64,000 nt of DNA, from positions 14,423,001 through 14,487,000 of the forward strand of contig NC_092680.1 in NCBI RefSeq assembly GCF_964355755.1. The letters are read 5' to 3'. The position numbers and the translations under genes are program-made. Positions 1-64,000 of this stretch are shown in pieces. The stretch is from Antedon mediterranea (lineage: Eukaryota > Echinodermata > Crinoidea > Comatulida > Antedonidae). The notes beneath the pieces were generated by a model, which saw nothing but the letters and a program-made list of their open reading frames with translations, did not search any database and had not been told where the DNA came from. Numbering within the stretch: position 1 is the first letter of the stretch; every line of letters begins with the position of its first letter.

Positions 1-59
1 GGTACTAGCCTATTAAAGAGTGACATTTTCCCTATAGGCCTATTTTGAGTAAAGCGTCA

Positions 60-660
60 CAAAAGTCAGCGTTTGCACGTACAGGGCAGAAAAGGTGCTT
101 TTCCAAGGCCGTCGACAGGACATGTGGTGGTGAAGAGAACTTTGTTAAATGACGCCCCCGATGGCCGGAAGAAATGGTGCGAACGTCCATCTAGGGGAAG
201 CAAATTTAATGCTTTTATTATGGCTCAATATTTATTTACATCAATTTGTTGAAGAAATTAAATATATAAATAGGTATTGATACAGTTGGGTGGGTGGCCT
301 AGAAAAAAAATCGGTTGCTATAATGTACACTACAGTAGGGCCTACACAGTTACCACAGTAGGCCTACGATATTATTTTTAACAAATCCTCTATGATGATG
401 ATCTGTAGGTAACCACGGCGTTCCATTTTTGACGTATACACTTTTATTTATGCTTGCTGACTGCCAGCGATCGGAACAATAGGTAGACCTACGCGGTTGT
501 ATGGCGGTGTCCTTTGTACGAATCGTTCGAGCCCGAGTATGGGTACAATACATGAGTCAATATCATGTTACATCCAGGGACCAAAATGCGTTTATTTTTC
601 TGGTGAAAATAGGCAATTCATTTCGCAACTCTTAGAAATTTATAGCATCGGCAATGGTGA
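60..660 (+). repeat. Dispersed repeat family, copy 1
   Basis: This non-coding stretch is repeated in inverted orientation at about 11330-11985, and its central part twice more in direct orientation inside the hAT-like element at 29969-31603. Landmarks shared by all copies are the word CATCCAGGGACCAAAATG (here near 571-588) and TTTGTACGAATCGTTC (near 513-528). The outer landmark TTTGTTAAATGACG or its TTAAC/ATGTCATT counterpart is shared with the 11.9-kb copy. No coding capacity is visible; a short antisense ORF inside it is not conserved between copies. It is probably a decayed relative of the 30-kb hAT-like element. Confidence 0.6.
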
Positions 661-1549
661 CCTCTAATAAAAAGTAATTTAGCACGGCGCTAAAACAATG
701 TATTTAAATCAAAAGTGAAAGTTTTACTCTTTTTTATGCTTCTTTTCCCGATTTTTTTTCCCTTATGGTAGGATAATTTTTTCCCCCAGATTTATAGGGG
801 GGGGGGGGCGTGCGGAGGGTGCGCCCCCCCCCCCCCTAGAGGGCGCTGCATGGTTGCTAGCCAACCAAAAAATGCGTTCAATGCTACAATTTTGGTAAAA
901 TTGTAAAGATCTGTATTTCTATCAAATTATGAATCTTAGCTTGATTTAAAAAAATTTAAACTGTAGTTGAAGAATAAATAGATTATTAAAAACAAATGTT
1001 TAGTGATCTTTTGAAATTTTAGTTTGTTTTTATTGAAATGACTACTTCAATAAGCCTATTCCAAACCATTGGTGACCTTGAAGTCACTCAGGCAGGTTGA
1101 ACGCATTTTTGGTTGCGCTTGCAACCTTTCAGCGCCACCAACCGTCGTGACTTCAGCACCGTGATACCCTTATTGTTTTGTCAGAATCTTTATTATTAAT
1201 ATTCATTAAAAGTCAGAATTTTTATTTTGTGATGTTGTAATGGCAATTGTGAACCTATATTATGTGATGTATACTTTTATATAACTTTTGTCTATTTTTT
1301 AAATGCTTTAACTTTTTATATATGTAAAATACTAAAAATAAGAAAAACAAAAAAAAACTTTAAGCTGCAGAGATAGTTTTCTACTGAAACTAAAAAATTT
1401 TAACAATTGTAAAGAATGAAATAAAAGTGAGTGAATCTCACAAAAGACAAAAAAAAAAAAAAAGTCAGAATTATTCATAGGTAATAAAATGTGAAGAAAT
1501 ATTATTTTATCAATCCCCTTCCTTTGCACCTTTTGCATTCCATACTTTA
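661..1549. other. Non-coding stretch with a G/C tract hairpin and poly(A)
   Basis: No exon is recognisable. Positions about 797-833 hold a run of about a dozen G followed closely by a run of about fourteen C, which can fold back as a G:C hairpin and is also prone to sequencing or assembly error. A run of 13 A at about 1450-1463, preceded by an AATAAA-like stretch, resembles the 3' tail of a retroposed element. Confidence 0.4.
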
Positions 1550-1700
1550 ACGGGGCCGAGTTGACCGATTATTTTTTGGCCGAGTTGACGTGAGGCCGAG
1601 TTGACTTGAGGCCGAGTTGACTTGAGGCCGACTTGACTTGGGGCCGACTTGACTTGGGGCCGACTTGACTTTGGCCAAGACGGTTTAGGGCCGACTTGGA
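1550..1700. repeat. GGCCGAGTTGACTTGA-type minisatellite
   Basis: About eight tandem, slightly divergent units of roughly 16 bp (core GGCCGACTTGACTTG). The array gives a fake proline/serine-rich antisense ORF, which I do not treat as a gene. Confidence 0.8.
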
Positions 1701-1792
1701 TCGAAATCATATATGATATGGTTTTTTGTTTTAGGCTGTGACTGAACTACATTTTGTTTATATATTCTATACAAATTTGTATTAACTTGCAG

Positions 1793-4700
1793 CAAATATA
1801 GCAGCAAGGACAAGGTTAAATTGTTGCCCTCATCATCAGGTACCAAGCAGCACCATCACACACTATATTCCTCCATTTCCTCTACTTTTTGAACTATTTA
1901 CAACAATTGACCTGAAATATCTTCCTTAAAATGTGTTGATTAGTAATACCCTTTTGACACTAACATACAATGTTGTATTCATATGAGAGACTTGTGAAAT
2001 CTTGCCAGGATAATTAGAGCTCGATATATTTGATGTTGCAATTTTTCCACAGAAAAAAGACTTTTATTCGGTTTTTACATTACAAATGTATCATACATTA
2101 ATATCTTAATATCATGCAAAATAAAATATAAGATTTAGAGATGGCAATGTTCATTAAAATCCAAAAGTTTCATTGCTTATCTCTGAAATATAATTTTTTG
2201 CAGTTGGTTTACTGAAAATTCGGGGTATTTGGCTCACTATTGATGCCCTTCTTACAAGTGGGAAAGCCAAGCCTACAGGATTTGAAAAGGTAAGGCTTTT
2301 TTGTTCATATTTATGTTTTAAAGTCCATTCACATTGTATAGTAAACTCCAAAAACAAAGAATAACTAGAATTTAATTCGTCACTTTGACGAATTATAGGT
2401 GATCAATTTTATCATTTTAATGAAATTAACATTTTTTAAACATGCATGTACGTTAACATACGATCGTAAAAAGTTGATGTACGCCATCCTATGACATGAT
2501 GTGCTGAGTTGTACCTACTGTATTATGTGTCATATACAATATGTACAGTATATCTATATACAGTGTAGCATAGGTGAAATTACGGGACCCACATCATGTT
2601 CTAATTTTTTGTTATGATGGAATTATCAAATAAACTCGAAGATGACAATTTAGAAAGATAATGAATTGAGCAAATAAATATAAGGATTGGAAGAGAATTT
2701 GAAACATAGAAGCGCAATGCGCGCTCTTTGAAATTTGTATAACTTTGACTAAAGAAATTTAAAAACTACTTTTTAACTGGCCATTATGATAACATCAAAG
2801 CATCCGATAGGCTTAATTTTTATATGAATTCATATCTACATTTCATCAGCTTTCATAATAAGTTATAATCTTCAAGGTCACCTTTAATTCTGAAGAACTG
2901 TAAAATATATAGTGAAGGTGAAATTACACGACCTACGTTATTCAAGTTTTTACGCGTGATGACGTCATCAAAATGAAAACGCTGACAACTCATGAGAAAG
3001 ATAAATAATTAAGCAAGCACCTACTGAAATTTGTGCAAAATTCGTGCACAAATAACCGAGATGCGCTCTGTTGAATGTGATAATCTATGACGAAAGAGAA
3101 AAAAACCTAATTTTTAAATTCAAGTGGCCATTTGTTGACGTCACAACCTTTTGTACTTCAAATGTGTACATAAATTCATATCTACAACTCATTGGCTTCC
3201 ATAATAAGTTAAAAAAATTGGGGTCATCTTTCATTCTGACGAGTTATATTCATTTTAAAAAGGCCTTATTTTTTACCATTTTTAGCACTTTTGTACAATT
3301 AATGTGCGCATTTTGTCATTTTTAACGTGCTCGTATAGCACTATTTTAAGTCGAAATGAACTCAAATTTGGTGAATGTATTAAGGAAGATGAGTAGAATG
3401 CAAGTTTTTATTTGCTATTATTTTTTTTCTTGACCTGAAGTTCATTAATACGTGATAATGAAATATGGAGATACGATTGATAATGTGATTTCACAAAATG
3501 GCGTATACATGACGTCACGGATGAGTGATCACGCTGAAAAGCTTATTAGGACTAAGTTACAGTATTTTAAAGACATTGTGAAATTTTGGTAATCATTGAG
3601 ATTTAACTCCGACATTTTGAGATATTTGTTACACAAAAAGTGTACAGAAAGAAGAAGAAGAAGAAGAAGAAGAAGAAGAATAAAGATTTTATACAATAAC
3701 AATAGATTCAAGAAGATTCAAGAAATTTTATTTGTCCATAAAAATGGAAATTCACTTTGCTTGGTAGATTAAAACAACAATATTGCAACAATTTAAAAAC
3801 GTGCAGTATTATAACAGATTAAAAATACAAGATAAAAAGTTAAAAATACTGTTAAAAATGTAAAACTATTAAAAATTGCATTAACGTCTTACATTAGAAT
3901 TAAAAATATGAATGCTATTTACAACGAAGGATTTTCTAGTTCTACAAAGATTTGCTCTTGGAGGTCGTAGCCTAATGCCTGATCTATTTAAGTTATAACA
4001 GTAATGTAACGGATGAGTGGGGTCTTTCATAATATTGTTTACTTTTTTTAGAATACTCTTTTCATAGATAAATGAACAAGGCATAAGATCAGCTTTAATA
4101 ATACGTTGTGCAATTTTACGTGGTCTCTCAATATTTTTCTTATCATTTTCAGTAAAGTTACCATAAAAACATCCAATGCTAAAAGATAAAATACTTTGAA
4201 TAATACTTTGATAAAATAGAATTAAAATAGTGTTATCAACTCTAATTTGCTTGACTTTTCTGAGAAAGTAGAGCCTTTGAGATGCCTTCTTGGAAATCAT
4301 GAGAGAGTTTGACTCCCATTTTAATTTGTTATCAATTATAGTACCTAAGTATTTGTATTGGGTTACTCTTTCAACCTCGGTTCCTTTAATAGTTATTACA
4401 TTATGTTCAACTGCAGTTTTACGAAAATCTATTATCATCATCTATTAAGTATTAAGTTCATATCTTCACACCAATTAACAAATCTTCCAACTTCATTAAC
4501 AAATTCATTTACATTATGCTTACTATCGCAAAGAAAACCACTAATTACAGTATCGTCAGCGTATTTTACAATATTGCAATCTTTGCTTAAAATATTAAAA
4601 CTACTAGAATAAAAAGAGAACAAAATTGGAGAGATAACACATCCTTGAGGAGCTCCAACACTGGTAGATTCTTTGTTGGATAGGATACCATTGCACTTAA

Positions 4701-7700
4701 CTCCGACATTTTGAAATATAGGTGATCATTTTATTCTAAATGATCACCGAATCAGGAAAAAAATCTCGGACAATGCAAGCAAGGCTAAAACGCCTAGGCC
4801 CAGCCTAATAGGAAACCTTTTCATGCAACTGGAATTAATCCAGGCTAATTATGTTTTTTCCAACGATTCCACGTCTTGTAGATGTTCCCATTAATTAATC
4901 AAAATCCTAAAACAAACTAAAGCTAATTTAAATGCCTTTTTGAATGAAATTAGTACATATATATATGATGTATATATATCTCCAAATTGACACAAAAATA
5001 TGTTGCTGCATATCTTGCGGTGGTGTTTGCAAACAAAATAGAGACAAGACAACAGGTGGCGCTGTTGTATTTCACAGTAATTTGTACACTAGATTTTTTT
5101 TTCATCCACGAAATGTTTCTTTTTCGTACACAAAAATGTTTAAAAAGTACTATTAGTGCGTACTATTGCACGCCATGTGACCCACTATCATCCAATCAAA
5201 TGACAGGAATTATTAAAATAATTAAAACATATTCCAATCTTGAAAAATAAAGGGGTGGTCTTATTTTATTCTTGCGTGACATGAAGATGCTGTATATAAA
5301 TCTAGGAATTACATACAGTTTACCTAGTTTACTGCAAGTCCAGTAATATTGGAATATTGGTTTGTCTGTTACCGTACTACTTCATAGAAGAATTTTAATT
5401 GACAACATAAAATAACATTGAAAAAAAAAAATATTTATTTTTATAATATGTTTAAATTTATGTGAACAAAAATGATTTACTTTTATAGTTGTGATATTTT
5501 GATAATTGAATATGCAGATATGTGAATTAGATGAATTCAGTGAACAGTTTGTTTAGTAATTGATTATTTATTTACCAGATTTCTAGAGCGCCCTTTTCAT
5601 GAATACTCATGAAAGGCGCTTCACATCATAAAGACAAACATCATAAGCAATAATTATAAAAGATATAATTATGATTACTAATATAAATAATTTCTATTCT
5701 TTGATAAACTCATTAATGATCTCAATATTTTCAGGATTTTATTATGTACAATTCATTGTGAAAATATAACTGGTTTTAACAAGTATTACTATATTTTGAA
5801 CTTTGGCCTGTAGCCAAAATCTACTATGCACAGCACAAAGTTCAACATAAACAGGAAGGTCAAATGTCACAAAGCAAATCTTAGGTATTACTATAATCCA
5901 TATATGGGCATCTTAATTAGTATATGACCTATATTTTTTAACCTTTACTGCTGACCTTAGCCAGGATATGCTGATTTGCAAACATTTATCCAAAGGTCAT
6001 ATGCAAGCAATTATATGTTTTATCATCACAACCTTTCCAATGTTTAAATGTGTGTATTCTGTTGTGTATTTTGTGTATAATATCTGTTATTCTCAATATT
6101 TTGAAGGTAACTTTATATTTATTTATACTCTGTATTTGATCATCTAATTAATATAAAAGAAAATTATTTCTAAAATTCATTCTTATCTGAACATTTGCTT
6201 CAAGAAAATTATAATAAAATTATCTTATTTTATAATTCAGACCTATCTTTCATATTTATTGTTTCAAATGTGAATGAGTGTTTAATAAAAACAGGATATT
6301 GAAATATTATTAGAGTTGTATTTTGTAGCATTTAATCTTTCACACATATAGAAAATATCTCTATCGTGATCCATTGTATTTTTGATTTATTTAAAAGAAT
6401 TGTGTTGAATTTTTAACTTATTCATAGATAATATTCTTAATTTAAGATTATTATTATATACATTTCATTTGCCTTAGGTTACAAGTGTTGGTGAGAAGGT
6501 TATTTTGAGTGTCCTGAACAATATCCGCTACAAGGAATTTGATCGTCAACCCACCGATCCAGAATTTCTACCCCACTCGTTTGATGAGTACGCTAAACTC
6601 TTGTGGATAAATAACACGGCTGTTGGCTTTTATACAGTGAAGAAAAAAGGTGAAGCACATTGTGCCTTTTATACTAGCACACAACCAACTACAAACAAAA
6701 AGGTTTTATTTTGAGGTGTTTGGTCGTTTGTTTAGGTAGTATAGGTGTGTTTATAAAATCCATATAAAAAAAATCAATTATTAAAATCCAAATGTTACTG
6801 TTTTAATCAATGTGAATCAAATGTAGGCCTTGGCTAGGCTTACCTTTTATTTGATTCAAATAACAGGAATCTATTTAGATGTTATATAAAACAAATAAAA
6901 AGAAAAAAAATAATTTTTGACAGTAACAATAGGCTATCACTAGGCCTGCATTTTATTCAATCTGATTTTAAATAACAGGAATCTATTTAGATATAAACAA
7001 CTAATGAATGTTTTATATTCATGTAATGGTACAAATAATGGCATTTGGTGAATGATGAAAGGTTATATTTCACCTCATGCCATTATTTGTACTGTTCATT
7101 AAACTCATAAACATTCATTATTTGTATACTGTGCAATATAAAGTGCCTTGTTTGATTATAGAGAATAATGAAAGGAATTTGATGAAGCTGCTAGTTTTAT
7201 AGGTCTTTTCAGATGGGTTTTTACAAGTTTCTTAAAGACTTTTGTGGATACAGTGAATCTTTATCAAAGGCATCAACTAGTTACCACCTTCTTGTCATAC
7301 TAATAAACAAGAAAACAAAAATAGATATCCACTACAGACTATTATAAAGCTAAATAAAAATAATGTTTTTTTTTCCCAAAGGTACGTGGTGTGGAAGTCA
7401 ATCACAGGCTTTAGCATGGCAGCTGTCCGTCTTAGACACTGTGTATGTCAGCTCAAATCATAGACGCCAGGGTTATGGCTTACTGGTCATCAGAGACTTT
7501 CTTAACACATTTCCAGATGAAGATCTTGGGATATCAGAACCTGTCTCAGAGTCAATGTTACTAGGTATATTTTATTTATCACAAAAAAAATGGTTAATCT
7601 TGGTTGTATAGGATGTACTTCTTAATAATAAGTATAAAAGGGAATGGTTCCGGCTGACCTAAGTATTAAGCCTGCTTTCCACCAAAGGCGATTTTTGTTG

Positions 7701-10700
7701 TGTGAATTCAATGTTGTCACTGAGAAAAAAGAACAAATACTGTAATGTAAAGCCCTACATTTTTTAGATTTTACATTTTGAACTAATTCGCAACCTTTAT
7801 TTTGACAATTTAAGTTTCTTGGCGAATGTATTTGGCCTCCGTGATGAACGTCAAACAACAATTGAATAGCGTCAGTAAAATTACAGAATACATGATTGTA
7901 AATTTAAGGATGTAAATGAATAAACATTTTGGCTACACAGTGGGTGAGGCACATGTTTAACATGGCTCTTAGATAATGACTATTGTACTTTACCAAATAA
8001 TTATTGTTTGTTTCTACAACAACAAACGGACAGACGAACGCCGACTGGATGGATTTCTTGAGAGCATAGCAACATGGTGATGATATTTTTGCTATTTACT
8101 ACCACAAACTACTCACGTAGAATAATTACTTTATGACGCATTACAACTTATTATATGATTTAATGGACAAAGAATTCGTCAAGCAAATACACTATACATT
8201 TCATAAATTTTACCTAAGAAATGTTATAAGCTTTTTCCAATTGTTTTAGCAATCAATCCTCACACGGCGCCACGTTTCTCGATTTCCGAGGAAATATTTC
8301 ATCATTGTTTTGAGTGATGCGCAGGCTGAGTAGGGCCTATCATTTTCGATCGGTTGCAATTTATTTTAATGTTTTAATTAGCAATATAAATAATTGGGGA
8401 TCGTAAATGTTTCAAATAATACACAATTAGAAGTTTATCATAACTATTTTATATTAATTTTTTTTCCATATTAAACCTACTTAACTACGGTAGGCGTAAC
8501 TAACTAAGCCTAGACTAGGCCTGATCGATGGTAAAAACAACATTGTTAGGAATTTAGCGATTTTATTATACTTTATTTTAGCGATCGCTGTTTAATCGCT
8601 AAAGTCGCCAAAATAGCGCGAAAATGTTGGGCTTTAGAGTATAGTAGCTGCTATTTACATTTCCATTGTTCGGGTCACAATGGCATAATCGCATAATGGC
8701 ATAATCGTTTTTCTGTACGCAATATTCTTACGTATGATGTGCATGTGGCGTTTCCGCAGCGGATAATCTAACTCGTCCATAGTGACGAGTTCAAATCTAG
8801 TTAAAGAAATTAAAATGTATTTGTAAATTTTGTAATTTCTACTTTATTGCAGTGTGTAAAAGATTTGTTAAAGACGACCCCAAGGAAGCAGAACGGCTCT
8901 GGCTTTGTACCTTACCAGCAGACAACTCACATTCTGAGAATTTGGTGCTACGACTTGCATTTTCAGGTATGGCAAGTAAAACTAAAAAACGAAAGAATTC
9001 TGAGCCCAAGAGAATTGTATCAGATGCGGCTATTGCTGGTAACCAATCAGAAAGTGACGACTTTGAGATAGAGCAAGATTGTTCTGATGATGTAGCTGAT
9101 AAATCAGCCATAACCAGCTCATCAAATATTGACATTTATACAAATAGTCATTCAAATGTTTTGCGGAACTTCTCTGTCATTGCAAAAGCTTCTATGGATG
9201 AAAAAAAAGCTAAACAAACTGTGAGAAAAGTGTCAACTCCAATTTTACCAATGCAGTCTTTGTTACAAATGCCAGAAAATGATAATCAACCCATTGATGA
9301 AACAGATTACCCAGACATCTTAAAAAATGATGAACTAAATGAACCAGAAATAAATGATAACAATAATGCGCTGGAAGTTGATGCAATACAAGATACAATA
9401 TCTGAGGAAAATTTTGAGGATACACTAAATTGCTTTCCAGAATTGAACATGGAAAATAATTGTAACCAGGATAAGAATTCTGATACAGAACGTTCACAAT
9501 CACCAACAGGGTTTGCACCTGTTGCTGATAAGAGCCAGTACTATGTGAAGTCAGAGCCAATCAATGAAGAAGATTGCCCGCAGCTTCAAAATCAACATTC
9601 ATTGTCAAAGAAGAGGAATATGCTGGAAGAAGAACCATCATCATCATGTAGTGTAGTGATCAAGCAAGAACCAACATCTGATGATGATCAAACATTACAG
9701 CTAAATGTCAATCAACCATATTTATTTACCATGCAACAAAGTAAATTCAAATCTGATTTATCTGATGATGAAATAAATGATCAGGAATTAGATCTTGAAG
9801 ATCCTGTTGATACTGAACTGAATGAAAATAACAAAAACAAAAGAAAACTGTCACTTTTTGAGCACATGTTATTACCATCTGGACAAGATCAAGGATCATC
9901 TGGAGAAGGCACAAGCATTTTGCAGAATTTGAATCAGAGTCAAGGAATGATCAGTTCTCTGTTGCGCAATATTGCAGAGCAGTTGAAGGAACCAAGGACA
10001 ACAGCAGTTAATCATGAACCAATTTGGCAAACAAGAGCTACGCAAGAAACATGTGATGCTCAGTCGTCATTAGACTCGCAAAAGAGACTTCACAAAACAA
10101 CGTATCCTATCACAAAACTCGCTTCACACTTGGTAAAGAAAAAGCACAAAATGAAGGCCCGTGACTCTGATAAGAATTTTAATTATAAAAGAAAAGATTT
10201 AAGAAATATTTATGTTGAAGGACCAAGTAGACGCACAAGATCTCATTCATCAACTGATAATGTAACTAATCAAATTCCGGCATGGAACAGGCCAGATGAT
10301 GATGAAGAAGAAATTGTCGATAGTAGTAGCAGCAGTAGTACTAACAGGCGAAAAGCATCAAAAACAGTGAAAACATTTGTATGCAATTACAGAGACAACT
10401 CCCATCAATTTTCATCAAAGCCTGTCACATCAGGTGTTTGTTCCACAACTCATTCTTCAACTACCATAAGTTCAATACCTACGAAAAAGGACTTCCAGGC
10501 AGAAAGACCTGAAAGACCAAAGCGACCATTTAATATCGTTCAAGCTATGACTGTAAGTTGTCCGAGCTCAACTGAAAGCACTTTTCCTCAGGGTACGCTG
10601 TTTGATTCAACCATCGGTCTTGTAGACACCCATCAGTCTTTGAGTCGTTTGAATCGCGGCAGACCGCATGCTCCCTCTCATAGCGCAAGCACCAGTTCCA

Positions 10701-11134
10701 CTGTACATTCAGACTCTCATGAGGCACAGAGCGTTATGGCTTCAGGAAGTAACCTTGTAGACTCTCGATCTGATGCTCAGAATCCATTAATTCGTGGTTT
10801 ACTTGAGATGAGGGCACCATTAAAACGAACTTTAATGCAGATGAAACAAGAGAATACAAAAAAATCTAAATTAGTCTTAGAGAGTGCTTCTACATCCCAA
10901 GATGTCGAAACATCTGAAAACTCAAGACTGAATATTAACAGCATGTCAACGCAAACTGGAAATTATGTATGTGAACCGTGTGACATCATTTTTACTGACA
11001 GTGTGATGTATGTGCTTCACACTGGTTGTCATGGGAGACAACATGCCTATGAGTGTAATCAGTGTGGTACAATCTGCAGAGACAAGTACGAGTTCATGAT
11101 TCACTTTGTCCAAGGAATACACAACAGAGAATAG
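1793..11134 (+). CDS. FAM169: FAM169-family GNAT-like protein fused to Ikaros-type C-terminal zinc fingers (5' partial)
   Basis: Five exons join in phase: 1793-1839, 2204-2289, 6478-6649, 7382-7564 and 8853-11134, giving 922 residues in the window. Every intron is GT-AG and the summed coding length is a whole number of codons. The first four exons match the vertebrate FAM169A/B fold (soluble lamin-associated protein family): YAKLLW and GFYTVK in exon 3, LDTVYV plus a GNAT-type acetyl-CoA loop RRQGYG (7462-7479) and FPDEDLG in exon 4, then RFVKDD..ERLW at the start of exon 5. The rest of exon 5 is acidic, Ser-rich and low complexity, with several psi-K-x-E SUMO-type sites, and ends in two C2H2 fingers. 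Vertebrate FAM169 proteins, as I know them, lack these fingers. The N-terminal exon(s) with the start codon were not found and may lie upstream of the window. The 47-bp first exon is the least certain. Likely nuclear (inference). Confidence 0.85.
2365..3650 (-). mobile_element. Helitron-like non-autonomous element, copy A, with 346-bp tandem units
   Basis: The outer end (3' end on the minus strand) is CTAG followed inward by a 9-bp stem hairpin (TAATTCGTC at 2373-2381 with GACGAATTA at 2387-2395), the layout of a Helitron 3' terminus. Internally two units of about 346 bp are in tandem (about 2570-2910 and 2916-3256). Both contain ATTCATATCTACA, a CATAATAAGTTA word and a GTGAAATTAC word. The same material recurs inverted at 13140-14718 and, diverged, at 48600-49110. 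It lies in intron 2 of the FAM169-like gene, 75 bp past the donor. No rep/helicase ORF is present. The inner boundary is uncertain because a LINE interrupts it at about 3650. Confidence 0.55.
3651..3680. repeat. (GAA)n microsatellite
   Basis: About ten GAA units at the 3' side of the antisense LINE fragment. It is probably that element's simple-repeat tail read from the opposite strand. Confidence 0.9.
3690..4696 (-). pseudogene. 5'-truncated LINE reverse transcriptase fragment (Rex1/L2-like)
   Basis: Read on the minus strand from 4696 downwards: GAPQGCVISPILFSFY (RT block with PQG), KYADDTVISGF (catalytic YADD), a linker ending LILNR, then a second frame at 3881-4441 with YKYLGTIIDNKLKW and a C-terminal FLRKVKQ..YQSII region, typical of LINE RT thumb/C-terminal domains. 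The frame breaks near 4440. The 3' untranslated tail resembles that of the element at 61727-63840. The 5' part (endonuclease and early RT) is missing. Non-functional. Confidence 0.85.
4697..6477. other. Remainder of FAM169-like intron 2, no exon seen
   Basis: AT-rich intron. It opens with TAACTCCGACATTTTGA, a repeat of 3603-3619 on the far side of the LINE. Near 5565-5640 is a LINE-tail-like segment (GAGCGCCCTTTTCATG..GGCGCTTCACAT). The rest shows nothing recognisable. Confidence 0.5.
7001..7135. mobile_element. Palindromic MITE, copy 1
   Basis: A hairpin element: AATGAATGTTTTATATTCATG..GGTACAAATAATGGCAT on the left pairs with ATGCCATTATTTGTACTG..AAACATTCATTATTTG on the right, around a centre near 7060. 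A second, diverged copy at about 23456-23692 is split by a LINE tail. It lies in intron 3 of the FAM169-like gene. Confidence 0.6.
8676..8800 (+). mobile_element. Helitron-like 3' terminus, copy C
   Basis: Shares CAATGGCATAATCG..TTTTTCTGT..CAATATTCT with 14594-14718. It ends with an 8-bp stem hairpin (AACTCGTC 8770-8777, GACGAGTT 8784-8791), then CAAAT and CTAG, followed by host T. It stops about 50 bp before the acceptor of the last FAM169-like exon. Confidence 0.6.
8853..11134 (+). CDS. Last exon of the FAM169-like gene: disordered linker plus Ikaros/Hunchback-type finger pair
   Basis: One uninterrupted 2,282-bp reading frame, entered by the acceptor TTTATTGCAG and closed by TAG at 11132-11134. 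About 45 residues of FAM169 homology are followed by roughly 600 residues rich in Asp, Glu, Ser and Asn, with basic patches (KKKHKMKARD, RRTRSHSS). Psi-K-x-E motifs lie at 9545-9556 (VKSE), 9659-9670 (IKQE) and 10841-10852 (MKQE). The last 57 residues (10961-11131) form two C2H2 fingers: CEPC..HTGCH, then CNQC..H..GIH, with VMY and KYEF between ligands. Spacing and intervening residues match the C-terminal dimerisation fingers of Ikaros, Pegasus and Hunchback. Because both parts share one exon, a wrong exon join cannot explain the fusion. Confidence 0.9.
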
Positions 11135-11329
11135 AATATTAATTTAGTCAACTCTCTTCAAACTGGACCTTTTTGACCACCAAATGTTTCAAATTCAGCC
11201 CAGTTTTTCTATTTTTCTGAGAAAGGTTTTTTTTTCCCATTTAACAATTTTATTCTTTTATTATGATAACTTAATAACATAGCCAGGGGGGTTTTTATGG
11301 TTCATTCCATGGTGCCAAAAGTTATTCGT

Positions 11330-11985
11330 AAATTGTTAAACTCGATTGTAAATAACTTGTACCTTCTTCCCTTATGAGCATACATCAATACATGTCTAAA
11401 CTTCTTAGAGTTGCGAATGAATTGACGATTTCGCCTATAAAATATACACATTTTAGTCCCTGGATGTAACATGATATCGACGTGTATATACATACCACAG
11501 TACAGCGAGCGATTTGTACAACTGCGTACCTATTGTTTAGTAGATCAAATAAGGAATGCCGCAGTTAGCTACAGTATTTATGTGTGGCTATGAAGTATCA
11601 TCATCTCATCATCATAGAGATATTATAGTGAATATTATAGTACACTATAATATCTCTATGGTATCATGTACTGTAGTTTACATATATCCTCCAGTGTTTT
11701 TCTCTAGGCCACCTGCCAATACATCAACTATCGATATTTTTACATTGATATATTTAATTTCCTCGACAAATGCAATCAAAATAAAGAGTGAATGACCATA
11801 ACAATGTTATTGTCCTTTGGTTAGTCACAGTTTACCGGCGAAAAAAAGTACGATCGATTTTCTCATTGATAGCATGCTACATGAGTGTCTTTTGGAGTAA
11901 TTTTAATGACATTTATCATGAATTTTATGTGCGAGAGTAGCATTTCCGGCCGTCTAGGGATGTCATTTAACAAAATTCGCTTCTG
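11330..11985 (-). repeat. Dispersed repeat family, copy 2 (inverted)
   Basis: Reverse-complement counterpart of 60-660. Shared landmarks in this orientation are TTAGTCCCTGGATGTAACATGATA near 11453 (quoted only in part elsewhere), ACCTATTGTTTAG near 11527, and GATGTCATTTAACAAAATTC near 11959. It lies in the probable 3' UTR of the FAM169-like gene. Confidence 0.6.
11613..11660. repeat. Perfect 18-bp inverted repeat (hairpin)
   Basis: CATAGAGATATTATAGTG at 11613-11630 is the exact reverse complement of 11643-11660, separated by 12 nt. It is AT-rich and lies in the probable 3' UTR of the FAM169-like gene, so it could fold in RNA. It may be a MITE remnant. Confidence 0.85.
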
Positions 11986-13139
11986 GCTCAAATACTTAGT
12001 TTCAATCCAATTCAAGGAATTATTTTCAGTGGCATAATGCAGAGGTTGGCACCCAACACAGGGGACAGAGAGTTATGAAGCACCCCTGGTCGAGTCATTA
12101 GCCGCTGTGATGTTTTATTCTGGGACCTCTGAGTTTAACCACTGAATGTTAATAGGCATTTACGTCACTGATTATTTGCAACCACAGTAATAAATTATTT
12201 ATTTTTCGTAAATCTATCATCTGATCAATTATAACCATATTTTTTATTTAAATTATATTTTAGTAATTTCTGATATTTCTTGTTTTTGTAGGTGTATTGA
12301 TTGATATCCAAAATTTGTACAAATGAAATTAATATAATGTTAAATGTTTAATCACAGTGACAACTTATACTATAATTGTTGTCATTCATACAAAAAGTTT
12401 ATATATACTGTTATTTGTATATACTGTAAAGTACTATCTAACAGCAGCAGACAATGAAATGTTCTTTTGTACAGAAGTTTATAAAGTGTTTCTACTGGCA
12501 TGTTCAATTGTTCAACATTAATGGAAAAATGATTTTCATTATTTCATCAACATCATCATCATCATAAATTATAAAATAGGTACTTTTATTTGAGTATACT
12601 GATGCTGTACTGTTGGTTTATCAGACTATAAAGCCGCATCAATTTTGTTATGCCACATGCATGTGGCCCTCTCCGTTTGAGAAATCCTGGAGGCAACATT
12701 GAATTGAGTGCTACACAATTAAAGCACTTGGTTTACCGACTTTGTTCAGTCACACGTAACAATTTTGCGCAATTATTATTGGATAATTGTATATTTTGCT
12801 AATCTGTGTAAGCAATTGTATATCAACATGAATTTTCTTTTGGACAAATAAAGTTAACTTTTTAGGAATAGCTACAATGGTCATTACTTGTCACTTGCAG
12901 ATTTGCATAAATTTGCATTGGCCTTTAAATTCAGTAGTTGTATAATTTCAGTGGAACCTTGATAAATGTGCCTAATTTATGAAAATGACTTTATTATTCA
13001 TTAATTTCTGTTGATTTGTAACGATTGTCTTTCAGTTAATAGATTATATTTATGTAAAATTTTGTGGCTGCATCTAAATGAATAAAAATGAATGAAAAAC
13101 ATGTAAATGTTGTGTTTTATAGCTTGACCGATTAATCTA

Positions 13140-14718
13140 CACTATGATTTATTAGGTTATGTATCTCCGGTCGCATATGATATGGCCTTTCATTTATACC
13201 AAACAGTTTGTCCATTGATATTTTAAAGAATAATTTAACCCACAAATGTGTTTTTTTGTTGTCATTTTTGGGTCAAAAGTAAAAGCATTTCCAGTCATTT
13301 TTTGCTGAAAATTGTGTTAGACCAATGTATGTAGATTCTGAACAATTTGACACCAAAAGCAAATATTTATGAAAAGTGGTTGGCAAGATTGTAGAACCAC
13401 ACATTTTGGTACACATCCATGTTGTTCCTTGGGGTCGAATTATCCTATAACAGTTGAGATATTCCCTTCTAAATTAAATGCATACAAATCTGACCCAGGT
13501 GCTAGACTATTTTTGCGGATAACCCTTGTGATTGTAAGATCATCATCTTTTTTGTCTTCTTCTTCTTTCTTTCTGTAATTTGTGTGGCTCGCATATCTGT
13601 AAAACTTGCAAACATAACATTTTGTAACAACATATTGTCATTCACGTGAAGTTTTGCATCTAAGGTTTTCAAGACGTTTACAAATATGCAATTTTATGAA
13701 TCTTGTGTCAAAAACGAAATAACATTTTAAAGTGAAACTTAGCAAAAGTGTAATTTATATAATGCACTACCTTTCTGATTAATAAATGCGAAAAATTTTT
13801 CTAATCACTTTGCTACGCATTTCATGTCATTTTAAGCATGTGTGCGCACGTAGCGTTGAAAACATTTTTTCGCATGAATTATATTTTTCCAGCCTTTGCT
13901 AGTAATTTTACCAAAGTTTAAACCATTTCTCCTTAAATTCACTTCAAATTAGACAATACATGCACGTTTTTGATGAAAAATGGTGAAATGGTAAGGTTTA
14001 TTTTTATTACATATTCTGGAAGTTGTAGATATCGTATCAAGCATCAATATGGCTAACCGGACATTGTGATGTCATCGTATGGCCATCCAAATATAAAATA
14101 TAGAATTTTTTTCTCTTTCGTCATAGCTCATCTCATTTAATAGAGCGCATCTCCACTGATCATATGTACCTCAATTTCCGCACTATTTTGATATTGTCTT
14201 TTCAATAATTTACAGTTTTAAAAATGTTGACGTCGTCATGTTCAAAAGTGTTAATAACGTGGGTCACTTATTTTCATTATTACAGTAAATATCAATATGT
14301 TATAGCTTCTTAGAATGAAAAGTGATACTCATGATTTTCTGGAAGCTGTTGAATTGTAGATACGAATTCATGTACACATTTTGCTCATCGAATGTTGTGA
14401 TGCCATTATTATGGCCAGTTGAATTACAAAAATCGTATTTTCATATTTTGCTTAATAATTTAAGAGTGCTCATCTTTTCTACGTATCCACTTCTTTACAC
14501 TGCATGTAGTATGTATACAGTATATTGTGTCTACTGTGTATACACTTAGGACACAAAATAGAGAGCACACTAACATTTTATTTTCTTCAGGTAACAATGG
14601 CATAATCGTTTTTCTGTGCACAATATTCTATTTTATTTTATTTATTTATTTTTTTTAATTTCAACAATATTTATGAGGGTGATCCATCCAGCATAACTCC
14701 TCCAGAGTTCAAATCTAG
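13140..14718 (+). mobile_element. Helitron-like element, copy B
   Basis: The right end is a degraded hairpin (AACTC/GAGTT) followed by CAAAT and CTAG at 14715-14718. The inner part is the reverse complement of copy A: ATTTTTTTCTCTTTCGTCAT near 14104, GAGCGCATCTC near 14144, AATAACGTGGGTCA near 14253. The left boundary is approximate. It sits between the 3' ends of the FAM169-like and misato genes. Confidence 0.5.
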
Positions 14719-14779
14719 TTAATATTTAATAGGAAATTATGTGAAATTCTGTTTTTTTGTTTGTTTGGTCATAATACAC

Positions 14780-15060
14780 ACATCCGTCAATTAATCACCT
14801 TTTATGTTCCTGGACGGACTCTTAGATCATCTGATGATTTTTTACTCTCTGTTCCACGCATAGCCACTAAAACCTTTGGTCATAGATCGTTTTCTTTTGC
14901 AGCACCCACACTATGGAATTCACTCCCCCCCACAAATTAAACACTGCTCTTCTGTTGTCTTATTTTAAAAATTGCTCAAAACTCATTTTTTCGACCACTA
15001 ACATGCCCAGCGCCTTTGATTTTGTACCTCGGTCTTTGAATTGACGCTTTATAAATATTG
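14780..15060 (+). pseudogene. LINE C-terminal fragment with ATA tail
   Basis: Encodes a broken C-terminal LINE signature, SFAAPTLWNSLPP, then stop codons and a 3' end leading straight into an (ATA)n run at 15060-15115. This is the usual 3' end of CR1/L2-type elements. The tail word GCTTTATAAATATTGATATA matches that class. Confidence 0.7.
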
Positions 15061-15116
15061 ATATAATAATAATAATACAATAATAATAATAATACAGTAA
15101 TAATAATAATAATATA
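15060..15116. repeat. (ATA)n microsatellite
   Basis: Imperfect AATAAT run at the LINE fragment's 3' end. Confidence 0.85.
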
Positions 15117-15861
15117 GATCATACAGATCATACTGTATTTATTCATTCACGTTTGTAGATGTTGCAGTGTTTTTAGTATGGGAATGATGTGTTTTACCAT
15201 TGATACAAACTAAGGACTATTGATCTGTAATTTTTATCTTTATTTACGACTAAAGCAATGTTACCTTTATAGCTTTCACAAAATATTACAGTGCTCAGTT
15301 TTGAAAATTAATCTATTTGGAAGATTTCTACCACTTTTTATTTCCATGTTGAATTATAAAATAAAAAAGTAAAAAAAATCATTAAAATGATTCAGCTTCT
15401 ACATAATGGGTTAATATTGCACATTAGAAACATTTGGCTAAAACAAAAACAAGGTAGCCTCTCTTTGCAAAATGAGTCATTTAAAATGTATCTTGCAAAA
15501 AAAAAATATCAAATAGTGTTTAGTACACTATACTGTGTCTTAAAAAAAAAAGCATACAAAAATCTGAATTTGTTAAGACTAATATTGTTGCAAAAAAACC
15601 CTCCAAAAACCAAAACAATGTCAACTTCAAATACTGATTTTAATGGTGTTTGTGTTTATGTAAATCTATATCAATCCTATGTAATTATAGGAAACAATGA
15701 AGAGCATAATGATACAGCAGATAGCAAAAAGCACATAAATCTATGGATTAGCATAGATGACCAATTCAATTCTTCAATTCAATGCTTTCTATTTTAAGTC
15801 TCATTTTTAAAACTTCAAACATGCTTTGCCAACATGGAAATGTATGAGAGCAAGCACAAAT

Positions 15862-15990
15862 GCTATTACTTGAATTAATAGCAGTTAACAGTGAAAAAAC
15901 AATCACAGCCATTATTCCAACTACTGTAGTGCTAGTGATAGCTATCAATATTTTGTATGCTAAAGCTTATGTTATAGTATGCGCATGTGA
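15862..15990. repeat. Direct repeat, copy 1 (second at 17488-17580)
   Basis: TGCTATTACTTGAATTAATA through TAGCTATCAATATTTTGTATG and AAAGCTTATGTTA recurs at 17488-17580 in the same orientation, 1.6 kb away, with a 25-bp internal deletion in the second. The first lies just past the misato stop codon, the second in a misato intron. Likely a small mobile or duplicated segment. Confidence 0.7.
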
Positions 15991-16044
15991 CACAATTGCA
16001 ATCAAAATATAACAATCCACAATCAACCAACTATTACAATTGTT

Positions 16045-19000
16045 TCAATCTTCATCTGTTGAAGAATCGCTATGACAAGAGTGAGTAGAGTAGCATTTAC
16101 TGAGGTTATACAACTTTTCTAGACTTTCCTTGTAATCATCAGTTTCAAGGCCGTACTGTTCATAAGTGTTGAATTTCTTTATGTCTAATTTGTTTGCTTC
16201 CTTGTGTAGTGTTTCTAATGTTGACTGGATGCCTGCTGTTGACTGGAGCGACGTAATCATTGGAACACTTCTTGTAACTATGAAAACAGTAATAAAAATA
16301 ATGCTGGATTAGCTTAATTTAAATTTAAAGTACAACTAGTTTGATGTACACAGATCTTTAAATGTGGAACAGTAAAAGTAAATGTATACAGTACCTTGTT
16401 GTTCTTGTCCTGGTCCAAGAAGGAATCCATCTTTACTTAAATTTGGAGGAAATATCCTAGGATATGGGGTGGCTACTCTTGACGGTTCTTGAACAACATT
16501 CCCTGAGCTTAAAAATAAATCCTCAAATGTTAGACAATACAATAAAAAGAGGATGACTGATTTTAAAGGGACAAATATATACAACAATCCAAATTAAAAA
16601 TAAACTATTTTAACAGAAAAATAAAATATGAAAACTAAGAATAAAAAAAACAATTAAAAACTAAAAGATCTAAGAGCTAAGTGCTCTATAATCTTTCAAG
16701 AAATCTACTTTACCACAGGGTGTCATAAACAAAATCTGTATATTTTATTTTGTAAAGAGAAGAGTGTACATACTTCAAAGTTCTTGTGTAAGCAGTCATT
16801 AAATACATCTTAAGCATGTCCTCAGCAGTTGAGCAAGAGTCTAAGCTGGTCTTTGGAACACCATTTGATCGCCTATAACAAAAAAAAACCCAACATAATA
16901 TTGGATCAATTTTTACCTTGTTCCTACCGCAAAATTAACTATCTATATAATACTAATAGGGACTTTTTGATTTGCACATCCACTGTGTGGACTGATTTTA
17001 TGATTTGCACATCGACTACCAAATTTCAGAACTTGTTCAGTGGCATTTTGCTGTTCGCTCTCTGACTGAGTATGAGTGGATGTATGATGTCATAACACTG
17101 AAAAAGTTTACCAATATTATGATAAATAATGAGAGTTAGGCTAGGCCTAAGCTAAAAAGATAGCCTGGCTTAAGCTAAAAAGATAGCCTGGCCTAAGCCT
17201 GTGTATTACCACCGGCCCAGCATCAAAAAGTCTAAAAGTGCCTAATATCTCAATGTTCTTACATGTATAACTTTCTTTGTGAGACTCCACGTAAGACGAC
17301 TGACTGCATAAAAGGAGTGAGATGTAGGTTTGAATGAGGGGTTAGACTTTGCCACATTGGTATATCAGCATGCTTATTAAGTACTTCTGACAACGCTTCA
17401 TCTTGCGTCATTGCAAATGGAAAGGAAGTATTCAATGTGGCAACCTAAAAAATATAACAATTTAAAAGTTTTGAACATTAACAAATGCTATTACTTGGAT
17501 TAATAGCAGTTAACAACAACTACTGTGGGCAATGGTAGCTATCAATATTTTGTATGTTAAAGCTTATGTTACAGTGTATTGTTAATATATATTTAAATAT
17601 AACAATTAATGTTTTGAACAATATTCCAAATAAAAGAAAAATGTTAATAAAGGCTTGATAAAATGACGATAAAAGATAAATTGGTTGAGGGCGCTGAGCT
17701 AGCTGACGACCTCGTTGATTTTCTCATGATTTTTTATTTTTTTGCTGTTGTTTTGTTAACTTTTTGATGTCGTATTGTGTTATGTCTGTAATTTTGCTGT
17801 TGTTTAGTGGATTTAATCATTGCTTTTTTTCGGTCATTTCGATTGATTTCCTGATTTTCATCTTATTTTCGATGAAATCTGCTAGGCCTATGCCGGACCA
17901 AGCCTGCTCTACTTGCTCTACTAACAGTTGTATGCCTTGCTGTTCTCAACTCACGCCTGGTAGCACTAACAGCTGGATTCCTACCAGGCCTAGGCTTCGG
18001 CCTAGCAAGAGAGGAAGACGTGGTGGTTCTCATATTCATCGACGTATACCAGTGAGAATTAGTTCTTATGCTTCTTTGCCTAACTCTAATAAAAGAAGGA
18101 AAAATATTACTCATTTTCTGCATCGACAACTGATAAACATCCCATTATCAAATAATGTGGGTGCCAAGGATAGACCATCTTCTTGCCAACTACCTTTGTT
18201 TTTACTTACCAATGCTCAATCTCTTTGCAATAAACATGATGAATTGAGTTTGTTATTAAACACCCAAGGGGTTGATGTTGGAGTATTTACTGAATCCTGG
18301 TATGGACCTCATATATGTAATGCTCAAATTCATGTTCAAGGATATTCATATTTTGGCAAATGTAGAGAGGATCGACGTGGAGGCGGTGTGGCAATTTATG
18401 TGAAGGATAACATTGAATGTGCAATCCTTGACATCCCTGTACCACCTGAATTGGAAGTCATTTGGATAAACTTAAAATGTTCTCGTCTACCAAGAGGAAT
18501 ATCATCAATCGTTGTTTGTGCTATCTACATCACAACAGACTCCCCATATCAACTTCTTCTTGAGCGGCATATTTGTGAAACGATTGACCTTATTCGTTCT
18601 AGATCACTTCAGACTGGTTTTTGCATTATGGGCGATTTCAACAGAATGAACATTAACTACATTTTACGTAATAACTGTTTAAAACAAATTGTTAATTTTC
18701 CAACCCGTGAACTTGCTACATTAGACCTCATCTTGACTAATTTTGAAACTAAATACCATACCCCAGAAGCGATGTCTCCTCTTGGTTTTAGTGACCACAT
18801 CTGTATTTTATGGAAACCTAAAGTTCAAGCTATCAAAAATGTTGTTAAATCTATAAGTGTTCGTCCCTTATATGATACCAGAATAAGATCGTTTGGCACC
18901 TGGATTGTATCTCAGAATTGGAATGATATTTATAGCTGCATTTCTACACAGAGTAAAGTTGATGCTTTCTATTACAAACTGATCACTGCTATTAATAAGT

Positions 19001-22000
19001 TTTTCCCGTTGAAAAATATTAAAACGCACAATACTGATAAACCTTGGCTAACACAAAATATCAGAAATTCTATTTCTGAACGCCAAAAAGCGTTTAAATC
19101 CAATAACTTAACCCATTGGAAAGCTTGCAGAAACAAAGTCAAGAGGGAAATCATTAAAGCTAAAGTAAAATTTAATGTAGATAGAGTTAGACACCTGCAA
19201 AAAACTGACCCAGGTAAATGGCACCAACAGGTCAGAGTTATGACAAACACTAAGAAAATTGATCTCAATATACCAGTTCCTGAAATCTCTCCATTGGATC
19301 ATAAATCCATTGCTAATGTCATCAATGACTTGTTTACTAACATTAGTGCTCACATCCCTTTTCTAAATAAAACTCAACTCCCTGCATTCCTTCCCTCTGA
19401 CAAACCTGCACCTAAACTTTATCCTTGGGATATTTATAAAAAATTAAGATCTATTAAAGAAAACAAGGCCTGCGGACCAGATTTGGTCCCACCCAAAATT
19501 GTTAAATTATTTGCCATGGAGTTTTGTGAACCACTTTGTGATATACTCAAGTGTTCTTTTTCTGAAGGCATTGTCCCTTCTCAGTGGAAAAAGGCAGTTG
19601 TAGTCCCTGTGCCCAAGGTTCAGCCTCCTACTATTGACAAACTCAGACCTATCTCCATTACTTCTGTGTTTGCCAAAGTAGCTGAGGAGTTTATCACTGA
19701 CTGGATCTTACAAGATATAAGTTCAAAAATCGATGTTAACCAGTTTGGAAATGTTAAGGGTTTGTCTACTGCTCATTACCTGACCCACTTGGTGCATTAT
19801 CTCTGTCAAGGTGCTGAGAATAAGCACAATGTTGGTACCATGGTTCTTACTGATTTCTCCAAGGCCTTTGATCTTATCGACCATACCATCCTTGTTAATA
19901 AGATCATTGATATTGGTGTCAGGGGGGCTTTGGTACCATGGTTGTGTGATTTTCTTTTTATGCGTATGCAGTGTGTTAAATATAATGGTACCTTATCTAA
20001 TTACTCTTACTTAAAAGCTGGTGTCCCACAGGGAACCAAGTTAGGCCCTTTATGTTTCCAGATCATGATCAACGATGCTGGTACAAATGCTAAAACTAAG
20101 TATCTGAAATATGTAGATGATCTTACATTTTGTGAAAATCGTAAGCTCTCATTGCCTGGTTTTTTACAAGATGATCTTAATTCTTTTTTCCGCTGGTGTA
20201 ACGACAACTGTTTAGTGCTTAACCCCAAAAAATGTCAAGCCCTTAAGGTGTGTTTCAGTTCTACCCAACCTTCACACGTTGACATACACTTGGGAACTGA
20301 TAAGCTCCAATATGTTAATAAAGCCAAGATCCTGGGAGTTTTTTTTCAAGACAACCTTAAATGGGACTGTCATATTGATTCCATCATCACTAAAGCTTCC
20401 AGGAAACTTTTCTTTTTACGATCACTAAAACGATTTGGTTTTAACATTGAAGAGCTTAAATTGACCTTTTGTGGTTACATTAAACCAGTTGTTGAGTATG
20501 CTGATGTTGTTTGGCATTCTGGCCTGTCTAGTAGATTAAGCGATTGTATTGAAAATGTTCAAAAGAGGGCTTGCCGTATAATGTTAGGCAATGATTACTT
20601 TTCTTACTCTGGTGCCCTTGAATTTCTTAAATTAGAGACTTTGGCTCAAAGAAGGGTGGAGCATTGTCGCAAGTTCGCTGAGTATCTCCCCAAAATTAAA
20701 CAAACAGCTGATTTAATCCCACCGACCAGACATAGCTGTCATGGTAGGAATTTAAGAAATAAAAACAAAATTACCCAGCTGGCGTCTAAAACATCCAGAT
20801 TTACCAATAGCCCTATACCCTACTTCATCAAATTACTGAATTCTTAATTTTCTCCCCTGCTAGTTTGCGACTGCTCTCCCCTTCTTTGTTGTTTTTTTTT
20901 TTTTTCATATTTTTTATATATATTTATATTTTTGATATGACATGTATTTTACACGCAATTTGGCTCTTAGCCACGAGTTGTAATTTTGGTCAATTTTTTG
21001 ATATTTGAAATAAAAGTGAATAATAATGAATAATAATAAATTTACATTTTTCTAAAGTAAAAACAAGTTTTAGAACTATAAAATAACCATTCATACTGTC
21101 ATCAATGAGAATAATATTTTCAAAAATCCAATCAATTGTTGTCATGATAAGCAAGAAACAATAACATTTATACAATGATTTTATTGCTCTTTATTGATCA
21201 TGGTGTCATTGACGAAAACTTTTCAAATATTATTTTATTTAGTAAAAAATGTATACAGTATTTATTTTTTTATTATCATTGTTTATCGAGCATAGTATAA
21301 AGAAGTCATAATACATCTATTACTGGCATTTGGATGTTTGGTAGAAAAGTGTGGACAAACAAATTCAGCATGGCTAACATTAAAAATAAAAACATCATTT
21401 AAATTATTACCTGAATTTTAATTAGTCTAAACAAAACACAAAACTTTTTTGTTTATTAAAAAAAAAATGAATAAAAGATAAAATGCATTAAAAAAAGTAT
21501 CTTCTATCTGTCTATATTTTATCTGTATCAATAATAAAAATTTCGGACTTTACCTTTCTTCCCATTGCTGAAAATGTGTCTGTGAGCTGGTGTAAAGGTA
21601 GCAGGGCTTCTTGCATTCGTAGACCTAGTGTGGCTGTGTCTAATGCACTCGCTAATATTGCACTTGTATGATAATTCAAATTGGGCTAAAATATTAACAG
21701 TTAATAGTTTTTATCATAACCATAAAGTGAATTTTGTAGGATTTTATGAGATCACATCCCGAAAGTAAAATCTCAAACCTTATCATTATAGCAAATAATG
21801 GTATCTTAAATTATATAATAAATTAATAACAAAATGTAATAGCTTTCTACAAAATTTCATTCCAGCAGTACTGTATGTTACAAAAATAATTAGGAATTTA
21901 CATGACTTCCAAAGTTCCTAAAACTACTTTAAATTATAATTGATTGCAATTATAAAGTATATACATGCTTAATGATTTACCTTATATGCTAAATTGTTAA

Positions 22001-25000
22001 AGTTGGTTGGTAGCCCTGGCTTTCTCCATAGTGTTTCTGCTAAAGATACAGGTGTGAACAATGAGCTATAATCAGCCAAAGATGGAAAGGCTAACGCAGC
22101 ATTTATTATTCGTTGACTATCATGTTTAGGAATCTAAAAAAAAAATATTATATTATAATATATAATATCGAAACTGACACTAGAACTAAACACCAATTTA
22201 CTATTGAATTTTGAGTTGGAGACAAAATAGGCAAATTGGTCAAATTCGCATAGACTACTGCAATTCGCTTTTTGTTGGAATGTTGCAAAATAATTTTAAT
22301 GCTTTACAAACAACACGAATTTGTGCAGCCCGATCTAGATGTACAAGTGCTATAACCTTGCTAAAACGCTATAACGCCATGGGTCTGAACATAGCCGTAT
22401 TAAAATGATGTTCACAGTACTGATGTTTAAATAGAAGTGAATTTGTGAGATAAATAGCTGTCTTTGTTTACATAAATATGCCCAATATTTATGAGTGTGG
22501 GTATAAGACCTTGAATATTTAATTAGATGAGCTGTAGAACTCCATATAATTAATACACTATACTAAAACAAACTATTAAACTGCAAAACTATACAATAAA
22601 GGAAGACACTTTTAGTCTCTCACATATATGCAACATATAAAATTCTTACAAGGAATTCAAAGGTAATATCTCAAAGGTACTTGTGTATCCAAATACCGTA
22701 GTTATTCATATAATCATTTTAAATAAATGCTCTCCTCGAAAAGCATTTTTTTACAGTATTTTATCACTTCTCGATATTAATTGCGTTAGGTTTTTTATTT
22801 GATTACACCATTGCACCATTGTTACCATATTACACCCAAAACCTAAATGCCTCTTTCTCAAACAAATGCTCCTAAAAACCCTCCTGAATAATAAGCAGGT
22901 ATATTGCATGCAACAGAGATCAAATTAAGAATCGTTAACTTACCCCTTCTGAAAATGTAGAGGGCGACACACCAACTGTGAAGATACCTTTACTACCATA
23001 CTCATCAGACAGACTTTCTAGTAAACTGCTTCCAAATCCAGAAAAACCATTGTAAAAATCCACTAGTACTTGGAAACCCTACAAGTACAAAACAATTATT
23101 ATAATCTTTCTTTTTAACAATTTGAATGGGGTCAATGTTTCCAAAATTCCTTCATTCAATGATTACAATAACAAAACATTTCGTTCCATAACACACCTTC
23201 AAGTTTACTCTTGAATGAAGTTACCAGTTTACATACTGTTGTTTGGTTTTGGTCATCAAAAAACTTATTGAATCCGGTGTAAAAAGGAAGTGCTACAGAA
23301 TTTTAATCTCAGAGCAATCATAGATGGCCTCCATCCTCCAAAAAAACAAAATAGGTATCCTATCCTATTCTATATTTCAATCTTAATCAAAAGTAGCCTA
23401 GACCAGGTCTAACTTTCATTCAATCTGAATGAAATTTCAAGTATCTTATAAAAACAAATAATAAATGTTTTTATATTCGTGCTCGTACAAATAATTTTAA
23501 GCGCCTTGAGCACTTTAGTGGATATGTGCGCTGTATAAATCTTATTATTATTATTATTATAATTTCATTAGGTGAAATATGAAAGGTCATATTCTCACTT
23601 GGCTATCGCCTTGTGAAAGTATAACCTTTCATCTTTTCTCTCTTGAAATTATTTGTACCATCACAGTAATAAACATTCACAATTTGTATACTTATATTAT
23701 ACTGTATATTCTTGTATGATTCTTAGTAGAATCTACACTTTATGATCATATGATTCTCTTTCAACCAATCGCCAGATGGCATATTCAAGTGCTACTGTCT
23801 ATTACCTTCACTTCTGCTGCCTCTCGGTTATGGAATGACCTACCCGCCTCTATTAGATCATGTTCGTCTACTATCGCCTTTAAATCTGCCTTGAAAACTC
23901 ATCTTTTTCTTCAGATTGAGCTCTGTCATACACCACGCCTTTGATCACTTATTGCTGGAATTGGCGCATTACAAATTCATACTATTCATACTATTATTAT
24001 TATTATTATTACCTGTAGATGATCACATTCTTCTGTGTAAAAATGAAGATGGTTTTCCATTTGATCAGACACTTTGCCATTCTTCCAAAGGTTTGTTCCT
24101 TGACTAAATATTTCAAATGGTTCCAACTCACTAAAGAAAAACAATATTGGATTTTAATATTTAGCTTATATCAACCTTATTGTAGATTTAGTCTATCTGA
24201 AGCATTTGGTCAACCATCTCTAGGTTTTGAAACAGCTTTTATTTAGCTGCCATTCAGGCACTGAATGCTTGTCAGTATACCGTACTAGAGTTTATTTATC
24301 TGTTCTTATATATCTCAGAGCAAACATAATTTCTATGTACAGTATATTTTATATACAAATGACAATAAATTGAAGTAATTTTCCACTGATGAATGAATTA
24401 ATATAAAAATTTCTAGTTTAGCATATTAGAGTGATGTGACACTTTGTTTTTTATTTATCTGTTCTTATATATCTCAGAGCTAACATAATTTCTATGTACA
24501 GTATATTTTATATACAAATGACAATAAATGGAAGCTGGGTAGAGGTGGGCAGCTACCACCACTTTTTTTCCAATGTCCATGCCTCAGGAGGAGGTGGTTA
24601 GCCGAGTGGAGTTGGATAGCCGAGTGGTTAGGACACTTGACTGTCGTACAGATAGACCCGGGTTCAATGCCCGACAACTCCCAGTCCACTCAGCTGTAAA
24701 ATGAGTACCTGGTTGAAAATACTAGGAAGAAAAAAGGCGGTGTGGAAAGGAACTGGCCACCCTACCACATAATGCCGAGGCTTAGTACAATGAGCTCCTA
24801 ACAGCTCATTCCCCTACGTTCAGAGAACACTCACCTTTACCTTTACCCACCACTTTATTTGACACCCAATACCTATTACTTCATAATGCATTATGGATTA
24901 GCGTTTGCCCATTCTGATAGCGTTATGCAGCCTAGTTCAGACACAAAAATATGTACGTCACGTATATAACACTACCGTAACATTGTGGACCTGTGGTGGA

Positions 25001-28000
25001 ATGCATTATCGCTAGTTTTACTACTAATAATTATGACTACCGTATGTTAATTTTGAAATTAGGAATAATAATTAGAAAAGTAATACACACCTTTGATGTG
25101 CATATTCCTTGATAATAGCTACTGATTTTGGATGGAGATGACACCGAAGAAAATCAGACCAGACCTCAACAGAATCATCAAGGTTGTATGTTCTTTCTTC
25201 TATACTTAATGGAATAGATTGCTCTTGGTTTAGTTCATCTTCATTCATCTCTGTTGTGTCAGCCTCTTGTGAGGAATCATCATCCTCATTGCTTGCAGTG
25301 CTCCCAATCAGGTCCTTTTAAAAAGAATCTTTACATAATAAGATATTGCAAAGGATTGCCGATAATGTATATATATACCAATTTGATAATCAGTGTAATT
25401 GGTAACTAGTAATTTAAATTTTACTCACATCTTGCTTTTCAAGATCCAGGAGAAATTGATTTTTGGGAAGAGAGGAAGAATTATGCAATGTCACATCACC
25501 AGCCCTTAAAAAGCAAAAAGACACAAGTTTTAATAACAATACCCTAACTGTTTATACTAAAATAGTTTCTTACCTGATCATATTATTATCCCTTTTAAAC
25601 CGCCAGTAAAAATGCGGAGTTGATCCGGAATTGTATAGCCAGAGTCGTACCTGAGACGCAAAAATGCGGAAACGTAGGCCGGTTTAAACGTCGTGAAAGG
25701 TTACCCGGGCCGCTGAACCACCCGGGTAATCGATGCGGAATGTATTCAGCTTCAAGTCAACCCATGCAGGTTATTGGATCCCAGATGTAGAGACAATTGA
25801 ACGAAAAAATTATGAAAGAGGTTCATACTTATAAGGCCGTATCCCTACTCCAACCCTTAAAAACGCAGTAACTTAGCAGCTCTAATTCTCCCAGAGAATT
25901 TGTTTTCCATATTTCAAATTAAGTTCCATTTGCATCGTAGCAGCCCTATTTTTCCAAATGTTCTTACCTCAGCCCCAGTGGCCATGGTGGGCCGAGGTCC
26001 TAGAGACTCTTATACATTTTTATTTCAAATGGTCTATTTGATTGCCATTTCCGGCCATCGAGCAGCTCTATTTTTCAAAATTTCTTACCTCAGATATCAG
26101 CTGTGTAAATGCTCATTAGCATATTATGCATATGTATGAGTTAGCTCTACCGGCCTAATTTTTTTTTAGCTATCGAGTTGGGAAAAATGATAAACTTATT
26201 TTGCTTTTTTCTAAGCAAAATTAATAATTTTTTCTGATTTTTTTCCGCGAAATGGAACAACTTTATTATAACTACAAAATGTTCAATTCAAAATTTGATG
26301 TTATTGATCTTCATTTTTCATGTTTTGAGGGACAATATATCTTTAAAAAATATAACTCCTTGATTGAATTTTTTTGATTGAATTTATTTGGTTCATACAT
26401 AAAATACATTATTTGGCGGAGGTAATTAAATCTATAAACATCTGTTTTTGTTTTTCTAATAGTAACCCCTTGGATTACAATTACATTAGTGGGTCATTAT
26501 CATTATTGACTTTTAGGATGAGTAACTAATAGATAGGGGCTACTAAGTAATAGGTTACTATTAGGTTTTCAGTAGGTGGTGGTCTAAACTTGCTTCCAAA
26601 GTAATCGTAAGTAGTAGAAGTAAGTAATAGGTTACTATTAGGTTTTCAGTAGGTTGTGGTCTAAACTTGCTTCCAAAGTAATCGTAAGTAGTAGAAGTAG
26701 AAAATATAAAACAAGTCAATTTACCATCTAACATCTGAGGATTCTTCCAGAGTATTGCAATCATAGAGAATTCCTTCAACACTTAGAGTTTTCAAACTAT
26801 CCTTCAGGTCTATAGCTATTAGACGGGGAGTGTATGTCACCTCATTCTGTAAAAACATACAAATACACTACCTACTACTATTAACTATTTTTAATAAATG
26901 TTTTAATGTAATATTTATTTTTTATTTCATACTACAGCAAGTAATTCACAAATTACAGAATGTACTGTATAAACAATTTTATAATTTACTGTCCTTATAA
27001 AACTAATACCTTTTTCACAATTCCATAAATTGTTACAAATTGTAACCAGGTTTGACATGTTTTGACACACTTATACGCAAACCTTGTGAATTCTCGGGAT
27101 TTAATTACTATGATTGGTCAGTTAATATCAGGGCAATACACGCCTGCGCAGTAAGAACTTGGAACATCTAGGAAAAAAACATAGGCCTCTTGTTGGTATG
27201 TTTAACTTCCGAGATTTTACAAGGGACCCGTGTGAAATCTGGGGAGATTTTCCACAAAACTGTCTTCACACTATGCAAACCTGGTTACAAGTTGTTACAT
27301 TTTGCAGTTATGAAAAGGGTTCACCGTATTGTTTCTAATAAAAGCCCCGGGGCGTTAGGGAGATGTTACGCCAGTAGCGTTAATAGCCCTAGCAGGAGAG
27401 GGTAGATTTAATAACGCTGATCCAGTGATGCAGTGATTTTAACCAAAGAAAAGAAACTACCACGCTTAGCAGACAGCAACTACAGCAACTACAGCACATA
27501 CCTGTACCCTAGTATACGACAGCGAAATAGCTATGTCAAATGTATTTTCAGATTTTCAATTTTAAAGAACAGTAAATTTGGCGTCAGTGATATGATATTT
27601 TCATAAATTAAATCAATTTATCAGATAATTTTCTGTGTAATAATTACGTTTTAAATTATTTTTTAATTAAAATGCAATTCCACAAGTAGTAAGAACAAAT
27701 CAGTATATTTAAAGGTAAATAAAAATAATAAAAAAACGATGTAAACTTTCATGCATTGTCATGAATGTATACATATAGTTCTATCTGTTTTGACCTGATC
27801 AGGGTGTTTTAAATGCAAGGCATTGGAATGTGGATCGAAGTAGTAAAAGTCAAAGAAGTACCTGTATATGGCCTAGCTTATTACAATTAGCCTAGTTTGG
27901 TCATTAATAAAAGGTAGAGTAGGCACTCTACAAACATCGCTAGTGGGTACATTATTGTTTTACACATGCAATTCTATTGAGCACCACAAATTACAATATG

Positions 28001-31000
28001 GAAAAAATCTCAGACGGGGCGTTTATTTAGAAACAATACAGTAAATCTGATTTGAGGCTTCAAACCGTTATTTTCTCGCATCTATAACAAAATGTTGCAA
28101 GTTACCATAATTGTTTTTCCTTCTCTGTACAGTACGTCATGATTGATTTCTTTTACTTGTGATGATGCTTGATTGATGTCATAACAAAACGTTGATTCCT
28201 AAAACAATCAAATCCATATTTAAATCGTGTGATTAACGACAACAAGGATGTGTACACTTATATAGTAAACCCTACTAATTGTGCATTTATCTAGTTTGAG
28301 TTATTTGAGGTATAGTGGCTAGGTGAATTCGGTTTGTTTTTGGTTATTTTCGGTTGTTTTTGGTAATTAGACTGACCCGTATCTGGTGGTGGATTTTTTA
28401 GACAGTTACTTTAAACTTTTCTTGCCAGAATAATGAAAATCAAAATATTAAATTACTGTACCTTTAAGAAGTATATAATACGGTACACTATCTTTAGACA
28501 TCACAATGTAAATCGTATATTGATGGATTCCAGTTCAATGTATTTTCCTTTTTTTTAACGCCGTGGGTACCGTTAACTTCTGTTTGCTAAAGGTACCGTG
28601 GTACGATATAATTGCATTACGTCATAATCAGCCAATGTACGTGTACGTCATCGTATAATAAGGACTTTGGATTTTTTTTCATATCGCGTCTGTAGAGAAT
28701 GCCCGTCGCCGGCGCCAGGTTGGATGTGTGCGATGTTTCTGTGACTCAGCCCCGGGGCTAGACCTAGCAATGTTGAATCCAGAAGTTTAATAACAGGCGA
28801 CAACGTCGAAAAACATGCTGAGTGTAGGGGTCAGTCTAATTACCGAAAACAACCGAAAACAACCGAAAACAAACCGAAAAAAAAATTTTAAAAATCTAAA
28901 TACCGAAAACAAATTTTGTATAATATTTTTTTTAATGTCGCCCTCTATTGATGGGTGTTTCTAAAGCTAAGACCATACAGAGGTGCAAAAGCCAAGGAAG
29001 ACCCTAAGAAATTGTAGTGTGCACAAAATACAACTCAAAATCGTACAAATTCAATGAAATAGATTACATTTACTTACAAAATCTATAAACCCATTTCGTT
29101 TTTAGTCTTTTAAAAAACAAAGCATGATTTTATCTAACTTTGCGTTTTTTCGTCCCCGGTTTTCGTCACTTATTAAGTGAATACTGAAGCGATTAAGGAT
29201 AAAAACGTTATTTACTCGACTACAGTAATTTTACTGAATAGATTTTATTGTGAATCCTTTTATAGTGAGCTTGTTTTAAGTATACTTTATAGTCCCTAGT
29301 ATCTTTGTATAATTATCTTTGAAAATCTATAATTAAATCGATCATGATTAACCATAGTCAATTTACTTTCTATACTATGGATTAACATATTCACAATTAT
29401 TGTAAGGAGTAATGCGCTGGTTTCTGGATCAAAAATCGAAAGACTAAAATTAAAATATTTTTATAGATTCTGTAAGTAAATGCGATGTTATCATTGATTG
29501 ATTGCATGATTTTTAGTTGTATTTATTTTGTGCACACTACCATCGTAGGGTCTTCCTTGGCTTTTGCGCGCGCGGTTTTGTCTCTGTTATGGTCTTAGAT
29601 TTAGAAACACCCATCAATAGAGGGCGACATTAAAAAAATATTATACAAATTAGTTTTCGGTATTTAGATTATTTTATTTTGTTTTCGGTTTGTTTTCGGT
29701 TGTTTATGGTTGTTTGTGGTTGTTTTCGGTTGTTTAGGGTTGTTTTCGGTTATTTTCGGTAATTAGACTGCCCGGAGTGTAGTAATATAGGAAATTAGAA
29801 AGTTCATGTGGTTGGTTGATGTTACATAAATTTAGTGTTTAAAACATGCACTCAATCTCAAATATTATTTCATTATACAACATTTAGTTGTATAATCTTA
29901 TATGTTGATAGCCAAATTAGAAGTAAAGGAATTATATTTCAATGTTGGAAATTGTGTTGCGTCTAGGCCAGTGGTGGCGCCAGCGGGGGGGCTACGGGGG
30001 CTCTAGCCCCCTCGTCGGGGAGCCTAGCCCCCCCGTCGGGGAACACGGGTACTTTTTGTCGGGGAATATAATATACAGTAAAAAGCGTTCGCGTTCACTT
30101 CGTAGCTAGCTTCAGCGCCTAGAAAACCACGACGTTTCATTGACCGTGAGAGTACGTCAGAGTGATATTATGCACTTTATATGCATTCATTATTGCCAGC
30201 GATCTAACTTACTACTAAACAATAGTTAGGTTCGCACTTGTCTGGCGGTATCCCTTTGTACGAATCGTTCAACGTTGGGTCGAGACGCGTGATATCAAGT
30301 TCCATCCAGGGACCAAAATGTGTAATGTAGTTATTTTCCAGGCGAAGTTTACCGACGGTTACCGAAGGGAACACGGGTACTTTTTGTCGGGGAATATAAT
30401 ATACAGTAAAAAGCGTTCGCGTTCACTTCGTAGCTAGCTTCAGCGCCTAGAAAACCGCGACGTTTCATTGACTGTGAGAGAGTACTGTACGTCAGAGTGA
30501 TATTATGCACTTTATATGCATCCATTATTGCCAGCGATCTAACTTACTACTAAACAATAGCTAGGTTCGCACTTGTCTGGCGGTATCCCTTTGTACGAAT
30601 CGTTCAACGTTGGGTCGAGACGCGTGATATCATGTTCCATCCAGGAACCAAAAATGTGTACTGTAGTTATTTTCCAGGCGAAGTTTACTGACGGTTACGT
30701 CGTGTACTGCGTCGACGTACGCTACACTACAGCAAAAACAAATTATGTTAATTGTTCGTATGTTCACCAATTTTTTAATTTACAAGTAACCTTCTCTACC
30801 GTGGGGCACCTAAAATAAATTTTTCATCCATTACTAAACAAAAAAACATGCCATTTTCGCTTAGCCAACATCTTATTATAGCTAAGTTATTACATTTTCA
30901 ATGTCCTGTATGTCATGAATTTCTCACCACTCGGAAGTCCAGATGGTGGTACGCACGCATACACTTGGGAGGAATAAACTTATTTCCCCGACTGAAAAAG

Positions 31001-31962
31001 GTCTACGCTTGCGTTTTTTAAGCCTCTAGGCCTGATGTTTCCAAAGTATAAAATGCAATTTTTTGAAGACCTGCAGCTCTAGTTTTAAACAGTTTCTTAG
31101 CTCAGCCCCAATAATAAAGCTGGTCATATTTCGAAGTACAAGAAGTGCATTTTCCGGGACCTAACATCTCTATTTTTCAAACATTTCTTAGCTCAGTCAC
31201 AAACATGATAGGGACTTATATATTTTGTTTCATGTTTTGAAGTATAATATTAATAAGTCCAATTTCCGGGACCTCCAACTCTATTTTTCTAAATTTTCTT
31301 TGAACTTTTATTTTTTAAATTGAAAAATATGGATTGAAACAGTCATCGCGCATCGTTTTTTTGCACGCAGTATTTTATTTATGCATTATAAAAAATGGAA
31401 AAAATGGCTACCCTAAATCTGATTAAAATGACAACAAATGACGCTAGAACGCGTTGCTTCCGGGAGCTTCGCCCCCCCTGGACCCCCACTGGGGGCCCTT
31501 AGCGGCCCCCTGACCCCCAGCCTAGTGATGCTCGCTTCGCTCGCATAGCCCCCTCGTCGGGGAATGTAGCCCCCGCGTCGGGAAGATCCTGGCGCCACCC
31601 CTGGTCTAGGCCTAGTTCATTCGTCCATCCCATAGTAGACTCATGAGAGTTTTACTTTTATTCCAAATGGCCTATGTAGGCCTATATTTTTTTATTAAAC
31701 TTTGTTTACAAACAACAAGCAAATGCGGACAATAAAGGGCTGAGTCACAGAAATCAGCGCACACATTGCAAATGGGACGAAACGTCTTCATTTATCATAC
31801 CATATTTAACAAACAGTTAACCTGCCCATCAGAATCAATACAGTAACAAATGATCTCAAAAGGAGAGGCTTAAAATAAATTTACCTGAATATTCCAAAAA
31901 TGTGTTCCAACAAAATTAGAAAAGTGTCCGCATTGTATAGTTATCAATTCTCTTGATTCCAT
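16045..31962 (-). CDS. MSTO1: Misato (MSTO1/DML1), complete, 13 exons
   Basis: Minus-strand exons in coding order: 31885-31962 (ATG at 31962), 28106-28198, 26725-26846, 25429-25504, 25091-25314, 24013-24130, 22944-23078, 21981-22133, 21554-21685, 17263-17444, 16774-16872, 16395-16507 and 16045-16277 (stop 16045-16047). They sum to 1,758 nt, or 585 aa; human MSTO1 is about 570. All introns are GT-AG and phases agree throughout. Diagnostic matches: the tubulin-like N-terminus ITIQCGHFSNFVGTHFWN; HDVLYREGKT; TPRLIAIDLK; EVWSDFLRCHLHPKS; HLHFYTEECDHLQGFQ; SAILASALDTAT; QSVVLRG; and C-terminal LHKEANKLDIKKF. Misato proteins join a tubulin/FtsZ-like segment with a misato domain and act in mitochondrial shape and inheritance. 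An acidic insert (EDDDSSQEADTTE) in exon 5 is extra relative to vertebrates. The gene is spread over 16 kb by transposons, yet the frame is undamaged. Confidence 0.96.
17640..21040 (+). mobile_element. Near-full-length CR1-like LINE in a misato intron
   Basis: Contains the open ORF 17767-20847, a 5' leader from about 17640 and a 3' UTR ending in GAAATAAAAGTG with an (AATAAT) tail near 21005-21040. Inserted opposite to misato between exons 9 and 10. Exact ends and target duplication are not resolved. Confidence 0.7.
17767..20847 (+). CDS. LINE endonuclease-reverse transcriptase polyprotein, uninterrupted
   Basis: About 1,026 codons without a stop or frameshift, ATG at 17767. A Cys-rich and then Arg-rich leader (PRLRPSKRGRRGG) precedes an apurinic-type endonuclease: LLTNAQSLCNKHDEL, the catalytic Glu in FTESW, GDFN (codons near 18631) and FSDH (near 18787). 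A linker follows, then the reverse transcriptase: SIKENKACGPDLVP, KLRPISITSVFAK, LTDFSKAFDLIDH, AGVPQGTKLGP, and the catalytic YVDD at 20110-20121 (YADD is more usual in relatives). The C-terminal region has FLRSLKRFG, NVQKRACRIMLG and LAQRRVEHC. The order EN-RT without RNase H fits the CR1/L2/jockey group. No separate ORF1 was seen. It acts in retrotransposition by target-primed reverse transcription. It may be recent and possibly active. Confidence 0.93.
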   Translation: MSYCVMSVILLLFSGFNHCFFSVISIDFLIFILFSMKSARPMPDQACSTCSTNSCMPCCSQLTPGSTNSWIPTRPRLRPSKRGRRGGSHIHRRIPVRISSYASLPNSNKRRKNITHFLHRQLINIPLSNNVGAKDRPSSCQLPLFLLTNAQSLCNKHDELSLLLNTQGVDVGVFTESWYGPHICNAQIHVQGYSYFGKCREDRRGGGVAIYVKDNIECAILDIPVPPELEVIWINLKCSRLPRGISSIVVCAIYITTDSPYQLLLERHICETIDLIRSRSLQTGFCIMGDFNRMNINYILRNNCLKQIVNFPTRELATLDLILTNFETKYHTPEAMSPLGFSDHICILWKPKVQAIKNVVKSISVRPLYDTRIRSFGTWIVSQNWNDIYSCISTQSKVDAFYYKLITAINKFFPLKNIKTHNTDKPWLTQNIRNSISERQKAFKSNNLTHWKACRNKVKREIIKAKVKFNVDRVRHLQKTDPGKWHQQVRVMTNTKKIDLNIPVPEISPLDHKSIANVINDLFTNISAHIPFLNKTQLPAFLPSDKPAPKLYPWDIYKKLRSIKENKACGPDLVPPKIVKLFAMEFCEPLCDILKCSFSEGIVPSQWKKAVVVPVPKVQPPTIDKLRPISITSVFAKVAEEFITDWILQDISSKIDVNQFGNVKGLSTAHYLTHLVHYLCQGAENKHNVGTMVLTDFSKAFDLIDHTILVNKIIDIGVRGALVPWLCDFLFMRMQCVKYNGTLSNYSYLKAGVPQGTKLGPLCFQIMINDAGTNAKTKYLKYVDDLTFCENRKLSLPGFLQDDLNSFFRWCNDNCLVLNPKKCQALKVCFSSTQPSHVDIHLGTDKLQYVNKAKILGVFFQDNLKWDCHIDSIITKASRKLFFLRSLKRFGFNIEELKLTFCGYIKPVVEYADVVWHSGLSSRLSDCIENVQKRACRIMLGNDYFSYSGALEFLKLETLAQRRVEHCRKFAEYLPKIKQTADLIPPTRHSCHGRNLRNKNKITQLASKTSRFTNSPIPYFIKLLNS
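22211..22400 (+). pseudogene. Small LINE RT C-terminal fragment
   Basis: RIDYCNSLFVGM..LQTTRICAAR is the hallmark of the domain after RT in CR1/L2/Rex1-type LINEs (DYCNSL..LQ..QN.AAR). Only about 60 codons remain, in a misato intron. Confidence 0.6.
22690..22900 (-). repeat. Dispersed non-coding repeat (partner at 48040-48420)
   Basis: TGTTACCATATTACACCCAA..AAATGCCT..CCTCCTGAATAATAA is the reverse complement of sequence near 48070-48130 in the SLC17 intron, where the word GCGTTTATTCG also recurs. Confidence 0.5.
23456..23692. mobile_element. Palindromic MITE copy 2, split by a LINE tail
   Basis: Ends like 7001-7135 (AATAATAAATGTTTT on the left, AATAAACATTCACAATTTG on the right; ATTTGTAC words inside). 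The left arm is interrupted by AAGCGCCTTGAGCAC..GCTGTATAAATC plus (TTA)n, a CR1/L2-type 3' tail at about 23498-23560. Confidence 0.5.
23735..24010 (+). pseudogene. LINE C-terminal fragment whose TAT tail abuts a misato splice donor
   Basis: Encodes TFTSAASRLWNDLPASI..ALKTHLF, a standard LINE C-terminus, then a stop, 3' UTR and a (TAT)n tail at about 23985-24010. Misato exon 6 begins at 24013, so on the minus strand its donor reads CTACAG then GTAATAATAATAATAA: the intron side of the donor is the LINE tail. Confidence 0.8.
24608..24848 (+). mobile_element. tRNA-derived SINE
   Basis: The head is a 74-nt tRNA-like unit: GGAGTTG (24608-24614) pairs fully with CAACTCC (24675-24681). A box TAGCCGAGTGG is at 24617-24627 and B box GGTTCAATGCC at 24661-24671, at normal tRNA spacing. 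The body follows (AAAATGAGTACCTGGTTGAA, GAACTGGCCACCCTACCACA) and the tail ends in CCTTTACCTTTACCC. The anticodon arm pairs poorly and there is no sign of a functional tRNA. It lies in a misato intron. Confidence 0.8.
25860..26130. repeat. Diverged repeat with about 115-bp period
   Basis: Units carry CTATTTTTCCAAATGTTCTTACCTCAG-like words, related to the three units near 31040-31300 inside the hAT-like element (CTCTATTTTTCAAACATTTC, TTAGCTCAG). No ORF. Confidence 0.45.
26545..26698. repeat. Two-copy 75-bp tandem duplication
   Basis: AAGTAATAGGTTACTATTAG..CTTGCTTCCAAAGTAATCGT is present twice, nearly identical, ending 26 bp before misato exon 3. Confidence 0.85.
28336..28376. repeat. Solo terminus of the TCAGTCTAATTACC element
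   Basis: GGTTGTTTTTGGTAATTAGA followed by CTGACCC is the right-hand end of the element found complete at 28828-29774 and 55007-55884, here without its partner end. Confidence 0.65.
28828..29774. mobile_element. Long-TIR non-autonomous DNA transposon, copy 1
   Basis: Begins GGGTCAGTCTAATTACCG and ends with the mirror ..CGGTAATTAGACTGCCCG. The arms, about 230-260 bp each, carry runs of (ACCGAAAACA) and then TCGCCCTCTATTGATGGGTG and AGCCAAGGAAGA. The 8-bp host word GAGTGTAG flanks both sides (28820-28827, 29775-29782), a target-site duplication. No transposase. In a misato intron. Confidence 0.85.
29969..31603. mobile_element. hAT-like non-autonomous transposon
   Basis: Starts CAGTGGTGGCGCCAG and ends CTGGCGCCACCCCTG, imperfect inverted termini of hAT form, flanked by a perfect 8-bp duplication GTCTAGGC (29961-29968, 31604-31611). 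Subterminal GC-rich blocks contain repeated CCCCCTCGTCGGGGA. No transposase reading frame remains. Inside are a 328-bp tandem duplication (30041-30680), the dispersed repeat shared with 60-660, and about 115-bp units near 31040-31300. In misato intron 1, close to the start codon. Confidence 0.85.
30041..30680 (+). repeat. 328-bp tandem duplication inside the hAT-like element
   Basis: GAACACGGGTACTTTTTGTC starts at 30041 and again at 30369; the following roughly 300 bp are nearly identical. It includes CAGCGATCTAACTTACTACT and CATCCAGGGACC/CATCCAGGAACC. Confidence 0.9.
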
Positions 31963-32161
31963 TATCTAAATTAGTAATGCCGAATGGAAATAATAGCTAA
32001 CTAATCTCTTTTCTCTATTTATTAGGTAGCCGGCTAGACCCGTAGTAGCCACTAGATGTAATCAAAGAAGAAGAAGAAATGAGTAATCCACGATTTTTGC
32101 ATTAGAAATTTGTAACAGACAATGATGCCTGCCCTCATAAGGGCGGATGTATACATACTAA

Positions 32162-32694
32162 GAGCCTGTTCACACACGTATGGCGTGTGAACTAGGCGGT
32201 GACGTTATTAACGCAACCCACTACGCCACGTCCGTGGCGTTATTAACGTCAGTGACGCTTGAATGATTTTGACCCTCTTTCAAGATATTTACCAATTAAT
32301 TCCTGTTTTTTTACTGAGGGCCTAAATTGTATTGCTGATATTAAAACAAGCTATTTAGCTGCTCCCTGCCCTTCGATCTAAAAGCGGATGAATTGTTTAG
32401 GATTAAATAAAGTAAATAGTGTCCAAAAGCACAGTGTTTTTGGGAAAGAATTGATTTAGAAATTAAGTGCTGACTATATTTCCAGAAATGGTAAAGAAAC
32501 AATCACCAAGACAGTGTAAAATCTAAAAAGGAACCAAGAGTTTAAAACGTAAACGATACATTGGACTTCTTTGTTTAACGCCATTCATTAATACCGAACG
32601 GCGTACGTGTGAACACCTGACCATTTTAATCCGTACTGGATTCTACCGCTTGCGTAAGTCACGCCAGTTTTACGCCGTACGTATGAACGTACCC
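32162..32694. mobile_element. Harbinger-like MITE
   Basis: Imperfect terminal inverted repeats GAGCCTGTTCACACACGTA and, at the right end read inverted, GGGTACGTTCATACGTACGG. Flanked by TAA on both sides (32159-32161, 32695-32697), the 3-bp target form of PIF/Harbinger. It starts 200 bp upstream of the misato start codon. Confidence 0.55.
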
Positions 32695-33316
32695 TAAAGA
32701 ACACTTGATTTAATCATGGATTAAGGAGGAATAGAAGGATATGTATTGACGGTGACATCATAGTCAATAGAATTATGGTGAAATCAAACGGTTTTCCAAA
32801 GCGACGCTCATTAAACTCTGTGTCTCTAGCCGCGGCCCTTTATAGAACGCTGCGAATCAACTGTTACATTTTGTTGAGAACAAAACGTAGCCATGTAGAA
32901 ATCGTATGCGCTGCGCAGTCTGATTGTTCTATTGACATGCGTGCGTCGATAATTAATTGTCAACAACAATATTGCTGAACAATTCTGTTTTAATTTCATC
33001 ACAATCGGACTACGAAAAGTTCACTTTCTTACGACCGTTAATTTTAAGTAGTTGGTAATATTAATAAAATATGAAATTTTTATATTTGAATTATCATATT
33101 GGCCTGCCACCTCCTGTCATTAAAATTGTGTTAATCTATAGAATATTAAATTATGCATTTTACCATGTATGTTGTTACCGTCTGTTTTGCAGTACAACAA
33201 ACGTGTTTGTAGCTAAGTTTCTTCATAAATCTCTTGTTAAATATATTCTTTATCTATTCAGTAACGACAAATGTTTTTCATGTTGTATAGGCCTATAATT
33301 AATAATATACCACTTA

Positions 33317-33457
33317 CCACTTGCTTGTAGTGAAATTAGCCTAAATCAGAAACAGCATTAAGACACACACAAATATATATTATTTTTTCCCGGAGAAATC
33401 TTATGTAGGAGAATTTTACAGTAGGCGGAGGTATGCACTCTCGGAGTGGCTTTCTAG
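33317..33457 (+). mobile_element. Second Helitron-like family, 3' end
   Basis: CTTGTAGTGAAATTAGCCTA..CCGGAGAAATCTTATGTAG..GGAGGTATGCACTC then TCG, GAGTGGCTTT and CTAG, followed by host TT. The terminal hairpin (CACTC/GAGTG) plus CTAG fits a Helitron 3' end. A longer copy is at 53027-53325. Confidence 0.55.
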
Positions 33458-34042
33458 TTGCTCATGTTTCCACCTCACGCACGCCGCTCCTGCCAGATAT
33501 AAGATTGACCACCATTTTACGATATTTCCAAACACCAAATACAGTGATAAAACTAGGCTAGGTTATGTTTCTTACTAATTAGTTTTCTTATATATAGGCA
33601 ATAACTAGATGATTCGGCCGAAGTGTTTATGCTGACGGGACAATTTGGTCTGGAGAAATCAGAAAAAAAAGAGAATCTATTTTTATTCTGATTTCTCCAG
33701 TATTAGCATTATTCATTATGTCTTAGTTGCTCTTTCCCAACATAATAGCCGGCCATCAACTAGACGATATATCATCAATCTGGTCCGAAGCACCGTGTCC
33801 CCTTTTTAAACCTACACATTTTCCGACTTATTTTTAGAGGTTTCATTTAATTTGACTGGCTTCTGATCGTTGACGAGTTTATCATTCCAATATATTCCCA
33901 TCATCATTATCTGGTTTTTTTTTATCATGCCATGCATTTCCAGTAATCTTCGCATTTTCTCTGTAATTGTTATCTTATACCTTTTGAACTAAATTCTTGG
34001 TCTGGACAGTAAAACACACTCTGGTGGTGGTGGTGGTAGTAG
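33458..34042. other. Intergenic stretch, one hairpin
   Basis: No gene seen. CTGGAGAAATCAG (33650-33662) and its reverse complement (33688-33700) form a 13-bp stem. Confidence 0.5.
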
Positions 34043-36750
34043 TTGGTGCGTTTTATCAGAGCCTTATTATTATATCGTGCTCAGCGTTTTATATTATATA
34101 GAACCGGTAAACAGACCAGAGGAGACCAAAAACCTAGGCAAATAATTGCTAAATTTATCTATAGACCAGAACGAAACGAGGTTCTTAAGAAGGTGAAGTC
34201 ACTGATAAATATAGATTTTTATGCAATGGAGGACCTTACAGCATCAGATGCCAAGAAGAAACGTGAGTACCGAGACATAATGTTGAAAGCATACAATGAA
34301 GGAAGACATCCTGTATTTAGAAATGGATCATTATATATGAAGACGAAAATACAACCGCATTTAACTATAAGGAAAACTATTACTTTAGTATTGATACATT
34401 TAAATCCACGTTCAGTCAAACGTCAACTAATAGTTTTTCTATGTTTGCATTAAATTGTAGAAGTATTGTAAACAAATTTGAAGAATTTAAAAATGATGTA
34501 TCCTCCCTCGATTTTTAATTTAATGTAATAGGACTTACTGAAACTTGGCTTTCAAGCAAACATCACCTTGGTTTATATACACTTCCAAACTATACACCTA
34601 TCTTTAAAAACCTAGAAACCCAGACAGGGGGATGTGTAGCATTGTACATTACAGTCAAATATATCATATCAAATAAGAAATGACGATCTGCTATGATAAA
34701 CGATGGAGAGTGCATTATAATTGAATTAAAAAATAATGATAAATCAATTATATGTGGAATAATCTATAGGCCTCCTAAAGCCCATATTCCAACATTTACT
34801 AATCAACTTAGTGAATTAATGCACATGATAAACAATGAAAATAAAAAGGCATACCTTATGGGTGACTTTAACCTAGATCTACAAAAATATAACTGTGACA
34901 ATAATGTTTAAACTCATGTAGACAACATGCTAACAGAATCTTTCATTTCACTAGTTAATAAACCCACCCGAATCACAAAAGATACCGCAACAGTAATTGA
35001 CAATATTTTTACAAATTATCAGGAATTCCAAAATATTAACACAGGAATATTAGTTAACGACATATCTGACCACTTTGCAGTTTTCTGCATGGATGATTCA
35101 GAAAATTATTCATTACCACGATCAGAAAAATTTGTAATAAAAAGAAGCTATACTGATCAACAAAAACGGCAATTTAGACTTGAATTACAGGGCTATGATT
35201 GGCAATATGTAACTAGCATTGAAAATGCGAATGAATCATATAAACGTTTCTCAGATTCTTTAAAAACAATTATAGATAAGCATTTCCCACTAAAAACAGT
35301 TAGGTTAAAAGTAGATACAATTAAATCCCCGTGGATAACATATGGAATTCAAAAATCTCTTTGTACGAAAAATAAATTATACATCAAATATAAACAGAAA
35401 CCAACAGATATAAATAAATCTAAATATAAGAAATATAAGAATAAGTTAACATCAATAATAAGAGAAAGCAAAAAACTACTTATTACAAAAATGAATTTGA
35501 AAAGCACAAGAGTAATATAAAGAAAACATGGGGTGTCATAAACTCATTATTAGGTATGAAGAAACATCAAGACATGCCTCAAAAAATGAAAATCAACTCC
35601 CATCAACTTAATGACCCAACATCCATAGCCAATGCGTTTAACACATACTTTATAAATATAGGTGACCAAATGACAGGTGATGATAACCGTAATAGTAACA
35701 CCGAATATAAAATACAACATGACATTTTGAATTCAGTGTTTTTTAGAGCTGTATCCGAGTCCAATATCATTAAATACATTAATGACTTAAATGTAAATAA
35801 GTCAAGTGGTTGTGATGACATTGGTACTTATATAAAAAATAACTCAGATATACTGGCTAAACCGTTATCTCATATAATCAATGTATCCCTTCAATCGGGT
35901 GTATTTCCTTGTCAACTAAAAATTGCTAAAACAATTCCTGTGTATAAAAAAGGAGCAAGGGAGAACATAGAAAATTACCGATATCGATATTACCATGTAT
36001 ATCTAAGGTATTTGAAAGGGTCGTATATGACCAAACAATCGCTTTTTTGTGTAAATATGATATGTTACATGAATCTCAATATGGATTCAGGGCAGGTCAT
36101 TCAACTAACCACGCCCTCCTACAAGTCCTTGATAAAATAACAACAGCCGTTGACAACAAGCAATTTATGATTGGCGTATTTTTGGATTTATCCAAGGCGT
36201 TCGATTCGATAGATCATGAATTATTGCTCACAAAATTGCCCCATTATGGAATAAGAGGCGTGGTTCTTGATTGGTACCGAAGCTACCTTAGAGAAAGACA
36301 AGTGTCAGTCTGTAACCAAAATAATAAAACAAGGCGTTCTACAAGGGTCAATCCTTGGACCCCTGCTGTTTTTGATTTTCATAAATGACATGTTTTCTGT
36401 AAGTAATGTCGTTGATTTAATAATGTTTGCAGATGATACGAATATGTTTTTACAACACAATGATATCGTCACTGCCTTTACAATAATGACAAATGAACTA
36501 AATAAAAAATGGTGTAAAACTAATAGAACTATTAATACAACCAAGACTACTTTAATTAATATTTAATTATTGTTTATTGTAATTGATACAATTATTAGTG
36601 TATTTTGTACTGGTGAAACCAGGCTTAAAGCTCTATATTGAGCTTATTTGGTCTTTTCCAGGCTTTGCATTTTTTATTTAATACTTATTATGTAAAACTA
36701 TTAAGTTTGATGCATTGTGAAATAAAAACGAACGAACGAACGAAATGAAT
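34043..36750 (+). pseudogene. Frameshifted LINE with L1-type ORF1 remnant, endonuclease and RT
   Basis: The first 300 bp encode an ORF1 C-terminal domain of the L1 ORF1p type (IAKFIYRPERNEVLKKVKS, YAMEDLTASDAKKKREYRD). Endonuclease follows in pieces (IGLTETWLSS near 34530, YRPP, LMGDFNLDL at 34855-34881, ISDHFAVF near 35065). RT follows (YGFRAGHSTNHALLQ, FLDLSKAFDSIDHELL, GVLQGSILGPLLFL, catalytic FADD at 36427-36438). Several stops and frameshifts separate these, and the RT C-terminus is cut short. The 3' end is AATAAAAACGAACGAACGAA, a CGAA-repeat tail. Jockey-superfamily (Nimb-like) is my best guess. Confidence 0.85.
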
Positions 36751-36852
36751 TAATAGTTATAAAGAAACAATATATCTTTGCGAAAACAACATTTGTAAAA
36801 TATGTCTAACTTTAACTTAATTAATTACATTTTCGTATATATTTTGAGACTG

Positions 36853-36856
<4 letters not shown>

Positions 36857-36943
<87 letters not shown>
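36857..36943. repeat. (TA)n microsatellite
   Basis: About 43 TA dinucleotides without interruption, between the LINE and the Ly6-type gene. Confidence 0.97.
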
Positions 36944-36946
<3 letters not shown>

Positions 36947-37883
36947 GTAGGCCTACGTTGTATTTTCCTTCATTTATTTACTACATGAAAACATTTTTGT
37001 AATATATTTGTAAATTTATATTTTAAGTTAGGGTGCTTGTGGTTATCCTGTTTTTCACACTTTATTGTACTTAATTTTTTATTTATATTTTTATGAATGT
37101 TGTGTGAAAAATAAAAGAATCAATCAATCAATCAATATTCTACATACGCCCTCTGCTGTTCGTACGTGTGTGGAGGAGAGAGAAGATCAGAGGCTACGAC
37201 GTGCGCGCGCCCATGGTATTTTTGCGCGCTACATATTGATTTTTTAAATTAAACACGAAGAGAATAAAATAAACTGTTGTGCATACGGTGTGATATTGTC
37301 TATTTATTGTTTGATAAATATGTATAGGGATTAGGCCTAACCCCCCCCCCCCCCCAGTGGATTCTGATAATTTAAAAGGAAATACCCCTCTCTAGTAGTA
37401 GTAGCAGGCTAGCCCACCTAGGCCTAGCTAGCTAGGAGGCAGGCCTAGGGCCTAGCTAGGCCTATACTATAGGCTAGGCTACTAGGCCCTAGGCCCTAGA
37501 CTAGTAGGCTAGCTAGCCTGATATCTACCTAACAAGGCTAGGCCTATTGTTGCATGTTAATTATTAATACTAGGCCTAGGGCCTAGGCTTATTAGCCTAG
37601 CCTAGCAATTTAACTTGTTGTATTGTAAAGAATTGTGTATAAATTATAGGCCAAAGGCCTCTAGAACATCTTTTGACTTGTATGTAATGAATAAACCTAG
37701 GCCCTAGAACACCATATAGAGCTTCAGCCCAGCTGAATATTTAGGCTTTAGGCTATAATTAATAGGCCTATGTATTATTAGCTTTATTCTGATCGAATTT
37801 ATTACACTCTTTTCGAAAGTATCAAGTTATTAAAATGAATGTTTTCTTGCCCCCTATAGATAGGCCTACATTTTCAAACTAAA
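36944..37883. other. Upstream region of the Ly6-type gene, AGGCCTA-rich
   Basis: No exon seen. A C-run at about 37340-37356 is followed by dense AGGCCTAG/CTAGCTAG words (37400-37600) that also pepper the rest of the window. Any promoter of the Ly6-type gene should lie here, but no TATA or initiator stands out. Confidence 0.4.
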
Positions 37884-40800
37884 ATGACGTCAACTCTAAA
37901 GACACTGCTATGCTTTCTTCTTCCGATAGCCGTTCTTATTGTATCAAGTAAGTAGACTGTACACGTCCACGGTCTAGTAATACGTAATGCGTTCAGGTCA
38001 ACCTTTCTTGCACGTCCGTGCGCATTTTGGTACAGTAGAGTTTTGAAACTACCTTTGATGTTCATGTGATACATTTAATTAATTTTCATAAACTCTGAGA
38101 TAAACGACACACTTGCACATTGACTCAACATGTAGTTAAGCTTGGTTCCCACTAGAACGTAACGCAAGGACGTAAACGCAACGCAAGCGTTTTAACCAAT
38201 GACAAGCGAAGTTATAGACAGATAGCAATCACAAGCGAATAAGCCATCGCTTGTGATTGGTCAATTCACTTGCGTTGCGTTACGTCCTTGTGTTGCGTCG
38301 CTAGTGGGAACCACGCTTTAGGAGGCGTAACGTACGTAAGTGAGTTTATCAATCACAGGCGAGCGGTGATTCATTGCGTCGTGATTGGTCAAATGCGGTG
38401 CGCTTAACAATATTTGCTTATATTAAGTCCTTCTTGCGCGCGTTGCATTAAACAAAGTGGGAACTAAGTAGGCCTATAAGCTGCGTTGCTAACCATCAGA
38501 GCTCGAAAGTTCATTACGTAAGTTTATTCATTTATCACTATGGATAATATGATCTTTAGAAGTGAATAGACTAAATCCAGCAGCACTAGTTTAGGTGAGA
38601 GCATTGTATCCGATTTAGTGCACATTACGTTGGGGTTTCAAAGTTCACCTAACTATTTTAGATAAATAATGTTATAATATTATCTTAGCTAATGGTCTCA
38701 GATGTTATGAATGTCATAATGTATTTGGTGGCTCTTGTTCAGAAGACAACTTCAATCCCGCAAGTGCCACAATAGTCACGTGTAATTCAACTGACATATG
38801 CACGGTACGTAACTGTTAAAAATGTAATGTAATGTATTAATTTATTCTGGTCCTCATGCTTACGTAACAAAAATCAACCACTAATGTAACAATCTATTAA
38901 CCACTAACGTAACTACAGTTTAACAACTGAAGTAACACATTTCATCAATCACTAACGTAACAAAATTTAACCACTAACGTAACAACAGGAGAAAATGTTA
39001 AGAAATCTTAGACTTTAAAAATTCTCTGTCATATTTTTGGTTTTGAAAGTTGGAAATCTAGGAATTGAGTTCAGTCATGTTTGTCTGTTCGTCAGCTCTC
39101 TTTAACTGGATAAATAATGGTGTTACAGTACTTCAGGCCTAATTGAATTTAACTAAAATATTTTTGGCTAATGTTATTATTATTATATTTGAAAAACGCC
39201 TTTCCAGAAGATCAAAGCGCTGTACAAAGAAAATGATCAGAAACCACATACAAAAAAATAAATAAAAATGCTAATTAGGCAACAGATACGTTTTTAGTTG
39301 TTTCTTAAAATGCGAGAACAAGAAGCTAGTCGGATATCCAAATATCCGCTTCTCATAATCGATCGAGAAAAGGTCCCTTAAAAGAGGTGGTGGTCCTTTA
39401 AAAGATGTGGTTCCTTACGAGAGGTAGTCGTTAAGAGAGGTGGTCGATTATGAAAAGCCTTACAAGAGGAGGTGGTCGATTTTGTCGAGAAGTGGCCCCT
39501 TAAGAGATGGTGGTCGTTTAAGAGAGATTGTCACTTACGAGAGGTGGTCTTTACGAGAGTTGTTTGATTAAGAGAAGCGGTCCCTTAAGAGAGGTGGTCG
39601 CGAATAATGAGGGAGGTTGCTTACGATGTACGGTCGTTTTAGGTAGGTGGTCACTTACAAGCTGGCTGCTTTTGGAAGTCGGTCGCTTACGAAAGATGGA
39701 GACTGATAGCTATAAGTAAGAAATGCATTTGTACAAATTTAAAAATACTTTTTCCGAATAGTGTAGGCCTACGAAAGTTCTTTAACTTTCGCACTCTATG
39801 TACACGGGACCAACAGCTTTACATCAAATATGGTACAAATATGCTCTAAACATCATCATACATAAATAGTACAATACAATATGTATGTGTGTGAGGAGCC
39901 AAAAAATAGCTTTCGCTAATCAAGGTTTGACTCCTGTCACAAAAATAAATTAGTCATAATGCACACATTTTCATCTATCAACAATGATTCAATAAAAAAG
40001 AAACAACAACTATATAAAAGAAATAACGTAAACAAGATTTGTGAATTTAAATCTAGAACTAATAACTAATTGTAAATTATTCCAAAGTTGAGCTCTATTA
40101 TAAGAAATTCTAAATTTACCAGCATCTGTGCGAGCCTTCGGATTTTCAAAATTATATTTATTACTAAATCTGGTACTAGCATTATGTGTAAATAAATAAA
40201 AGTATTCCATTGTTTAAATGTGGTGTTTTGCCGTTAATTTGGTCATGAACAAACTTAACTATACTTAATTCAAACAACTTAAAAACGTCTAAAATACCCA
40301 GATCTTTAAATAATGAAGAAGATGGAGCCATAAAATCATAGAAAGTTATACACAAGACACATTTGGACAAGGAAAATAGGATATAGATGCGACCTATACG
40401 TGTTACCCCAGACTTCTAAACCATAAGTAATATTTGATTGAATAAATAATTTATAAAGCATAAGTAAAATATTACGGGGTACAATATGGCGTAAACTAAA
40501 CAGAATTCCAGATTTCTTTTTTATCCTATTTTTAATCAAGTTGATATGGCTCTTCCATGTGTTTATCTAATTTAACACCTAAAAACTGAATTTCATTGAC
40601 TTCTTTAATCATAACATGTTTGTAATAAATATTGTTTGATTTGTTAATAGTTTTATATCGGTTACAAAAAATAATATAATTAGTTTTAACCAAATTAACA
40701 GTTAATTTATTAGCGTCACACCAGTTTGATATTTTTTTTAAATGATGATTTACCATAGACAAATCAATATTACTGCCTGCAAAATTGTGATATAAGGTAG

Positions 40801-43727
40801 TGTCGTCAGCAAATAAACGAAATAAAAAAAACTGGAAGAATTTGGTAAATCATTAATATAGATTAGAAAAAGAGTGGGTCCAAGAACCGAGCCTTGCGGA
40901 ACACCGCATTGAATTGATAAATGATCGGAGCTTTGACCGTTCGAAAAAAACAAATTGGGATCTATTTTTTAAATAATCAGTAAACAAAAGTAACGGTTGC
41001 CCTCTAATACCATAATAATAAATATAATTTGGATATACAAAATGTGGTGATTAATTGTATCAAAGGCTTTAGAAAAATCAATAAATATACCTGGTGAAGA
41101 CTGATTATTATCAACTTGGTAAAGAAAATTATTAATTAGATTAATTAAGGATAATTTTGTACTATATTTTTCACGAAAACCGGACTGGTGTTTAAAGAAC
41201 AAATTATATTTTTCAAAGAAGATAATAAGTTATTGATAATTCTTTCAAACATTGTACTAAATAAAGGCAAAATGGAAATTGGACGATAATTACCGGTTTT
41301 TTCTGTATTACCTTTCTTAAATAGAAGTATTGGTTTTGCTACTTTCAAAGCAGTGGGGAAACGACTATGCGTCGTTTACAGCTATAACAATCAATTTAGC
41401 CGGTAAATCATCATATCCAGCTGATTTTCTAATATCAATACCTTTTAATTAATGAAGAACTTCGTCATAACATGTAGGGTTTAAAAAGAAAGATTTGTCT
41501 AAAACATTTGTCAACAAAAAAAATCAGAATACAATGATGTAGATGCAATTTTCTCTGCAAGGTTGGGACCGATGTTAGTGAAATACTGATTAAAGGTATT
41601 TACAATTTGTTCGGAAGTATCCTGAACTATTTCATTACCATTATCGTGTTTAATTATTAATTTTTCAGGTAGGTTAGGCTAGAAATTATTCTGGTTGTGT
41701 AAAAGTAAAGTAGTATAGTAATTTCTTTTAGCTAGTCTAAGTAGCCTACTTTTGTTAACGTATTTCTATACTTCTTATTGATGGATACTTTACTAATTTC
41801 ATGTCCTGATTTAATCACCTTTGAATACAATTTATATTTTTTATTAATTGATTGATTTGGTAATCCATGGTTTAGTTTTTGTTTTTGTTTTTGAAGATCT
41901 TTCTACCATTGGGGCATGAATATTACAATAATCACTAAATAATGAAACAAATAACTCGTATGCTTCATCAACCTCATTACAAGAGTAAATTGCATCCAAA
42001 GAAATAAGAGATAGTTCATCAATAAATCTTTGTTCATCAAAATATTTGTAGTTTCTATACTACAATTCTATGCTATACAATTGATTGATTTGGTAATCCA
42101 TGGTTTATTTTTTGTTTTTGTTTTTGAAGATCTTTCTACCATTGGGGCATGAATATTACAATAATCACTAAATAATGAAACAAATAACTCGTATGCTTCA
42201 TCAACCTCATTACAAGAGTAAATTGCATCCCAAGAAATAAGAGATAGTTCATCAATAAATCTTTGTTCATCAAAATATTTGTAGTTTCTATACTTAATTT
42301 TAGCCTTAACGTTTCATGTATTCTTAATGTTAGCAAATATTGCAAAGGTAGGTAAATGGTCTGAAATATCACATGCGATTGTACCAGAATGTATTGAATT
42401 ACTAACAACATTAGTATAGAATTTATTTATGATTGTCGATGACGTTTTCGTAATCCTTGCATGAACGGTTATGATTTGGACAGATCAATATTAAAGTCTT
42501 CTAGCAGAATACATTTATGTTTATCTATTTTAATAGAATTAAGAACATTTATTAACCCGTTGTGACATTCATGTATACTAGAGTTTGGCTTTCTATAAAT
42601 AACACTTACAATAATAAAGTTATTACCATCTTAAACCTCTAACCACAAAGATGTATTATTTGGGACAGTATAGGGAAGAACTTTATATTTAATTGAAGAG
42701 TGAATATATGCAGCAACCCCGTCGCCTTATTTGGAACAGTATAGGGAAGAACTTTATATTTAATTGAAGAGTGAATATATGCAGCAACCCCGCCGCCTTT
42801 ACTATTTTCCCGACAGTTATATTCAAAAGAATAAGAAGTTAAATGGAACAATTCTGGGTTGTCTATTTTCCATGTTTCTGAAACTCAAATAATTTTAAAT
42901 TTGCCTATCAGTGTGTCTTCATAGAGCAAACGAGTTTCTTCAAAATTGTTTTTAAGGGAACGAGCGTTTATGTGTGTTACAGTGAATGCATGATTGAACA
43001 CAGTGCTGTTAGACGATTAACTGCAGACAATGTTACTGCATTTTTCACACATTTGTTATGTAAATTAATGTAAAGGTCCTCCTCAAGATAGGAATTTATA
43101 AAATCCTGCATACTACCAGGTTACTGGCATCTAACTAAAGTAACGTAAGCCCAACTGAAACAAAGACTAAAATAAATACACAATTACAAACATTTTTTCA
43201 AAAACTTTATTGAAAGAAAAACATTGTTTATTTCTTCTATACAAAAGTGGCAACGCGGTAGTCCTCTCAACGCCAACAAAAATTAATCTCAGTACAGTAT
43301 TTGTGAGTCTACTTCTTGGTCTCACTTACTTCATTAGGGTACACTCTCTTTTGTTTACCATCGGTACCCTTTATTAACATGTATGCTGAAACAGTAAATT
43401 ATCGTATTATATTGTAATATGTGATCGGTTAGTAGGCCTACTGTGTTTAGTACCATTATAATCGTCGTTATAATCTTTATTATGTATAGCTATTAGTATT
43501 AGATTCATTTTTTTTGTTTCTTTTCTTTATAGAAATCAGTTGTTGGTGGGTTAGTTGCCCGAGGTTGTGGTGAAGCAGCTGGTGTGAACGCTGACATGTG
43601 CTCCGAGTTTCTGGGCATGTTCGGTTGCATGTGCGTAACTGACCTTTGCAACAGCGCTTCGAGTATGACCTTACAAATTACCGCTTTACTGGCATCCACC
43701 TTCCTATGTGTCGTAATATTTGCTTAG
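37884..43727 (+). CDS. Ly6/uPAR-type three-finger GPI-anchored protein
   Basis: Three exons, 37884-37947, 38689-38804 and 43533-43727, total 375 nt or 124 aa, all GT-AG with matching phase. Residues 1-21 are a hydrophobic signal peptide ([15 protein letters not shown]). The mature part starts [16 protein letters not shown] and contains ten cysteines, closing with CMCVTDLCN, the CxxxxLCN-type end of the LU domain. The chain then runs through a small-residue stretch (SASSM) into a hydrophobic tail with no cytoplasmic residues, as in GPI-anchored Ly6/CD59 proteins. NST in exon 2 is a possible N-glycosylation site. An intron splitting the LU domain is usual for the family. Which Ly6 function it serves cannot be read from sequence. 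Intron 2 is 4.7 kb of repeats; AATAAA at 43852-43857 is a fitting poly(A) signal. Confidence 0.92.
38139..38317. mobile_element. Harbinger-like 179-bp MITE
   Basis: AGCTTGGTTCCCACTAG at the left and the near-perfect inverse CTAGTGGGAACCACGCT at the right, flanked by TTA (38136-38138, 38318-38320). Internal CGTAACGCAAGGACGTAA is mirrored. A decayed relative follows at about 38328-38467 (ending AAAGTGGGAACTAAGTAG). Confidence 0.75.
38863..38995. repeat. ACCACTAACGTAACAA-type minisatellite
   Basis: About seven degenerate units of 15-22 bp in intron 2 of the Ly6-type gene. Confidence 0.7.
39360..39715. repeat. GAGGTGGTCGCTTAAGAGA-type minisatellite
   Basis: About twenty degenerate units of 17-19 bp (GGTGGTCRYTTAMGAGA core). 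It gives a spurious short ORF. In intron 2 of the Ly6-type gene. Confidence 0.8.
39790..43120 (-). pseudogene. Decayed antisense LINE with internal duplications
   Basis: Minus-strand pieces in order: endonuclease ([20 protein letters not shown] near 42790), RT ([65 protein letters not shown]), then [28 protein letters not shown] and ITYGLEVWG. It has many stops and frameshifts, and the catalytic FxDD is damaged. Two segments are duplicated in tandem: about 41848-42060 with 42080-42296, and about 42655-42720 with 42728-42795. Confidence 0.85.
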
Positions 43728-43851
43728 GTGACACATTATGTGATACAAATACTTTTCTTTAAACGTTTGATTTTCCATACAAAATGTTTTACTTGCTGTG
43801 TTTTATAGACCTTCCAATTGTACATATTTGATTGCAGTGTGTTTCATTTAT

Positions 43852-43857
43852 AATAAA
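43852..43857 (+). promoter_or_regulatory. Poly(A) signal AATAAA of the Ly6-type gene
   Basis: 125 bp past the stop codon. A second AATAAA lies at about 43877. Confidence 0.6.
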
Positions 43858-43899
43858 GGACGTGTTGGTCTAACAAATAAACGTGAATATTATTTTCAA

Positions 43900-44457
43900 A
43901 AACAAAAAATCTATATTACTGCCGTCACAATCAAAAGATCCATCTAATACCCTTTTTAACATCTGCATAAATTGTTACAACTTGTAGGCACATACATGCT
44001 AAACATTTAGCTAAGCATTAGGTGAACGAGGTAGATGGATGGAAATAGTCTTTTGAGTAAAATAAATTGCAAAAGTTAGTTATTTGTCTAAAACATGCTC
44101 AACTGGTTACATATATTATTATATCCAAAATCTAACCTGATCTGCCCATTTTAAATGACCTAATTTGCATAAAATCAAAATGGCTGTCATTTTACAACTT
44201 TGATTATAAACATGAACATAAACAACACAATTATAAACATGACCCCAAAGATTCAGAATAATATATTTGATTTGTCTTTGGTGTTAAGGTCAAAGGTCAT
44301 TCCAGTATGACATCTAAAATATGCTATAAATATTGACGCCTATGGGTTACTATTAGAGTAGTGGGTTATTATTATAGATTGACTTATAAGGTGGGTTACT
44401 ATTAGAGAGTGTGGGTTAATATTAGAATATTTACGGTATATTTTGCGAGCAGAGCCA
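43900..44457. other. Intergenic, no gene seen
   Basis: AT-rich. GGGTTACTATTAGAG-like words recur three or four times at 44345-44425. Confidence 0.4.
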
Positions 44458-46112
44458 TATTATACAGATATTGACTGCTTAGAGGTTAAATATAAGATTT
44501 GACATCCCCGAGGGAATGATATTATGTTCGAGGAAATATATATTTCCCGAAGCGCCAGTGTGGTTAGGATTCCGGCACCGGAATTCAACTGCCCACCGGT
44601 AGGGAATCCGACACGCTATTGCGCATGCCGAGAGCAAAGTAATTGCACTAGAGTGCCACAGACCGCGCACCACACCACACCCCAAGGAGAGAGTCGAACG
44701 CTGTTATAGGGATTTACTGTAGACTAGTTATAGTCGTTGCGCGGGGGAGAGAGCGATGGATGGACGAAACTTGGCCTACTAGGCCATACATGAATTAAAT
44801 AATTAAAATACGACTACGCCACGCGTTAAAATAATTATTATGATATTGATAAGAGTCAGTATCTATCTAAGAATCGTAATGCTCTAATTTTATTAGACAG
44901 AGGAAGTATGAAGTTCGGAACGGGAGAAAAACACAGGCCTACCCTGTGGCATAACGCTTCTTGCGTATTTCAAGAAATGTACGAAAGTGAATATAGCGTA
45001 GCGTTGTGACCCCGACTTCCCGAACAGTTCTTTTTTTTTTCACATCATATCCGCTCGGCGGCTGCCGTCAGCATGTTATTACAGTATATTAGTATAATGC
45101 GTTTAATGAAATCTTTTATTTTGTACTTGAAAATCATAAAACTAGTCATGTAATTATAATTCATAACTATATAAAGTTTATAATAATGAATGGGCTAGGC
45201 TAGTTCGCCGTGGCGCAGCTATTAATAGATCCATCGCTGTTAGCAAAGATAGTGTAGTATCTTTGCTGTTAGTCTGTAGATAGATAGTTTAAATAGTTTA
45301 GATGATTAATTTCTTCAAGCAAGTTCCGTTACAGCGCAGCGCATGAAGCGTTGTCTTGTGATGGAGTGACAATTGCATCGCGAGTTCAAGACCCATACCA
45401 GTGGATGACTTTTGTTTATCTATCGGCAAACGCGAGCGTTGTCACACGAAAATTACACAGTCAAAAAAAGACAAGACAACGCTTCATGCGCTGCGCCACG
45501 GAACTTGCTTGAAGAAATTAATCATCGAAAACTATTTAAACTATGCCTACATAGCGCCCTCATTTATTTTTAATCCTCCCTAGATGTGATTAAACACCGT
45601 TTGTGATTGGTTAACACTTACAGTAGTAACTGGTACGCGCGCGACGCACTGAACATCCGGTGATTCGGCTCGAAGTATGAAGACAAATTATTATTTATTC
45701 GGCCTACCTGATAATAATAATTATTATTATTATTAATGTCTTCTGTTATTATTTAAACGACCTAGGCCTAGGCTAGTGAATATTTCGTTGCCAAGGAATC
45801 ATTAATTACCGTAGTAATTATCTGTATATTATTCTTCGAAAGGTACGGTGTCTGGGCATCTTGTTTACATACATACAATACAAAAAGGAGGCCTAGCCTA
45901 GCTACCCGACCCAGCAGATATTCTACTTGTTGTTGGCTATGTAATATAACAGATATCGCCTTTTATATCGGTAAAATATAAAATTAGACATCCCCTCGCG
46001 AATGATATTAAGTTCTTGGGAATTATATATTCCCTCGAACATAATATCATTCTCTCGGGGATGTCAAATCTTATATTTAACCTCTAAGCAGTCAATATCT
46101 GTATAATAACTG
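44458..46112. mobile_element. Candidate inverted-repeat element, about 1.65 kb
   Basis: About 90 bp at the left (TTATACAGATATTGACTGCT, TAGAGGTTAAATATAAGATT, TGACATCCCCGAGGGAATGA) is the near-perfect reverse complement of 46015-46112. The right arm also folds on itself with 45985-46012. Between the arms are a second inverted repeat (45286-45542) and no ORF. Target duplication not identified. Confidence 0.6.
45286..45542. repeat. Inverted repeat with about 72-bp arms
   Basis: AGTTTAAATAGTTT..GATTAATTTCTTCAAGCAAG..GCGCAGCGCATGAAGCGTTG pairs with CAACGCTTCATGCGCTGCGC..CTTGCTTGAAGAAATTAATC. The 110-nt loop holds GCGAGTTCAAGACCC, which resembles a tRNA B box. Confidence 0.8.
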
Positions 46113-46559
46113 ATGATTATGCAAGGGTATACTATACCTGAAGTATAATCGAGATCATACGAGTCCTCCGGAGGTGAGAATAATTATGCGTTCTGTGCTG
46201 TTGCTGCGCAGCGCCACCACCAGTTTTTAAAAGTTAACTAGCCTGTATCCCCCAACTACGATCTTCCACCTCTTATGTTATTTAATCATTGTGGATGGGT
46301 TTCGTCCGTTAAGGAATATTTGCGTCATATTTAAAAATAACTCCTATAATATTGAGTTAAAATTATATGTTTCTATTAAACATGAAGAGAAAGTAGTACT
46401 TCTGCATCATTTGCCATTATTTTCATGTCTCTACGATGTACGGTTTACAAGTTCTGAGTCAAAGGTCGAATTTTAAATGGCCGCAAAGAAGTTGCGAAAT
46501 TTTTATACGAGTTGCATACCAAATTTCATGCTTCTAACCAAATTTGAACTATCAATCCT

Positions 46560-46569
46560 TTTATTTATT
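46560..46569 (-). promoter_or_regulatory. Candidate poly(A) signal of the SLC17-type gene
   Basis: Two overlapping AATAAA words on the minus strand, about 90 bp past the stop codon. Confidence 0.5.
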
Positions 46570-46659
46570 GCTGTTAGTGTTATTATTATTATTATTATTA
46601 TTCTGTACAAAATAGTATCTATTCTTAGGTTTGATTATTTTTAATTAGGCCTACGCGTG

Positions 46660-49600
46660 TCACTGCTTCTTCGCAGTTATTAATATATTTGTTTTCTCTT
46701 CTCTGTAATTCTTCTCTGACCACTCTTGCTGTTTTGCCTCGGCAAATATAATAAAAAACACCATTCCTAATATCTGCATTCCACCAATTATTAAGAATAA
46801 CGCAACCCACTGTTCTATAGTATTCTGAAATATAACATAACGCTAAAAATTAATTAAAGATCAAGAGAAAGTACTTGGCAGAAGTAGAATAATAGTAGGT
46901 CTAGCAACATATAACTTTCATTACCTGTTCTTTGATTAAAAAGCCAGTAATAATTGGAATGATGAATCCAGTGAAACTGGCAACCATGTGTGTAGCTCCT
47001 GCTACTATTCCAACATATTCAACTGTTATATCCATTGGGTTTGGCATTACAGAAGCATTATTAAAACCGAACATAGCCAAAATAATAATATAGAGAATCT
47101 CCAGTCCCAATACACGGTAACAGGTGAACGCTAGTGCAATAAAACTGACGCCGGATACGCCAAAACCTGAAGAAAATTGAAAATGTGGTACCGTATTTAT
47201 TCGGGATATGACCGGTTGGGCCGCCGACAAGTTGAGCCGCCGGTGATTTCTATGAAACGCCCAGTGCATGCGTCTTTTACGACATTTTGCGTAGTGATTA
47301 GGATGGTGTCCTAGTAGCCTACACAAGTTCATGGTCTTGGTTTATTGGTCATGAAAATAAATAACATATAATTATATATTACAATTAACAACACAGCAAA
47401 GGAAAGTAGTAATATTTAATAATTTAATTGTTTTAATCTTTCGAGGAAAAAATTCAGTGCACTCATAATTCTTCTCGCGTGTAGGCCTACTACTACCACG
47501 TAAAGCTTTACGTGGTAGTAGGCCTACACGCGAGAAAAATTAAGTCACGTTGTCTCTCAGGACTAATTAATAGAGTATTAATATTCTCCGAATGAGGTTA
47601 AATAAATATTTTTTATTTACTAATCTTTTAATATAATATTTTATTGAATTTTACAATGTTAATACACAAAATATTTTACTAAAAAACGTGATTTTATGTA
47701 ATTATTTTACCGAAAAATGGAGTAGGCCTAGCCTAGTTCATACAACTGCCGACTGAGGGGCAACATGTTTACGTCATTTTTGGCTAAAAACGATCACTTT
47801 CGGTGATGTTTTATATTTTGGAATCTACAAGCAAGATTTCCATAATTATTTAAATATAATATTTAATAATATATATACTAAAAACCATGATATATAAACT
47901 TTTGAATGTACATCGTTATCCCTAATATAAATAGAACGAGCACCGGCGAAAGTTAGCATTTGGCGTTCCATAGAAAATAACGTTTTTCTGGCGGCGGCTC
48001 AACTTGTCGGCGGCTCAACTTGGCCTAATCCATTTATTCGAATAAACGCCCGGGGAATTTATTGTTCAGGAGGGTTATTAGTTTATTAGGGGGAGGCGTT
48101 TAATTTTTTGGGTGTAATATGGTAACATGTATAATCAAATAAATAATATGAAAAATACAACCCAATTAATATCAAGAAGTGATAAAGTACAGTATCAAAA
48201 TCCTTGTTAAATTGTTGGTCATGTCAATCAATGAATTCTACTACAAAAATAAATGTGTGTACATAGTATGCATGTTGTAGAGCGTTTATTCGAGGAGATA
48301 AATAATAAACGCCCTGGGTGTTTATTCGTGGCGTTTATTCTAAATTATGTTCTATGGGGGCGTTTATTCGTAGGAGAGCGGGGCATGGGTGGCATTTATT
48401 AAAATAAATAGGTAGGCCTATTTCTAGTTTATATTTTAGTTAAATTGTAGATCATGTCAATCAGTGAATTAAATAAGAAATAAACAATAATAAACAAGGC
48501 CAACAGCCATTAAGTCGCGTGCTACAATGCATAGTGATACCGACCGACAGACAGACCGACAGACCGACCGACCGACATAGTGAACTATACTGACCGAAAT
48601 TACTAAACATGTTTAAAAATGTTGAAATGTTTAAAAACATTTATATTTTTTTTAATTTACACGTGCGTAGCCTGTCACTTTTGACGTGCTCGTATAACGT
48701 AGTTTCGAGTTGAAAAGTAAGTCAAGAAAACAGAAATCGGGCAAAAAGAGTGCCCAATAACATTTAACGCGTAGTGCGCGCGCAACAATATGCGCACTCA
48801 TGGCAATTTTGTAAACGCTTAAAATTGCCTGAAACGTACTCTTATTTCATCGAAAATAAATTTTGAAAATTTTAAGCGGGCGTACGCATGCGTTACATGC
48901 GCTACGCACGTAATTGTATTGCCATATGATGATTTATGCCCTGAAATTTATGAGTACCAAATTTTATTTAATTGTGATTCATGGTTGTGAAGATATGATT
49001 ACAAACGTGATTTCGTTAAATCGTGCGTAGACCGCGTAATTTTTTATTGCGCACCGTGAAAACATAACCACATCGATTCCTGGCCATAAGGAATATACTG
49101 TGAAAAATTGACCTAGCTAGATTAAACTGTTATCAAGATAAGGTCAGAAAGCGATAAAACGCATAGTGATACCGGACCGACAGACCGACAGACAGACAGA
49201 CCGACAGACAGACAGACAGACCGACAGACAGACAGACCGACAGACAGACAGACCGACCAACCGACCGACATAGTGAACTATAGAGTCGCGTCCACGCGAC
49301 TAAAAAATACACGAAAAATAGTCTCAAACAATGTTTTAAAAAGTAACTAAAAATATTACCTATTAGAACAAACAATTTTCTTGTTTTTAAAACACTTAAG
49401 TGTTTTTGTCGTATGATATAATCCGCAAGCGCAGCAGAACATATGCCGGTCACTGCAGCCGTCAAACCTGGAATTGACGTTAACAAACCAATCTAAATGA
49501 TAAATGATGAGAAGAAATTAAGTGAGCCGAGATAGATGGTATAGTTATTCTATTATTAAAAGCCACTTTTAGGAGTAAGACAAATATTTTAGCCGTTTTT

Positions 49601-52512
49601 AAATAAATAAAATGAACAAACTGACCAACCAACCAACCAATAAACCAACAACCAACCAACCAACCAACGATACTAACCAACCAACAATGCTAACCAACGA
49701 ACCAACCACAAAATGAACGAACGACGAACCAACAACACACACACACACACTCAAGCAAACAAATAAATAAACTGAACTAAACACCTTATATTTTGTCTTA
49801 CCATTCTTATATGAACTCCCAGTATGGTGGAAAGAAACGTAGGCATTTCAATTACAAGAAAGTTGAAACCTAAAACTGAAGTGAATTTTCCAATTGCAAT
49901 GGCCCAAACCGGCTTTGATGATAATATATCATACAGTGGAATTGATCCTTGTGTCTGAAAATAAAACCAATATGAATTTTGTTTTTAAGTATAGGTCTAC
50001 ATTTTGTCTTTATGATAATACTGTGATATGTAATACTAATGCTGATAACAGCTAATTAAAACATCTCATTATTCTGAAATGGGTTAGGGTTATTTCCTGT
50101 GAGAGGAATGGAATATTTACCTTATCTTTACTCGGCATATTAGTTTTTAATGTAATTTCATCTTTCTCTGGTGACTCTGTTACCCAGATTATCCAAATAA
50201 TTGCTAGAATAGGACCAAGCATACCTTTAGATTAAAAACGTAATAAATTAGAACAAAGACGAAGCTATTATTTCATACTTTTTTATGTTTTCCATCAGTT
50301 AACGCTTCGATTTTGTCTGGAAATTCTTAGCTCAGGATTATACGTATGAAACTCTATGTGTGCCAAAATCTTTTTACAAATATTGAGCTCTGTGTAGCCA
50401 ACGCTATCAAACTAGTTTGAAAAAAAAGTGTTATGTTCTCAAGTCGTGTAGTAGCGATAAAATTATGCCGTCACATTTTTTTCACAGAAAGTTTGATAGT
50501 GTAGACAGAGTTTAGTTGGAATACTATAACCAGTATAATATGTACAGATGACACAAATGGAGAACAAAATGAAAAAGAGGATGACATACTATATATATAA
50601 AAAGACATTGGCCATCCTCCTATCTTGTAAGAAGAGCAGATCAATCCAGACATATAATTTGCAACTATGCCCCCAATTGGCATGCCTTTGAAAAAAATGA
50701 ACAAGAATAAAATGAATAATAGAACTAATATTATATATATTAACTAATATTATATATATTAACTAATATTATATATATTAACTAATGTTATATATATTAA
50801 CTAATATTATATATATTAACTAATATTATATATATTAACTAATATTATATATATTAACTAATATTATATATATTAACTAATGTTATATATATTAACTAAT
50901 ATTATATTAACTAATATTATATATATTAACTAATATTATATATATTAACTAATATTATATAATATTAACTAATATTATATATATTAACTAATATTATATA
51001 TATTAACTAATATTATATATATTAACTAATATTATATATATTAACTAATATTATATATATTAACTAATATTATATATATTAACTTAAAAACAACATTAAA
51101 ACATTATTATATATTGTATCAAAAGACATTTTAAACTGCTGTTTTTGGCATGTTAGAACATGGAGGAAAAGACTAACTATGTATGACTGATGATTATTCT
51201 TATACTTATCGGTAACAAATGCTTGTGAAAGATATAAATTCATTAATATTAAGCAAATTAATGAACTTACATACCGGCAAAAAATATTGATACCATTACA
51301 CTTCGGTCATCAACACTAGACCATTTACTCAATAAAGTGTAGACTGCAGGAATAACCATTCCCTATTTGCAAAAACATAGTATAACTATATTGTTTTCCA
51401 CTGCATACATACATACTTTGATATTACATAGTTACGCACGAAGCAAGTTTTAATAATCCAGTAAGTATGCATCTTCCTTTAATAAACTACTTTGCGTGAC
51501 AATTTGAAATCATGATTGGTTTGTAGACGCACGTGCAGTCGTTTCGTGGAAAGTGTCCCTAAGTAATACGTCATGATCGCTTCATACACACTCAATTATT
51601 ACACACTGAATTCATTTTATTCCACATTTTCTGTCTTTCACGTTGGAATGAATGGAATTAATTTTTTTTACAGCAGTTTTACTATACGACGCGATATAAA
51701 CGTAAATAGTGATTAGTAGTATTTTGATTTAACGTAAAACGCGGGGAAAACACGACGTAGGCCTAAAACCTATGCAATGCCATTTAACAACTTTCACAAA
51801 CCTGTACAATTCCATCCAAAATCCGTAGCGTTATAAGGAGACCAACATGTATCCCGGCTGTCCATGGGGATAAAGCTGCTATCACACTTGTCGAAATTAT
51901 CACAAACGTTACTACATTTTTTCCTCCTATTTTAGCAGCTAAAACTCCTCCTGGTATTTGGACGGCCACAAATCCATAATAAAAAGCTCCGAGTAACGTT
52001 TGTTGTGACATTTCATCCCAATCATAAGCGGGAATCTGTAATTGTAGAACACCATTGTATTAACTACTAACCGAAGTAACCCTAACGTTATAAAAACAAT
52101 CCATCACTAACGCCATGAGGCGATGGCATTCATGCAATTAATTGCAGTTAAGATATTCCTTTGTTTTATGTTTGTTTGTGTGTCTGTCCGTCGTCAATTA
52201 TTCTCCGAAAGTTTAAAATGGAGATCATTAATGATTTAAAACGTAAAGAAAGTTAAAGAGAATTGACATAACAAACACACGGTTACGTAAGTGGTTAAAT
52301 TGATGTTACTTTGATACATTAAATACAATACTTACTTTATTATTACGTTGATTTCTACTTGAAACAAAGTTGGATTGATTGTAAGACTGATGTGTAGATG
52401 TAGAATGATTTCTTTGAATCATTTCTACGATAGCGATGTTTATATTCCATCTTGTACAACAGGATAAAATATTTACAAAACAACATGCCACTGCTAAAAA
52501 ATACTGTTTCAT
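46660..52512 (-). CDS. SLC17A: SLC17-family (sialin/VGLUT/NPT-like) anion transporter, complete
   Basis: Nine exons in coding order: 52336-52512 (ATG at 52512, in-frame TAA upstream), 51802-52035, 51275-51362, 50590-50685, 50121-50224, 49802-49954, 49360-49492, 46925-47166 and 46660-46824. Total 1,392 nt, 463 aa; phases and GT-AG agree throughout. TM1 is YFLAVACCFVNILSCCTRWN with the family Arg at residue 21. A luminal loop follows with NHS and NQS glycosylation sites. Then come DEMSQQTLLGAFYYGFVAVQ and IPGGVLAAKIGGK (MFS motif), TM4 ITLRILDGIVQGMVIPAV, KPVWAIAIGKFTSVLGFNFL at mid-chain, NNASVMPNPMDI and a C-terminal IIGGMQILGMVFFIIFAEAK. SLC17 members carry organic anions or phosphate driven by proton, sodium or membrane potential. 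Here the TM4 acidic and histidine positions are changed, so the coupling mode is unclear. Nothing fixes the substrate. Confidence 0.95.
47204..48031. mobile_element. Mutator-like non-autonomous element with 9-bp target duplication
   Basis: ATTTATTCG flanks both sides exactly (47195-47203, 48032-48040). The termini are inverted: GGATATGACCGGTTGGGCCG..AAGTTGAGCCGCCGG at the left, and GCGGCTCAACTTGTCGGCGG..TTGGCCTAATCC at the right. Near the centre-left is a 65-bp palindrome (47472-47536), arms differing by one TAC. No transposase. It sits about 40 bp inside the intron upstream of exon 8. Confidence 0.75.
48040..48420 (+). repeat. Dispersed repeat with GCGTTTATTCG words (partner at 22690-22900)
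   Basis: Several GTTTATTCG words. GGGTGTAATATGGTAACATG near 48110 mirrors 22690-22900. Non-coding. Confidence 0.5.
48536..49290. repeat. Two CATAGTGATACCG-(GACA)n arrays flanking a Helitron-A-like segment
   Basis: Arrays at 48536-48596 and 49158-49283 both start GCATAGTGATACC, run through CCGACAGACAGAC tetramers and end CCGACATAGTGAACTATA. Between them, 48650-49110 resembles the inner part of Helitron-like copy A (GACGTGCTCGTATA near 48684, matching 3327-3340). Confidence 0.7.
49620..49752. repeat. (CCAA)n and (AC)n simple repeats
   Basis: CAACCAACCAACCAA-type tetramers to about 49735, then nine AC units. In an SLC17 intron. Confidence 0.9.
50723..51083. repeat. 19-bp AT-only minisatellite, about 19 units
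   Basis: Unit TAATATTATATATATTAAC, highly homogeneous with a few variants (TAATGTTATATA, short units near 50900 and 50957). In the intron between SLC17 exons 3 and 4. A, T and one C per unit only. Confidence 0.95.
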
Positions 52513-52554
52513 TGTTCTTAACGTAAGGTCAGCAATACTGTATCTATTCGCTTA

Positions 52555-53010
52555 TTATACTTCACTAAAGCAAAGCAAAATGGAAGTTGAGTTAGGTAAC
52601 AATGAAATAGACTGGGACAAAACATAGTACTGTAAAGTTCACAATATGAAACATTTACCTAAAGTCGCCCAATTTAATTTTAAATTATTACATCGTATCT
52701 TAGCTTATAGAAAAAAAGGAGTGGAATCTTCATAAGAGTGATTGTTGCGAAAAGTGTTGTACAGAAATAGAAAGTGAAAAACATGCTGTACACCTGTAAT
52801 AGCATTCAATCAGATTTGACTAAGTTCCGTAAACTGATTGTTAAATGTATTCCGACTGATGAAACACTACGGTCATGTTTCCCCGAATGGTCAGACATGC
52901 CATAGGAACTCAACACACGCTTGTTAATGAACTCATTTTTTTATTTACATTTAGTATTCACAAATCTTGTATTATATATAAAACAAGCAAACGCAAAGAT
53001 TGGATTATCA
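52555..53010 (+). pseudogene. Tx1/L1-like LINE C-terminal fragment
   Basis: KVAQFNFKLLHRILAY.. and, after a frame break, CCEKCCTEIESEKHAVHL resemble the zf-RVT tail (QFNYKMLHRILPTNKRLY and CDKCGEIENENHLFFSC) of the element at 58621-60077, in the opposite orientation. Then KRKDWIITRNL. Several breaks. It starts about 45 bp upstream of the SLC17 start codon, on the other strand. Confidence 0.7.
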
Positions 53011-53026
53011 CTAGGAATTTATTTAC

Positions 53027-53325
53027 CTCCGCTAAGGAGGTAATATGTAATCGGTCGCGTGTGTTTGTTTGTTTGTTAGCAGGATTACTCAAAAAGTAGT
53101 TACAAGATCTTTACCAAAATGAATATACAGATAGATATGTGGTCAAGGACTATTCCATAACCATTACGCCAAACTCGCATACACATGCTTGTAGTGAAAT
53201 TAGCCTAAATCAGCATTAAGACACATACATATATATATATATATATTTTTTTTTCCCCCGGAGAAATCTTATGTAGTTGAATTTTAAAGTAGGCTGAGGT
53301 ATGCACTCTCGGGGTAGCTTTCTAG
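53027..53325 (+). mobile_element. Second Helitron-like family, longer copy
   Basis: Opens with the small palindrome CCTCCGCTAAGGAGG, then CGGTCGCGTGTGTTTGTTTG and ATTACTCAAAAAGTAGTTAC. It runs through the part shared with 33317-33457 and ends GCACTCTCGGGGTAGCTTT plus CTAG (53322-53325), then TT. It contains a (TA)n run at about 53228. Confidence 0.6.
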
Positions 53326-53339
53326 TTGAAGATAGAACT

Positions 53340-54600
53340 AAAACATTTAATTTTAAAGAAAAATAATCAATATAATTTAATTAAATTAAGAAATACACAT
53401 AAGAATAAACGTACCATTTATATATTTTCTTGAGTTTGAAGCAATTGTTCGTTTACCACCATTATTATATTATTGTTTTCTAGAAGGCCCTAGATTCATT
53501 TAATTTCATTTCATTATTTATTTGGTCTATTTTAGTATATACATAACAAAAAAAATTAGATTGGGGAGACCAGGGTCAACCTAAGTGAACTTAAACCAGA
53601 ACTATAAAAGTAAACCTGGCTAGCGACGAGGGCGTATCCCCATACTTCGGTTTGGATTTAGCTTTGCAACGTATATTAGTTTGTTCAAAATGTCTTTATT
53701 AATGTAAAGCTATACAATTTTATCAAAGTATTCAAACGAAGCACAATCTTATAATGCAATATACCATTTTATCTGAATGTCAATCTTTATATCGGTAGTA
53801 AAACCGTAATAAAATAACCTGAACAAACGCCATGGTGCTATTGTTTATACCAGAACAGAAAATTGTTACTAAATAACTTTTTCCTGGCACGGATATCAAT
53901 CTGTAATATAAAACAGCGTTTCGCAAATGGTTTTGAAACGGTTTTTCAATTTTTGTTAGAAATTTAAAAAAAAGGAACTCCTTGGTATTATTGTATATTT
54001 AAATTGTAATTTGTAGAATTTTTGTTTAATATCTTAAAAATAAAACCCCCTCATTATTGAGTGCCACTCACGTTCAAGTTATTATTACAACATTCGGAGT
54101 AAACATGTAAACAAAAATAGTAAGCTTAATGCAATCAGATTTTGTTTATAAATAAATTTTTCCTAAAATACACAAAACAATTTTATATGCAATAATCAAC
54201 GATTATAAAAATAATAATAGAAATATAATGAGGCGCCGATTCCTCTCAAAACTGTAGGCATAAGCATACCGTCATTGACAGTTTGCGTTTTCAGTTTCTG
54301 AGTACTGTAGGCCTAAAATGTCCATACTAGAACTCAGTTGTATGTAGAGCTGAGTCATCCCCATCTATTCCATTTTCGGTAGAGAAAGTTAAAATAGATC
54401 ATTTGGAAAGTAACATTAAAAATTACAAAGTATATACTTACGTCGTACAAGTTTTAGAACGTTGATTTGGTGCTTTGTGTGAATTAACTCTACTATCGAT
54501 AAAATGTCTATGGTTTATCTAAACTAGTTACGGGTGAGTTATTTTCAAAAATTGGAATTGTATAATTCATTGAAAAATAGTACAATGAATAAAACGGACA
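53340..54600. other. AT-rich intergenic, LINE-tail-like piece only
   Basis: About 53505-53575 (CATTTCATTATTTATTTGGT..AGATTGGGGAGACC) resembles a LINE 3' end read backwards. No exon recognised. Confidence 0.4.
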
Positions 54601-54644
54601 AGGCCGATGTGGGAAAGGTCAAGATAGGATGAGTTCAAATCTAG
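54594..54644 (+). repeat. Helitron-like A-family terminus
   Basis: GGATGAGTTCAAATCTAG, identical over GAGTTCAAATCTAG to the ends at 8800 and 14718. Confidence 0.5.
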
Positions 54645-55006
54645 TTTTTTTTTTATTAAATTGAATTACAGTATTGGAAATTTGTACAGTAACAAAATTA
54701 AAAATCGCTGCACTGCTTGCGTCAGGAGTACATTTTTCGCTGTCTTGATTTTGTTACTCACTTTTCGTTTTTTTAACATGTTATTGTATAGTTTGTCCGA
54801 ATAGTTGTCCTGGTTTTAGTCTTGTGAATGTGGTGAACTGTCAGTGGTACTTTGATTTCGTGTTTTTGGCTGTATTTTTGCTGACTTTTCTATGTGCAGA
54901 TCTAAGCCTAAACTGGCAGCTATGATAGGAATTCCTTGCTCGTGTTGGCGGCAGGAAGCTTCGCGACGACCTGTAACCTACTCGATGGAATGCCTGCTAT
55001 CGTGCC

Positions 55007-55884
55007 CGGTCAGTTTAATTACCGAAACAACCGAAAATAACCGAAAACAACCATAAACAACCAAAAATAACCGAAAACAACAGAAAACAACCATAAACAA
55101 CCAAAATCAACCGAAAACAAACCGAAAACAAAATAAAATCATCTAAATACCGAATTTTGTTTTAATGTCACCATCTACTGATGGGTTTTTCTAGAGCTAA
55201 GACCATGACAGAGAGAAGACCGCGTGCGCAAAAGCCAAGGAAGATCCTATGGAATGGTAGTGTGCACAAAATACAAAAAAAAAATCGTACAATCAATCAA
55301 TGATAACACCGCATTTAATTACAGAATCTCTAAAAAATATTTTTAGTCCTTCGATTTTTGATCCAGATACCAACGCATGTACTCCTCACATTAATTGTGA
55401 ATATATTAATCATGATCAATTTTATTATAGATTTTCAAAGATAATAATACAAAAATTATATTTTTAAGAATATTGATAATATTAGGGACTATAAATATAC
55501 TTAAAACAAGCTCACGATAAAGGATTCACAATAAAATCTAGGCCTATTCAGTAAAATTACCGTAGTCGAGTTATAAAATAACGTGTTTATCCTTAATCAC
55601 TTCAGTATTAACTTACTAGGCCTAAGTGACGAAAACAGGACGAAACGCAATGTTAGGTAAAATCATGCTTTGTTTTTGAAAACCTAAAGACTAAAAACGA
55701 AATGTGGTTATAGATTTTGTAAGTAAATGTAGTCTAGGGTGTATATCATTGTTTTTTGTGCACACTACCATTTCGTAGGATCTTCCTTGGCTTTTGCGCG
55801 CGCGGATTTCTCTTGTGTATTTTGTTTCGGTTTGTTTTTGGTTGTTTGTGGTTGTTCAGTTGTTTTCGGTAATTAGACTGACCC
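55007..55884. mobile_element. Long-TIR non-autonomous DNA transposon, copy 2
   Basis: Same family as 28828-29774: CGGTCAGTTTAATTACCG.. and ..CGGTAATTAGACTGACCC, with AACCGAAAACA-type runs, GTCACCATCTACTGATGGGT and CAAAAGCCAAGGAAGATCC mirrored on the right. Flanks ATCGTGCC (54999-55006) and ATTGTGCC (55885-55892) match at 7 of 8 bases. Confidence 0.8.
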
Positions 55885-55942
55885 ATTGTGCCTAAACCTA
55901 GCGACCCACTACTGATACTGAAGCGTAAAGGACTGTCACGAC

Positions 55943-57697
55943 TACGGTGGCCCACAACTGTCACGCACACTATATAAATCATATTCACACAATTAAAGAA
56001 GGAATCACACAATTAAAGAAGAAATCACACAATTAAAGAAGGAATCGCATATAAACAAAAGAAAGCATGAAAATATAAAACGAAATGCACAAATAAAGAA
56101 GAAACGCGCAATTAAAGAAGAGCTAAGCACAATTAAAGAAGTCCGCAACAAATTCGAAAGCTCCTCGCACAATTAAAGAAGTTCGCAACAAAATTAAAAG
56201 CTCCTCGCACAATTAAAGAAGTCCGCAACAAATTCGAATGTTCCTCGCACAATTAAAGTACAGTAGTCCGTATGGAACGCCATCGCTGCCTCCGGCAGCA
56301 AGCTGTAATTCTATTACGTTCGGCTCTTTTACCATTCGGCGCTATTCGGCCCATTTACCATTACGTTCGGCTCTTTCAGCATTCGGCGCATTTCTATTTG
56401 GCCCATTTACCATTACGTTCGGCTCTTTCAGCATTCGGCTCTTTTTTATTCGGCCCATTTAACATTGCGTTCGGCTCTTTTTGATTCGGCCCTTTTATAT
56501 TCGGCTCTTTCTGCATTACGTTGGGCTCTTTTTAAATCGGCATTTTTTTATATGGCGCAATTAAAATCTAACCTTTGACATGGGGTCAAATGGAAGAAAA
56601 TCAACGACTGGAAATGATTCTATGAAAAGTTTACAAACATTTCATCATCATGGCGCCAACCATGAGTAGCCAACCGATTAAAGATGTGTTGAATAACCTA
56701 AAATTAATTCATCTTTTAACAAATTTTGAGCGAGAAAGGGTAAATTATTATTATTAAATGTTAGGCTGACACTAGGCTAGGCCTAGCTAGCCTATGCCAT
56801 AAATCAACCTTTTCTCTCTCAAAATGGTCAATAAGGTGGGACAATTGCAACTTCTCTAACACATTAATCATGTCAATAACATGATTAGTCATATTGAAAT
56901 AGCCTTCAAATTCATTTAATTCAACCAACCAAACACTCTACATGCTGCATCTATATGTTTTGTAAACTTTTCATAGACTCATTTCCAGCCGTTGATTTTT
57001 TTCCATTTGACCGCATGTAAAAGGTTAGAATTTAATTGGGCCGTATAAAAAAGGGCCAAATCAATAAGAGCCGAACGTAATGCAGAAAGAGCCGAATAAA
57101 AAAGGGCCAAATCAATACAGAAAGAGCCGAACGTAATGGTAAATGGGCCAAATAGAAATGCGCCGAATGCTGAAAGAGCCGAACGTAATGGTAAATAGGC
57201 CAAATAGAAATGCGCCGAATGCTGAAAGAGCCGAACGTAATGGTAAATGGGCCGAATAGAAATGCGCCGAATGCTAAAAGAGCCGAACGTAATAGTAAAA
57301 GAGCCGAATAGAATTAAGTTTGCTGCCGGAGGCAGCGATGGCGTTCCATACGGACTACTGTACTTTAATTTGTTGCGGACTTCTTTAATTGTGCGAGTAG
57401 CTTTCGAATTTGTTGCGGACTTCTTTAATTGTGCGAGGAGCTTTCGAATTTGTTGCGGACTTCTTTAATTGTGCGAGGAGCTTTCGAATTTGTTGCGGAC
57501 TTCTTTAATTGTGCTTAGCTCTTCTTTATTTGTGCATTTCGTTTTATATTTTCATGCTTTCTTTTGTTTATATGCGATTTCTTCTTTAATTGTGCGATTT
57601 CTTCTTTAATTGTGTGATTCCTTCTTTAATTGTGTAATTCCTTCTTTAATTGTGTGATTCTGTGTTATAGTGTGCGTGACAGTTGTGGGCCACCGTA
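55943..57697. mobile_element. 1.75-kb fold-back element with tandemly repeated arms
   Basis: Outer termini TACGGTGGCCCACAACTGTC and its exact inverse GACAGTTGTGGGCCACCGTA, flanked by CACGAC (55937-55942, 57698-57703). Each arm, about 560-700 bp, is a mosaic of short tandem units: CACAATTAAAGAAG with GTCCGCAACAAATTCG (about 40 bp), then GCCGAACGTAATGGTAAATG (about 30 bp) in the inner part. A roughly 450-bp unique core (about 56560-57010) has no ORF of note. Confidence 0.85.
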
Positions 57698-57829
57698 CAC
57701 GACAAATATGGTCCGGGGCCAAAATCGGTCCGACTGGAATGCATATCGATGCTTTGTTCATCCACAAATTGATAGTGTGATCACTTTGATGCCTACATAT
57801 TATATCGGATAAGCCCACCAAGAAGAACG

Positions 57830-60800
57830 TTAAAGTGTGGACTATCGCTGTTACTGAACAAGATTGTTTTGTCAGCTCTGATTGATCCTTTAGATATTAA
57901 TGCTTCCTTAGATGCTGTAAACAGTTATATTTTATTTTTCGAAGAACTAGTGGTTACATCTCAACAAGTTACTGTTACAAAAAAAACCCTGGTTTACTCT
58001 AAATGTCAAAGCACTTCTACGTGAGCGTTCAGTAGCTTTTAAAAATGGAAACCGAGAGCGAGTTCAGACTTTGATCAGAAAAAAAGCGAGCCAGGATGCT
58101 AAAGTAAAATATAAAAGGAAACTCGAGGATGCGTTTGCCACTGGAAACCCAAGCCTCGTGTCAGTGCATGAATGTCATTACTGGAACTAAAAGCAAAAAT
58201 AAAGTGAACTTACCTCGTCAAATCGAAGCGAACCTTTTTGTAAATGAATGCTTTGCGCGTTTCAAGAAAAATTCTCCACCCACATGTGTTCCAGTCATAC
58301 CGGAGGAATAAGGTGAAAGAATTATGATACAGTCACATGATGTAATGAAACATTTCAGTAAAGTAAACAGAGCTAGTGGCCCTGATAAGATCAGTGGTAA
58401 CATTTTGAAATCATGTGCTCGTGAACTTTCTGAGCCTTTTACCTTTTTTTCAATTATCCCTCGATAACCATTATGTTTGTATGTTTCAAAAAAATTGGAA
58501 AGCTACAAATATAACCCCGGTACACAAATTAACACATGCAAAGGTCCTAAATGATTATCGTCCGGTAGCCTTCACATTATTAGTGATCAAATGTCTGGAA
58601 AAGATAGTTTCTAATATAATTTTTTTTTCTCTTTTGTGGCGCAAACACCACTTTTATTCACATTCATATTATCTCATATTACATAAAATCGTATTATTTA
58701 ACTTGTAACATTTTTACATATATGAATTCTGTATTACTCCTTTTTTCATTAATTTTCTTATATTTTGTTATACACTTGACAGGATCATCATTATCATCTA
58801 TCCCGTTTTAAAATAGTTCACACCTTTTCATTTGTTTGTTTTCATTTTACAACCCGGATTATACAATATATTTATATACATGATAAAAAAAACAATAATA
58901 GCTCAGTACCACCAGTAACCCGTATCACTGTAATTCTTTTTCGGTTAATCGTATCAAATTAGAAATTATATTATCTTAATCTTATTTCTTAAAGCTACCC
59001 ATTTTTCTATACTTGTTTCTTTATTGTTATATGTTTCACATTCAATGTTATATAACATATTGCTTTTAAATGAATTCCATAAAGATTTACCCACTGGCTT
59101 ATTTAGTGCAGATAACATTTTTATTCTATAAATAGTAAATGCTGCAAAAGTGTAAATATAATCTATTAGCTTATCTCCCGTTCCTAGTATTAATTGTTTA
59201 AATGATATATTATTGTGATTTAAACTTACAAAGATACTAAGCATTTTCCTCCAATATTTCTGAATAAATCTACAACTAAAAAACAAATGATTTTCATTTT
59301 CAATTTCTCCACATTTGTCACACGTTTGTGTTTCCTTAACTTTCCACTGATACAGCCGTTTGTTGGTAGGCAGTATTCTATGTAACATCTTATAATTGAA
59401 TTGTGCTAGTTTCTTATCTTTCATTTTACATACTTTCCGTAACCAAGAAGTTTTCCAATCAATGTTGTTATCATTGGAGTACTCTTCCCATTTTAGTTGT
59501 GACATTGGAATAATGAAATATTCTTTCACAAACCATGAGTACATTAGTTTGGTAGTATTAATCTCATACTTGGTCCCAACTAATTCATCATTATCATCAC
59601 AATTGAAAATATCTACCTCCTTAATAATACGTTTCCATTGAATTGGTATTGCCTTAATAATGCACAAATACTCATTTAACCAGTTTGTTTTACATTGTAG
59701 TTTCACCAGTATTTCGTTTGATGTTAAAAAAGTGTTCTTATTAACAATGTCTTTAATACTGATAATGCCACTGTCAATCCAATGCTTGTAGAAAAGCGAT
59801 TTTTTTTTTTAGTTTAACGTAGTGGTTTCCCCACAGTTGCTCATTCATTATATCGTTATAAGTTTCAGGTTTTTTTTTTAGAGATTCTGTAGGCTTTTAT
59901 CATATTTTTGTAAAACAGTGGAATTTTATCAGAATTAACATCAATAATGCTATGACATGACATATTAAGTAAAACATTAACATCACATATTTTTTTAATA
60001 TAATACATTGGAATATTTTTCCATTTAGCACCATCATCATTCATAATTCTTGTTAACCAGCCTAGTTCCAACCTAACTAGTTTCTAATATAATTATGTCT
60101 CCTCTTATTCTAAATGAGATTGATCCACTCCAATCTATTTAAGATGCAGTACTCTCACTTATACATATGTTGTCGCAACACACAGATAGTTAGCGATGTT
60201 ATGCTCGTGTTACCTTTAAGGATGTGTACTTGGCCCGTTGCTTTATATCCTGTATACAAATGACTGTAAGTTCGGTACAAAATAATGTCACTACTTGAAA
60301 TATGCAGATGATACTGCCATTGTTGGCTTGTTAAAGATAAAGATAGAAATTCTGAAATATTTCATCACGAAGAAGTAAATGCTTTCTGTGAAAAGGACAA
60401 TAGTCTAATTTTGAATGAAAAGAAAACTAGAGAGATGATATTTGATTTCAGGAATAATTGTCTACAGTACCTATTGAACCACTCAATATAAATGGCTGTT
60501 ATTGAAGTTGTAAATAATTACAAATATATAGGTATTACCATTGACAATGAATTAAATTGGGTCGAACATTGTAAAAATACAATACGGAAAGGAAATATGC
60601 TGTTCTTTCTTTGGAAACTTAATAAATTTGAAGTGGACAAGTCAATATTAAATTTGTTGTACTCATCAGTCATGGTTGGAAGTGTCATCGCTTTCTGCTG
60701 TGTTGTATAGTATGGAAAAGAGAGAAGAAGATAAAACTTCTATCCAACGCATTGTGAAGAAATTAATTATTCGCTGATATGTCATAAATGTATTAAATCG

Positions 60801-61280
60801 AAAACCACTAATATTCAGAAAGACGTAAACACCCGTTATAGTAATTATCATAAAATGCGCTCTGAGAGAAATGATCTGTATAGATCTATCAGATGTAGAA
60901 CCGAGAGATATAAAAGGTCCTTTGTTCCTTACTCGATCAGGTTGTATAACGCTGAATAATCTAGATTGAATCAATTAGGCATAGTAGCCTAAAGTCAGCA
61001 TTTTTATTTTATTTTTTTAGCCAGTTTTTATTGCATATTTTAACCAATTATTGGAACCAGTATATAATGTTTATAGTATTTTTGATGTTCTTATATGTTG
61101 CTTTTAAAATGTTGTATCCCTGACAGTAGTATTCATGTCTGTTTTTAATATATTGATTGTTTTAAATAATATAAATATTGTATATAGTAATAATTTTATT
61201 AATATACATTTTAACATTTTGAAAATGTACTCATATTATTTCCATTTTAATTGGCAAAATAAAATTGTATCTTGAATCTA
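57830..61280 (+). pseudogene. Broken LINE (Rex1/L2-like) split by a nested LINE
   Basis: Pieces in order: LLRERSVAFKNGNRERVQTL (linker), NRASGPDKISGNILKSCARE (RT start), KNWKATNITPVHKLTHA and NDYRPVAFT. It is interrupted at 58620 and resumes at 60094 with KYADDTAIVGLL (YADD at about 60301), NNYKYIGITIDNELNW and the C-terminal region. The 3' end is AAATAAAATTGTATCTTGAA near 61257-61276. Many stops and frameshifts. Confidence 0.8.
58621..60077 (-). mobile_element. Nested Tx1/L1-like LINE 3' fragment with 16-bp target duplication
   Basis: Inserted in the LINE above. TAGTTTCTAATATAAT is present on both sides (58605-58620, 60078-60093) and the minus-strand 3' end has a short poly(A) next to it. 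The minus strand encodes 246 codons (58966-59706) of the RT tail: QFNYKMLHRILPTNKRLYQW then a zinc-binding CDKCGEIENENHLFFSC (zf-RVT). A piece just upstream (59865-60071) has GWLTRIMNDDGAKW. 5'-truncated; EN and catalytic RT are absent. Confidence 0.9.
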
Positions 61281-61726
61281 TATATAAATTTACGTAAGGG
61301 CAACATTCGGTAAATCGCGCGTAACTTCTGGAATTTTTACACGATGGTATATAAAGTTGGTACATACTGTCGATACTGATTTTCAACACCTAATGAAAAC
61401 CATGCCATAACACTAATTAAGTTATTAGTTAGATAATTAGTCATTGACTATTATAACGAATTTAGGTTCAACTATTTGCCCCTAGGGGTGTTTTCTGATC
61501 GTGGTATACACTGTCTAATGGATGTCGATGCTGAAAAATACCCGCACACAAGAATACGAGGATTCTTCGCATTTACGATTTACGATCTTTCTATACGATA
61601 ATTGTTGGAATAGTTGGAAACCGGTTGAACAGCTCGAGTGCAGCATCATAATGTTGAAGACAGGCCGATTTTCTTTTGATAGATTTAATACACAATACTT
61701 ACTTAATACATGTATACAAATGAGAT

Positions 61727-63840
61727 TCAAGATTCAATTTATTGTCACATAATATTACATAGGCCTACATGATATTTGTTTCCTGAGCTAAGAAACATAG
61801 ATACAATACAATTTAAAACACAATATAAAAACGTAACACCTAAGTTAACTAATTATCTTGAAAAATGTACATTATAGATGACAAGCATATGGGAAAAAAG
61901 AGTCTCTAAAACGGTTCGTTTTAACTGGCATTCTACCAGATCTATTAAAACTTACAATTTAGTTTAATTTATTAAGAGTCGTTTAATTACAAAGATTACC
62001 TATACTTTCAATTTCTATGCCAATTATTTTACATGCTACTTTAGTTATTTTACAAATTTGATTGATGTTTTTCGTGGGTGTAATTAAATTTGAATACCAT
62101 GCAATACAACAGAACGTCATAACAGATTTGATTATACTTTGGTAAAATAGGAACAGCGTGTCTTGTCCAACATTAAATGTCTTAAGCTTCCTAAGAAAAA
62201 GGCGTTGACTAGCTTTAGAATAGACACTGGGTATGCTTGTTCCAACTAAATTGATCGTCTATAGTTACACCCAAGTATCTATTTGTGTTCTGTTGGCTAG
62301 ATACGCATTCATTGGTAACAATATTAGTTGTTCTATATCTTTGTTGTTTCTCCTAAAGTCGAAAGTCATTTCTTTAGTTTTCTTAGCATTTATAAAGATG
62401 ATTGTCAGAGCACCATTTAATAACATGAGCGACCTCATTTCTGTACGCATTTTCATCATCATTAATTTAAGCCTTTGTAATAAATTACCATTCCTTAACA
62501 TATACAGTATCATAGTATCTACATGAACATTCTAGAATAAGAGTAAGTTTAGATTTAAGAAACCATGTATAATTAATACAAGAACAATCAGGAACATTTC
62601 AGAATTATACTATTAATAGAAACTGTAATCTAATCCAATAGAATAAGAAGTATAAGAAATGATCTAGAAGGTTTTGAACATATTGTATATAAGGGAAAGT
62701 ATGACAATTGTAAGAGGGGAGAAGGATTTTTGATTGAAGCATTTATTTTGAAGAAGGTTGGATATTAGAGGTTGGATATTAGATTGTAAAAGTTATTACA
62801 TATTATGAAGCTGTTGTTTAAAGTGCTTACTGGATTGTTGAAAGTTGAAGTTGATTGGAATTAAAGCTTTGTTTTTTAGTTATTTTACAACTTTGTGGAT
62901 TTTGTGTGTCACAAGGGAGTTCCTAAATTATTTTCAACCACTCGGAAACATACGTAAAGGGAGTTCGTGACTGCTCTGCATGTTACACACATATATCATC
63001 AGCAAACTTAAATATAATACAGGAACTATCAAAACATCTCAAATTACACATGAAATATTAAAATCTTAACCCTTTGTGTTCGATTACTAATATAATCACT
63101 AATCCATAAAGATATATACAAGGATGTACATTTAGATTCCTAAGCTTAGCTACTAACATATGGTTGAATTGTGTTGAATGCTGAACTAAAGTCTAAAAAT
63201 ATAGTTCTGGCATAGGATTTAGCTTTGTCTAAATGAACCAAAACAGGATGTAAAAAAGAAATCAGAGCGTTGTCAACACCTCCTTTAGCACAGTAGGCAA
63301 ATTGACAAAGATCTGCAAACATCTGTGTCTGCCTAATTAAAATGTTCTATTCTATTATTTTCTCAAAACATTTCATAGTAACTGATGTCAAAGCTTTCGG
63401 TTTAGATGCCTTATTCAGAGGCGAAATATTAGCTGCTTTCCAAAAACTATTTAATGACCATTCAAAAAGATGTCCAAAAACTGGAGCTAATTCATGACAA
63501 AACATTTTCAGAACTTTCACGATATCAAATCTGGTCCGGATGCCTTTTTAGGTTCAATACATTTAAATAGTTGTTCTACTTCTGCTTTAGACACCTCCAA
63601 TTTAACTGTATCCTTATTTATGTCGTTAGTAAGTAACAAATTTATAGCTTCAAATTCATCATTAAAGTCAGTAGTATCAGGTCGATTAAAAAAGTGGTTT
63701 ACAAATGTCAATGGTTCTACATCGTCTGGTATCATGACATCATTTCCAATTACCTTCTTCATCCCATGCGCATTTCGGATTACCACTCTTAAATTTATTT
63801 CTATTTTTTTAAACCAAATTTGCGTTTGTCTCGCTTAACC
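61727..63840 (-). pseudogene. Antisense LINE (Rex1-like), decayed
   Basis: Minus-strand pieces: ..PDDVEPLTFVNHFFNRPDTT and EQLFKCIEPKKASGPDLIS (63517-63786), SFWKAANISP, IFLDFSTAFNTIQ (RT, near 63180), a C-terminal FDFRRNN and YLGVTIDD-type remnant near 62260-62370, and FLRKLKTF near 62190. The 3' end (61727-61760, AGATTCAAGATTCAATTTAT) resembles that of the fragment at 3690-4696. A 5' part may continue past the window end. Confidence 0.75.
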
Positions 63841-64000
63841 ACTTTATCTATTTTGCGCTAAATCTTCCTCTTCTCATCTCCATTACTCTGCTTAATTGCT
63901 AGTTGTTTGAGTTTCAACAAATACTTGATATCTGTGCTACAGAATCTGGTATATTTTTATTTTCTTTTTCTCAATTGTTGTAGACTCAGAATATATTGTG

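Follow-up and report, generated by a model that had tools for sequence, protein, structure and literature searches.

A predicted FAM169-type protein of Antedon mediterranea ending in an Ikaros/Hunchback-type finger pair

The 64-kb window of the Antedon mediterranea genome analysed here (the whole stretch of DNA under study) raises the question of whether a FAM169-type region and a C-terminal pair of C2H2 fingers of the Ikaros/Hunchback type (DZF) belong to one protein, and what such a protein would do. We hold with high confidence that the gene encodes a GNAT-like FAM169 head, a long linker and a C-terminal DZF pair. This architecture taken together with DZF-mediated dimerisation is considered probable.

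The gene lies on the + strand, with exons at 6478-6649, 7382-7564 and 8853-11134, and probably also at 2204-2289, that join in frame at AG/GT sites; 3/3 junctions are phase-consistent and the sole stop is the terminal one. The probable FAM169-head coding exon at 2204..2289 (GLLKIRGIWLTIDALLTSGKAKPTGFEK, with a split first codon) is flanked by AG at 2202-2203 and GT at 2290, its phase fits the next exon, and its likeness to FAM169A was judged by eye only, with no tblastn match. The FAM169 exon at 6478..6649 (VTSVGEKVILSVLNNIRY...AVGFYTVKKK) was assigned by tblastn match, splice sites and phase, and the one at 7382..7564, which holds the GNAT core, by tblastn match and the Pfam match of the joined head. 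The last coding exon (8853..11134) follows the acceptor TTGCAG, joins 7564 in phase 1, and opens with a split codon, after which come 759 complete codons and a stop. The sequence-only reading had placed the gene at 7382..11134 and had described a single-frame exon of 2.28 kb. Both statements hold, as 7382 is the first base past an AG acceptor, the stop codon ends at 11134, and 8853-11134 (2282 bp) is open throughout up to the two C2H2 fingers. The GNAT region lies mostly in 6478-6649 and 7382-7564, and probably in 2204-2289, and is thus partly outside 7382..11134. A human N-terminus used as query for FAM169 N-terminal exon(s) in the 20 kb upstream gave nothing convincing (best E 1.6); genome-wide it gave no match, but the overlapping known exon at 6478 was also missed by that search. 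Rfam and tRNA scans of the 64-kb window were empty.

Assignment of the head was made with human FAM169A as the query. In tblastn, its match to exon 6478-6649 reached 41% across 68 aa (E 8e-13) and extended past the donor; that to exon 7382-7564 reached 34% across 61 aa (E 4e-8). FAM169 homology had also been claimed for the long exon; this stood for its first ~16 residues, and beyond them no support was found. The homology ends at 8855..8902 (+ strand, CKRFVKDDPKEAERLW), a segment that alone gave E 3.3 by tblastn against FAM169A; when the segment was joined (SESMLLVCKRF...LW), its score against the same protein was reached by 0/2000 shuffles. A profile search of the head bore out its proposed acetyltransferase likeness, with the joined head matching Pfam Acetyltransf_1 at 21.2 bits, just above the cut-off of 20.7. 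By itself, exon 6478-6649 had no Pfam match and exon 7382-7564 fell below cut-off in the Pfam GNAT models; against PDB sequences the joined head matched nothing at E <= 10. RRQGYG at 7462..7479 (+ strand), the one match of a pattern search in 907 aa, is an intact GNAT motif A (R/Q-x-x-G-x-G/A). The Acetyltransf_1 match and RRQGYG point to a GNAT fold with an acetyl-CoA loop, and the conserved GNAT-like N-terminal region argues for FAM169 membership. On this sequence evidence the gene represents FAM169 in this animal. No second FAM169 locus was detected in the 354-Mb genome by a search that misses matches of ~40% identity, so a diverged second copy could have escaped.

Both C-terminal fingers are present with the Ikaros-type ligand spacing that had been ascribed to them, C2C12H3H-7-C2C12H5H. 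Finger 1 lies at 10970..11032 (CEPCDIIFTDSVMYVLHTGCH) and finger 2 at 11054..11122 (CNQCGTICRDKYEFMIHFVQGIH), both on the + strand and both identified by genome search, profile and spacing. The same spacing occurs in 4/5 other DZF pairs of the genome vs 2 of 230 distinct generic adjacent pairs (22 loci). The pair forms the extreme C-terminus, with three residues left before the stop codon, and carries the signature residues F-x-D-x-VMY, H-x-GCHG, ECN-x-CG and DKYEF. A search of the 354-Mb genome from the window pair recovered the pair itself and five further loci with E between 1.9e-13 and 1.1e-9, the next match being at 5.0e-4; from the Ikaros pair the same six loci were recovered (window 2.2e-13, sixth 8.0e-13, next 1.5e-4), so that in both directions the same six DZF loci are followed by an E-value gap of >5 orders of magnitude. 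The Ikaros/Hunchback affinity of the fingers, which the sequence-only reading had staked on a profile search, was upheld in that they scored as DZF and not as generic C2H2: with a DZF profile built without the window pair, the latter reached 65.0 bits and the best-scoring generic pair 37.7, in a control of 57 frames, 414 fingers and 323 adjacent pairs that included the DZF loci and repeats of two. In a tree of 15 hand-chosen rows, among them five generic pairs and four reference sequences, the window pair fell within the DZF pairs (support 99/98), and hhalign gave it 118.8, whereas two generic pairs reached 49.8 and 64.5. Spacing and signature, C-terminal position and grouping against generic C2H2 fingers all indicate that the pair belongs to the DZF class.

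The opposite view, that the fingers are generic C2H2 and resemble Ikaros by chance or convergence, draws on a phmmer search of the PDB in which PRDM9, ZNF568, CTCF and others were placed above Ikaros entries. This ranking says little, since with the genome's own Ikaros DZF as query the best PDB match is HIC2 (47.9 bits, with Ikaros entries at 34.6) and no close DZF structure is apparent among the entries searched. Genome searches in both directions, the DZF profile, the tree and hhalign each set the window pair apart clearly; on these grounds a chance generic pair was rejected, and we regard the generic reading as very improbable. A different doubt concerns the long exon, within which alternative splicing or a second promoter could leave most FAM169 protein without fingers, a second product carrying them. 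Its splice-like sites, one strong donor (10553) and a putative acceptor whose last base is 10683, lend this some substance. However, the whole exon is open, and loss of the 131 nt between donor and acceptor would shift the reading frame ahead of the fingers. Under a first-order Markov model with the exon's dinucleotides, the longest open run in 200 trials of 64 kb was 210 codons and the mean longest 139. In a codon-usage test trained on five DZF genes only, the exon's frame was best of six in 11 of the 12 tiles of 8853-11134, with one tile near a tie; the miss was the last tile, over the fingers (0.10 vs 0.14 in a reverse frame), and the best score was that of the tile covering the putative 131-nt intron. 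Among control tiles, which overlap the background region, the frame with this index came first in 2/27 and reverse frames in 19/27. Such alternative use of the exon appears improbable. The frame is one exon with coding signal along its length, and on these grounds both a merger of two genes and an assembly artefact were rejected.

The genome's other five DZF genes, one of which is a clear Ikaros orthologue, all have further C2H2 fingers upstream, within the same open frame in four and 22 kb upstream on the same strand for Ikaros; the window gene is the only one of the six bearing a FAM169 head. No finger-like motif besides the pair was found in the 907 residues of the model (which starts short of the 5' end), and a protein lacking DNA-binding fingers would not be an Ikaros-family factor. 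IKZF1-5 and Hunchback have the same C-terminal spacing and most of the signature residues in common with the window pair, which is identical at 26/53 positions to IKZF1, 24/53 to IKZF5 and 19/54 to Hunchback. These factors have N-terminal DNA-binding C2H2 fingers, whereas the window protein, in the part seen, has the FAM169 head instead. PF precedes finger 2 in 5/5 other pairs of the genome vs AY in the window pair, which also has the lowest score of the six with a DZF profile; its partner choice may therefore have changed. The closest precedent is TRPS1, in which a DZF pair likewise sits on an unrelated head (23/51 identities in the pair), although that head is a GATA DNA-binding protein and not FAM169. 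Seven GATA places were found in the genome, none within 3 Mb of any DZF locus; the only one on contig C11 is at 5.70 Mb and the window is at 14.42 Mb, so that no GATA finger of the TRPS1 kind lies nearby. To our knowledge, DZF pairs occur in transcription factors that also carry DNA-binding fingers of their own, as Ikaros and Hunchback do, or a GATA finger, as does TRPS1. FAM169A/SLAP75 (soluble lamin-associated protein) and FAM169B resemble the window gene in exon homology across the GNAT-like region and in the long acidic tail that follows. The vertebrate FAM169A C-terminus, as far as we know, is a basic stretch without fingers, whereas the window protein ends in the DZF pair. SLAP is reported to have a GNAT domain at residues 120-230 and a nuclear-envelope location (PMC10958201), and FAM169A to be an envelope constituent found by lamin A BioID (PMC12024899).

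The linker between head and fingers is long, of low complexity, acidic and serine-rich. Pattern searches marked several candidate functional motifs in it, all on the + strand: a nuclear-localisation-like cluster, KTKKRK, at 8978..8995 (the protein has four such basic matches in all), and the SUMO-site-like VKSE at 9545..9556 and IKQE at 9659..9670, each followed by acidic residues and each one of three matches. Directly before finger 1, STQT at 10946..10957 is LC8-anchor-like. TQ[TD] occurs within ~20 residues upstream of the finger pair in 4/6 DZF genes (1.6-3.6% each by composition), for a motif chosen after the sequences were inspected, and the P for TQT in the window segment alone is 0.028. 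In a motif-blind test, some tripeptide was common to at least 3/6 segments in 1544/20000 shuffles, and ENS was as frequent as TQT. A shared LC8 motif is only suggestive given this non-significant result and the equal sharing of ENS, and as a common part of the DZF module it was rejected. TRPS1 is reported to have a SUMOylated C-terminal repressor region, to depend on its finger pair for repression, and to be bound by LC8a.

As the most likely mechanism, it is proposed that the window DZF dimerises with another copy of itself, with that of Ikaros-/Hunchback-type factors of the same genome, or with both. Once dimerised, it would bring the FAM169 head, in mammals associated with the nuclear envelope and possibly an acetyltransferase, to chromatin bound by DZF factors. 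Dimerisation, engagement of Ikaros factors, nuclear location and acetyltransferase-like activity are what we infer from the two families. Alternatively, the factors may be sequestered, as they are by DNA-binding-deficient Ikaros isoforms, which titrate partners in a dominant-negative manner. That the protein is mainly such a partner, its DZF titrating Ikaros/Hunchback-type factors and its head serving only as a localiser, accords with these isoforms and with the finger-free remainder of the 907-residue model; but the intact GNAT motif A suggests a head with a role of its own, and we consider this reading rather unlikely. A dedicated adaptor, whose DZF heterodimers would tether the target genes of Ikaros-/Hunchback-type factors to either the nuclear lamina or a FAM169 acetyltransferase, is likewise a tentative suggestion of low probability. 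PMC12506653, citing McCarty et al. 2003, describes DZF pairs as mediating both homo- and heterodimerisation; citing Giesecke et al. 2006, it notes that C. elegans HBL-1 does not homodimerise, and its own authors saw no binding of HBL-1 to five further members of the Ikaros family (without showing the data). That not every DZF pair dimerises counts against the dimerisation reading.

As to origin, the DZF end could be an old part of invertebrate FAM169, lost in vertebrates and widespread but merely undescribed, and not a new fusion. We give this reading a little under an even chance. Among the DZFs of its own genome the window pair has no close counterpart (best 50%), and the tree gives it no firm position inside the DZF clade; both would be expected after an old split. 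No FAM169 copy without the finger pair was detected in this genome. The reading concerns origin and is compatible with the proposed architecture and dimerisation. No relative with the finger pair was found in a viral contig collection, and none of 43 stretches matching the FAM169-head pattern in a prokaryote contig collection was confirmed, as expected for an animal gene and silent on its origin within animals.

In the accessible text of the literature naming FAM169 together with Ikaros, the proteins were mentioned apart, with nothing on such an architecture. The gene is a real combination of two known modules that is apparently undescribed. What FAM169 does is poorly understood, and the presence of a DZF on a GNAT-like protein associated with lamins suggests that FAM169 and regulators of the Ikaros/Hunchback type are physical partners. 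From the fusion of these domains, the separate proteins are predicted to interact in other animals, for example FAM169A with IKZF1-5 or TRPS1. If the adaptor reading is true, the gene would represent an ancient enzyme or lamina arm of the Ikaros system; in vertebrates this arm would work in trans, and in this animal it would be an integral part.

The FAM169 gene could be joined from three forward-strand exons, at 6478-6649 and 7382-7564 (each with an AG acceptor and a GT donor) and at 8853-11134 (AG acceptor, ending with the stop codon). Their phases are compatible, and the single stop is the terminal one. A further upstream exon fits on the same strand at 2204-2289, where the phase agrees; searches with human FAM169A, in the window and in an insensitive genome-wide scan, did not reveal the 5' exon(s). 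The sequence-only reading had proposed a single 2.28-kb exon open in one frame from FAM169 homology up to the fingers, and this held. The last exon spans 2282 bp, with 759 whole codons ahead of its stop, and the longest open run in random sequences with its dinucleotides was 210 codons (200 trials of 64 kb). By codon usage, its frame outranked the other five in 11 of 12 tiles; it lost in the last tile, which covers the fingers (0.10 vs 0.14), and one tile was nearly tied. Among 27 control tiles, which overlap the background region from which the scores derive, this frame index came first in 2. Inside this exon, a strong GTAAGT donor at 10553 and an acceptor-like site delimit 131 nt (10553-10683) whose excision would put the finger pair out of frame. 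The donor may allow alternative splicing, possibly a regulated splice that would switch the dimerisation pair off.

For the head of the protein, human FAM169A matched both middle exons: 68 residues aligned at 41% (E 8e-13) in the first and 61 at 34% (E 4e-8) in the second. The homology carries on into the start of the last exon, where 0 of 2000 shuffles reached the score; by itself this piece gave an E of only 3.3 in tblastn. Pfam Acetyltransf_1 scored 21.2 bits (cut-off 20.7) on the joined 187-residue head, the GNAT models falling under their cut-offs when exons were taken singly, and the protein carries RRQGYG, an acetyl-CoA loop motif. No PDB chain matched the head at E <= 10. A genome-wide search for the head gave three places, all exons of the window gene, and no second FAM169 was detected; a diverged copy could escape it, because a comparable search with human FAM169A missed even the exon at 6478.

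The condition set as refuting was a profile search that scored the fingers as generic C2H2; their affinity to Ikaros was evident in profiles, searches in both directions and a tree. The 354-Mb genome (18 contigs, the window at C11:14423001-14487000) was searched with the last 57 residues, which found themselves and five loci whose E-values ranged from 1.9e-13 to 1.1e-9; the next match was no better than 5.0e-4 among the 150 of 361 candidates scored (at least 145 matches at E <= 10). A search begun from the closest of the five, the Ikaros pair of this genome, returned the same six places (window 2.2e-13, sixth 8.0e-13), with a seventh-best match of 1.5e-4 among 150 of 1179 candidates scored (at least 35 matches at E <= 0.01). 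A profile from the five other pairs gave the window pair 65.0 bits vs 37.7 for the best generic C2H2 pair, and one from four reference pairs 63.7 vs 36.0; in hhalign it reached 118.8, two generic pairs 49.8 and 64.5. In a 15-pair tree it grouped with the dimerisation set (support 99/98) without a fixed position there. It shares 26/53 residues with IKZF1, 24/53 with IKZF5, 23/51 with TRPS1 and 19/54 with Hunchback, which share about as much among themselves (17-28 of 52-54). Against a dimerisation-type assignment, AY stands ahead of the second finger where 5/5 other pairs have PF, the score with the profile of four reference pairs is the lowest of six, and phmmer against PDB places generic fingers above Ikaros entries. 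The PDB ranking says little, because PDB seems to lack a close structure of this type: the genome's own Ikaros pair has HIC2 as its best match (47.9 bits) and reaches only 34.6 with Ikaros entries.

Among the other loci, L011-L014 encode C2H2 fingers upstream in one open frame with the pair. The best genome match to an Ikaros DNA-binding region (58%, E 6e-29; runner-up 2e-18) lies 22 kb upstream of L010 on the same strand. L010 is the Ikaros orthologue (G000:C2:33046177-33068347, with L034 and L035), its DNA-binding-type fingers lying ~22 kb upstream of the pair's exon. None of the seven GATA places in the genome falls within 3 Mb of any of the six loci; therefore, no TRPS1-type gene was seen. 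With fingers upstream in all five others, the window gene is the sole one of the six that lacks them in its known part, and it has the FAM169 head where they would be.

The protein's tail holds short patterns, namely SUMO-like sites, an NLS-like cluster and TQT ahead of the fingers, which would fit a TRPS1-like repressor tail. An LC8-anchor-like TQT/TQD lies within ~20 residues ahead of the pair in four of the six genes (10946-10957 in the window; the exons of L011, L013 and L014), and this sharing had no significance in a motif-blind test.

Elsewhere in the window, a long LINE-type open frame at 17719-20847 encodes both a reverse transcriptase domain (Pfam RVT_1) and an endonuclease domain (Exo_endo_phos). 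Retroelement-like remnants, judged from the look of their open frames, lie at 3881-4725 (within an intron of the FAM169 gene; Pfam ALKBH8_N), 34912-36566 (no Pfam match) and 58966-59808 (zf-RVT). Reverse-strand exons at 46901-52059 resemble an MFS transporter, SLC17-like by eye; one gave MFS_1 at 29.6 bits, under the cut-off of 33.4, and another nothing. An inverted repeat whose 18-nt arms match perfectly around a 12-nt loop (11613-11660) lies ~480 bases 3' of the stop codon, and tandem arrays occupy 30039-30698 (335 bp units), 41846-42294 (233 bp) and 50723-51084 (19 bp).

We know of no earlier instance of FAM169 combined with this finger pair. Both modules are already known, and database entries with the combined architecture may exist undescribed. 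The available text of literature naming FAM169 together with Ikaros says nothing of such an architecture. The Ikaros-family C-terminal pair mediates both homo- and heterodimerisation (McCarty et al. 2003, cited in PMC12506653); HBL-1 is an exception for homodimers, and no binding between it and five further members of the family was seen (data not shown; PMC12506653). TRPS1, a GATA factor with the same pair, requires it for repression and also binds LC8a (PMC3972667, PMC4202153). Mammalian FAM169A is SLAP, a nuclear envelope protein whose GNAT domain was placed at residues 120-230 by homology assessment (PMC10958201). The window protein would dimerise through its pair with itself or with the genome's other factors of this type, and dimerisation would deliver the FAM169 head to the sites of those factors. 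Tethering to the lamina could be a further step: genes are silenced at the lamina (PMC8855600, on the hb gene rather than the Hb protein), and SLAP/FAM169A localises to the nuclear envelope.
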